Assembly (NCBI GenBank): GCA_014773175.1
Contig: VXCM01002510.1
Coordinates: 1-64,000 of the forward strand
Length of the DNA stretch: 64,000 bases
Direction of reading: 5' to 3'
Source of the DNA: Lucifuga dentata
Lineage: Eukaryota > Chordata > Actinopteri > Ophidiiformes > Bythitidae
A program made the position numbers and the translations under genes. Below are positions 1 through 64,000 of this stretch, piece by piece. The notes beneath the pieces are model-generated. The model was not told the origin of the DNA. It searched no databases and saw only the letters and a program-made list of their open reading frames with translations. Position 1 is the first letter of the stretch; every line of letters starts with the position of its first letter.

Positions 1-2785
1 AGTACTCTTCCTTGGCATGAAACCATACTGCTGCTCAGAAATGCTGACTTCTGCCCTTAGTCTAGTGGGTGGTTATATTTCACAATTCAAATACGAATGA
101 ATGTCTTGTTAGTGACAACTGAATTCCAAAGGAGATTCAGGTGGTTTGTTTTAAACTATTAATAATGAAGAACAATAAAGAAAATCATAAGGAAATTATC
201 TCTTTTTGTTTACCGTGTTTTTATTAAACATTTTAGCTTTTAAACAAACTATAAACGGGACAGCAAGGCAGCATACAGTACAAGCATACCACAAAATTAA
301 AGGGGCAAACACAAAGATGCAGGAATACTGATCAACCACACACAAGCGTGTAAAAATGAGCACCTGATAGCCTTTTTTTTTTTTTTTTTTTTTTAAGAAA
401 ACTCAACTGAATCAACATACATCTTAAATGTGACAGTTTTCAGTGAACGTAACCGTCAAAGGCCATCGACGCAGCGACGCACTCAGGGTAAGTCATCAGA
501 TAAAAAGGTCACTAGTTTATCCGAAACACAGCGGCTATAGCTAACTTAGCTACAACTAGCTTGAACTTAACTTTTAAACCTCAGAATTATCCATTACATT
601 AAATAACACAAAGACATAAATAAGCGGTCAACATTGTTATAAATGAAATACCTATCACACAAACTCAGTCAACAAAGTGAAACAACAGACACATTAGCCA
701 CATATGTAGCCTGACCTAACAGCTTTATCAAGTTAGCATTAACATTTGGCTAATGCAGCTAGCATTAAGATGATTTATGGAGCTGAATTCAGAGTTGAGC
801 GGTTGTCATTTTGCCATTTATCAAATCTCAGGGCTTACCGGACGCTGAGGGTTTCCGTGTCCACCTCGTTCAGCTGTTTTTTTGGACTGTGTCGTCTCTA
901 AAGAACTTTTCTCTGACTCCCCATCTCTAAAGTTCTGTCCTCAACATTGCTAATACGGTATATTAGCTCCTCCTGGTGACTCCACTCAGCTGAAAGCGAA
1001 TTTCTGAAAATACCCAGTGCTACCTATACAGTAAATTTGCTACCGCAAAAACGAGAAAAACTAACAAGAAATTAAGACAAAAATAAAATCACAAACATAA
1101 GAGCGACAGATAAGACAATTATTTAAATGGATTCATATGGATTCATACAAACTGGAAAAATTTAAATTAGCAGTAATTTCAGGATAATAACAATAAGCAT
1201 AAAGTGCGCTTCAGAAATATGTACGGATTTTGCTGATATATTTAGGGAAGACTGCTCCTAAGACAATAAATAAATACTTTTTTTTTTCAGTTTACTGAGT
1301 AAAAGAATGCTTAATACAAGTGTTTTTTTGTTTTGTTTTTTTTTTGAGAGAGAATTCACTCTTTGTATATCTACTTAACTTCGACTTGTCACAGCAGGTA
1401 AATCACAGGTGAAACTAATAGCATTAATCATGACTCCAATTCCAATTAGGTCCCTCAGTTCCTGGTTCACAACGTTGGTACTACTAAATGGAAAACAGTC
1501 ATCATTAACAACATTAAGTACACCTGAGTTCAAGGCAAAACCTCTGCCAGTTCCTAAGACAAAATATCATAAATGGTATGGAAGCTCATTCTAGCAGGAA
1601 AATGAAATTTGGTTTTAAAGCCAGGAAAGAAAAAAAACAGTAAAATTTAACTCTAAATATCTCATACAAATTTGATTTATAAAATGCAAATCATAGGTTT
1701 AAAATTCCAACACAGTCAAATTACAAGACAGTGAGTAACAACTTGGACTTAGATGATCAAAACTATTCATTTTTATATCAACATTTAAATTATAAAGAAC
1801 CATTTTAGCCCAGATATCCATTTGGAGTGCCCTTAAAAAGTTATGACAGCTGCAAAACCAAAACAGGATATTTAGTTAAATAGGAAAGTTTACTATTACA
1901 GATGCCAGTAAGAGTTAAAAAAAAAAAAAAAAAAAAGGAATCAGTCATTAAATAATTAAAGTTTATTCATCTATATTAACCAAATGTGGATGACACTTTA
2001 ACATAATAATCATTAAAGTTCCCCGTATAACATTTCAGCATTGTGAAAGTTAAAATAAAATGCTACATTCACTTTGTACCACTGGTTAATGTGTCATTAA
2101 AAACATGAGTTCCTGTTTTGTTCTTTCTATAGACTTGTATTTGTGGCAAACTATATTGTCACATAAAAAAAAACAGTTAAACCCTTTACAAAACACAGGA
2201 AATATATCAAAAAGCTGCACAATATCTCTCCATATATAGCTACTCAATAATTTAATCAACCAGTGAAAAAACTCAAGTGATGAAATCAGTTTTTGTGTTT
2301 TGTGCACTATAATGCACACATAATCACTTTACTAATTCTAAGTTTTAGGCACAATTACCAGTAGGTGATATGAATTATATTTTTAATTGCAATAATATCA
2401 CAGGGTATTCAGGGTATTACGGTATCACAGGGTATTTACTGAAGAATTCTAAATTGTATTCAATGGAACAATGATGAGTGACAGCAATGAATTATCACTC
2501 ATCCCTACACACATTTTTTCTTGATATGTTAATGTGGCTGAAACATAAAATGTTGAGCTGGGACATTTTTTCAGAAGTAACTATAGTCAAGAAAGAGGTG
2601 TATATATAATTATGAAACAGTAAAACAGCCCAAACGATTTATCCCACCTTATTTTGACCAATCCAAATGGACAGAACTTGTCATTTGCTTAAGTACAAAA
2701 TTAAAATGAGGCATACAGTATTTATCAGTAACAGTGCATGATGACTCTGTCCAGAGATTATCAGATGAAGAACAAAAGTCTCTTC
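1..2785. other. Left-edge region without a recognised gene
   Basis: This AT-rich stretch holds poly-A/poly-T runs and no reading frame I recognise. The part next to 2785 should include the afmid 3' UTR, which is read on the minus strand. A modestly GC-richer patch around 830-960 contains a good minus-strand splice donor and is listed separately. I see no tRNA, rRNA or conserved protein exon. Confidence 0.6.
838..960 (-). other. Possible untranslated first exon of a gene extending left
   Basis: On the minus strand the sequence ending at about 838 is followed by GTAAGCCC, a strong donor. The only ATG I see just upstream opens a nine-codon frame, so a 5' UTR exon is more likely than coding sequence. 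The two other frames are open only briefly. The remaining left part of the window would then be intron 1 of a gene whose coding exons are outside. Confidence is low because the call rests on a single splice site. Confidence 0.2.
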
Positions 2786-5700
2786 TCAGCTCTTCCCCAT
2801 CATCTTCAAGAGGAGCTACAGAGGAATAAAATCAAACACAGCACTGGTTTATCTTAGTTTGCATAGAAAATCACCTAAAAGACGTTAAAACTCCATACTA
2901 CAGGTTGACATTGTGTGTACTTTTCTGAGTAAGCCATGCTTGCTGCTACAGATAAGCACTGTAAATGTTACTGGGAAAAGTGAAGAATTTCTTTTTGTTC
3001 TGTTTTATTGGACATTCTTTAAAATCAGCTTAAGATAGAAGTACTTAATTCCCAAGTTGACATCATGCTAATGTACCAATAAGCCAAAAAAAAAAAAAAA
3101 AAAAANAAAAAAAAAAAAAAAAAAATTGTAAGTAAGCTTAATTCTTTCTAGACTGATGTTCTTGTAGACAACACATTTTCAAAATTTGGACCAGCTTTAT
3201 CACCACCGTCACTGGATGTTCCTGTTATTGCAGACTGTACATTAATAGTGAATCTCTAACTGAAGCTTTGATGTGTGCTAGTACTAAAGCGTGTGTTTTT
3301 TATAATAGTCAGCTTTCAGAATTGAGTGGTATTCCTTGTTGAAGACAGTTTCTCTAGCGTGCCCATTCTCAGCTCTGAACATATGTTGATACATATGTTG
3401 TTATCCTAGAAGCATCTATCATAACTTATTTCCCTGCTTCTAAAACAACAGCATCCTTAACAAAAAAAAAAAAAAAANAAAAAAAAAAAAAAAAAAACAC
3501 CATAAGGCTCTGGAAGACGATATCTATTGTTAAACAGTTTTGGCTTTGTGTACACACACAGTTTGTACCTTTGTGAGGTGATACTCTCCATCCGTGAGTT
3601 GTTCGATGATATCAAAGTGGTCTGTGTTGGGCACATCCTCCATTGCTACATTTAATCCTTCTGCTGCCAACATCTTTAAGAAAAAAAAAGTGTCAGAAAG
3701 TGAAATGAATAGAAAAGTGAGATATGAACAACCATTTAAAAATTCCAAGATAATACTTGTAAATATACAGTGGAAATCCAATTGCTCAGCTTGTGGAAGT
3801 CTGAACTTGTTGAACAGAAATCTGCTTAACTCCTGAGTTTGATCAGTAACCCGCAGAATGATGTGGATCATAAGCAATAACTGTATACACATCTCAGACT
3901 CAGAATGGATTGAGGGAAACAATCACTTGTTGCATCTGATAAAGGCTGTGACAAACTACCATCATGCTCTTTACAAGTGTTGAATTCACTTTCAACTTTG
4001 GCCTTGAGAGTATGTTCAAACTTCTAAAATCATGTTTAGGAAAAAAAACCTTAACACTCTAACCCAAGTAGCATTCATGCTCTGTCAGCTTCACTGACTT
4101 TGTAATATTCTTCTGACTGCTTGCGGAACTCAGGTGAGTCATTTTGTGCGATGGCGATGACAATGTGGCAGCTGGAGGAGGAGAGTTTGAGCTGAGGGAC
4201 CAGCTTGCTGGGGCTGTTCCTCACTGCAACCTCCCTATAAGCAGACAGACAGACAGACAGACAGAGGGAACAATTACCGACTGGCACTGACAGTCCAAGC
4301 GGAGAACAATTACACATAAACACACACAAAGACATTTGCATGCACAGTTTCTCTATCACAAGCCACTAGTGGCACTCCACAAACACACAACACTCATGCT
4401 GTCTGCAAAAAACTGAGCAAGAGAGTGAGACGTACTCTGTCATCTTCAAAGGCTCGTTGATATAAGTTGACAGGATGGGCAGGAGGTCATATATGCCACT
4501 GACCAGGAAAGCACCTGGTAACAATAAAAAGAAAACGTTTATCATCTCTGCATCATTTATGTCTCAAATATTTCATTCATGAGTATCCCTTTTTATTGAG
4601 TCATACAGTATGATGGCGTATTAGTGCCATATGAAGAAAAAAAAAGCAAGGGGCATTATTTCGTGTTTTTAAACATGCAAATTTGCACATTTAAAGACTC
4701 AAAAAAAGGCTGTATGTATGCTGTCCGTATGCCATATAAAAAAGTGGCAAATTTGCACGTTTAAAAACACGCAAATTTGCGAGTTTTCAAATTCAAAAAA
4801 ATAATAGGGGGAATCACCACCTTACCGTTGTGACTGTATGTCTGCAGTAATGACATTATTAAATTATACCTTACCTTACCTTTCACTGGATTTAGCAATA
4901 AAGAAAATTGTGCTTTTAGCGCAAAATCATCTAATTATCATATGCACACGGACTTTTTTTTTGAGTTTTTAAACTGGCAAATTTGCATGTTTTTAAACGT
5001 GCAAATTTGCCAGTTTAAAAACACAAAATGATGCCCCTCGTTTTTGTTTTCTTCATATGGCCCTAATACACCGCTGTACATACAGAGATCAAGTGCTGCC
5101 ATTTTTTTTTTTTTTTTTTTTNTTTTTTTTTTTTTTTTTTTGCTCTTCCTGTCTCACCTTTAATCTGAGGGGTGATGTTGTACTGCGACCAATCAGTGGA
5201 GAGAACCATTGCAGCCAGGTGAGCTCCAGCAGAATGGCCAAACAGGTACAGACCACTGGATAGGGCAAAAGATCAGCAAGATTTTATTTAAAACAAAAAA
5301 AAGAAAAAAAAAGAAACAATAAACATGTAACGATTCATAGGTTTCACGATAATGCTCCGTTATTTCAACAAATTAAAAATTAACACTAAAAACAAATGGT
5401 TTGTACAAAATGATGTCCTGAAGTACCATGAAGTGTTCCACAGGTATAACAGAATGATAATAATTTGCTCATTCACCATAATACACTTGTACCAAAAGAA
5501 TAAAAATGGAAAAAATAACACACCAGGATTCAAACCGAAAATCTCCACAATGCATCATCTATATCAGCAGGAATCAGTGGGAGATTCCTTTTAATTTTGT
5601 GGTGATAAATATTTTCCAGTCTGCATATAGAATATTACCTGCAGGATGAACACTGAACCTGTGGTGGTAACCCTCCACCCAGAAAGAACTGCATTATAAC

Positions 5701-7719
5701 ATGATGAATTAAGATTAACTTGATTCCAGTGGTGTTAATAAAAGGGAAGAACTAACAAAAAGTGCAGGTACCTGATATGAGAATACTGCTGAATGACAGA
5801 CACAACGCTTCGGCGTACTTGGGACACCATCAGGTCCATGTTTCCTGAAACAGATGGGAAAGGGATGACATTCCTACTACATCTACTTAAGCCGGTGACC
5901 CCACAGCAGAAACAAAACTCTCTACTGTAAGAATTCAGAAAGAGTCTACCTTTGGGAGCAGTATCATAGTCAACAGCGACCACCACTACTCCTTTATGGA
6001 CCAAAGGAACAGCCATGAATCCTGACTCTTCCTTGCTGTGCGTGCAAATAGTATGATGAAAAACCTGAAGACTGAGAAATGCTGTACATCTACATGACAT
6101 TTCAGAAACCACAGAGAACAGAACATTGTACCTGAGAAACTGCCAGTACCCTCCATGTAGATAAATAACAAGAGGGACATCTGAAACAGAGGGAGGAAGG
6201 TATTACTGGTTCTGTTCTGCATACTCGAAATGATACACTGCGACACACACACATGGCTGTACCCAGAGAGGAGGTGCTGGGTATGTACACATCCAGTTTC
6301 TCTCCATCTCCCTCTCCATATGGCACATTGAGTAACGTTTGAGCCAGGCCACGGGCACGCTCTGTACCTGGACACACACACACACACACACACAGTGAAC
6401 TTAAAGAGACTTGAGTTTAGATGATAATGGAACAATCGAATCGTGGTAGAAATGAAAGATTTCCGATGCATCGAATCGCAAAGGAGACGATGATTTACAC
6501 CCCTTTTATATAAATATGTCTCACAAATATTTCAGTTGCATCAGTCTGTTTAGGAAAGTATGTAGTATGTAAAGTATGTAAAGCATGTATTGCACTTTGC
6601 TTTTTTTTTTGTTTTTTTACATGTTCCAAACCCCACTATAACCTGGGCTAAAAATTTTGTGAAGTTACACTGATTATGAATGGGCACCAAATTTGACAGC
6701 ACACGTGTGCTGTGACAGTGTCACTGATCGGTGTTTTGACTGAGCTTCTGTCTCAGGATGAGCTATGAGGAAAACGTATTAGTCAACATTCGTCAAAAAT
6801 CAATCCAAAATGTACTCAAAAATAAGCTAACCAATCTCTTTTAGAGCTGTTATGACAGTTTATACTTGCTCACAGACAGAGAGGAGCTCACATTATCAGT
6901 CCTCCACTGGATCGAAATGTTATTAGACCATTACGGAGCTCCAGAACACACCCACCTGCTCTAATAGCCTTCACGTGGGCCTGGATCACGTCGTCTGCAG
7001 ACATTCTGTGAGACCACCTGCTGGGTGAATACTGCCAGGCAAGCTCCTGTCACACGGAGAAACACTTTTTTGTGAACACTGATAGCAACCAAGCCGCCAT
7101 GAAAGCCAGCTGCTGCGAGCTGATCAGTGACATAAACACGGCGAACAGCGCCCTCTGCTGGTACTAGCTTAGCTTAGCTCTGCCTGCACAGCCTGGAGTA
7201 TACGTGTGGACTTCTTCGGTGTGTAGTGCATTCAAAGAATTTATTAAGGATTTAATAAATTAATTGTACATTTAAATTAGTCTATTAAAACACTTGGTTA
7301 AAAAAAAATTATTCAATGTCCCAAGACATGTCATATCACCATAAGAGCCTAAAGATTCTTTTAAAATCGGTTTCACTTTTCTCATCCTAATCACAATTTG
7401 ACACATTTAATGCTAAATTGCGGAAATGATTTAACTGCTTTCTCTGTCCACATATAGCTCTACAGCTACTTTTTCTGTCATTAGAATAATCAGACTTGAA
7501 CTAGATTTGACATTTAACAGTGGAGACAACAGTTTAGACCTGTGGACCCACAGACTTGCAAAATATTTATTCAAGGTTTGAAAACAGACTCAACGATGAC
7601 ATGGAAAAAAAAAACAAACAAACAAACAAAAAAAACCCCAGAAGAGATCAGTCTCGTGTATCAGAGATTAAAAAAAGTTGATTTCTTACATCTTTGTTCA
7701 TTTTGGCCCAGTGAGTCAT
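2786..7719 (-). CDS. afmid: Kynurenine formamidase (arylformamidase), 11 exons
   Basis: Alpha/beta-hydrolase that cleaves N-formyl-kynurenine to kynurenine and formate in tryptophan degradation; expected cytosolic. Coding exons, 5' to 3': 7719-7690, 7046-6956, 6367-6263, 6180-6132, 6035-5950, 5844-5772, 5255-5158, 4514-4436, 4234-4099, 3673-3569, 2815-2786. All phases join and give 293 residues (human about 303). The oxyanion motif HGGYW is at 84-88. The nucleophile elbow GHSAGAH gives Ser153, and Asp236 (QNDSPEF) and His268 (NTDHFD) complete the triad. Exon 1 encodes only MTHWAKMNKD; it was placed by its strong donor (GTAAGAA) and because it joins in phase to ELAWQYSPSRW, as family N-termini do. 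The last exon encodes LLLKMMGKS and the stop. Several introns carry poly-A/T runs with a lone N, so their lengths are unreliable. The gene is divergent from tk1. Confidence 0.95.
4608..5075. mobile_element. MITE-like foldback element in an afmid intron
   Basis: The left end (near 4614-4670, GTATTAGTGCCATATGAAGA followed by an A-run and GGGGCAT) is repeated in inverted orientation at the right end (near 5025-5070), giving terminal inverted repeats of roughly 50 bp with a few mismatches. The inside contains several short inverted motifs around AAATTTGCAC. There is no coding capacity, so it looks like a non-autonomous DNA transposon. I could not fix the target-site duplication, so the ends are approximate. 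Confidence 0.6.
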
Positions 7720-8494
7720 TCTGTCGCTTGAAGTTATTTCAAAAGAAATTCCACTGACCCACAAGCAACATACATGCGCATAGCATGAGGCTGAAGAACT
7801 GAACTTTGACACACACGTGAACTTCTGAGTTCATTCCGAATTCCGTATTTACAAGGAACGCAGCGTTAATGATCCCATCCTTTCACCTGATTGGTACAGA
7901 GATTAAGAAGGAGTAGGCAGAGGTGGAGGTTTAATGCGAGGTCAAAAGCCTAGTATTTGAAGTTTTAAAGTCTACCCGCCTATGTAAATTAAAGTATTTA
8001 TAATTCTTTGCACATTGCAGTTCAGCTACATCCACGTTTACAAACGGCTCGCTGTTTGAGGTCGAGCTACTGGAAATGTGGGAAACTGCATGATGTAGCA
8101 GGTGCAGAAATTAGGGAACCAGAGATGGTAGATAGATGGGCGTCAACAGTAGCCTGTTGTGTTGTCAGAGCAGCAACTATGTGCAGATTTGTCACAAATA
8201 ATGTGTACAGAAATCTGAAGAATTCATTAATGATTTTTACACACTTTGGCATGAATGATAAAAAAAAATATGTCTCATAATATTTGTACCGAAACAGGAG
8301 CTACCCTGCAGCTTGGCAGAGGTACCTCCAACTGCATCTTTACAACAGGCAGGCTTTTGAGGAAAGAGAAAGTACAGTGTAGATATTTTTCTAAAAAATA
8401 GATTTAAAAAGAAAAAAAAAAACAGACCAGTCAGTCAAGAGAAACTAGAAGTGAATAGAACCAGAGAAGTGCAGAGAAGTGCAGAGAAGAACCA

Positions 8495-8619
8495 CTGAAG
8501 TATGCAGTAAATGTGCCAAAAAAAAAAGGACAGTTGGCATGGGAGTGTAAGTTTAGNCTGAAGTATGCAGTAAATGTGCCAAAAAAAAAAGGACAGTTGG
8601 CATGGGAGTGTAAGTTTAG
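8495..8619. repeat. 62-bp direct repeat split by a single N
   Basis: Bases 8495-8556 and 8558-8619 appear identical, including a ten-A run, and are separated only by an N at 8557. This is the expected result when two contig ends sharing an overlap are abutted instead of merged, so the second copy is probably not real. Confidence 0.85.
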
Positions 8620-8813
8620 GTGAAATCTCAATGAAAATGCACATAGTTGGGACAATCAGAACCAGAATTTGCAACAAGTAGCATCACCTGCTCCACCTCC
8701 ACCTCCACCTCCACAACAGGTGGTTTAACCCATGTATAGAGAAATTGAGTATTACAGTGAAACTCAACCTGGGAATCTAAATTTATCAAAGCCCAAAAGA
8801 TGATAGTTGACAT

Positions 8814-9370
8814 GTTGAAGTAGTTAAGTAGTAGACAGTTGAAACAGATGACAGATAGTGCTTTTAGTCAGTCTGCATTCTTTATCTCAGCAGCTAAAGA
8901 GTGGAATCTACTGCCAGTACAGATTAGAGAGCTTAATACTTACTGCTCCTTCTCAGGTCAGTTAAAACAGTGGCTCATTGAGAATCAGACCTGTCAACAT
9001 CATTAATGTACCAGCTGCCTGTTACCATCTAGCTGTTGTCCTGTTTGTTTGTGTTGAGTGTTGACTGTTTTGTTATTGTGACATGTTCTATTATTCTGTT
9101 TTTATTGATTCATGCATGTTGCTTGTGGTTTTACTCTGTTTATAGCTATGTTTGTATTTTTATTGTTTAATTAGAGTATTAAGTTGTAAATGTATATTTT
9201 ATTTGTATACTGCAGCCTTCTGGGCTAACTCTGGCTCATTTAGTTTACTGTTTTATTGTTGATTAATGAGCATTGTCCCTTACAAATAAACTAATAAACT
9301 AAATAAATAAACAAATAAACTAATAAACTAATAAATAAACTTACAAATAAACTAATAAACTAATAAGTGA
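8814..9370 (+). mobile_element. Truncated LINE retrotransposon 3' end
   Basis: From about 8856 one frame reads SAFSQSAFFISAAKEWNLLP and then a further stretch ending ENQTCQHH and a stop near 9008. The FFISAAKEWNLLP block is typical of the extreme C-terminus of fish LINE reverse transcriptase proteins. A 3' UTR-like stretch follows, and the tail is made of repeated AATAAACT-like units. It is 5'-truncated with no catalytic domain, hence inactive. Confidence 0.7.
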
Positions 9371-9679
9371 AATGAAATGAAATGATCTCATGACAGATGT
9401 ATCCAGGCGCAATGTGTCAAAACAATAAAAAGATTAGAGCGGAATAATATTGCCTGGAAGAAATAAATCATATTATTCTTATTATTATTGCTGTTGTTGT
9501 TGTTATTGTTGTTAATCATAATAGTAGTGGTATAAATATATAGTCTTAAACAAAGATTTTTAAATAAATTCTATTTACAGCATATCTACAAAGACAAATA
9601 ATAACATGAGAACAAATTCAGTTTGGACTTAAAGCAAAGAATAACACAAAGGGATCCCAGCAGTAACAGACCATCCTCG

Positions 9680-9840
9680 ATGCTATGATTGGTTCCAAGT
9701 GGCGCCGGCGCTTTTTGCCGCCCCACCTAATTGGTGCAAAGTATCACGTGATCGTCTGACAAGCCTATTTTCTCTATGCTCATTGGCTGATTAAATTTCT
9801 GGTATAAACTCGTACCGGTAGTGCTTGGAACGCGCCATAT
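9680..9840 (+). promoter_or_regulatory. tk1 promoter: inverted CCAAT boxes, E2F-like site, TATA box
   Basis: Visible elements in order: inverted CCAAT (ATTGG) at 9688-9692, a GC-rich E2F-like stretch with GGCGC and TTTTTGCCGCC at 9701-9723, inverted CCAAT at 9730-9734, a palindromic E-box CACGTG at 9745-9750, inverted CCAAT at 9782-9786, and TATAAA at 9803-9808, about 135 bp upstream of the start codon. NF-Y-bound inverted CCAAT boxes together with E2F sites are known to drive S-phase expression of mammalian TK1. The factors acting here are inferred from the motifs only. Confidence 0.75.
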
Positions 9841-9940
9841 TCAACTTCTTTCTTACAGTGCAGTTTTCCAGAACACGGCTAATTTCATTTATTTTATTTT
9901 ATTAAAAATTATCCTTTTTAATAATAATTAAAAAAAAAAA

Positions 9941-12921
9941 ATGGACAGTGTGAATTTTCCGAGAGTTCTCCCGAATTCCCCGAGGAAAGTCCGAGGACAA
10001 ATTCAGGTTCGTAGATGATTAATGTAACATTAACCAGCACTAGTCCTTAATTAAGTTTAGTTAGATAAACAGAACATAATGTTTTTATGCACGTGTTTAA
10101 ACCATTTGTGGTTTAGTCCTTAAACTTTGAGCTAACTCACTATCCTAACTGAAAGTCCCTCGCTGTTTACAGGTCATCTTTGGGCCGATGTTTTCAGGAA
10201 AAAGGTAAGTTAATAATGCTTATTAGCACACAGAAACCTGACACGTTTTGTTCGCAGGTGTAGCTGTTGTCAGATGTCATTCACTACCGTAACAGATCCT
10301 TTAATGCCACGAACTCCCAGCAGACTTAAACTACCCGCCAAATGTGCAGCATCGTTCACTCATACAAGTCAAAAGCGACGTTTAAAGTGTGCAATTTGTG
10401 TATTTGTACATGAAGCTACAACTTTGGTTACTTATTAATACCCAATTCATGCAAATTTAGTGCATTATACTATCTTACATGCCATGTACTACCACAAATG
10501 TACTGTATATTACCAGAAAAGTAGTCTATAGAATGCTTCTTGAAATCGGTATTAAAGCAACATAAGACAATTACACAAACATGGTATTTTCTTGTACAAA
10601 GCGTCGTACAATCTGCACTAACAGAATATAAGTCTTTCAGATTGTCATGAAGCCAGTAAGTTGGTCCTATTGTTACTTTGCTTTTGGTGGAGTGATGTTA
10701 TTACAAAGGTTTTAATAATGTTTACTTTCTGCCTGCTTGTCGGTACAGAGCCAGTAATATGCCACAGGAGTAATTAAGTGATTAGTTCTAAACAAGTAAG
10801 AACATTAACAGAAGTTGTAGTTTTGATGCTAGTAATAGTAGTGGCAGTAGTAGTATTCATTTAAATGAACATTAATTACTTTAACAGGTTTTTTTTTTAA
10901 TGTATACTTATTTTAGTAAATTTAATTATTCTAACTAACTTAACTTATAGAGAAAGCAGGCTCCATAATTTTATGTCACTGGTGTAATTTAATGAATTTC
11001 TTTTATTTTGCAGCACTGAATTGATGCGAAGAGTTCGCCGTTTCCAGGTAGCTCAGTACAACTGCTTGGTGATCAAATATGCCAAAGACACACGTTATTC
11101 TCAATCAGGCATGGCCACGCATGACAAGTAAGTGACTTTTAAAGTATTGTTTTAATTAAGAGCTTTCTGTACTATTTCTGTAAAGTTTGGCTGGAGGTGA
11201 CTGAAGTGGATGTAGAGATGTTAGGGCTTTGTGACCTACAGGAATAAATACAAAAGATATAGAATAGAATAGAATAGAATAGACTAGACTTTATTGTCCC
11301 CATAGGGACATTTGTTCTGGACTCCAAGTTGCCACACAAACATCCACGACACATATCACAACACAGTCCATAGTAACACATAACATATATCACAATCGAC
11401 AACAACATCAAATCGACACATTAAAATCTAAACGTATTGCACAGACCCCGCGACCTCGACAAGTGACCTCAGTGTAGACTGCTATTAAGAACTTTGACTG
11501 ATACAGGCACAAATGAGTTCTTAAACCGTTTTAGTTTAAAGTGTGGAACTCTATATCTTCTGCCAGAAGGTAACAGTTCATATTGTGAATACAAAATATG
11601 ACAAGGATCATGTTGGGAACATTCAACCGGCATTCAGAAAACCTACACCTGTGAAGGCATCCACACTGTGTGACTATATAGGAAAAATTACAAATATATA
11701 ACACTGTATTAAAAACTTGATTGTCGAAAGATGACCGATGATTTTCTTTTTTTATTACATTCAAGTTTATTTTCATGTCAGGTCTGGGTCATATAATAAT
11801 GAACTTTAATAATTACCAGGTTTACCTGACTTGAACATAAAGAAATCGGGAATTGTTTTAAATTGTTGTTAGGGATAAGCAGACAAGGGTAAATACAGTA
11901 TAATACAGTATATCCTTGTTCCCACTGATTTGCAAAATATGAGCACAACTACCCCCTTGTGGTGAGATTCTGCAGTACATGTAGATAATTTTCTTGCACA
12001 CTAATAATTATCAAACTGCCAAAAAAAAAAAAAATTCTTTATCTGGTCTTAATACAAAATAAAGCGTTCCTCAATAAATTAAACACATTTTGTACATAAA
12101 ATGACATAGACTAAGAAATTTAGCAAGGTAACAAGATAACACTCAATTCATTTAAAATAAGGATTCTCCCTCTGTACATTCAGAAACACAATGGAAGCGA
12201 TTCCAGCCAATCGTCTGCAAGATGTACGGTCTGTGGCATTACAAGCCTGCGTCATTGGAATTGATGAAGGCCAGTTTGTGAGTATGACTTTTTTTTCTTA
12301 GCTTCAATTAAGCTAATTACTGTTCAGCATCCAGGATGTTTTTCTCCCAACAAGTAAGCAGATAACTCAATTCGTAGTGACTGTCCCATCAGTTCAGTTC
12401 ATCGTGTCATACTCTAGGGTTTGTATCAGGCTGGGTTATTATAAATGTCAGAAAGGATTAATGCTCAGACCACATCCAGTTTTTTAATCACTAGACTAGC
12501 TCTCTCGAGACAATATATATATATATATAATAAGACCTCATGTATCTCTGTGCACTGCAAAATTTTAATGAATGAAATAACATTAACTGACTGAAAACCA
12601 TTTTAAGAAACATTTTACCCGTGCCCTTTGTGGCTTTTAATGCTGTTGATTTTTAAAAAATAATTATTTCAGGTTGCCTTGTTCTTTCATAACAGTTTCA
12701 ACCTGTTTAATGAAATAAGTTGCATTTATTTAACTTGTGACAAACATTGGAACATTGGTTTAGAAAAGTGCTAAATGATTGTTTACTTATTTCCATGTTA
12801 ACAAACTAAAGCTGTGTGTATGTGCTGCTGTAGTTTCCAGACACAGTGGAGTTTTGTGAAGAGATGGCCAATTCAGGGAAGACTATCATTGTAGCTGCCT
12901 TGGATGGAACCTTCCAGAGAA

Positions 12922-12987
<66 letters not shown>

Positions 12988-13826
12988 CGGTGTAGTACTT
13001 GCAAACATTCAGTTCAAAATAAAAGGCCGTTGTGTGGATGCTGCAGGGGCAGAAAGAGCCCCACTGTGGATTTAGACAAAACACAGTGTCCAACAGGAAG
13101 AAGACATTTTTGAGGAGTGATGGGGAACAAAACATGGTTCAATGTGGCTATTATTCCACAGCACAGTGTGTCTGTTCTCCGCTTGTAATATAATTACACC
13201 TGCATCCATTCACTGTTGTGCTGTCCTGTGCATTCCTATAGCCATTTGGAAACATCCTAAACCTGGTCCCTCTGGCTGAGAGCGTCGTGAAGCTAAATGC
13301 CGTCTGTATGCAGTGTTACAAAGAGGCTGCATACACTAAGAGGCTGGGAGCAGAGAAGGAGGTGAGCAGGGAAAGAAGTCCAGTCAAGAAGCATTTTCAA
13401 TAAGTTTGTCCCAAAATGCTTTAAATTAAGAGCATACAGATTTCAATAAAACTCTGCAGTCCTTCATTTTCACCTCAGCCGTTTAATGAACAATTTTGTG
13501 AACTTAAAAAGATAAATATAAAGATGGTTTTATGGTCTAAATATGAACCAATCTGAAATACACACCCAGTTAACATGCTGAAACAACATAATACAAAATA
13601 TCAATTGTCAAACATTTCTCTTTATGAATGTCTCTTATCCATATAGGTGGAAGTGATTGGTGGAGCTGACAAGTATCAGGCAGTATGCAGAAAGTGTTAT
13701 GGAGGTCTGGTGACGGATAAAGAAAACAGCGCCCCCTTCAGGGATGAAATGCCACAACATGCGCTCACAAGCAAACAAGTGGACTCTGGGTTTCCCAGGA
13801 AACTCTTCTCTTCCCTCCACCTCTGA
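9941..13826 (+). CDS. tk1: Thymidine kinase 1, cytosolic, 7 exons
   Basis: Phosphorylates thymidine to dTMP with ATP in the salvage pathway. Exons: 9941-10006, 10173-10204, 11014-11127, 12184-12277, 12834-12923, 13242-13361, 13647-13826; phases agree and give 231 residues (human 234). The P-loop GPMFSGKS is at 26-33, the catalytic DEGQ at 98-101, and structural-zinc cysteine pairs lie at 154/157 and 186/189. A KEN box at 197-199 in the C-terminal tail matches the APC/C-Cdh1 degron of TK1 proteins. The start is the first in-frame ATG and the N-terminus ([11 protein letters not shown]) resembles the family. Exons 6 and 7 are copied in tandem immediately downstream. Confidence 0.97.
11235..11690 (-). 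mobile_element. Decayed LINE 3' end in tk1 intron 3
   Basis: On the minus strand a stretch near 11575-11490 recalls the C-terminus of LINE proteins ([27 protein letters not shown], with frameshifts). It is followed by GGGACAATAAAGTCTAGTC and then TATTC repeats at 11257-11281, the usual end of several fish LINE families. It is 5'-truncated and broken. Confidence 0.55.
12924..12983 (+). repeat. (GT)n microsatellite at the tk1 exon 5 donor
   Basis: About 30 GT units begin directly at the splice donor of exon 5 (AAG|GTGTGTGT), so the donor itself is the first repeat unit. The tract marks the 5' side of the tandemly duplicated segment. Confidence 0.95.
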
Positions 13827-13862
13827 ATGTAAAATATAGAACTTAAATAGTGAGATTCAGAG

Positions 13863-13903
<41 letters not shown>

Positions 13904-13905
13904 TC

Positions 13906-14816
13906 AATCGGTGTAGTACTTGCAAACATTCAGTTCAAAATAAAAGGCCGTTGTGTGGATGCTGCAGGGGCAGAAAGAGCCCCACTGTGGATTTAGACAA
14001 AACACAGTGTCCAACAGGAAGAAGACATTTTTGAGGAGTGATGGGGAACAAAACATGGTTCAATGTGGCTATTATTCCACAGCACAGTGTGTCTGTTCTC
14101 CGCTTGTAATATAATTACACCTGCATCCATTCACTGTTGTGCTGTCCTGTGCATTCCTATAGCCATTTGGAAACATCCTAAACCTGGTCCCTCTGGCTGA
14201 GAGCGTCGTGAAGCTAAATGCCGTCTGTATGCAGTGTTACAAAGAGGCTGCATACACTAAGAGGCTGGGAGCAGAGAAGGAGGTGAGCAGGGAAAGAAGT
14301 CCAGTCAAGAAGCATTTTCAATAAGTTTGTCCCAAAATGCTTTAAATTAAGAGCATACAGATTTCAATAAAACTCTGCAGTCCTTCATTTTCACCTCAGC
14401 CGTTTAATGAACAATTTTGTGAACTTAAAAAGATAAATATAAAGATGGTTTTATGGTCTAAATATGAACCAATCTGAAATACACACCCAGTTAACATGCT
14501 GAAACAACATAATACAAAATATCAATTGTCAAACATTTCTCTTTATGAATGTCTCTTATCCATATAGGTGGAAGTGATTGGTGGAGCTGACAAGTATCAG
14601 GCAGTATGCAGAAAGTGTTATGGAGGTCTGGTGACGGATAAAGAAAACAGCGCCCCCTTCAGGGATGAAATGCCACAACATGCGCTCACAAGCAAACAAG
14701 TGGACTCTGGGTTTCCCAGGAAACTCTTCTCTTCCCTCCACCTCTGAATGTAAAATATAGAACTTAAATAGTGAGATTCAGAGGGGTGTGTGTGTGTGTG
14801 TGTGTGTGTGTGTCTC
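13906..14816 (+). pseudogene. Tandem copy of tk1 exons 6 and 7
   Basis: Sequence from 12985 recurs from 13906 at a constant offset of 921 bp, through intron 5 remnant, exon 6 (copy 14163-14282), intron 6 and exon 7 with its stop (copy 14568-14747). The exon copies look identical. The (GT)n tract after exon 7 has 38 bp in copy one (13865-13902) and 28 bp in copy two (14786-14813). Exon 5 could splice in phase to either exon 6, giving the same protein, so the second set is redundant. It may be a recent duplication, or two alleles placed in series by the assembler. Confidence 0.85.
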
Positions 14817-17800
14817 AGTATTGGAGAGAAGTGTTTTTGTTTCATCTTAAATATTAGTTTTTAATATTTTGGCTTGAGTTTATCGTATTGGCTTAATCAG
14901 CCGACTGTATTTCTAGACAATCTTGTATATGTAATTAGCATTTGCTGCAATGCATGATTTGTGTGTAAACGGGACAATGTACCTAATGAACTTTGAAGCA
15001 GCTAACAAATCACTGACAGATTTCAGGACTACTATAATATCTCACTTTAATTTGGGAATTCTTTTGGCATCTTTATTACCATTTCCTGTTACAATATATT
15101 TACTGTCATATGTAGTTATGTTACTCCTTGATTTTATGGTTGACTTGCAACTACATATGGCAGGAGGAGCAGTACTGAGGGTTGAACAAGAGTAAAATTT
15201 ATGGTTTTAATACAAGATCTGATTGAACTGTTGCTTGATTATGGCTGTGAGATCATTCTGCCTCCCACTTGAAAAAAAAAAAAAATTAGAAGTGAGGACC
15301 ATAAGAGTGCAATATGTAATCTAATGCCCTCACATGCTGGCAACGACCAAAATAACCTGTGAAATCCCATCAGGCTCCAAGGCTGCACAGTGAGCTGCTG
15401 GCTTGGAATAGTAAACTATCACACACTTAATAGCAACACAACCTTAACATGTGAAAGAATAAAACAGTAGATTCTGATTGATTTTATTCTGTGCCCGTCT
15501 CACATATAAACAAAGTCTCAAGTAAATAGCCAGTGTGCTTCTGACACTATGAACTAGATTTATCACAAAAGAAGCAGGGCAACAGAAACTTCACAACTCA
15601 ACAATTTAAAAAAACAACAAAAGTTAGCCAGTTTCCTGTGCCAGTAGTAGTTTTTAATAAAACAATTGACAGACATTTTAATGAATAAAACACATGATTT
15701 TTCTGCTATCATTCTAGTATCCTTAAATCTATGCCATTCAATCTAAAATGTGGACCTTCAATAAATACATCAAATTCGTTAATGAAAATACTGGAGAAAT
15801 CAAGCTTTAAAGTACCTGGCTCATTGACTTGACCAATAAACTTTAACTACTGATACTGTCTCTGTGTTTGAAGTTATATCACTGGACTAGAGTACTGAGA
15901 CTGAATACAAAGGCTTCTTCATTTCTAACTAGTGTGGACATGGTTGAGTGCAAAGAGTGGCCGTCCTCAACTATGTCCACAGTAGACAGTCCTGTGCCAG
16001 TCATGGCTGTGTCTGCTGACTTCTCCATTCATCTGAACGAAATAGAAGCTTTATGGTGGAATGCCAAAACATGTTCAATCTAAATACTCTAGTAAGTACA
16101 GTGATTAAACTTCAACCTCCTGGATATTTTACTACCTGGATGAAGAGGTGAAGAGAGACTTTAAGTTATAGTTATCTGTATATCTGTCATAGCCTCGTTT
16201 TACTATTTTTGCACTGCATGATAAAAAAAAAAGCATTATCAGCATATGAATGTTAATTTTAGCAAAAATCACTCAAGCACAGCATGAGGACAGCTGTGAT
16301 ACACAGCTGTTTAGCTGATATATATATATAGCCTTGAGATTTAAAAAAAAAAAAAATCTTACTCACACGGAAACATGCCTCCAAAGTTGAATTTTGAATT
16401 TCTCTCTTTGAGGGACACTTGAATTATAGTCGAGACAGATTTTTTTTTCAAATTGTGTGTATTTGGGTTCAGTAAGTTACGTGCATATTTTCTTCTGATA
16501 AAACACCTCATGTGAGTTGTACACATTACGTTAACATGAACTCTGCATTATGGCGCAATGACAGATAGCATCATACTCAATAAATACAACCACATTCTGA
16601 TGTGTCGCTGTCATTTACACTGGTGTAAGGTCAGCTTACACCCACACAGCAGCCTTGGCAGTTCAAGCATCAGTTCCAAGTATTGTCAATGCTAGTTTGG
16701 CTGCTGGAAATCAGCATGAATGCTCAGGTGTCAAACTGACAGGCACATTACTGTAAGGCACAAAACGACAAAGTAAACCAGTGGTCTTGTTAAGAAGAGG
16801 TGTTAATGTGTCATAGATAAACACACACACACACATACAACCCAGTGTGCCTTCTTAGTGCTGGACTCAGTAGTCTGTCACACAGAGCCTGTAAATGTGA
16901 TAAATATCAGTCCAGAAAACAAAATGTCACTAAGACCCTTTAATGAAGTCTGAGCACCTTATTCACAGGCTGAAGAGGGAGTGTTGCAGGTGGTTAATAA
17001 GTTACTGTTTCGTATGAGGACATGCTCAGTGGATAAACCTGTTCAATAAGTGCCTGTTTATCTACGTGCCCCTCCCTTCTGTCTATCTGGAGCTTAGCTA
17101 CAAGTTTAAAGGGCAACACTTCATACTGACGTCTGTAACCCACTTTTACCAAACGTCTATAAAGGTTCAACCCCACAACAGATTTAGATTTGACTGGTAT
17201 TGAAGTGTTGGAGAAGGAAACATAAGAGCAATTTTACTGCATTTACCAGTCTAGAAAGTTTGCTTTAACAAGTTTTCTTCTGAGGGTGATTTTATGGTTT
17301 AATAGTTCACAAGAAAAAGAGTACATCCTCTGTACAGACCCCATGTTTTTTTTTTCCCATGTCCCTTTCCCCGTTGTACTCCATAATACCAAATAGGCAA
17401 GCTAATGAGCTAGTCAACTGACAGAAATTGAGTCATCGCCAAACATTTGCTGGTTCCATCTTCTTACTGCTTTTTGCATTTGCATATCATTGTAACTTCA
17501 GGTTGTGGACTGTTGATCAGACAAAATAAGCAGGCTGAAGAGTTCACTCTGGGCTCTGAAAATTTGTGATGGGCACTTGTCCTTTTTTGACATTTTTATA
17601 TAATCAATAATTAGTTCATTGAAAAGGAAAAAAACTCAGATTAATCGATAAGCACATATATTCTATAAATTAATGTCATTTATAATCACTCTTCCCATAG
17701 GTCCTCAATGTAAATGCACTATTAAGAAAGAACAAAAGAGACAAAAATAAATCAGGCACATACACCAATTAAAACGACAGCTTCGCATTGGGCAATTCAC

Positions 17801-18276
17801 TGTACAAATGCACGTCCTTCTAGGAACAAAAATATTCCACACTTACAAAAAGGCTCCAACAAAGAAGAGGAATACGTGAAGTGCTGGTCACTTCCACTCT
17901 GATTGCAGCTTTCATTGGCAGATGTTGAATAATATAAGTATAATATATAAAGGATACCTCTCATGATCTACCTGTCAGGATTAGCCCTTTTGAGGTAAAA
18001 GTTGCATCTTTGCAAAAAGGTCAGTCAGATTATCCAATCATCAGCACTAATCAGCCTGATGTCTTAAGGTCTGACCACAGACTAGGAGCTATAATCATCA
18101 ACTTGTATTTGCACTGCTCAGGTTCTCAGATCTCACAACACTTCTAGGAGTGTGTTAAATGAAATGTATAACCACATCAATATGATATAGCTCTGGATCT
18201 GTGCAGTACAACTACAATCACTACGTAAACCAGCTAACCTGGAACACCACCTCCCATCCATCCACCTCCCTTTGTC
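14817..18276. other. tk1-syngr2 intergenic region
   Basis: No coding exon is recognised. It should hold the tk1 3' UTR (plus) and the syngr2 3' UTR (minus); candidate AATAAA signals on the plus strand occur near 15457, 15656 and 15762. Only short A/T tracts and a TATATA run near 16320 stand out. Confidence 0.6.
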
Positions 18277-18833
18277 TCAGTAGTTAGGGGGCTGGTAGCC
18301 CACGTCTTCTTGTGGCTGGAGGCTTGAGGTGAAGGGAGTCTGCTGCTGCACATCTGGCCCACTGCTGGGATACACTGAATATGTGGTGGGGGTGTAGGTA
18401 GTGGGGTTGTAAGAAGTGGGGGCNGGGGGGTAGGGGTGATCCAGTGGCGGCTCTGTGTAGGTTGGGACGGCAATGTCACTAACTCCACGACGGTAACGAC
18501 CCAGGGCAAAGTAGGTTAGAATCCCCTGCATGTTAAGAAAGACAAGTCATCACAGTTACTGAATGGGCTGTAAATGATTTACTACCTTTCCTGTACACTG
18601 CATTATGGCTGTTTTCCAACAGCTTTTTGGACTGATCAATGCTTAATTATAGTCATACTGTATTTGGAGAAAATATCTCATCACAATTTTTCTGAACAGT
18701 ATTGCTAAAATATTGATAAAAGTTTGTGGTTTTGCTTCACAATGTCCTTGATACTATACTTATAGTGTCTGACTTACACAAGACTAACACAATACCTGAT
18801 ATTAGAGATACAAGTTTTTCTGAACTAATATTG

Positions 18834-18864
<31 letters not shown>

Positions 18865-21800
18865 AATTTGTCCTCTTATAATTTAACACTAAATAATACA
18901 GGCAATAATAAAATTGCAGCTTTTATTATTTGAAAATTGCACTTTTGAAATCATGATGTCAGTATAACAATGATTAAATTGTCCATTTCTGGTCGAATCT
19001 CCAACATATGAGATTTGAGTGGTTCGGTTGTGGTGTGAGCATAATCTCGACTTATTCTGAGCCATCTATTCACTGAACCAAACAATGTACGTCCATATAT
19101 AGTAGTAGTTGTATTAATGATGCAGATTTATGTCATAGACACAAAGTAGCTGTATTATCAGAAATTAAATTGTAAAAGTTGACACTGCTGTGACTTACTA
19201 TAAGAGAAGGAGAGTCTGTGTGAGGTCAACTTTTATTACTTTCTTATATAAAATGTTTGCTGGTCAGCAACAGACTAATGTGTCAAATGTCAGAGCTTTC
19301 CACCAGCACATGAACGCATCGACATGGAGAAGCTCTCCAAACAGTCTGACTTCAACTGCGTTACCATTCAACAATAACTCTTTGACAGAAACAGTGAAAA
19401 ACAGATACATTTTTTAAAAGATTTAAAAAATTTTATTTAGAATGTTTGCCTGGCTTAGGGGAAGATGAGCTTTTTACTCAAACCACAGCTAAAATCCACG
19501 CTGTTTTTAGTGTAAAGGAGACAGTAACAGTCCTGCTCACCCAGGTGGCGATTGAGAAGAATGAGAAGGCGATGGTGGCCTGCGCGGCATCCTGAGGAAT
19601 ACTGCTGGCATTGTGTGTGCGACCCCACAGAGAGGCCAACAGGCAGAAACACACAAACCACAGGAAGGTCCACACCCCTGGAAAACACAGAGACAGGTGC
19701 ACAAACACACATAGATAATTGTTTTGATGACTGGATCAAGGAATCATAAAAGTGGGCTGAAAACATTCATATGAAAAGTGAGCTTGTGTTTTTGAGAAAA
19801 ACAGACTAAAGAATAAAAGTAGCAAGAGCAAAAATCACTGTTATCTGCTGAAATGCTATTTCCCAAAACACTTCTTTGTTTCCATGAACAATGGCTGACT
19901 GTGAACTGTGTCAAGCCTTGGCGGTCACATTTTAGTTCTTTCTCACCTGAAAATACCAGATCTGCAAGCACAGCATACTTCCTTTCCTGCACGTTACTCA
20001 TGAAAGGCAAATAAACATCCAGCACAAGGAAGCCCACACAGGCCAGGAAGGCGATCACCCCGATCCCTACAGCATAGTGACACGCCGAGTCCGTCTCGTT
20101 GAAGACACACTTCGCCTCAGGACTGTGGATGGGGTTAATGTAGCCCTCTGTAGTGATGCAGGCAAACACCACCAAGGCAAAAAGCTAAAGCCACACAGAG
20201 AGAGAAAGAAGGTGATGGATGAAGAAGTAAACAGATGAAGAACAAAGGGTTTTCTATTCTTTCATGTAATCAGTGACTTACGGGATCATACTGGTGCTTT
20301 CAGTCACCTGAAACTTGAAAGCTTGAGATATAAAATCCATCTGCTTTTGTTGTCAAAGGTACATTTTCATCATATGGTAATACAGTAGAGAGCTGGAACC
20401 ATTTTTGAAAATTCTTTCTTGGTAATGCCTGCTGATACTGGATATTTGAGTCTGCTGCCAAACAACATTACATACATGAGGATGTTGTCATAAAATCTAA
20501 TAAGGAAACAAATATGGATGTCACAAGTAGAACCCTGCACAGGCCCCAATTTTAGACCCATACCCAGCCCTACACAGGTCCAAACCCGACTCTAAGCCCT
20601 AGCCTTAATGAAATTCTTGGCCCCAGCCCAGCCTGACCCAAGGCCTGCAGTCTTTTTTTTTTTTTTTTTTTTNTTTTTTTTTTTTTTTTTTTCTTAAAGA
20701 GGTCATCAGAACAGGAAGTTCAGCTCTTTTCAAAGTAAAGGTAGCGGCTGTCAGCTGCTTTTGCAACATTCAGAAAACAGCAATGGCTGCAGTTTCTGAG
20801 CACCAACATGTGAGTGCAGCATCAGGAGTTGTGTTATGACTATGAGTGGATAGAGGAGGAGGGAAAAAAAGCCCGAAGCCCGGCCCGATTTGTAAATCGC
20901 CTCAGGGCCCGACGGGTCCCAAGGCCCTTGCAGGGATCATTTTTTTATGTCACAAGACATGGGGGAAAAAAAGAATTTATTGTTCTTGCATTAAATACAG
21001 TTCAACAACAGATGCGCAAATATCAGATTTCATGCTTTCTTAAACTCCTTCACAAGGAGAAATAATCCAAATCTGAACGTATTGAATGAGTTAGATTACA
21101 CATAAAAGCGAATGACAGCGCTGATATCTGGTGTGGTTACAGGAAAACAACAAGAGCCTCTAACCATGTTAGTTTAATAAACAGATACTTCCTCCAAGGT
21201 GGCTGTTTTTGGTTCCATCCATCCATTACTCAATTAATAGTATTACTATTTTTAATGCAGAAAGCCTGGAAAAACTACATAAAAGACTTAGTGAAATTTG
21301 GAAGAAGTTTAAGACATAGGTTTGAGTAACAAGTGGTCTGGATTTGGTTCTTGGTTTTTGTTGTCATTAAGTTTTGGCTCATAACTTCTGAAACTATTTA
21401 CTTCTGACACTCAAGTAAGTAGTTTTACTATTTTACTTTTTACTATTTTACTTAAAAAATAAATGATTTTTTTTTTTTTTTTTNATTTTTTTTTTTTTTT
21501 TGTTCAAGATGAATCTATCAATACAGGACATTTCCATTTACACTAAGACTTATTAACATTTTGAATCATTTCATAGATTCCTCCCCCATTTAATATTCAC
21601 CTAATTTTAATTAACAACATTTTCAAACAAACCTGGAAAAACTCATTTACTTCTTTTTTTTTGTTTGCTTGTTTTTGTTGTTGTTTTTTTTGTTTTGTTT
21701 TGTTTATTTATATGCCATACCATTTTCCTTACAGTTGGTTGCCAATCACTTAAACACATCAACCCAAACAGTTATAAAAATGAATAAAATAAAAAAAAAA

Positions 21801-24800
21801 TAAAAATGGTATTTGTCCTACAGGTGCCACTACAGCACAATGATAAATTTCAGTGGTCAAACATTAGTGATCATGGGTCTAACTCACTGTGCAGTTCCCC
21901 ACAATTCATCCTTATACAGAGCTCAAATATTACATAATGCTACTTCACAAATATTACATAGCATAGTGACATTATTGAAATGTAATTACAAACATTTTTC
22001 TTCTCTTATTGATTGTTATTCTGACATCCTATCTCACATTCTTTCGCTGTGTATTAAAGATTGGTAACTGTTGCCTGATCTCTTGGTCTCTTTGGCCGTC
22101 TCATGGTCTGTTACTGTCTGCTCTGGTTACCCACCAAACCATGTGACCCATTTCTGAGTGCAGCTGCCTGCCATGTGACTGCAGAGATGCCACCAGCTCT
22201 TGCTAACAATGCTAATAACGAGCCTGGGAGGAAGAACAAGAGGGAGCACTAACAGACATGTGAAGGATGAGATGAGAAAGAGGAAGAGAGAGAGAGAGAG
22301 AGGGGGGGGGGGCCTCAGTTCTGTTGATAAAGTCAAATAACTGTTACAGAAAGTATACAGAAAGATACAGGTAGAGAAAGATTAGAGAAGTGAATACAGG
22401 AAGTTCCAAAACACAAACGAAAAGTGAGAGAGACAGGAGCAGACGGGTGTTTTTGTCGATAAATGGAAAGATCAAATGAAGAAGTCAGGATAGAAGTCAG
22501 GTCGACACACAGGAGCAATACTAACACCCTCTTTATGATGACTTGTAAAAAACATTTAAAAAACTTAAATCACTATCATAAATGTGAGAATTAATACTTT
22601 CGAAAAACAATGTTTTATTACTGCATTTCAGGACTATATATTACCAAGTATCAATTAATGCATCAGTTATTTTTTTCTGTTTAACATACAAAACAGCCAC
22701 AATAATGACAAACAACTGTCACGAGTTACAGAACTCAAATTACTTCATTTGTGTGACCACCAGTCCCAAAACACAAAGATATTCAAGTTACCATGATAGG
22801 AAACAAAAGCAGCAACTCATCATATTTTAGCTGCTGTAAAATGTTTGGGATTTTAATAATATCAATGTTTTCAAAAGATTAATTGATAATCAGAATATTT
22901 GTTTTATTTGTTCTCCTTTGACTAATTGATTAATGGTCCAGTCATTTCAGCAGTGGTTTTAAAGGACCATACCATCCATTTTGCATGTTTGAGCCTAATA
23001 TGTTCAATTTTCACACACATAACGTTACTGACAATCATTTCCCAAAGCATACTACTGGAACAGTGAATTGAAAAAATGTTTTCTTACCTTCCAGACCGCC
23101 ATTGGTTTCAGTTCATTCTGGTATGCTATTAAAATCAACTTGTTGATACTGAAAACTTTCTTGGGATAGGTAATCCATCATCATGAACAAGACATGTATT
23201 CAGGTTTTTTCTAGAAGTTTCAGAATTATACTGTTTAAGCTCAATAAAAAGCGCGGAGTGAATGTGTCTCCACCGGGGAATATAGTCCCAAAAGAAGACC
23301 TGCGTTTATTAAAAAATTTAAACGACTGTGATTTCATAAGGCTGCGTAACTATTAGCAGATGAAACATGGATTTTTAAGGAGGGTATATCGCTTGAATAT
23401 TTGATTGTGAAAGATTAAGAGATTTTGCAAAATATCAGGAAAGCTAAAATACGGCTTTGTCCTTTGGGAAATGACTGTTAGTAACATAACATGTATGAAA
23501 ATTCAATATAATGCATACATGCAAAATGGACGGTATGGTCCTTTAAAATAAAACAATTCATGCCTTGTTTGCTTTTGGTAAACGATGTCCCGGTTTTGAC
23601 AGCCACATTCATCTAACTCAAGATGAGGTGATGGTAGTTGCCTTGTGCACGCATGTGTATGTATGCATGTATGCTTGTGCATGTGTGTGTGTGTGTGTGT
23701 GTTTGTGTATAAGACAGGATCAGAGCCAAAGTGGTGTCACCTTACCTATGCATCAGCCTCACATAATCTTTCTCTCACACACGCACACAGTGGGGTTGTG
23801 GCAGTTGAGGGCGCATTCTGTCCTTGGTCATCATCTAGCTAATGAGTGTATTTACATGTTGCTACACTAACCAGATGTAGTGACTGCCACATATTTACAC
23901 CACACACCCCATATTTACACTAGGAAGCAGCTCACACGTTAGCTGACAGTCCAAATGATTATACCTCCAGTTACATTCCCACCACTTGGAAACCATTGCC
24001 AAAAAACTTAGGTTACAAAAAAAAATCTGAACTCTTATAGATTAATTTTCAAGGACAGATAATAACGTTCAAATGTCATTCCAAAGCATAACAGCAGCAA
24101 AGGCTTTGGTATCGCATTACCTGTCTGGTTGGGATTCATTTTGGGGTTTCCTCATGACTGTGTCCTAACCACATAAACAAATCTGTGTCACAGCATTTGC
24201 CTAGCAACAGGTGACGACCAGAAGCCTATAATAACTTCCCAAAACTTTCCCTGACACATGAATTCCCCTCACCACACAAAAACATTTTTAACTTTTCTCT
24301 CTTCAATAATAAAAATCAGAACCCTTGCAATAGATTATCCATTTGAGAAATACAACTTACTGTAGAGGAAAATAACTTGTTAGTGACATACATGACTTGA
24401 TTGATAAGTTCTGAGCCCAATACATGAAGAAATCAGTAAGGGCTGTAATCTTTTTTTTTTTTTTTTANTTTTTTTTTTTTTTTTAAATAAAGTATAATTC
24501 CTTAGGTGTTTTTCTACACTGGTGCATTCATTTAAATTAATGCATTTAAGGTTAATTTAAGTGAAAGTGATTGTACTTTACAAGTTCCAACGTTCAGTGA
24601 TTATGTACTGGCTGCTGAAAAATAAATAACTGCAACACCTCTGTATTAGATCTTTCTATGCTAGGCCCAGAACTTATCAATCAACCCTTGTAATATAATC
24701 CTCCTATTGTTTCTAATTAATCCAACATGGCTACACTCTTACTACCTGTCGATATTCCCTGTAGTTGACTGTATTTTGTCTTCCATAAGTGCATAGTCAT

Positions 24801-24808
24801 CCCTGATC

Positions 24809-24870
<62 letters not shown>

Positions 24871-25031
24871 TTGTAACATTTCCATAAACATTGTGAGAAC
24901 CTTGTACAACCCCTTCTGAGACGTTCAGGGAACTATCGATTATTGAAAGGAAGAAGAAAACTTTCCTGGAACATTTTGTGGAAACGTTCTAAAACCTCCT
25001 CAACCCCTCTTCAGAACGTGAGTATGTTAGC

Positions 25032-25094
<63 letters not shown>

Positions 25095-25476
25095 CAGCAG
25101 TGTGTTGAGCTGTGCTGTCACCGAGTTGCTGTCACACACCAGCTGCGTGCAACATGACGCCCCGTGGAGAGTCTGCAACATAGAGCCTGTTGTTCTGCGT
25201 TTCAAAACAATAATAAAATAAAAAAAAAAAAAAAANAAAAAAAAAAAAAAACACCAAAAGCATTAAAGAAAATAAATTGTAGCTGTAAAATGTAATTTGT
25301 ACAGAAACACACACGGAGTGAAAGGTCAGGCGCTCCACCTGTTCACTTCCACTCCGCGCACTCACCCAGCTCAGCAGCCGCACGATGGTTTGCGGCTGTC
25401 GGACAAACTTGTTGAGGTTGAAGCCTCCTCCTGCCAGAGAAGCTCCGTACGCGGTGCTTCCGTCCTTCTCCTCCAT
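18277..25476 (-). CDS. syngr2: Synaptogyrin-2, 4 exons
   Basis: Four-span vesicle membrane protein of the physin/synaptogyrin (MARVEL) family, acting in vesicle trafficking. Exons: 25476-25366, 20184-19947, 19677-19541, 18525-18277; phases agree and give 244 residues (human SYNGR2 224). The N-terminus has the family block FNLNKFVRQPQT. Exon 2 begins with membrane span 1 (LFALVVFACITTEG), continues to a loop with C...ETDSAC, and carries span 2; exon 3 carries span 3 and the start of span 4. The cytoplasmic tail is rich in Pro, Thr and Tyr and ends GYQPPNY, as in synaptogyrins. An N at 18424 falls in a tail codon (CCN, still Pro). The assignment to member 2 rests on the position beside tk1. Confidence 0.95.
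18836..18859. repeat. (CT)n microsatellite
   Basis: About 12 CT units in syngr2 intron 3. Confidence 0.9.
20529..20935. mobile_element. GC-rich inverted-repeat element in syngr2 intron 1
   Basis: The left end (CCCTGCACAGGCCCC, then runs of CCCAGCC and CCCGAC) is echoed in inverted form at the right end (GGCCCGACGGGTCCCAAGGCCCTTGCAGGG). The inside holds a poly-T with an N at 20673 and no reading frame of note. It is likely a non-autonomous DNA element; I cannot define the family. Confidence 0.4.
22284..22312. repeat. (GA)n/(G)n low-complexity tract
   Basis: GA repeats followed by a run of ten G in syngr2 intron 1. Confidence 0.85.
22959..23546. mobile_element. TTAA-flanked MITE, copy 1
   Basis: The element begins TTAAAGGACCATACCATCCA and ends with the inverted form GGACGGTATGGTCCTTTAA. 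The terminal inverted repeat extends about 25-40 bp (TTTTGCATGTTTGAGCC side). It is bounded by TTAA, the target site used by piggyBac-type elements. The interior matches the copy at 39864-40548, for example in the blocks around CCCAAAAGAAGACCTGC and CATAAGGCTGCGTAACTA. It has no coding capacity and lies in syngr2 intron 1. Confidence 0.75.
24811..24870. repeat. (GATA)15 microsatellite
   Basis: Fifteen uninterrupted GATA units in syngr2 intron 1. Confidence 0.95.
25034..25093. repeat. (GT)n microsatellite
   Basis: About 30 GT units, just inside syngr2 intron 1, near exon 1. Confidence 0.95.
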
Positions 25477-25922
25477 GTTTCTCCAGCGTCTGCACTCACA
25501 ACACGAGTAGCGGTAGCAGCTTCTGCCTGTGGCTCCACCAGCCTGAGTAAACAGCCGATGATTAAAGTAAACCAAACCCATGTAGCGCCACCTACTGGCT
25601 GACCTGTGCAGGACAGGAACCTCCCACAAAGCAAGGCGGAGTTAGGGTTCTCAAAGTTTGTCTTTCATGATTGAGATGAGTCAACTTTGTTTGGGAGCGA
25701 TAAAAAATAATCCGTTTGTCATTTAAAACGTATTTTTCAGTGAATCCTTAATATGTACAGAACATTACCTGGTACCGCTATACAGCATAATGGCTCTAGT
25801 TTCTTATTATGGCGCTGTTTTTTAAAAATATATATTTTATATTTTATGGTTCCATTGAGTATTTATTTTAATTCACTAAGTGTTCTTATCTGATCTTCAT
25901 GACTTTTTACACGTAACAAAGG

Positions 25923-25975
<53 letters not shown>

Positions 25976-26008
25976 GTCTTTATGTCTGTCTGTCGAAGTA
26001 TCTATCTA

Positions 26009-26068
<60 letters not shown>

Positions 26069-27121
26069 ATCTAATCTTAAAATAAAAGGGCAATTAGTCT
26101 ATCCTTGAAGACATATGTGGACCTTCTATCATAATTTTATTGACATTTTAAGATGTTTCACGGAATCTACACATTCACAGACAGCTGCACTTTTTTGTCA
26201 GAATGCAGAGAAACACTGCTACATTTCTTTGGTAACAACACTAATAGAAATTACTATGGAGTAAAAAACTGCAGATCACATCTATCCACAGTTGTTTTTG
26301 GCTTCGTTGATCATGCAGGAATTTATTTTAATTGATTGACCTATTATTTTGACTCACTTTTACACCTACAAGTCAAAACTGACCCTTCAAATTAAAGGAG
26401 TTTTCTTGAATTGATATGAAGCAATGCATATTTTTGTGACACATTCAAGCCTTTAGACAGAGGCGCTCCAATTCTCTTCATTTTCTTTTGGTAAATGATC
26501 AGTGTATCATATTTTACAATATGACATTTTAGTGTTCAGTGAGCTACATAACTCAACAGAGTGTGAAACAGTACAGCACACTGGACTGTGCTGTTATTTG
26601 GAGTTTTATTCACTTTTTCCAATATTATTTACAATCTGTACAATTTATCATTTATTCATTTTAAAAAAGCAAGTGCCATGGTCACTTTTAGAGCTTAAAA
26701 GAGACAGTGTCTACATACTGTATCTATCCACATTAATATTCAGTAAGGTTAGGAAATTGTTAATTATGTCCCAGTACTCTTTCAATTTTTAATGGAAATC
26801 TTTAGAAGATAAGCTGCCTGGTCTATATTCAGTAGATCTATGTTTTGTTTAAACTAAAAGTCTTTGGAGAAAAAGACTGATTTAGATTTTTTTTCCAGTA
26901 AAGAAAAATGAGTTTATTAATTGAGAAACAGTAAAATAATGTCACGATTCACCTCAGGTTTGAGACCAAGCAGATACATTGCAGGACACACAGAATACAT
27001 TCACACATAAAGTTAAACACACCATGAACAGATTTCCTGTAGAGCAGTCAGATCAAAGCTGATTGTTCTAAAATAAAACTCCAAAGAAACCAAATTATAA
27101 ATTATGACCAGAGATCTCATC
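25477..27121. other. Spacer between syngr2 and the first Ig gene
   Basis: Contains the syngr2 5' UTR and promoter region (from 25477) and compound tetranucleotide repeats. The rest is AT-rich with no recognisable exon on either strand. Confidence 0.6.
25923..26069. repeat. Compound (TATC)n/(TGTC)n array
   Basis: TATC units, a short interruption, TGTC units, then TATC units again. Apparent reading frames across it are artefacts of the repeat. Confidence 0.95.
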
Positions 27122-27127
27122 TTTATT
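27122..27127 (-). terminator. Polyadenylation signal of Ig gene A
   Basis: AATAAA on the minus strand, 53 bp after the stop codon of the gene at 27180-31802. Confidence 0.5.
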
Positions 27128-27179
27128 TAAATTACTACAGCAGGCTGTTTTGCTGTTTTCAAGCAAACAGCATGACCCC

Positions 27180-30100
27180 TCAGGGCCCCTCTACTGGTTC
27201 ATCCTCCAGTGTCTTCTTTAGTTCCTCAATTTGGAGCCAGTCATCCACAGAGGCTTCAGAAACCTGAGGAGAGGCACAGAGATGTGACTTTGACTTCTTG
27301 GTTCTTCACTTAACTGACTGCTGGGTTGATCATTAATTTATTTGGTCTTTGACCTCACCTGATCAAATTCATCAACTCTGGCTGCCTTCACCACATCGGC
27401 GTCATCTGAATACTCTGCTAAATCCTAAGAGAGAGAGAGAAATACAATATAAATGAAGAATTCTTTAAATACATTTGAAGTAACCATCATTTATATACAC
27501 ATCATTTATGTCACCATTATTTACATACCAGCTCATCCTCATAGGCAGCTACCATGGTTTTCATCTCCAGATCCCGTCTGAGAAAGGAGACAGTCATAAA
27601 TCCATAACAAAGGCCTATCTGTGTATATCTGTGTATATCTATTCATGTAGGTTCAATCAAAATCAAAAACTTCATGATTGCGTTGACTGGTAAATGAGAT
27701 TGAGAAGATAAGTCAGCCTTGTCAGCCTTTTGTTGTGTTTGAGATTTTTGCATGAAACCTGCTGAACTGGTTATAGCACAAAAAAAATGAATAGGACCAA
27801 TGTTCTTCTAATAAGTTTCTTTCAAAGGCAAATGGTAAAAGAATTTAAATATTATTTCCAACAAGTCTTTAGTGATGCAAAATAGCAAAGCAGACTGAAT
27901 GTCAAATAGCATCATTCTCTTGATTAGAGGAAATTCATGGTAAATGTTTGCAGCAATTAAAAAAAATACTACTGGTTTCTGATCAAAGATGTCACCATCT
28001 TGATCACAGTCACATTTTGATGGATGTCCTGCCAATAAATAACATTTTAAGAACTCACAGAGACTCTTTTCCATAGTGTCTTCGCCCTGAAAGGAGAGTT
28101 AAAACTGTTATTTCACAAAAGCAATGAAGGAGGGACATACCAGAAAAAAGGAGATGCCAGCATTGCGGATAATTTAAGAACTCACTGAACACCACTCCAA
28201 TCCAACAACAAATAGAGACCACAGAAACCAGGACAGCAAAACATCCAAAGACAGCTGCTACGACTGAGATGGAGAGACGATTTAGCACTGGAGGAAGAAG
28301 AGATGAAACCATGAAGTTTTGATTGGAAGTCAGTGAGATGGAGGACATTTTACTGTAATTCACCCATCAGTATTCCATCAAAAGTACCTTCTTTATCTAA
28401 ATACCGTCTCCGGCTCCTTATCACAGTGGTGTTGTCAAAGCTGTCTGACACTTCACAATGGTATGTCCCAGCGCAGCTTCTCCCAACAGCCAGCAGGAGC
28501 ATAGACTGCTCAGGAGATTGGTCGACCACCCAGTAGAAGCTTCCTTTGCCTTCCAGAAGCGTGTTGTTGAGGAACCACTGGAAGCATGGATGTGTTCCCT
28601 TTGCCACCTTACAGTAGAACCTGAGGCTGATCACAGCAAAGTTCTCTCCAGTGTCATAGTCGTAGTGCAGCGTCACAGGCCCACCAACTGGGACTGTTGG
28701 AGATGTGGAATATGCAGAGAAAGAGACAAACTGGCTGATATTGCAATATGTAGACAGTTTAGCTGATGAGCAAACTTCTATATTCAGGCTGAACACCCTA
28801 TATAACGTTTAAGCATCAGTGTTGCAGCAGACATACAACAGGCACATTTTAAAGAATCCAGTGTAATAAGGAAATTTTGGGCCATCATACTATACCATAA
28901 CTCTTTTACTGTTAAATAGAAAATTAGTTAAACAAAAAAAAAAAAAAANAAAAAAAAAAAAAAAAAAGCTTTTCATGGCAAATGATAAAAATGCTACAAC
29001 AAGCAGCTTGATTTAATTCCATTTTGACTGCCTGTTTCACATTCAACTGAGCAAGTGCTGTAGTTTCTCCAAATCACCCTCATCATTGCTTGAGTCAAAA
29101 ATTATTTCCAAAAACAAGCTACATCTGGTGAAATAGGTATCACAATAGATATCGCAAACAACAACAATAATAATGCGATTTAGTTTTTCCAGGCAATATT
29201 TTTCAGATCTAATCTTTTCATTGCTATTACACAGTGCACAGACCAACTTCTAAGGCCATCCATCGACTGTAAGCGGTGTGGTCTCTGTTGTCAGCCTGAC
29301 ACTGCAGCCATCCCAAGTGTTGTCCCAAAATCACTGGAAGTTTGAATGTGGCGATTCTCTCCTTGACTGTCATGCTGGCAACAAATTCCATCCTGTTGTA
29401 GAGTGAAAAGGTGATTGGTGGGGTCCCTCTTGTGGACTGACAGATGACCATGGCAGAATGGTTTTGGGTGTCCTCCTTAATCACGGTGAAGGAAATATCA
29501 GGATTTGACACCATGTCTGAGGTAATGAAGGTGAGACAAGTGATCAAGATGAATTATGATGTTCATTTTATTTGACTTTACTAAATAAATTTATATCTAT
29601 ATGTAAAATATATCTATCTATATATAACTTGGCATTCAGAGCTTATTCAGTAACCTTTGACTGTGATTTGGACTTCAGAGCTGTTGGAGGTAAAGACTTG
29701 TGTCTCGTTGAATTGGTTGGTAGCGACACACATGTAGGATCCACTGTCCTGAGAAGTGGTTCTAAAAGTGAAGTGGCAGTGTTCATTATTTCAGTAATTT
29801 TCTTTTTAAACATATTGACATACCACCAACAAACTTCTCAGTGATGTGGAACACTTAGGACTAGTCTCTTAGACCAAGTTAAGCATTCATATAAGGTGGA
29901 AATGTAAATTCTGGGGCCAAGGAGTTTGCTAAAGTTAGTGTTACGATGAGACTAAACTGTCCAGCAGTTTTCCTGTAATGTTAGTTGTTCAGATTTTCTA
30001 TTACAATATATATAAAAAGAAGCAGCAATGTAACATGGACAACTGACCTATAGATAAAGAGTTGGTCATGTGCATAATAGCGTAGAGGAGACTGAGAGAC

Positions 30101-31802
30101 AGGCTGGCCGTTCATTAGCCAACTGTAGGAGACGTGAGTCCCAGCTGAAATGTTACAGCGCAGCTCCAGTGTTTTCCCCTCAAAGAACTCCACTGGACCT
30201 GACAGGACAACGATCTCTGCCTTCTTTACTGGGTCTGTGGAAAAAGGCAAAGCAACAGAATGATGACAGCTCTTACTTTGACTAAAGATGTACTCATTCA
30301 TGAAGCTTATTGAGTTTATTTGTAAAACAAATGGTGATATTATCTTTAAGTTTTGATTGTCTTTGTGGAGCCATTTCTCAGCTGGTTGAACAGATCTGAC
30401 TCAATTGTATACATGCATTTTATACTAAAATTATAATATTTTGAATCTAAAGTGAATCTATAGTTTGTGTTGACATGAACTGATGGCCATAAACAGATGG
30501 AACTTGGAAAGTGAACATAAAACTTGGAAATTTAACAGAGATTTAAGACTTTTTAGTGCACTATATATCCAGAACCCAATCAGAATAAGTATGTAGTGTG
30601 GAAACACCATAAGTATTTGTGCCTTCTCATCCATGAATTTATCCCTAAAATATGACTGTGCTGCTCTTTTTGTCACTATCAAATTTGGCAAATCCAAATA
30701 TTTTTGATTCCAGACAAATCTTGTAGCTTATAGCATAGTCATGCTGTAAACTGAATATTACTATTTATAATTTTAGGATAAAAATATTCATAGTCTGACA
30801 TTCTGCAGTTTATATTGGAAACATAGCAATTTTGATGCAGCGATGGGGCACCTTATTAACTGTGCATATCAGCGCAGTCATTAGAATCTGGATGTATTGT
30901 ATGTGATGTGATGTACACTGAAAGTGCTATGACAGTTCCATTCTGTTAATAACCAGATGAAATTTTCTCAAAATACATTAGTTAAATTTCCACATTACTG
31001 ATTTACTATTTTGGGTTACTTTAGTATTCACTGCAGGAAAAAGCTAACAAGAAGCTATGAACAGAATGATTTTCTGTTAATAGAGTCACTCACCAACAAC
31101 CTTAAGGTATTGTGTGGAGCTGACAGTGGGCTGTATCAGAGAGTTGTTCCGCACTTTGGCTACACATTCCAGGTAGCCCTCATCGGACTGTGTGATTATC
31201 ATGGGGAAGACTCCCATCTCGCCATACATGGAAGTGGATTCAGCCAACAACTTGGCCCGATCACCCTCTCTAAATAAAATTTATAGTTACAGGGATGAAA
31301 TTAATGCATAGCAGGTTAGTTGAACTCCAAAATCTTTTTTCTCTCAGAAATTACTACATTTTAGTCCTGGTGTGACTTAATATTACTTAATACCCACTTG
31401 AATAACTGCAGTGAGATAGTTTCATTCTTTGGATATGTCTGCACCCCACATTCGAACTGTACAACCTCATTGACTAAAGCCACGTTAGGCCCATATAGCA
31501 CTGGAAGGCCAAGAGCTGGCACACCTACCAAAAAATAGAATAAAATAAAAATAAAAAAATTCAAATAACACAAACATCCAACAGACAAAATAAATTTCAC
31601 CATCCAAAGATTACTACATGCATAAACAACTGACTTACTGCTCTCCTTGCTACAGTAGCACAATCCTAGCAAGAGGAGAAAGAAATCAAATAAAATCAAA
31701 TTAAGTTTGGAAATGTGCAAAATTTGGGAAAAGTAAGTTAATTGCAACACTGAGCGTTTGTGTTATCTTACCCAGTATGACCATAAACAGGAAAGCAGAC
31801 AT
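27180..31802 (-). CDS. Four-Ig transmembrane protein A at the IL-40 (C17orf99) position
   Basis: Predicted type I membrane protein, 520 residues; function unknown. Exons: 31802-31772, 31665-31639, 31524-31398, 31269-31094, 30234-30048, 29761-29655, 29516-29244, 28693-28388, 28287-28186, 28086-28059, 27577-27529, 27424-27359, 27263-27180, all in phase. The signal peptide (MSAFLFMVILGL) is split over exon 1 and a 27-nt exon 2. Four Ig domains follow at about 20-120, 121-218, 219-309 and 310-411, each with a Cys pair (e.g. LRCNI/YMCVAT, VICQS/LQCQAD). The membrane span is about 418-440. The 75-residue tail is acidic (YEDELDLAEYSDDADVV) without a canonical ITIM or ITAM. Domain 3 has GTPPITFSL and WLQCQADN, resembling IL-40. 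Domain 4 (GTHPCFQWFLNN) looks like Fc-receptor-like/PECAM domains. It is a paralogue of the gene at 32477-37762. Confidence 0.85.
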
Positions 31803-32330
31803 GTTCAAAATTCATCCAAATAATGAAAGAATCCTGACCAGGTGAACATGGAAGGAGACTGTCATGAATGCAACCATGGACATGAATCCAAATGTGCAGT
31901 TTTGATCAGGATACCCTGTTTAATGAAGCCATGAACAGATCTGACGGTTGTACTGGGTGGGTTGTAATGTGGGCACTGTGGGTTTAAGCAACAAGAGACA
32001 CACAGACATACACAGGCACACACACCCACACAAACATGTGCAAAGACCTGATAACGTTACTGCACCTCCCAACCATACAGTATGCTCTCCCTCTCTTTAA
32101 CATTTAGACATAAATTTAACCAACACATTTCATGTTATTTCATATTTTGTTATCCTGATAAGTTTAGGTACCTTCACTCAATGCAAAGTGAAGCTGCCAT
32201 CTAATTCTGTCACTGCAATAATTAATGCCACAAAAACATGTTGAATATGAAACTTTATTTACGTAAAACATGAAAGAATACAGTAATTTTATCCTCTCAG
32301 TGTAGTTTTGCTGTAAAACATAATCCCTTT

Positions 32331-32336
32331 TTTATT
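32331..32336 (-). terminator. Polyadenylation signal of Ig gene B
   Basis: AATAAA on the minus strand about 140 bp after the stop codon at 32477-32479. Confidence 0.45.
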
Positions 32337-32476
32337 TTAAACTAAAAGCTCCCCCCAGTTATAGCTGAGGCTGAAGTAATCATTGCATGGCCAACATAAC
32401 AAACTGGCAGAGAATATAGAAGAGAAAATGGAAGCAGCACGGGGAGATGAGAGATGAGAGATTACATGCTGCAGGA

Positions 32477-35400
32477 TCATACTGTGATCTCTATGGTCTG
32501 AAACAGAAAGAGGAAGAACAGTAATAATGGTTAAGTAATAGATCATTTTGTTTCTTTCAAACTACAAGGAACACCAATTTCCATTTGCTCTGAGCATTAT
32601 TTTAGATTGTTTTTTTTTAGGTTGCCCTATCTCATGAGAAGGGGAAAAGAAGAAGCCTATTCTTTCTATTTTTGGCTGTGTATTAATTCAAAACCCACCT
32701 AAAGACATTTTAAGCATGATCAAGTTATGCCATTGCTGACACTGCAATATAAAATGCCAACGAGACTTAAAAGTCGGTAGCCACACTAGTTGCCCTACGC
32801 ACAATAAAACAAAATTCTTGAGCAATGAAAAATGGAGACAGCTTTGTCAGTCAGTCTTACATCCTTAACCTTACTGGGACGACACAGAAGAAGAATGAGG
32901 AAATAAGATAATAAAGAGATAGTGGTAAAATGTTGTACAAAAAATACTGTTATCTTCAGACTGTTTGCAAACTGTTTGTTATATGTTAACATGCTGTTGC
33001 GTACCATACCTTAATAATGCTTTTGCATGTGACATCGCTGATCACATGATTAGTTCATACAGCGCTAACTAGCTCCTGTGTAATTTTGTAGTTGCTGTAA
33101 ATCCATCTAAATGACAGCAATTGTGCTCTAAAATGTCAGGTAACACAGAAAGGGCCTGTGAGAAAGAATAGAACATTTGTGATTTTCTTGAACTATTGAA
33201 TAATGATAGTAAGGCTCATTTAATGTAATGAAAAATGTTATTCTGATAAGGTTGGAGTGTATGATGGCACTGACACATAAAATATAAAAGTTGTCTATAG
33301 TACCAATGAACGGAAACAGCTCTCCAACTTTGATACTGAACTATGAACAACTAACAGCAAAAATAAATAAGTGTAATCTAAAATCCAAAATCTTGAAATA
33401 AAGACAAAAAAATTAACAAATAAATAAACAATTACCTACACACAACACACAAGCATTATGTTACACTTGCCTTAACTTATACTAGACAATCATTAACATC
33501 CCTACACCCTGCCGCACACAAACACATTTTCCCAATTCATAAAAGGACAGTGTGCTAAGTTTCACTGCCCGACCATATAATTGTGCATATATGCAGTATT
33601 GTGTACAATTTCATAGCCCTTTGTACCTGATTCACGACTGTAATGTTCATCTGCTGGCCCGCTGACTGTGGAGTGGGTGAGGACAGAGCAGCAGGTGCCT
33701 GTGGGCTGGGAGTGGACGATGCACACTATGTCAGACAGGGTTAGTTGAATTATAGAAATTATAAAGACTTCAGAGGTCTAGTAAAATAAATCTTACTTTG
33801 CAGTATCAATGCGGGTGTCAACTGAGAAAGGAGGGAGTACTGATGGGGAAGAGAGGAGGAGGAGAAAGAGAAAGAAGTTATACTTTTTTCCACTAAATGA
33901 GTTTCTCTCACACACACTCACGTACACACATTCACACTCATACCTTGCCTGTGGTCAAACTTTCTGTACACACAGGCCATGAGCATCACCAGCGCCAACA
34001 GCAGGAAGCAGCAGAATGCTATGGCGATAGCTTCTATGGTAGTTAAGAAGACGTCTGGAAGCAAAGGGACAGGTCAATGATGTATCATGCACTACATGAG
34101 TACATGAATCAGTTAAATATACAGTATGTACTTTTTTTACTTGGTGGCGTTGCAGTGGAAGATGTTGGGACGTGCTCGGGGCATGGAGTTAGGAATCCTG
34201 TCTGATCAAGAGTACAAAGTATGATGTGGTAAAGAGTACAAAGACCCAAGTCAAAGAGGAAATGACTGGAATGGCATATGCCTCAAGCTATGATTAGTAT
34301 GGAGAAGGCATGGATATGTATTTATGTGTGCAGTCTTGACTGTCTCACCTGTGACTTGGACCAGGACAGCAGCACTCTCCACCCAGGGGGTGGAGTTATC
34401 GTAGCTGTCCCTTGCTCTGCAACGGTAATACCCAGACTGCTCTGGGCCAAGCTTGTTGAGGATCAGGGTGCGTCTCCGGTCAGCGAGGACGTAGTGATGG
34501 AGGACAGAATGAATATGGGATTCCACATTGGTCTCAGAAGGAATGATAGAGTCATTTAAGACCCAGGTGAAGAAAGGGAATGTTCCTCTGCTGATTTCAC
34601 AGTGCAGCTTCGCATTGGCCACTTTAGAATCAGCTCTGTATAGATATTCCACTTCCACTTTTGCATGGCCTCCAACTGGGACTGACAAACAGGATAGAAA
34701 GAGTAAAAGAGGAACTGAAGTGACACTTCATGATCTCTTTATTGAGCATCAAACACTTTCTAAGGTGTAGTTTCCTCATTGGCAGAGTGCAAGAGTGCAG
34801 CAGCTTTGGTCAACTTGAATTTATTCAGTTTTCATTGTAGAAATTGTATCAAAACATACACATAAACTTCTCAAGCCCTTGCTGGAGAAGCAACCTCTCT
34901 GAGCTTCATCCATTTACTCAGCATGTTCCAAAGACTTGTAGTTTTGCCAGAAATGACTTTTTCTCTTTCTTGAAACTTCAAAGCTCCACCAAAAGTAGTG
35001 TATTTAGCCATATATCATCAAAACAAGTGTTTGATCATATTGATGAATAGATACATGAAGAGATAAGAACTAGATTATGCTGCAAAAGTGGTTTGAGAAG
35101 TTTGTATTGATGTTTTGATACTTGGTCACTATTGGAGTCCATTGCAACTGAACGAAGTCTGGTATACCAAAGCCGCTGTTCTCTGCCAATAAGGAAATTA
35201 CAACGTTTTAGAGCCACATTTCAAGCATACAGGGAATGTGTGTTCGAAACTCAAACATTATATTTTCAGTGCACTTTTAATGAAATGATGGAAAATAAAG
35301 GTATGGGATGACAGAGAGTTACATTCAATTCACGTATCTGCACAGCTCATACCCACTTCCAGAGTCAGAGGCTCACTCATCAAGTCCTGCACCTCATTTT

Positions 35401-37762
35401 TCACCCGGCATCTCACCACACCCATGTCCTGCCCAAGTACCACAGAAACAGGAAACCAGGCAACAAGAGATTCAGTTGCTGTGACAGAGCTCACTTCTTT
35501 GTCATCCAATAGTAGGTAAAAGGTGACTGGACGACTCCCTTTTGATGACCAGCAGGTCACGTTGCCACTGTAATTTGCACCCTCTTTGGAGATGGAGAAA
35601 GAGATTCTTGGTGTTGAAACATTGACTGTGTGGAAGAGCAGAAGGAACAAAGAGGGAGAAAAATGGGGAGAGTGGTGATATTGTACATAATAAAAACCAA
35701 AATCTGCAGTGAAAGGATGTACCTAACCACTATTTAGACCTCTAGATGAAACAGTCACAAAGTCATTGCCTAAGAGTATTTTGAGTAAGTTATTCCTTTC
35801 CTTTAATTAATTTTTAGAATGTATTCAACATTGTGAGTCTAAGCATTCAAAATGTTAAACGTTAAACCTCAGTTAAACATTAGCATTTTTAGTCACCTTT
35901 AGCATTGCAATGTGTGACCTAGTGTGTATGTACTGTATATTCCTTGTTGAACCACATAAATGACTCAAAAAAAAAAAGAAGTGTTTTCCTTGTGTACAGT
36001 AGCCCCTGCCTCCTATTGAGTCTTTTAGTTGATCTCTACCTTTGACTGTCACGTAGACCTCACCACTGCTGGAAAACCTATTGGTGTCCTGCACTCTGGA
36101 CCCAGCCATGCAGGAATAGTTCCCAGCATGCTTCACAGTCACCTTCTCCAAAACTAACTTGTTCCCTTCAAGGTGGAACAAGGGTGAGGTTGAAGATGTT
36201 ACTTTCTTCCTGTTGAAAAACCATGTGTAGGAAAGGTGGGAGCCCTGGGTGACGTCACAGGTCAGGACAAAGTGTGTACCCTCATAAGCAACAGGGGGGA
36301 ATCTTTCAAAGGTCACTCTGGTTCCTGACACAGGAGCTAGAAATGAGGAATGGATAAAGTTTGTAGACGGCAAGTGGGCAAGTTTTGGGTATGTTTAGTA
36401 AATGAACTGGAACATTAAAGCTCTAATGAGATGCACAGACTCTTTTCTTTCTGCATGCCCGGTACTATTGCTCGTAATAATACTGTATAATTTTTCAATA
36501 TGATAAAAATTTGTCCTATCACAATATTGATGATACTGTGGCATGGTGAATTTTCACATCATGAGCAACAAGAAGAAATTATACGCCTAAAAGTAGCACA
36601 GTCAGCACTTAATTAGTTTCCTTTGGTTCAGCTACAAGGCTAACTGGCCAACAGCCAATGATGGAAATTTGTTTCTCCATCTGAAGCAGAAACAGAGATA
36701 AGTGAATGCCAAAGAAGTCATAAGGAGGAGCAGCTGATTGGCTGAAAACAAGCAGGCAAGTGATGCTGCAAAGTGGTAACGTCTTGTTGCAATGTATGAG
36801 CAGTGTTCATACATGGCAACATTCATACTCTTCATACATCAAAACAGCTGCTACACGCATTTCAGTTGAGTTTTTCGCCTCAACCGCAGGCTACTGAAGG
36901 GAAACACTCTACTATGCCTATGTCTTTAAAGTTTTGTATTGTACTTATTGGTACATAATCACAAATACAAAATTGTTCAGTGTTACATTGCTTATATTAT
37001 CTTGAATATAGTTATCACACACATTCCTTATTATCATGACATTATTTTAAGGCTATAGTGCCCACCGCTTGTACTCACTCACTACAAATAGCCTAATGCT
37101 GCTGCTGACTTTTGTGTTTCTTCCTTTCTTTGCTTTGCAATAGTAGGACCCCTCTGACTTCATGGTAACTTTCAACAAGAAAGTTGCAGGTTTGTTTGCT
37201 TGGATATAAGTAGTTCTGTCGATCAACTGATCACTATCCTTCATCAGCAGGTAGTTGATTGGTGGGGAGGACTCAGGTGAAATACACCGGAAAGCCACTT
37301 TAGAGCCGAGGTAAGCCATGTCAGGACCAGTCAACTCTGGGTGAAGAGAGACTGATCCATCTGAAGAAAGAGAAGCAGAACAGGACGCACTGATACAAGT
37401 TGTGAAAATTGACCTAATAAGCTTATTTCTCATTGGTATTTATAACACAGATATGCAACATACAGCCACTACTTTGTAACAGAGCAAACATCTGAAACGT
37501 TCTTCACCAGAAAGCATTGATTTTATCAGCATTTTAAAGCTACAATGATCTCAGTAAACGGAGCTCCGTATCCTAAGCATCACTTCAAGAAACTTACTTA
37601 TCTTGAGGACCAAAATTGCCAGAGCTGAAAAAAATAAAAAATAAAAATGCAGTGCTATAAAAATAGTCAATTAACAGATTTAAAATGCTGCCATTTTTAC
37701 AAAATATTTTTAACTTACTCACCCAAAATTGGCAACAAACTGATTATCTGTTGATTCTTCAT
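32477..37762 (-). CDS. Four-Ig transmembrane protein B at the IL-40 (C17orf99) position
   Basis: Predicted type I membrane protein, 514 residues; function unknown. Exons: 37762-37723, 37624-37598, 37360-37079, 36336-36040, 35625-35353, 34681-34349, 34197-34141, 34054-33944, 33821-33797, 33705-33627, 32497-32477. The signal peptide (MKNQQIISLLPIL) is split, with a 27-nt second exon. Four Ig domains (about 23-116, 117-215, 216-306, 307-417) are each encoded by a single phase-1 exon. Domain 1 has SSPPINYLL and KPATFLLKVTMKS, close to IL-40 domain 1; domain 2 has GSHLSYTWFFN; domain 3 has GSRPVTFYL. A Thr/Pro stalk leads to a span at about 444-466, then a tail with no ITIM that ends IEITV. The last two junctions are the least certain: an acceptor at 33725 instead of 33705 would shift the tail frame. 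Confidence 0.82.
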
Positions 37763-37797
37763 GGCAAGACTAGTTTTAGCATGGCTTCTTTAGCGAG

Positions 37798-37799
<2 letters not shown>

Positions 37800-37854
<55 letters not shown>
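37800..37854. repeat. (GT)n microsatellite
   Basis: About 27 GT units, roughly 40 bp upstream of the Ig gene B start codon, within its likely 5' UTR or promoter. Confidence 0.95.
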
Positions 37855-37855
<1 letters not shown>

Positions 37856-38306
37856 ATAAAGGATAGGAGTGTTACACATGTTGCAAATAGATAACATATT
37901 AGGCCGCATGTTTTGCTTAGTGCCAAACAGAACGAGAGTAAAGTTTAAAAAATACACAAACCTGAAAAACTGAAAAAATAGAACATACACAATCAAATTA
38001 ACACTGTAAATACATGGCATTTTGTAGTTCAGAAATACTATAAATATCATACAACTTGAGTCAAATTATGTTCATATATATTCAAACTTCATTTGCAGTG
38101 TAAAAAAGAATAAAAATTATACCACATAAACATCAAACTTTTAAAACTAATATAAAATGTAAAAATAACTGAAAGTGTAACTAAGAAGGGGAAGGCTGTA
38201 CATTATTTTGATTTTTTTGAAGACAGTATTTCTCTTTTTTTCATTTTGGGGCATGTTATAGATAGGGCAATGGGAGAGAGAGAAATGGTCACAAAGAGAG
38301 AGAGGA

Positions 38307-38349
38307 ATGAGATGTAATGAGGGTATTCATTACCCTCATTACATCTCAT
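38307..38349. repeat. Perfect 19-bp inverted repeat, 5-nt loop
   Basis: The arms at 38307-38325 (ATGAGATGTAATGAGGGTA) and 38331-38349 are perfect reverse complements around TTCAT. It lies between the tmc8 stop and Ig gene B. Confidence 0.9.
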
Positions 38350-38696
38350 ATCATTACAGAGGGTATTCCAACCAGAGACATTATGATCACAAGTACACGG
38401 TACATGGTTTAAACACTGTCCTTTATAAATCCTGCAGTTGTTAAGGTGAGTGTCATCAGTGCTTGATTTTTACAGAAACGTCCACCCGTAGGCCTCCTTC
38501 CATCCTTCCAGCTCTGGCTTCTGAGTCTAGCAAAGAAAAGTGAAAGACTGCCCTTAAATAAAGCTTTTTCTTTAAAATGGAAGTTTGTGAATAGACAAGC
38601 CTATCAGTTCAGAGTATTTAAAAACTACAACCCTTAACTAGCTTGATAATCAGAATTGGTGTATCCTGCCTAAGATAAACAAAATCTTCAAACAGT

Positions 38697-41269
38697 TTAG
38701 GCATGTAGAGAGGGGTTGTCACAGTCGTCCTCATCAGTGACTGCAGAGTGGGTTTTGTGGGTTTTTCTTTGATGCCTGAGAATCGTAGAATGCTGCTTCA
38801 CCAAAAAACGTTTATCCGAACTGCTCTGTGAAGGAAAGACATACACATTTACAGGCACAAATATCTGAACATGCACAACACACAAAAGACATACAGATAT
38901 ACAAAAGCCAAACAAACTGGTTGCAGCATTGGCATTTCCTCATATCATTTCTGTGACTAATTCTACATATGTAGTTCTCTGGTGACATATAACTTACCAT
39001 AATCAGCATATCTTTCAGTCTTTCAATGGCCTTCTGATTGGCTCGTCCCCGTGACACATATGACGTTAAGATTATACTGAGGAATAAGAATGCGAATAAT
39101 CAGACTCAGCTGCAGAGCAGATGAAAGTTCTCCATGTCTGTTTTAAAACAGCTTGCATTCATTGGTATACATGACAGCCATTAAAATGCATACATGTATT
39201 CTTTCAAACAGGAAAAACTCAATACACTGCAAAAACAGTGTTTCTTTTCAGTTGAGAAAATCTACCAGAATGAATGTATGAACACAGCAGAATGAAGTGA
39301 ACTCATCATCTCTCTTCATACTTACATCTCAGCTAGTATGAGTGACATTGCGAAGGCCTCAGAGGCCAGATAGCGCAGAGTCGTCTGGGCCGGCCCAGGC
39401 AGACTGTCCACACACACACCTGTCACGTTAAACACAGTTTCTCCATTTCCAAATGGACCACAGGAGGAAAGTAAAGAGAACCTACAAGGTAAAGACATGT
39501 AAGAGAGAAATGAACAGCAGTGGAAATTAAGTGTACATGTCATTTTTCTGCAGCAGAGATAAAGCTGTTAAAGCTGTGTTTTACATTGAAACATGATGAA
39601 AAGTTTGGACTGCTCAACAGAAAACACACCAGAAAATAAAGCGATAAAAATGTGCTTTTGTCAGCCTCACCTAACATACAGTCAAGTTTTGCCTTGTTTA
39701 CATTTAGTATGTAGCATTTAGCATGCTAACATTAGAATGCTAATATACATACAGTTAGCAGACTAACCCAAGCACAATAGCCTGCTGTGTTAACATTAAA
39801 GGACCATACCAGCCATTTTGCATGTTTGAGCCTAATATATTCAATTTTCATACATNGTTAACATTAAAGGACCATACCAGCCATTTTGCATGTTTGAGCC
39901 TAATATATTCAATTTTCATACATATAACATTAGTGACAATCATTTCCCAAAGCATACTACTGGAATGGTGAATTTAAAAAAAAATTCCTACTTTCAAGAC
40001 CGCCATTGGTTTCTATTCATTCTGCTATGCCATTAAATCATTAAATCATTCATTAAAATCAACTTGTCAATCAATCATTAAAATCAACTTGTTGATACTT
40101 GAAACGTTCTTGGGATAGGCAATCCATTGTCACAAACAAGATGTATATATTCTATATTCAGGTTTTTTTTTTTTTTTNAGGTTTTTTTTTTTTTTTGGTT
40201 GTTTGTTTTTTAGAAGTGATGTAATTTTAGTGTTTAAGTGCAATAAAAAGCACAAAGTGAATGTATATCTCCACTAAGGGATATAGTCCCAAAAGAAGAC
40301 CTGCATTTATTGAAAAATTTAAACAACGGTGACTTCATAAGGCTGCGTAACTAATAGCAGGCAAAGCACTGATTTTTAAGGTGGGTGTATTGCTTCAATA
40401 TTTGATTTTGAAAGATTTAGAGATTTTACAAAATATCAGGAAAGCTGAAATATGGTTTTATCCTTTGGGAAATGGTTGTCAGTAATGTAACATGTATGAA
40501 AATTGAATATAGGCTCAAACATGCAAAATGGCCTGTGTGGTCCTTTAAGCTCTAAGTGCAACTGTGGCTAATAGGTTTTTTTTTTTTGGTTTTTTTTTGT
40601 GTCTCATAAAAAAGTTGTTTTAGACATTTTAAATTTTTGACCTGTTGGTGGCACGACATGAAAAGTAACCAAGTGTTTGTATCATATCTAATGGTAATCC
40701 ACTAAATAATAGATATTTCACTCTGGACCAAAGTGACGGACCAACCCTGCCATCTCTACAGCCACACACTGGCATGGCTGAAAATACATGAATAAAGAAA
40801 CAAATACTGCCCATGGGACAAAAGTCGTGTTTTGAAAGACTAACTGTAAAAGTACAACGCAAGAAAAGCAACTCAGTTACAGTAAAATGAGTGAATGGTT
40901 TTGGTGTGTGAGTTCGTACTGGTAGAGGTTGAAGCCCAATGTGGCAAGAGCCATGAGAAGACCCAGCAGCAACATGAAGTGGAACAAAACTGAGGAGCTG
41001 GAGGCTTGAAACATCCTCTGCTCTGCTACACAGCACCGGAGAACCACAAACTAAACAGTGCCACAGAGATGGACAGATGTGGGAGAAAGTTCAGAAATAC
41101 AGTTTACTGCAAAATCATAAAAGAAAATGACAGAGACCAAAAGAAACAGAAATAAAAGAGAAACATGGAAGCTACAAATTATCAAGGAAACTGTCAGAAA
41201 TCAGTTCAAACATCAGGACACATTTACCTCCTTTATATGGTATGCATGTTGCTAAAATACAATTGAAAC

Positions 41270-41325
<56 letters not shown>

Positions 41326-44300
41326 GTAATAATTGGTCTATATGATTAATTTCTGCCACCAGCAGACCTTTTTGATGTAAAATGTTGCCACCAGTGTGAC
41401 GGTCCCTATCAGAGGCAACAGAGGGCAGTAGTAGACTCCCACCCAGGACACGGTCTGACTGTGCACCAGATCGAGCACATTGAAAGGGATCAAGAAGCGT
41501 TGTTTGCCTGACAACTGAGCCAGATGGGATGAGGGGTACCTCTCCTGCAATAACCTGTCAGACAAGGAATAACAGTTTGCTTAGGAACTCCATAAAGTCT
41601 GACTTCTTAGCATAGCTTTATTTTTCCTCTTGGTTACTTTGACTGCTATGACCTCCTCTGTAAAAAGATAAAAAGCATTGATTTTTTCCATTCAAAACAA
41701 ATCAATGACTAAGAAAGGAAGCTGTGTTGATTTGAAAAAACAAACCCACTTCCTGGGGTAGTTAAAGAAGAAAGTATTGCAGAAAGTGGCAAGGAAGTTG
41801 AAGACAAAGAGCTTGTACATCTCTCTACCAAATTGGTTCTCCCAACACTGTAAGAGAAAGAGAAGAAAAAAAACATATGCTCATAAATGAAGTCAAGTAG
41901 AGTTTGTTTGTAGTCCAATATCACACACAATGTCTCAAAGGGCTTAGAAACAGTTCCTGACCCAGGCTAAACAAAGAAAGCTTAAAAACTGACAATATGA
42001 AAACATGAAATCACCTGTCAGTCACAAAACAATCAGATCAATCAAAAAATCAGCCTGAAGTACATCTCCAGCGGTTACACAAGAAAGTGTTCAGAAATTT
42101 ACTGAGTCAAAGTAATTTCACAACAATTGCAAACCTACATTCCCATTTTTTCCTGAGTAAAAGTACTGTATGTACTGTAAGTATGGACTCAATCGAAATA
42201 CTTATAGTGAAAGATCTGTCTCAAATTACTGCTGAATTAATGAGTAAACAGGATTTAAAGAAATATAAAATAATATAAATAATATTTATCTGCAAAATAA
42301 CTACTAGCAGTTACTACTAATAGCTTTTCAACAAATGTTGTGGAATTAAAAAATACAAAGTAGTATAAAATGGAGTAAGTAATGTAAATTACAACTGTAC
42401 ATTAGTGCAGTACTCACATAAATGTACTTTGTTACTCTACACAATTTTTACCATTGACTCACTTTCTGCTGGTTTGATCTGAAGAGGAAAAATAAGTAGA
42501 TTCCCAAAGAGGCCAGCTTCAGGAAGATGCTCCTGAAGAAAAAAGACGGATTTAATCCGAGGATCTATTATGTAAGAGAATTGGATCTGGATTGGACCCC
42601 CATTCATTCACGTGAAAGTTGCTCACCAAGCCCACAATGCCAAAAGAGTTTCTTCAGGTTTTGCATTTTTTTTTTCACCAATGTTGCCTACTCAATCATA
42701 GTCTAACTCTCCTTGTTGATTTGACTCGAAGCATCTTAACAAACATATTGCACCAAATGGTCCAAGTTTGAGTGACTTCTGATGTATATTGATGATGATG
42801 ATGATGATGTATGTTACTCTGATGATGTATGTTACTCTCACACATTGCACATTGCAAAATGTGCAATGTGTGAGAGAGATGGTGTGTGTTCACAGGTTTG
42901 CCTTTATTTGTTCTCCCACCTTACCTCACTAAAGTGGCATTGACCTGCATGGTGAGGGAGTAATCTTCAAAGGATGAGATTTTACGGAAGACGTGAGGGA
43001 GGAACAAGTTGACCAGGGTGATGGTGACGGGAGGGAGGTACTGCAACAACAGACTGACCAGCCTATTCTAAAGAACGACAGTGAGGCTATCAGCTATGGA
43101 AATGTGGCTAAATCCAGAGCTAAACAAAATCTAACAGTTATTCAGCACAAAAGTCTTACCGTTTGACCCGCAGACTGGGATTTATTTATGGCAAAGTGGA
43201 TGAGGTAAAAGGCTCCACCCAACAGAGTCAGAACAAGCAAGTTGAGGGTCAACCTCAGCAGGTAGAGACGTACCCGCAGTGCAAGAGTTCTCTGACCCTT
43301 GCGCAGAGAGAAATTCTGCTCTTCCAGGAACAACTGTGGATACGAAGAACGATATAGGAAGCTCTTTATCTGGCATCATCCACATGTTAAATCAGCTTCA
43401 TCACTACATGGCTAAGAATTTTATTTTTTTGGACAATAAACAACAGTGACAGTTAAATCTACGTATTACACAGTAATTCATAAAATATATGATATGAGGG
43501 TTGAGGTGTCTGGTATTAATTTACAGCTGTGCCTGGAAGAGTGATAGCTTGCATGCAGGTACTGTGTATGCTTGTGTGTGCATGTCGGATGTGTGCGTGT
43601 GAACTCACTTTGAGGTCATTTCTAATGAAACTGTGTTTGAGAGTAGCTGCAGCAGGGTCCTGGATGGTGAAGTCCCAGCCACAAAAGATCTTAAAGCTTA
43701 CATTCACACTGTAACGCTTCCCCAACATCCAGGTGTGCTTGTAGCCAACCGTCGTTCTAGAGTAAAATGTAAAAATTTACCCCAGGTGGAATACATACAT
43801 TTTGGAAACAATTGTTTGCTTTATTGTCACAATACAGTAATTTTCTAACTGACCTGTGGACCACCATGACAAGACTGAAGATGAGAATGGTCAGAATTCC
43901 AGTGAGATACAGCAGAGGTGTATTCAAGCAGGGTAAACTCAGGGAGCCACGAGTATAGAACCCAAAGAACACCGGAGAACGCTCCAGGTAGCCCTGAGTA
44001 ATTGAAAGAATAAAGATTATGTAACACACACAAACACTAATACACACATTTGAACTACATGTATTGATTTACATCAATCATCACTAGTCATAGCAGCTAC
44101 ATCTTACATCATTCCTTACCCTCACCACCTAACCTTATCCTAATTTTAATTCTAACCTTAACAATAAAGCCAAGTTTCAACCCTAAACAAGGGGGGTTTA
44201 TGTTATTGGGCAGGACTAATTGTCCCCATAATTAAAGATGAGTCTCAGTGTGATTATGTGAACAGATTTTTGTCCCCACAATTTAATGAATACTAAATAC

Positions 44301-45507
44301 ACAAACACACACATACACACAGTCATACACAGAAGTAAGCAAACTCTTACCGTTCCCAGGAAGAAGTCCAAAACTGAGTCATTGCCTGTAAAGCTCAAAG
44401 GTTCTGGAAAACCACATAAAACAAAACAATTGCATTTTCAGTGTTCTACATGTAGTTTTCTAATTTGTTTACAAAATCTTGTGTTACAGCTGACTTACCG
44501 CTGTTGTTGCCTCGGCCATAAAATGTTGTAGGCCCCAGAATGAAAGCCCATATAACACCACAGTGTAGCAGATTCAAGCAAATCAGATACCTGAGGAAAA
44601 CAAAATAGGCCTTCACGGCTATTCCGAACTTGCCTGTAACACATTGGAGAGAATTAATAGGGACAATAAAGAGCTTGGTTAAATAAATAGTACAATGCTA
44701 CTTATAGGTGTCAATGTAGCCACAAAGGCACACTAGAAGGTATTATTTCTGATGAACCATTCCAGAGACCCAACAGTAGCAGTAGGAAGTTCTTACCAAG
44801 CAGATTTCAATGAGCAGTTTGTAGGCTACAACTCCATATTGAACCAAACTTTCATACATCCCTCTTGGTATCATGAAAACCATAGTAATGCTTTCAAAAT
44901 AGAAACGCTTTCCCATAACACTGCTTTAATTAGCTCTGTGTTATAGCTAAAAGTAGCTTACAACTGATGCTTACACACACAGGGCAGAGTTGGCCTTTCA
45001 GAGTAAAATCTGTGACACTTTGAGCAGCTTTAGCCTTAGATCTAGCTCCAACCTCATTAAAGCTGTGTTTTAGAACTTTAATGGTACTGCTTACATGTTA
45101 CAAAGACAAAGAGGAAGCATCAAAGTTTTGTTCATTGCATTGCTGCCACCTTTGCTGCTCACATTGAAAATTTGCTTGATAGAAACTTCTTATTACTGGC
45201 ATCGAGACTCTGGAATAGCACATCAGAGACAACGCCATTTAGAGTCCCATTGGGGCTTGTGTCCATACAAGTCCAGATCTTTCTTACCTTCAATGGTGTG
45301 GAGAGTGTGCCGCCATGACAACAGACCTGACACAGCCTCTCCCAGCTGTTCCCACACTCTCTTCCTGCTGATGCTCTGGCTCCGCCTCCATGACTCCCAA
45401 TAACCAATATTACGTAATTGCAGCTTCCTCCTGTCCCTAAATCACAGCAAAAAAATTTAATATTTAATTTGTCCTTTCTTAACATGTTATAATATTCACT
45501 ATATTCA

Positions 45508-45570
<63 letters not shown>

Positions 45571-46570
45571 TTTCAAGGGACACAGGTATTGGAAATAGAA
45601 CATGCTGTAGGTCAGTGAATTGATAATCAGAGAAAATGTTTTGGTAGTTCTGTTGTGCTACATATTCTTTATACAGTAGGTGACACCTCAAAGAAGATGT
45701 ACAATATTAAGAATGCAGTTTTGGGACTGTGGAGTAAACTCCCTCACCTGACATTTCTCTTTGCCTGAACAGACATGGGCAGATTCCTAAGTGGCTGCAT
45801 AGATGTCTTCTCTCTAGACAGGTGGCCATGGCTTTGCTTCTCTTCTGGCTCTGAGCCACCATGGGGGCCCTGAGAGGCTTCCCCGCCACCCTGAATGCTC
45901 TGCTTGGCTCGGGCAGCTTGGACACTGGGCAGCTGGTCAAATATCTCTGTCTGATAATATTCACATGAGTCTTCAGACAGGGTGGACTGACTGCTCTCAT
46001 CTGTGGTAAGAACGACATATATGATTTCATAGTTTATGCAAATGTATTCTTTTAAGTAGCACACACTAATGTGTTGACATATTTGTATGTAACCCCTATG
46101 AGGTTGCAAGATACATTTGAGGAGTAATGTGATAATGCGATAGGAAAGAGGAAAAAATGATTTTTGTATGACAGTGTTATGTCTATTTTCCAGACTTTTC
46201 TATCATTTTTCCTTTTCTTTTGTGAAAACTAGATTGTTTTACCTCTTTGCTTCCAAAAAACCTGATAAGTTAAAATCACCCATAGACACAATAGTCACAA
46301 GCAGACATTCCAAATAAACCTAAATTTGGAAAGCACTGTAACACCATTATTATTAAAAAATAAATAAATGTTTGTTTGTGATCTTATGGTCTGTCTTGTC
46401 TTAGCCTAAATAAATAAGTGTAACCATTAGTGTTCTTCTATATACACATATATGTTGAACAAGCAAGACAAACACATACATATGAAGACAACACATGCAC
46501 AACAGCATTTGGGTTATTTTGAATTACCTGATAGGAGTCTCACAAAGCTGACAGCTCTGTGCTCCTCCAT
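38697..46570 (-). CDS. tmc8: Transmembrane channel-like protein 8 (EVER2), 16 exons
   Basis: Multi-span TMC-family protein; the human orthologue forms an ER complex with TMC6 linked to zinc homeostasis, and its loss causes epidermodysplasia verruciformis. Exons: 46570-46528, 46000-45748, 45436-45288, 44633-44499, 44403-44351, 43993-43854, 43756-43609, 43333-43160, 43067-42925, 42532-42463, 41847-41750, 41554-41368, 41050-40920, 39481-39326, 39076-38998, 38825-38697. All phases agree, giving 695 residues (human TMC8 726). Diagnostic pieces: MSVQAKRNVR before the first span, GKFGIAVKAYF, the TMC signature starting CWENQFGREMYKL at residue 437, FNVLDLVHSQTVSW, CGPFGNG in an extracellular loop, and a short polar C-terminus. 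Complete, with no defects seen. Divergent from tmc6. Confidence 0.95.
39789..39923. repeat. 67-bp direct repeat split by a single N
   Basis: Bases 39789-39855 and 39857-39923 appear identical around an N at 39856. They duplicate the left end of the following MITE; most likely an assembly join. Confidence 0.85.
39864..40548. mobile_element. TTAA-flanked MITE, copy 2
   Basis: Same family as 22959-23546. It begins TTAAAGGACCATACCAGCCA and ends GGCCTGTGTGGTCCTTTAA, with matching interior blocks. It is lengthened by a poly-T/N join at about 40161-40198 and by an extra left end before the N at 39856. It lies in the tmc8 intron between exons 40920-41050 and 39326-39481. Confidence 0.75.
41274..41322. 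repeat. (GA)n microsatellite
   Basis: About 24 GA units in a tmc8 intron. Confidence 0.95.
42835..42876. repeat. Perfect 19-bp inverted repeat, 4-nt loop
   Basis: The arms at 42835-42853 (CTCTCACACATTGCACATT) and 42858-42876 are exact reverse complements around GCAA, in a tmc8 intron. Confidence 0.9.
45510..45567. repeat. (CT)n microsatellite
   Basis: About 29 CT units in the tmc8 intron between its second and third exons. Confidence 0.95.
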
Positions 46571-49500
46571 TTTTTTCCTCTTTGATGGCAAATGTTCCGG
46601 CAAAAGTTCAAACACACAATTCCCGTATTCACTTCATATAAAAATGAAGACAAACATGACAACCTAAAAGGCAACTTCTGCAGTGACTATATGAAAAAAA
46701 AAATACTACTTCTGCATTAAACTATCCTGATTTGCATCCTGCATCCTGCTGCACCTTAACATTTACTGCCCCTGAGTACTGATCCAGAGTTAGTGTTGTT
46801 CTTCTAGTCCTGTTTGTTCAGCTCACATTCTGGCAGGTTGGAACAGATGCTAGATCTGTCCATAGCTAAACTGACTATCACTACTTTCAACTGCACTCAG
46901 GAAATCACATGACAGGATGCAGAAACAGAGTTAGTGGTTGAAATATCACAAATAGTTTCGCAACATAACAAGAAATATCCATATACATACTGAATGTGTG
47001 TGCATGCACGTGTACAGAGAATTAAATGAAGGTCATAAGTGCTTTAGATAAATAATGTAGCAGTTTAATTGAGGATGTGCTGATAGACTAAGTCAGTCTC
47101 AGAGTGGACACTTTAGAGTGCAGATTTGTGGGTAATCTTCAAGCGTTTCCTTTTACTGAAGTACTCGATGCATGGAGCTACTCCAATTTTATAAACCTAT
47201 CAGATTACTTTGTCTTTTAAATCTTTAAGTTAAAATGCTATAAACACAATTACAGCCACTAAATTTACAAATGAATCACAATTTGACATCATTTATCATT
47301 GTATTATTTTAAGGTACGTAAAGTATAGCTTGTCAATATGTCACAGCCAAAATTCCATTTTCTTCTCACATGTATCATGTATCAGCTGCCTTTTTTTTAC
47401 TGATAGGAAACCATCATGTTTTGACAGGGTAGATAAACATGAGCAATGACTACCGGTAATCATCAGGAGAGACTGGTGAATGTGTGAGAGGATGCAGCAG
47501 AAATGATCTTTCACCCACAATACCACAAAGATGTGCAAGGATTCCAGTCATTACCATTTACCAAGAAACAAGAATATACAGGTCATGCTAAAATCCATCC
47601 CAGTGTGGCTTTCATTCTGCTGCACTATTGTTTCTGTGCTTGAATTAGAGCAGCAGCAATTGTTTGTTTTTTTTTTGTTTTTTTTTGTTTTTTTTTTTTA
47701 TAGTGTCACCCAGAGAGCTGAATGACATCAACACAAAAAGACAGATCTCTACAACTATTTGATGGATAGTCGTTAACTTTGGAGCAGACATTCATGGTCC
47801 CCAGAGAATGCCTCCCAATAATCCACTAACTTTTCATTTAGCACCACCAGCAGGTCAAATTTTTCACTTTTTGAGCACTTCAATTGACAAGATACTGTAT
47901 ATCAAAGATAAATCATAAATTCTCTACAGTCACATGCTAGAATTAAGTTTCAATGCAGTACTTCCATGGTTATATATGGCTATATACTAATACATTGTTC
48001 ATACAGTATATGAACATTTCCATTTTACACAGGAAAAGTAAAATTTCACATGTTCACCTTAACATCAACACCTGTCTAGAAATTACTCAGTGTACCTTTG
48101 TGTTTACCTTCACATATGGGTTTTAAATTATTCTTTTGATAATTATTCTTTTATTGGCATAAAGGATTTTTATGCCAATAACCTCAAACACTGCTGAAAC
48201 ACACTGCAGAATGACAGCTTAGGTGAACACAGGAAAGCTCAGGAACATTGTAGTGCTGCAATACTTGTAAACTGACAGTCATTCTGTTTACTCCTCATGT
48301 TTCCTCCTTTCTTGACCATTTCCCTCTCATTATTAGGATAAAGTTAACAGATCGTCACAGATTCGAAGTTTTACCACTGGCAGTAAGTTTTTTCCCCAGC
48401 ATTCAGAACAAATTGTGTATAAATAATTTAGCCATTGTTATTAGTTGATGTTACAATTTTAGTCGAAGCTACAAACCTATTATTCGTGTATAAATTTTAG
48501 ACAGGCTATTATTTCATTGTTTACAGACAAACACCTGCAGAACAAATAAGACTGAACCACAAGTGAAATTTCTGTGGGGGTGATGCATACATTATCTAGC
48601 TGTCAGTGGAGATTAAGCGCTTTGATTGAATTAATCTGCTATCAGAATAAAGTAAGTTACCACTTCTTTTGTTAATTTGACTGAAGTCGTAGCTATCGTT
48701 TTCCTGCTGTGTGTTGAAAAGTTAAAACAGATGATTTGTGTTCACCCCTCTAAATAATGGTTTCTCCCAGTGCCTTGTTGCCCGTGTAGTCTATTTTGAC
48801 TGACAGTGAGCTGCTGCTTAAACGGGTTTGACAACTTTTTTGAATGGGTGAGTGAAGTTTTTCCTTAGCTCAGATGGAGCCAGTTGTTAAAGTGTTGTTT
48901 TGCATACTTTATCTTGTGTTTTACAACCCCACCGATAAACTTTTAACGGCTTTCTGAAGCTCATTGATAGGTTTTAAAGCTCGCTGCTTGTGGATGTCAG
49001 TGACCATAAAAGCCAGTAACTAGTGCCTATAACTAGTACACAACAATATCCCAAACTGAGGGCAGACAGGAGGTGTTCGGGGTTTGTAAAAGCTGAGAAG
49101 TTGTGTCTCTTGCATGTGTTTGTTCAGCAGAAAGCCTGCAAGCGATAATACAGAATTTGTCGGGTGACTGAGCTTTTGTCCTATATTGTGTAACATCAGG
49201 ATTTCAGGATTGTTGTTTCATGTTTCATCCCCTTTCTGTGCTTTGTCACTGGTCAGAAACTTAAGACAGACAGACAGATTCTGACGTAGTCAAAGTGAAC
49301 CTATAATTTTGTGTCTTTTCCTGGCACACACATGCAGTATTACATCGGGCCTCACAGTGCAGAGCAGTGTAATTGTGTGTGTGCATGCATGTCTGACCCT
49401 GTTAGGAGAGAGCAGAAATTTGATAATTGCATGCAGATTTTCTCCTTATTCTCAGCCTTCAGCTGCTCTTACAGCTCTGTCTTCTCTTCTTGCTCAGTAT

Positions 49501-52500
49501 CTTCGTCGCCTCTTGAAACCTCTGGCACTGTTTAGCATTTTGAATTATCTAAATCTGTATGGTGTTTGTGTCATTACTGTACACCAAGCACCATTCATGC
49601 TGAATAGTGTTGATGCTTTGATCATATTGTTGGAGTTTATTTGCCTGCTGCTGGCATTGCTGCAGGCTGTATTTGTTGTATAGGTTGAATTTCAAAAGGA
49701 CAATAAAGTCTTAAAGTTATCTAATTCATGAACTTTTCCTTCACTTTTTGTTTAGTATTGAAGTTAATTTTTTACACTTTACACTTATCTCTGTACTGAA
49801 ATACATAATATCTTCCTTTTCATTCTCTGTCTTTTGTCCCCTTTTCTAAAGTAAACAGCAGTGCTTAACTGAAAATATCAGGGTATTGAAATACAAGTCT
49901 GCTATGTTAAGCTTTGTGTCGTTGCTCCCTCTGTTGGTTTTTCTCAGTGCTCTGGGATAAACCAGTCCAGTCGAAAACTGTCAAAGTGGACAGATTCCCT
50001 TCTTCTTTCTATTCCCATATCTGTTCATATCTGCTCATAACCACCCTTTCTCCTCTTTCAACCATTCGATAAATAAACACCCATTATGTGATGTTAATCT
50101 GTGTTTTCATTTGAGGACCGGGGTGCCTTCATGCTATTGTTTAAATCTGTCATCCTTGCGTCGGTGTGTTCTTATGCTTTGGTTCCTTCTAAAATCTGTT
50201 GTCTAATAAAGTTGTAACCCAGTTTCAGCTCAATTGGAGCAAATATGTTCTGTTGTCCCACACTTTGTTTCCCCAGCATATTTTATTTGGCAGTGGTTCA
50301 TCTCACCTCTGACCTCTATCAGGCTATGTTGAGTGTTCGTTCCACCCCCTCGAAATCCTCCTCTCCCCTGACAGTCTCCGAGGACTGCTTCAACCACACA
50401 CATTAAAAAAAAGACAAAGTCATTGCAAGACCTAAGCAACACTTAACCAAATGGAGAATCACCAGCCACCCCAGCAATGCTGCATTGAGTAAAGCTGGTG
50501 TGTTAGTCTTTGTGTCCTGCACGAGGGAGAGACTGACAGCAGCAGGCACACAAAAAAGAAAAGACACTGAATAACAAATGGATGATAAAGGGAACTGGAA
50601 CATGAGATTGGAAAACAGTGGTAATGAGAAAGGTATGTTTGAGAGAGAATAAAAAGGACAACAGATGAGCACAGCAGATTGTCTTAATACAGCTTGAACA
50701 TTCAGAAGAAGGATTCATGTCTATAAAGAAATGAATGTAATAATGAGAAAATGACATTTTGGAGCCATTCAGTCAGCATGTTGGCTCATATCCAGAGCTG
50801 CACCCTGCTTCATGCATATGCTGCTGATTTCATTGACACTCTGGATAAGAACCAGAAAAGATCCAGAGACCTCCACCCTGAGTCTGCTGTTTGTAAAATA
50901 CATTCGGCTCCGTCCGTTGGTTGGTTGGTTGGCTGGTTGGCTGGTTGGTTGGTTGGTTGGTTGGCTGGCTGGTTGGCTGGTTAGTTGGTTGGTTGGTTGG
51001 TTGGTTGGTTGGTTGGTTGGCTGGCTCAAAAGGTTNGTTGGCTGGTTAGTTGGTTGGTTGGTTGGTTGGTTGGTTGGTTGGTTGGTTGGTTGGCTGGCTC
51101 AAAAGGTTCTGAACTGATTTTGATGAAACTCTGTGGAAGGTTTGGGCATGAAGAATCCATTAAATTTTGGTGCAAATCCAAGGTCAGATCCAGTCTTTTT
51201 TTTATAACCTCTTAACATTAGGAAATACAGCTTTAAAAAAAAAAAAAAAAAANTTTTTTTTTTTTTTTTTTTCTTTTCTAATGATAGACTATCAAAAGAT
51301 GCATTTTGGTCTGGATCTGGATTTTAATTAAAAAAAATATTTTATCTTGTGATAGTAAAGCAATTATTATTGTTTATACTATCATTCAGTATTATGTCAT
51401 GTAGCATCATAATAGTATACAATATACTATTTATTATTATAGCAATTTCTTCGCTTCTTCTGTCAAATCAAGACAAATTTTGTGTTTTAGCCTTGGTGGA
51501 GATATGTGCTCCAATGAGCGCCTTCTAGTTTTTATTAATTTGTCCACATCGCCCATCTCTACACACATTATGACTAAATATAATGATTAAATTAAGCAAA
51601 CACTGTTAGTTCTCATTTACCCAGTACACTTTACACTGGGCACTTAAAAACATGACTGACATGTACCTGTGATTTGTGTGGTGCTTTTATTTAGTAATAT
51701 GAGAGCATATAGGTTTGCTGTAGGATGCCCAAACTTGACAGTGTCCAACATTTTTAGTTTTTGAAGAGTTGGATCATTATTCCTATACAGAGTGAGGTAA
51801 TGTCATGTATGCCTTTTTCGTGATTATGTGCAGTTTGAAGATTTGCTGAGTGGTGAGATTAGACTCATTCAGGCTTAACTATTGAATATCCACAATATAT
51901 GAGTGAGTAGCAGCCCTACTCAGAGGCACATATAGGGAAATACACCATCTTAAACACTGAGAGTTAATGCTTTTTACTTCTTACCATTAACAGTCTTTAA
52001 TAAATGTTCTCACAACCTTGTAATGCTAAGGTATAAGCATACATATTTATCTGTGTGAGTAAATAAGCTATTTTTATAGCCCACTACAATGGCCTAAGAG
52101 CAGTCATTAAACAGAATTTATAGTTGTTTGTTTATTGTGTTTCATTCCTCTCTGCTTTGCTCCATTAAAGCAGTATTAGAATACTGGGAAAGTGGTTTTA
52201 TAGGTCACTAATGAAAATCTGGATTCAATTTCCTTGAATCTTAAATTCTCCACTAGGCTTTTTTTATGAGCTCTGTGGTCATGTTTTTAAACAAAAAGAC
52301 ATGTCTTGTTTTTGATGAACATTTACATGTAGATGTTGCATGTAACTGAGGACAGATTGTTGGATTGAAGTGTGGGTTTGCATCTGGGCTGTTGAGACAA
52401 AATTCACACAAACACAGAGAAACGGCTTCCTCTAAGCCCTGACATGAGCACTCTGTAAATTCTGACAATGCATTACTCTGTCCTAGCTGATAAATAATTC

Positions 52501-53462
52501 ATTGGTCAGATTGTGCCATCTGACTCTGACCACAGTCTTCATCACCAGCAGAATGGAGTGCTCATGACCGGGCATAATGACGTAATCCCTGATGACAAGT
52601 CAACTTTATGAGAGCATCATTATCACCTCACTCTGGTGGTGAAAGGTTGATAGCATACAAAAAAACAAAAAAAAAAAAAAAAANAAAAAAAAAAAAAAAC
52701 CACATAAATTTTTAAACAGAGCAATATATTACTTTGTTATTTTATGTGATCTTACTCTGAGCTCTTCGTTTTGTTTATGTGATGAGATGTGAAACCCCAT
52801 TAAGGCTGGGTGTCAGAATTTGATTGTACTGAATGAAATGCTTCAAAACTCCAAATTATCACACTATATTTGTAAAAAGAGTAATTATCTCATGTAATAT
52901 TCTTTTTGTAAACCTGGATTTCTAAAAGCCAAGAAGAGAATTTTAACATGAGAAGAGGTTGTAAAGCAGCGTATGCCTTGTATCTCAACACTTCATCGAT
53001 TGAAATAAGAAAATTCCAATATATTTTTGTAATAGGACCTGTCCCTAATTGCCAGGTGTTTTCCATATCCAAATGCAGATCATATTTTATTCAATTTGAA
53101 TAAAGAGGGGCCTTTAGCTAAAGCCACTGTAACAGCTGCAGCCCATTTATTCAGTAGTTATTTAGAACGTGAGCTTTTGTTTCCTCAAGAAAATGTTGGA
53201 ATGTTCATTGAACAAGCAGCAACATGACAGAAGCGTTCAACTTGCAGTAACAGTGGAGAACTGCAGAAATTCTTCTCTGACCTCAGACTCTCCCATTTCT
53301 CATTGCCCCGCCTCCCCCCCTCCTTTTCTCCTCCTCTCTCAGGTAGAGGAATAAACACCATGGTGGGAGCAGAAGGCAGGTCTGAGCAGGTGAGGGTGTG
53401 ACCCCTCCACGATTGGTCCACAAGAGACAGACAGCTAGATCGGTAGTGACAGAGGAGAAAAA
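46571..53462. other. Spacer between divergent tmc8 and tmc6
   Basis: No coding exon is recognised in 6.9 kb. Isolated plus-strand signals are a splice-donor-like GTAAGTTA at 48651 and AATAAA motifs near 49700, 50070 and 50206, which might belong to a non-coding transcript or an untranslated tmc6 exon. The spacer also holds the (TTGG)n array and two A/T runs carrying an N. The 5' UTRs and promoters of both tmc genes should lie at its two ends. Confidence 0.5.
50917..51100. repeat. (TTGG)n array with a duplicated segment at an N
   Basis: TTGG units with scattered CTGG variants. The segment 50972-51035 (ending GGCTGGCTCAAAAGGTT) recurs after the N at 51036, so the array length is not reliable. 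Its WLVG-type reading frame is a repeat artefact. Confidence 0.9.
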
Positions 53463-56400
53463 ATGGCTCACAATGTAAACTTTGACCTGAATCACCACTT
53501 CATGGAAACTGGACTAGAGTAAGTGTGAAAGAAGAAACAAGTCTTTCTGTGCCTCCTGTGTTCTTTCTACATTTATCTGTTTGCTGTGTCAAGTTGTCAG
53601 CTTGCCTAATACTATGTCACATGAAAACCATGAGAATTACACGGAAAGCGAGGGAAATAAGAAATGGAGATGACGGGATTAACCACGCTCTTTGATGTCT
53701 TGTTAGGCTGTAAAGGGGAAGGCAAGCCATGAAGCAGGATTTTCATGTGTTTTCTTTTTTCTTTTTTTTACTTCATTGTCTTCATAGGAAAGGCATTTGT
53801 TTGGTTGGAAGCCAGTGTCAGTGAAATGTATGTGACCCTTTTCCTTTGCTGTGTAGAAGTACCAAATCAAAGGCAACGGGACTTCCTGTCTTGTTTTTGT
53901 CTTCTTTTAAGACAAAAACAGCAAATCCAGTTGCTTTTGACAAAGATGACACAGGAAGAGGTAACACAGATGAGAATCTGGCTTGAACATGGAAACATTT
54001 CACTGTTATGCTATGAAATGAATTACTGAATATCTTCATAGACTTTCTGTGCTTTCTGGTTGCAGTTTTCCCCCTTTGAGTGTTCCAGGAACTGAGTCAG
54101 AGGGTGATCATATATATACATGCTTTATCAGTAGTTTGCTCAATGGAGAGCAGTCCTTGGAGAGTTTAGGGTCTTTATTAAAGTGTGACTTCAGAAAATC
54201 AGCCTGTTTTCTTGAGCTTGTATGTTTCTCTGCTCCCTCTTTATATGTGTGTCCTCATGTCATATGTTCCTCTGTCAGGAGTCCTGTGGATGAGGAAGGT
54301 GTTCATGACTCATTCAACCAGCTAATAGCAGAACAGACTCAGAATGGAGGACTATCTGAAGCCTTTGAGCTGCAGCAGCTACAGAGAGAACTGGATGAGG
54401 AGGGTCGAGGTAATCTGTGTTTGAAATTGCATAGAGGTGAAGGAGATATAGCGAGATGTGATATAGCTAAAAGTTGTCCAGACCAGTAAAAGGAACAAAT
54501 TTTGGATCTTATTTAGCTTTCCAGTGAATGTGTCGTTAACCTGTTTACAGTAACAATATTTGTCATCTGTTGTGTGTTTTTTTTTTTTTTTTNTTTTTTT
54601 TTTTTTTTTCCCTAGACAGTGTACCCTACCTCTCCGCTACTGAACGTGAGATTAGGGGAAGGAGAAGGGTACCAGAGGAATGGGATAATGATGATGAGGC
54701 AGGGCAGACAAACCCCCTCATAGCTGAACGCTGGTCCTCAGCCACCTTGAAGATCTTGTCCTCCATGCCCAGTCGCACCATTGGTGGGTCTTGCATATGG
54801 CCAGTAAAAGTAACCTAATACTAATGGAGAAAGTAATACTTACAAATAAATAAATACAGTGTCTTACTGTTGTGTGTAGACTTGTGTTTTTCCTGCAGCA
54901 CCCAGCAGACTGCTGCTATGAGATACCAGTCACAAATTGTGGTCATTCACTCATGACCATCCCTTTCTCAGTGAGATGGTCACTCAGTATCCTGCCAGTC
55001 ACTTTACGCTTTGGCTATATACCACTAGTTAGAAAAGTGTTTGAGAGATACAGCAGTTAGCATGTGAATGGACACAGACAAAAATATGAGAGTTTTTAAC
55101 TGGCATTTTGTGATGGGATGATTTAGTTCTTTTAATATTTAAAGAATTCCATGCTGCCTATGAAAGCTCTTAAAGCCTAATGAATAAACTCAAAAACATA
55201 TGGTATTTAGGCTAGGAATAAAGAATTAGTTGTAGTTCCTGAAAAAAAAAAAACTTCTTGGGTATATAATGTTTTATATACAGGTGGAAACAGTAGTGAG
55301 GTGATGTCAGCATCTGTTGCCTCAGTGATAAACAAGTTTTTAACCCTGTGTGTTGATGCCATACTGAACACAGCAAATCTGTTACAGTTGAGCAAAGTTT
55401 CATGGGGAAGCAGTTTTTCTGTCGTCTTCCTGTTAGGCTCTGTGGCAGGTTGGGTGCTTTAGCGTGCTTATGTCTCCAGCTATGAAACATGAAGATGGTG
55501 ACTGATATGACTATTTATCTTCACCTTCAGCCCACAGATAGCTGATGTCTTTCTTAAGCAGTGCCAGAATGAGATATCAATTTGTCTTTCACCATCAGAA
55601 GCGGACGTGCAATGTAATCTACTTGCCATGTTCCATCATAAAAACAATTTTGTTTTAACATACAGTATTGCTTTATGATGTACAGCTACCACCAATTCTT
55701 TAATATGGCAGATTATTATGTTATTTTTGTTTCCTCATTCTCTGCCAACATTGAGTTTTTGTTGATTTTACTTAAGCACTTAGGAACCAGTTTCTGTGTA
55801 GGTAAACACTGGGCCAGTGAACAGTTTGCCAGATATGGATTGTAACACTTCATATGTGACATTTACTCCATCAAGAGAGATTTACTTCCAAATCCAAAAC
55901 AAATGTTTGCACAACTTCATTTAGATTTGTCTTTGACTACAACTGTATGTTGAGGAATTGCTCAGCATTAGCAGAGGTACTCACAGAGGGATGATTTATT
56001 CAGTGAATAAATCATCCTGATAATATCTCTGAATAGTCTGATCATTACTCCTCTCATCCTTCTCTGGCAGGCCGGAGCCAGGGAGCCATTATCTCTCAGT
56101 ACTACAACAAGACCATGCAGCTTCGGAGACGCAAGCAGAGCAGACCCTCTATACAAAATTTCTCCCGCTCTGCCAGACCCAGCATACGCGGATATGGCAT
56201 GGAGTCGGATAGTACGGATACAGACAGCATGGAGGGTGAGGAGTCACACCAGCATGCTTGCTCTCTTTGTACACTGAGAATTAGAGAATGTGTACATGAG
56301 AATTTAAATAATTCATTTTGCCAAGTTTACAAGGTAACCAATGCCACCCCTGTGTATTTTATAGTGAGTAAGAAGGATCGGCTGGTTAACAACCTGCAGA

Positions 56401-57070
56401 ACCTGTCAGTCGGCGACAGAATCAGGATGCTCAGAGCGATGCCGCTCAGCGTGGCAGAGAAGAGTGAACTCAGGTACATGTGGATCTTATTGCTGTGCTC
56501 ATATAGCAGGTTAAGCCTCATTTGTAATTGCGTCAGTCTGAATTTCTGTCTCTGATTCTCTGACAACAGGACGTTAGTATTACAAAAGGAAAGACGAACT
56601 GGTAGTCGGATCCCCTGTTGCAGTCAGCTCAAATATTACATCATCATTGTGAGTCACTTACACCACCAGTAACTTCTTTCTCTTTCCTCCTAATGTTAGG
56701 TCATAAAAATCATATTAGCTTGATAATAGTTTTATTCAGAACATGGGTCTCAAACAGGTTCATGGATGGCAGAGGGGCATCCTGCCTAAGTTTTTAACAG
56801 CAGCTTGTGTGAGTGCTAAGCTTTGCCCAGTGTGCACACCCTTTGCGCAACATGAGTTTCTATTGCGTAACAACTGAAACTACCTGTCTAGACATAATGT
56901 TCTGTTTTATGATGAACTTGGTTGTTCTTGTTTCAAAAAAACTTTGATTATATTTTTATATTTCAGGTGGGCTGAAATGTGTGTAAAAAGTGATTCTCCT
57001 GAAAGATAACTGGAGTATCACCAGTGTTTAAAATAATATGGGACATGGGTACACATATATGTGCACATGT

Positions 57071-57113
<43 letters not shown>

Positions 57114-59539
57114 TGCATAAATAAACAGCACAACACATTCTTTTCTGAGTCTGTAATTGGGTATGTGTGTATGTTTTTCCTTAAGGTGTTATCCAGGCAC
57201 TGTTGCAAAAACATGTATGCTCTTTGAATGTAAATTATATTTGAGACCTTTAACAACAAATGTACGAACACGTTGACAGTTAGGAACTGTACTGATGTAT
57301 TGTGAGTAGTTTTTAGTAGAAAATAAAAAGTTTGGGCCTTGATTTTTATACACTGCAGTTTGAAGAAAAAAAACAAAACAAAACTGATGGTTAGACCCAG
57401 ATTATCCCTTCTTTCCAAACATGCAAAAAACTTTAGCTGGGACTTAATTTGCCTCAGACGATGGTTGGATTTTTTTTGCACAGACAGTAAAAGACAGTGA
57501 TAGTTTGATAAAATCCTTCCTGCACCATTTGCTGAAAAATGTTGAGTTAGAAGGAGGTTACGTTGACACATAAATAGTTGTAGCCCATCTGAGTTAGAGC
57601 TTTCTACGCAAGTTTTAGAGCTTGAACAAGGCATCCCTCATGGTACACATGCCAGTGAGTCTGTAAAGCAGCATCCTGTGAGCCTAATGATTTGGGTTTT
57701 TTTTTGTTATCTTGCCCCTTGTCTCACTGTCCACCTCCCTAGGCCGCCCGGCACAGCTGGTACAGCTGGCTGTCCTTCCTGCACTCCCTCCAGCTATGGC
57801 ATGTGGCGCTCAAGCGAGTGAGCGGGCGTTTCGGCACTGGCGTCCTCTCGTACTTCCTGTTTCTCAAGACTCTTCTCTTCTTTAACCTTTTCCTGTTCTT
57901 GGTGACGGGTGCGTTCTTGGTGCTGCCTCAAGCCGTGCACCCTCCACCTCCCCCACCTCAGGAGCATCTGTACTTCACTGGCCTGGAGCTCCTCACCGGA
58001 GCAGTAAGCGCTGTGTGCTGTGCTAACCGTTATCAATACCTCTTGAAGGCGCTTAGGCTCTGAAGCTTCTTCTCTGAAACACTCATTATGTCCTTAATGT
58101 GTGTCATCAGGAGGCTGAGAACTAAATGTTTTGTCAGAATATCAGAATCCATCAGTCTTTAAACATTGAAACTGTTGTCAAACAAAAATCATGAAAAATA
58201 TGGCAGCAGGTATTTATATCACAAGGTCAAAATACTGCATTACAAGGAAAATCCCTATGGTTTAAATATTAAACTTATATTAATTACTCAAAAATATAGC
58301 GTTAATAAAAAGTCTTCAAGTATCAAAAGCAAATAGTATTTTGCTGTTCCAGGTGGAGCTGAATCTGACTACTTTATCATGTTGAGGATCGTAAACTTCA
58401 TTAATGCTTCATATGCTTCTGTCCAGTGAAAAACCTATTGGCTGTATTTTAGGAAGTTTTCATGTTTTTAAGTTAATTTAGGGATTTGTGTTCTGTATAG
58501 CTTGAGAAAATTCCCTAATCTCCTTCCATTTCTAAAACTCATCTAGTATCTAAAAGTAATTATATCATCAAACTAAGACAAGGCCACTTTCCAGAGTTCC
58601 TGCCAAGTTGACATTTTGACAACAGTAATATTTTATGAGCTTTGTTTCACATTCAATGATCTTATTGTGCGATGTAAGTATTTACTACAGCCATCAAGTG
58701 AATATAGTGGAATATCTGTAAGTGCAATATCTGAATATACTGTAACAGTGCAATATCTGACAAGTAGTATGTGGAGTAAATATACTTATTTACTTCCCAT
58801 CCTTGCCCTTTTTATGTTCTGATCCAAACCAGGTATGTTAAAATCATGTGAATCAAATTTAAATGCCTATTTTTTTTATTCTGTTTGCTTCTTATGATAT
58901 TATATTGCTAACAAAATATGAAATGATCGTATGACCCAGTCTACTTATCTTCAAAATGATAAACAGGAAGCTGAATAAGTGTCTTCTCCTTCTCTTCCTG
59001 TCTCAGGGTTATTTCTCTGACTCAGTGATGTACTATGGATATTACTCTAATTTCACCCTGCATAAGGGCTGCAGGGATGATGGTAGAGGGCAGAATGCAT
59101 CCAATGGAACCAATGGAACCACACCTGACTGTTTGTCACAGGGCCTCTCTTACAATATGCCGCTCGCATACTTCTTCACCATTGGAATGTCCTTCTTCGC
59201 TACATGTATCATCCTGGTGTACAGGTATAGGGCATGGTTTGAGGGAAACGCTGAATTGAGCCTCGTGAAAATGAAAATGTGCCTCTCAAATGTGCTATAC
59301 AGTAATTATATAGTGTATATGCGTATACTATATTTAATATACTAATTTTGATGTATATTTACATGTGCTCTACAGCTTTTCAAAGTCATTTGGTCAGAGT
59401 TTCCGAATTGACAAGTCACACAGTATCCTGGCCATGAAGGTTTTCAGTTCCTGGGACTTCAAAGTCGTTAAGAAAACCTCCATCAAACTCATGTCTGAAA
59501 ACATCTGCACCCAAGTCAAGGTATATGTGTGACCACATA

Positions 59540-59579
<40 letters not shown>

Positions 59580-62500
59580 AACTTACAAAAACACATTCTC
59601 CCTCCCTCTCCATCACCTAATTGGCAGACAGGAATGTGTCGAGCGAATGCATTCTTTTCTGTCTTTATTCCTCTCTTTGTCCCTCCCTTACAATGCCCCT
59701 TTGTCATGCCTCTCACCCTTTTTTTTTCCCTCTCTCATATCTGTCCTCTTCCTCCCTCCTCAGGAGCTGTTGTCAGAAGTGAATCATAAGAAGGTGAAGA
59801 AGTCTGTGTGCCAGAATTTGTGGAGACTGACAGTTCATGGCCTGGCCTGGGCTATCTGCTTAGGAAGCACTGCTGCCTGTCTGCTCGCCATTTACTACTT
59901 CTCTGAATACGTGCACCAGGTGAGGCAATGGGGGGGGGGTAAGTTTTACATTTCCTCGTGCATCGAACGCACACTCAAAGCAGCGTCGCCATGAAGCTTG
60001 TGCGTGAGTGTCCACCACTTCTCTTAACACTTCAAATTATGCGTGTGCGCGCGCATGTGTGTGTGACAGGTGTGTGGAGACGGCGACATTGCAAACTGTG
60101 TTGTAAATGCGTGCTGCAGCATCACGTTGCACACAAAAGGAAAGTCACGTTTTCAAAAATGAAAAGAGAGAAAAGAAAGAGAAGAGAGGGAGGAGAAAGG
60201 GTGACAGCTTGTTACTCAGTTTTTCAGGAAGAAAGGTGAGTTAATGACTTCATGTGTGCTGCTACAGAGTGTAAACATACATGTGCTGTGTATATTCCAT
60301 ACAGTATGGAATATACACAGGTTACCATGAGTGTGATGTTATTATGTTTTCTTCAACTTGTCACCCTCTCCTGCAGGACATATATGAGAAGTTTTATTTT
60401 TATATGAACATAAAATAGTGTATTTTTCCCACAACAAATAACTATTATACAAAATAGCTTAATTCAGTCTATGTTAAAGTGAGAGTAACTTTAGGTCATG
60501 TTGGTGTTATATATGACAACATACTATTGAAGAAGAGTCAGGGAGAAGTTAGGAGGTTGAGGAAGGGGTGAAAGACACCACAGATCAAAATGAGGATATA
60601 AGAACATATCTGGCAGCAGACAGTGAGAAAGCAAAGGGAAAAAAAATATTTTACTATGTATATTTTTGATTACAAGTACAAACCTGAAAAAATATAATAT
60701 TTAAAGTTTTTATAGCTTTGATTGGGTTCTGGAGGAGTATTTGTACACAGTTGGCTTCAGATGGTGGTGCCCAAAGAGATTTCTTTTCATGTGGCCCAAA
60801 ATTTCTGACAGCGCCCCTGGCTACCAGCACCCACAGTCAACATACTGTAGTCCTGTATTGTATGTTCCCACCTCACTGAGGTCATGTATGTGCTCATGTA
60901 TGTGCTCTGACTGTGAGCCAGTCAGATCAACTTGTCACAGTGAGTATACCAGACAATCTGCCCATTGGGTGACATGTTAAGTGGAACTCTAATATCTTCT
61001 CTGGTCTCATCACTGAATGTTCCACTCAGACCCCGACTGCATATAGTAGCAACAAAAAGATATATTAGCAATGACAAATTGATGGCAATTATTTTTGGTA
61101 AGTTAATTGTTTTTAGTCTATTGCACTTTAGTCACAAAACACATTCTTGTGCATGTGGAAGATGGCGGGACAAGCAGCCGTACCATTACTCGCTCTCTCT
61201 CCCCAACAGGACCTCCGGCGCAGGTCTCGGAGTGTCTTTGAAGAACCTTTGTTGAAGGAGGCCAGCCTGCTTGCTCTCCCTGTGGTCGTGTCCCTCATCA
61301 ACCTGCTGCTTCCTGGCTTGTTCAATGCAGCTGCTTGGATGGAGGACTATGAGTCACCCAGCGTACGCACATATGTCGCCATTATCCGGTATGAGCAGAG
61401 GAACTTCTTGTTGCAGGTAAAGAGTTGTCGGAGTGGAATTGATGGTGTAGGTTGACACTTTGTTGTTTGGTCTTTGTGTTCCCTAGAAACTTGATGTTGA
61501 AAGTGAGTGTGCTTGTGGTCCTTTGCTACCACTGGCTGGGCCGGGCGGCTGTTGACCAGAGTCTGGGCTTGAAGGTACATGAGTCTGACATCATTTGTAC
61601 TGTATAACGTTTTGATTTTAGCCCTGCCTCAGCAGACGCTGTACGCTCACCACTGTATTAACAATAGCTTTATCAAGATGATGATTAGAGATGATGTTGT
61701 TTTGCATGTTGTTGGTGTGAGCCTGGCTTTATGTTTCTGTAGTGCTGGGAGAGTTTTGTTGGCCAGGAGCTTTATCGCTTCCTACTCATGGACTTCATCT
61801 TCACTGTCCTGGACACTTTGTTTGGAGAGTTTCTCTGGAGGTGAGCCATTTATTATGTCCACAAAGCTTTCTATCTTGTTGTTTTGTTGACAGGATAACT
61901 TTCAACAGTAATAAGTCCTGAATTAAAACTTGTTCTCTGTGGTTCTTTACTTTCAGCCAACAAGAAAACTAATATGCATATATATAAAATCTCTTTCTCC
62001 ATTGTTCTTTATATTTGACAGTCTCTTTCTGTTATATAGATTTTTTTATCATCTCATTTGATCTTCTGCTGCGATCTACAGGTTGTTTTCTGAGAAAGTG
62101 CTGAAGAGGAGGAGAAAGCCAGTGTTTGATATTGCCAGGAATGTCTTGGAACTCATTTATGGACAGACATTAGCCTGGTACAAAATTTACTGCTGAGATG
62201 GCCATACAGTCATGCTTAGTAAAATCAAATTTGTGCTTGAGTTTAGTTAATGATACTGAGTTTGTGTTTTTCAGGCTGGGTGTTCTCTTCACACCTCTCC
62301 TTCCTTCAGTACAGATTCTCAAACTCTTGCTGCTTTTCTATATCAAGAAGGTACTGTGACCTCACCTACCGAACTGTTGCCCCAGTAATCTTCTCACAAC
62401 CTCGGAGCAAAACTCATCAATGTGATCCCAAAATAGCATACCTGCATGAATCAAGTTAGAAATTATTGAACACGATTTATGTAACTTAATCATATTGACA

Positions 62501-63985
62501 AATTAGTTTTTCAGCTAGTTCATAAGTTGCCGATGAGCTTATCAATTAACTGAATATCAGTTGATAAACTGGTTTCTCATTGGCTGGACAAGCTGTACTT
62601 GTTCAATTTCTACTCACACTACTTCTGTTTTCTCTTTTTTTGTTTTTTCTTCCTATTTACAATTTACTCCCTCCACTCCATTCTCCACTCTTTCTCATTT
62701 CTCAACAATAGACATTTTTGTACCTTCTTCTGCTCATGCATTGTACACACTGTATATCATGTGTGGTGTGTCAGATAAAATATATACACTATACTGCCTT
62801 TTTATGTATTACATGTGTATCGTATATGTAGAATGCCGTCTTGTGAGACCAGTATGACTTTCTCACTCCCAAGTTTCTGTCTGTTGAGATGTAAACTGGG
62901 ATGGAGGAGGTGACCTCTGACCCCACCCTATGTTGTGTCTTCCTACAGGGCAGTGTAATGATGAACTGCCAGGCCCCCAGGAAGCCATACAGAGTTAGCC
63001 AGATGACCACCACTTTCATAGCTTTCCTCTGCTTCCCCTCCTTCCTGGGTGTCTCTGTGTTTGTCACATACACCATGTGGAGGTACACACACATAAACAC
63101 ACACAAATAAAAATACAAATGCGCTCATGCATTCTAGTATTGTGGAAATCGTATTCACATACTGCATTTATAATGTTGTTCCTAAGCCATTTTAAATCTT
63201 ATAAAAATAATCCTTATTGATGGTCACCTTAAACCTGCTGTATTTGGTGTTCTTAATCAAATGACTGCGTTAAGTCGAATGGCTCTCACCCCTCCATAGA
63301 AAACTGTATAAGCAGCTGTTTCCAGCAGCAAGCTCAGACAGGCTGGTGTATGCTACCTGCCAAGAAAACATCAGAGAGGCAAAATAAATGAGGGACTAGT
63401 AATAACAAGTGTGTATCAAGCAGCCAAAGACCTAGATGTTTTCTCAGGAGTTGGTGGTTAGTTACATTCATCAGAAACATGGTCCCCAATGGTATGCTCA
63501 TGTTGCTGTGAGTCTGCCAGACACAATAGCCATAAAAACTTGTTGAGGGTTGGGGTTTTTTTTTAAACACTTTTAGTTTCTACTATACAATATATACAAG
63601 GCATGCACATGTCTGTTATCTACACTGCATAAACAGAACACACACAGTTGTAAACATAGAGTGTCATGTATAAGTCCTGACATTAAAACCAATGAGTGCA
63701 ACGCTACATACATGGACATATCCAGTGTATTCATCTCTTCTCTTGCTTACTGTCTTCACATAGACACAATCACACATATAATCTTAAACATGTGTACTCT
63801 CTCTTCAGCATCACGCCGTCTTCAACATGCGGTCCGTTTCGTGGCCTTAAAACTATGTTCCAGTCAGGGAAGCTGTGGATGGCACAACTGGAAAAAGACA
63901 ATCCCAACCTGTCCCTGCTGGCCAGGGCACACTCATACCTGGTGGAAAACCCCATCTTCCTTTTCCTGGCAGCTGGCATCTTTCT
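53463..63985 (+). CDS. tmc6: Transmembrane channel-like protein 6 (EVER1), 17 exons, 3' end missing
   Basis: TMC-family partner of TMC8. Exons: 53463-53518, 54279-54409, 54616-54783, 56071-56235, 56365-56473, 56570-56648, 57743-58003, 59007-59224, 59376-59520, 59764-59919, 61210-61388, 61487-61574, 61743-61840, 62082-62177, 62275-62350, 62949-63082, 63809-63985. Phases agree for 778 residues; the last exon ends at a donor, so the C-terminus is outside. Diagnostic pieces: [59 protein letters not shown], the TMC signature [14 protein letters not shown] from residue 586, [26 protein letters not shown] and STCGPFR. These follow human TMC6 closely. The start MAHNVNFD is the in-frame ATG nearest the conserved exon 2; an upstream ATG at 53359 runs to a stop within 14 codons. 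Confidence 0.95.
57072..57110. repeat. (CA)n microsatellite
   Basis: About 19 CA units in a tmc6 intron. Confidence 0.95.
59542..59577. repeat. (CT)n microsatellite
   Basis: About 18 CT units just downstream of the tmc6 exon ending at 59520. Confidence 0.95.
60286..60320. repeat. Perfect 17-bp palindrome, 1-nt centre
   Basis: The arms CTGTGTATATTCCATAC (60286-60302) and its exact reverse complement (60304-60320) flank a single A, in the 1.3 kb tmc6 intron. Confidence 0.9.
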
Positions 63986-64000
63986 GTGAGTGTGTACGCA

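What the first reader, a model, noticed from the sequence alone, without database searches (positions are those of the whole stretch)
27180..37762. Two tandem four-Ig membrane proteins occupy the fish position of the cytokine IL-40 (C17orf99)
Seen: two adjacent minus-strand genes, each with a signal peptide, four Ig domains and one span, between syngr2 and tmc8. Known: human C17orf99/IL-40 lies between SYNGR2 and TMC8, is a small secreted protein with Ig-like domains, and to my knowledge has been described as mammal-restricted. Domain 1 of gene B (SSPPINYLL, KPATF, LKVTMKS) and domain 3 of both genes (GTPPITFSL, WLQCQADN; GSRPVTFYL) resemble the two IL-40 domains (PPITYSL, EPASF, LNVTLKS; SGSPPIT, WFWCQAAN). 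Inference: IL-40 may be a shortened, secreted remnant of an older Fc-receptor-like/PECAM-like membrane receptor family kept by fish.
Basis: partly seen in the sequence, partly recalled or inferred. Interest (0 to 1): 0.85.

Follow-up and report, generated by a model that had tools for sequence, protein, structure and literature searches.

The report
Fish receptor pair at IL-40's locus
Two neighbouring fish genes for cell-surface proteins sit exactly where mammals carry the cytokine IL-40, and at least one of their building blocks looks like its relative, so IL-40, described as a mammal-only orphan, is probably a cut-down leftover of an older membrane receptor.

Summary
In a 598-Mb fish genome (Lucifuga dentata or close), two tandem minus-strand genes, A (27180-31802, 520 aa) and B (32477-37762, 501 aa), each encode a signal peptide, four Ig domains and one span, in the order TMC8-B-A-SYNGR2, all on one strand. 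Mammalian gene-model fusions show the same order and strand for TMC8, IL-40 and SYNGR2. B orthologues are widespread in teleosts, mostly annotated 'FCRL5'. The Pfam IL-40 domain model found three exons in this genome: B domain 1 (best), A domain 3, and one in PECAM1. IL-40 domain 2 joins fish domain 3 in 11 of 11 trees. IL-40 domain 1 is unresolved (fish domain 1 in 4 of 11, PECAM1 domains in 5). The Pfam model also fits FCRL5 and avian allergin-1, so similarity alone does not prove orthology; position plus the domain 2/domain 3 link make it likely (0.7). Of 22 aligned IL-40s, 18 end in a conserved hydrophobic segment, as a vestigial anchor would. Papers seen call IL-40 mammal-only and orphan. 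Missing: this interval in gar, frog, reptiles, birds, marsupials.

The parts
27180..31802 (-). Gene A: type I membrane protein, 520 aa, 13 exons (31802-31772, 31665-31639, 31524-31398, 31269-31094, 30234-30048, 29761-29655, 29516-29244, 28693-28388, 28287-28186, 28086-28059, 27577-27529, 27424-27359, 27263-27180)
   Evidence: splice model with AG/GT at every junction and one open frame; Pfam; 64% identical to the second part of fused models P0006 and P0073
32477..37762 (-). Gene B: type I membrane protein, 501 aa, 10 exons (37762-37723, 37624-37598, 37360-37079, 36336-36040, 35625-35353, 34681-34349, 34054-33944, 33839-33797, 33705-33627, 32497-32477)
   Evidence: splice model, agrees with public L. 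dentata protein P0001 apart from an extra stretch before the span
37079..37360 (-). Gene B domain 1 exon, PF17736 type; best match to the IL-40 domain model in the genome search; candidate counterpart of IL-40 domain 1
   Evidence: 46.5 bits; IL-40 D1 HMM 38.1 bits; trees unstable
36040..36336 (-). Gene B domain 2 exon (Ig_3/I-set type, no IL-40 counterpart)
35353..35625 (-). Gene B domain 3 exon; counterpart of IL-40 domain 2
   Evidence: IL-40 D2 HMM 32.6 bits; trees; not among the exons reported by the genome search
34349..34681 (-). Gene B domain 4 exon (no IL-40 counterpart)
33944..34054 (-). Gene B transmembrane exon
   Evidence: 19-residue hydropathy 2.96; helix 445-474 in the model of P0001
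31094..31524 (-). Gene A domain 1, split over two exons
29655..30234 (-). Gene A domain 2, split over two exons
29244..29516 (-). Gene A domain 3 exon, PF17736 type; best counterpart of IL-40 domain 2
   Evidence: 32.5 bits in the genome search; IL-40 D2 HMM 42.9 bits; hhalign 69.7, best of 23 classes
28388..28693 (-). Gene A domain 4 exon
28186..28287 (-). Gene A transmembrane exon
   Evidence: 19-residue hydropathy 2.72
18286..20181 (-). SYNGR2 exons (flank)
   Evidence: tblastn with the SYNGR2 part of camel P0236; MARVEL domain just under cut-off
41368..44634 (-). TMC8 exons (flank)
   Evidence: tblastn with two mammalian TMC8 proteins, about 232 bits summed on minus against 30 and 63 on plus; PF07810

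Best explanation
A and B are the ray-finned-fish counterparts, by position and descent, of the mammalian gene C17orf99/IL-40. The vertebrate ancestor kept a receptor gene of the PECAM1/FCRL/allergin-1 superfamily between TMC8 and SYNGR2. In teleosts it is a tandem pair of four-Ig type I membrane receptors; D1 and D3 of B and D3 of A are of the IL-40 (PF17736) type, D2 and D4 are not. In the mammal line the gene lost the D2 and D4 exons (domain-border introns are phase 1, so loss keeps the frame) and the cytoplasmic tail, leaving signal peptide, two PF17736 domains and a hydrophobic C-terminal exon that is absent or displaced in several isoforms, the human 265-aa form among them, which would free the ectodomain as a 'cytokine'. 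The fish proteins would act as cell-surface binding or adhesion receptors. As the window's A and B tails hold no ITIM-like motif, they probably signal through a partner or act by binding alone. Shown here: anatomy, synteny, domain similarity, D2-D3 grouping, hydrophobic tail. Inferred: the exon losses, the direction of change, and the function.
For: Same order and strand TMC8 > B > A > SYNGR2 as TMC8 > IL-40 (fused models P0242, P0243) and IL-40 > SYNGR2 (fused model P0236) in mammals. Three PF17736 exons found in 598 Mb: two lie in these genes, B D1 best (lower bound). IL-40 D1 HMM: B_D1 38.1 bits, D2 and D4 of both genes under 5; IL-40 D2 HMM: A_D3 42.9, B_D3 32.6. Database search with an IL-40 profile over longer proteins: 18 of 24 hits are IL-40, then 2 fish B orthologues (4.7e-13, 1.6e-11), 3 avian allergin-1 (2.1e-9 to 9.7e-8), 1 pig FCRL6 (5.6e-3). 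IL-40 D2 with fish D3 in 11 of 11 best trees, bootstrap 80-99%. On one tree, origin of IL-40 D1 and D2 by internal duplication is rejected (p 0.012), as are the crossed pairings (0.018, 0.023). Hydrophobic tail segment in 74 of 121 IL-40 rows, 14 more borderline.
Against: PF17736 also fits human FCRL5 (98 bits over four domains) and avian allergin-1 (83), better than A and B, and PECAM1 D5 (43.7) better than A D3. Medians with the IL-40 D1 HMM put allergin-1 (33.5, 28.8) above fish B D1 (26.6), and with the IL-40 D2 HMM allergin-1 D1 (40.7) and FCRL6 D3 (37.3) above fish B D3 (25.3). In 4 of 4 random resamplings IL-40 D1 joined PECAM1 D5 (78-93%), not fish D1; without PECAM1 it joined fish D1 in 57, 70, 14 and 1% of bootstraps. 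In the broad tree it joined human PECAM1 D2. AU tests do not reject IL-40 D1 with PECAM1 D5 (0.217) or FCRL (0.092), nor IL-40 D2 with both allergin-1 domains (0.216) or FCRL (0.178). Depth-matched profile scores tie with allergin-1. No non-mammalian tetrapod at this locus was seen, and listed IL-40 rows with a species name are all placental.
Confidence: 0.7

Rival explanations
1. A and B are ordinary teleost Fc-receptor-like genes that happen to sit at TMC8-SYNGR2; IL-40 is a mammalian copy of an allergin-1/PECAM1-type gene that landed in the same interval independently.
For: PF17736 is shared by FCRL5, allergin-1 and PECAM1 D5; avian allergin-1 has two Ig domains and a span, like IL-40, and high IL-40 HMM scores; IL-40 D1 joins PECAM1 D5 in 4 of 4 resampled trees.
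Against: Needs two independent arrivals of the same domain type between the same two genes in the same orientation, while only three PF17736 exons, in three genes, were found in this genome. IL-40 D2 joins fish D3 in 11 of 11 trees; domain-by-domain pairing with allergin-1 is rejected on one tree (p 0.002 for D1-D1, 0.003 for D2-D2).
Confidence: 0.14
2. A larger ancestral cluster of such genes stood at the locus; A/B and IL-40 descend from different members (hidden paralogy), so they share the locus and family but are not strict orthologues.
For: Fish keep two tandem genes; A is about 30% identical to B orthologues. IL-40 D1 and D2 show different nearest relatives in some trees.
Against: No third member was found in this interval or genome with PF17736.
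Confidence: 0.12
3. The pair is a true FCRL5 orthologue, as most public annotations of B say.
For: Best PDB sequence match of both is FCRL5; two-exon signal peptide and phase-1 domain borders.
Against: FCRL5/FCRL6 domains form their own group, apart from fish D1 and D3, in the focused trees; the second signal exon is 27 bp, not the 21 bp given for FCRL1-6 in PMC2413239; no conserved ITIM-like tail motif.
Confidence: 0.04

Closest known systems
IL-40 / C17orf99 (placental mammals)
   Same: same place between TMC8 and SYNGR2 on the same strand; PF17736-type domains; phase-1 domain exons (inferred from isoform breakpoints); C-terminal hydrophobic segment in 18 of 22 aligned sequences
   Different: two Ig domains instead of four; no real cytoplasmic tail; the human 265-aa form lacks the hydrophobic exon and is described as secreted; one gene, not two
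PECAM1
   Same: same superfamily; its domain 5 is the only other PF17736 exon found in this genome; joins IL-40 D1 in some trees
   Different: six Ig exons; lies on another contig (C1370) and coexists with A and B; named PECAM1 by its six Ig exons and a membrane motif recognised from memory
Allergin-1 (MILR1), birds
   Same: PF17736 domains, type I receptor, high similarity to both IL-40 domains
   Different: two Ig domains that are each other's sisters in 11 of 11 trees; tail with VIYTEI and TVYS[TK]V in 3 of 3, absent in the window's A and B
FCRL5 / FCRL6
   Same: superfamily, two-exon signal peptide (PMC2413239), PF17736 in some domains; the public name of most listed B orthologues
   Different: separate group in the focused domain trees; 21-bp second signal exon; inhibitory tail motifs (recalled)
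Zebrafish FcRL5L genes (PMC4016189)
   Same: probably the same teleost family: four genes, two each on chromosomes 3 and 7, described as FCRL5-like (passages)
   Different: whether the chromosome 3 pair is A and B was not tested; the passages seen do not speak of IL-40

Membership tests
IL-40 / C17orf99 | Lies between TMC8 and SYNGR2, same strand | tested here: met
   for the fish; fused models P0242, P0243, P0236 for mammals
IL-40 / C17orf99 | PF17736 Ig domains above cut-off | tested here: met
   A 39.6 and B 58.8 bits, cut-off 26; but not specific
IL-40 / C17orf99 | Domains group with IL-40 domains in a tree, against PECAM1, FCRL and allergin-1 | tested here: inconclusive
   fish D3 with IL-40 D2: 11 of 11 trees. 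Fish D1 with IL-40 D1: 4 of 11 (99, 98, 70, 57%); PECAM1 D5 4 of 11, PECAM1 D2 1 of 11, neither 2 of 11
IL-40 / C17orf99 | Exactly two Ig domains, about 27 kDa, secreted | tested here: not met
   four Ig domains and a membrane segment in both
IL-40 / C17orf99 | B-cell association, IgA phenotype | not testable with these tools
   no expression or functional data
FCRL (FCRL1-6) | Signal peptide on two exons of 30/21 bp | tested here: not met
   two exons, but 40/27 bp (B) and 31/27 bp (A); rule from PMC2413239
FCRL (FCRL1-6) | Ig exons in phase 1 | tested here: met
   all domain-border introns are phase 1; A has extra phase-2 introns inside D1 and D2
FCRL (FCRL1-6) | Tail with ITIM-like tyrosine motifs | tested here: not met
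   none in the window's A and B; 9 of 118 B models have a match in the last 75 residues, of differing sequence
PECAM1 | Six Ig domains; own locus | tested here: not met
   four domains here; a six-Ig gene lies on C1370
Allergin-1 (MILR1) | Two Ig domains and tyrosine-motif tail | tested here: not met

The most novel reading that the evidence does not exclude
IL-40 is neither an orphan nor a mammalian invention: it is the stripped-down ectodomain of an ancient multi-Ig membrane receptor family kept as a tandem pair in bony fish, and in most placental mammals the gene still encodes a membrane anchor, so the secreted cytokine of primates is a late splice form of a receptor.
Probability: 0.5. Interest if true: 0.85.

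Novelty: new variant of a known kind. Interest (0 to 1): 0.7.

Why it matters
IL-40 is written up as found only in mammals and without close relatives, and no receptor has been identified for it (PMC12967690; also PMC8566875, PMC10923619; passages seen). If it descends from a cell-surface receptor of the PECAM1/FCRL kind, its mode of action changes from a classical cytokine to a soluble or anchored Ig-domain binding protein. Likely partners would be sought among ligands of that superfamily, assays should look for a membrane form, and fish become a model in which a fuller ancestor can be studied.

Tried and rejected
Pfam PF17736 as proof of IL-40 kinship: rejected, it fits FCRL5, allergin-1 and PECAM1 D5 too. 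Raw or profile scores as proof: rejected after depth matching. Fold search: the IL-40 (tenrec) model hits PECAM-1, OSCAR, Fc-alpha receptor and KIR among many unrelated beta proteins with TM-scores of about 0.2-0.3; fish B hits Robo, sidekick and contactin; neither discriminates. The IL-40 C-terminal helix in the model has pLDDT of only about 45-58, and three allergin-1 rows stood in its alignment. Class I PDZ ligand at the end of B: not supported (10 of 118); 34 of 118 end in [ED][IVM][TS][VIL], meaning unknown. First broad tree (75 rows, default alignment) put IL-40 D1 beside human PECAM1 D2, a long branch; kept in the tally. The AU groups were partly chosen after trees had been seen. A reverse search of this genome with an IL-40 protein did not complete. 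Paper searches: C17orf99 (43 papers, 40 listed; three opened for passages); IL-40 with fish (2), with Fc receptor-like (1), with zebrafish (1), judged by title and start of abstract and not read; interleukin-40 with teleost (0); interleukin-40 with mammals, evolution and immunoglobulin (0); PF17736 and similar terms (0); Fc receptor-like with teleost, PECAM1 and synteny (0); Fc receptor-like with teleost and FCRL (11, two opened for passages). So the link was not found in print in that library by these searches; the 2017 IL-40 paper was not looked up.
Full report
What is there. The window is contig C2065 of a 598-Mb genome. Gene B matches a Lucifuga dentata protein (96% in the listing; P0001), so the species is L. 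dentata or a close relative. Two tandem minus-strand genes have clean splice models: A, 13 exons, 520 aa; B, 10 exons, 501 aa. Both have a signal peptide on two exons (31/27 bp and 40/27 bp), four Ig domains, one membrane segment and a short tail. All introns at domain borders are phase 1. Gene A has extra phase-2 introns inside D1 and D2. The window's A and B tails hold no ITIM-like motif; 9 of 118 B models have a match in the last 75 residues, of differing sequence. A is about 28-32% identical to the B orthologues over most of its length in the rows printed.

Conservation. The commonest public name is 'Fc receptor-like protein 5'; others are 'brother of CDO', 'putative pregnancy-specific beta-1-glycoprotein 7', 'neogenin'. 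The characiform Hoplias came in by another search (P0244). In three species (Trematomus, Nibea, Clinocottus) the public model fuses B and A in that order (P0006, P0064, P0073), so the tandem is not peculiar to this genome.

Position. The flanks are SYNGR2 (minus, 20181-18286), TK1 (plus) and AFMID (minus) by short motifs, TMC8 (minus, 44634-41368), and weaker TMC matches on plus. So TMC8, B, A and SYNGR2 follow each other on one strand. For mammals I relied on gene-model fusions: TMC8 running into IL-40 in Tupaia and Scotinomys (P0243, P0242) and IL-40 running into SYNGR2 in Camelus (P0236). That is the same order and strand. The human map as such is recalled, not tested.

Is it more than superfamily likeness? 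PF17736 is above its cut-off in A and B, but also in human FCRL5, avian allergin-1 and pig FCRL6, so it is not IL-40-specific. In the whole genome three exons were found with it: B D1 (46.5 bits), a C1370 exon (43.7), A D3 (32.5) (20 candidates scored, so a lower bound, and B D3 was not among them). The C1370 gene has six Ig exons and the membrane start WKKGLIAVV, which I recognise from memory as PECAM1. With three such genes found in a fish genome of perhaps 20,000 or more genes (recalled figure), one falling by chance in the one interval that holds IL-40 in mammals would be of the order of one in ten thousand; if the real number of such genes is larger, the figure rises in proportion.

Which domains correspond. 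HMMs from 22 IL-40 sequences scored the eight window domains: IL-40 D1 best with B_D1 (38.1 bits; A_D3 18.9, B_D3 12.4, rest under 5); IL-40 D2 best with A_D3 (42.9; B_D3 32.6, B_D1 27.2, A_D2 9.2, rest under 4). Against other receptors the picture is less exclusive: by class medians IL-40 D1 prefers avian allergin-1 (33.5, 28.8) over fish B D1 (26.6, maximum 38.1), with Lucifuga PECAM1 D5 at 27.5, and IL-40 D2 ranks A_D3 41.5, allergin-1 D1 40.7, FCRL6 D3 37.3, FCRL5 D7 35.0, B_D3 25.3. The IL-40 profile in the PDB sequence set reached FCRL5 at most 27.6 bits per domain and PECAM1 13 bits. The database search with the strung-together IL-40 alignment gave 24 hits: 18 IL-40, 2 fish B orthologues (4.7e-13, 1.6e-11), 3 avian allergin-1 (2.1e-9 to 9.7e-8), 1 pig FCRL6 (5.6e-3). 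That search starts from shared five-letter words and scored only 7,995 candidates, so absence from it means little.

Trees. Eleven domain trees were run: one broad, two focused, four random resamplings with PECAM1 D5 and the same four without it. IL-40 D2 joined fish D3 (A and B together) in the best tree of all 11, with ultrafast bootstrap 90, 92, 97, then 97, 99, 94, 91, then 92, 80, 89, 90%. IL-40 D1 joined fish B D1 in the two focused trees (99 and 98%) and in two of the four without PECAM1 (57, 70%); it joined human PECAM1 D2 in the broad tree (95%, long branch), PECAM1 D5 in 4 of 4 resamplings (93, 78, 82, 91%), and neither in the last two (fish D1 in 14 and 1% of bootstraps). AU tests on the second focused tree rejected IL-40 D1 with IL-40 D2 (p 0.012), the crossed pairs D1 with fish D3 (0.023) and D2 with fish D1 (0.018), and the allergin-1 pairs D1-D1 (0.002) and D2-D2 (0.003); IL-40 D1 with both allergin-1 domains was borderline (0.045). 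They did not reject IL-40 D1 with PECAM1 D5 (0.217) or FCRL (0.092), nor IL-40 D2 with both allergin-1 domains (0.216) or FCRL (0.178). On the broad tree IL-40 D2 with allergin-1 D1 had p 0.031, with both allergin-1 domains 0.311, with FCRL 0.085; IL-40 D1 with fish D1 0.395, with allergin-1 0.368. Each domain gives under 100 columns, and PECAM1 was represented by few rows. Profile comparison put B D1 first for IL-40 D1 (75.3 against 55.7 for allergin-1 and 50.6 for PECAM1 D5) and A D3 first for IL-40 D2 (69.7; B D1 64.8, FCRL6 D3 62.6, allergin-1 D1 62.1, B D3 53.7), but with three rows B D1 ties with allergin-1 (median 56.6).

IL-40 still looks like a receptor. In the IL-40 alignment 18 of 22 sequences end ...PPGxLPxGPxxVLAGSLxSIAAIxSGMLG... 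or a close variant. Of 121 IL-40 rows, fragments and isoforms included, 74 have a 19-residue tail segment with mean hydropathy of at least 1.6 and 14 more 1.2-1.6. The human 265-aa form lacks it, but human isoform X2 (P0124) ends with a like sequence (1.42), and models of two monkeys (Cebus P0126, Piliocolobus P0127) carry it. Many models diverge right after VPPG (QLP/ELP, or ERA/EKA as intron read-through would give), which fits a phase-1 exon end there; the Tupaia fusion model has an insert between the Ig domains that fits phase 1 too; and isoform breakpoints suggest a leader split over two exons. These are inferences from protein models, not from genomic DNA. AlphaFold of tenrec IL-40 gives two Ig domains and a C-terminal helix 216-239 at low confidence. 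It could be a span or a GPI signal.

Literature. [quoted passage not shown] PMC10923619, passages). Zebrafish FcRL5L genes, two each on chromosomes 3 and 7, are described in PMC4016189 (passages); the chromosome 3 pair may be A and B, untested. FcR-family leaders lie on two exons, in part by a 30/21-bp rule, and exons follow phase 1 (PMC2413239, passages); A and B meet the two-exon and phase rules but not 21 bp. Searches for a fish-IL-40 link found none.

Verdict. The functional account, surface binding receptors in fish and release of a shortened ectodomain in mammals, is inference.

Noticed in passing
window 12941-13880 and 13862-14801: A tandem duplication with 921-bp offset inside TK1, identical in the six 100-base blocks tested from 13000 to 13599 and repeating an exon; identity that high suggests an assembly artefact or a very young duplication.
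   Followed up: partly
window 3106, 3478, 5122, 8557, 18424, 20673, 21484, 24468, 25236, 28949, 39856, 40178, 51036, 51253, 52684, 54593: All 16 Ns are single and most sit at the seam of two homopolymer runs or two copies of a short repeat, as gap-closing joins would leave.
   Followed up: partly
P0121-P0240: Listed IL-40 rows with a species name are all placental; several camelid and whale models (Camelus, Vicugna, Kogia) cover only about a third of the query, so one domain may be lost or unmodelled there.
   Followed up: no
P0245-P0247: Avian allergin-1 carries two PF17736 domains that score as high with IL-40 as the fish domains do; allergin-1, PECAM1 and IL-40 lie on one human chromosome (recalled).
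   Followed up: partly
C-termini of gene B orthologues: 34 of 118 B proteins end in [ED][IVM][TS][VIL] (EITV in the window), a recurrent last tetrapeptide of unknown meaning.
   Followed up: partly
window 50916-51097: A 182-bp GTTG tetranucleotide array.
   Followed up: no
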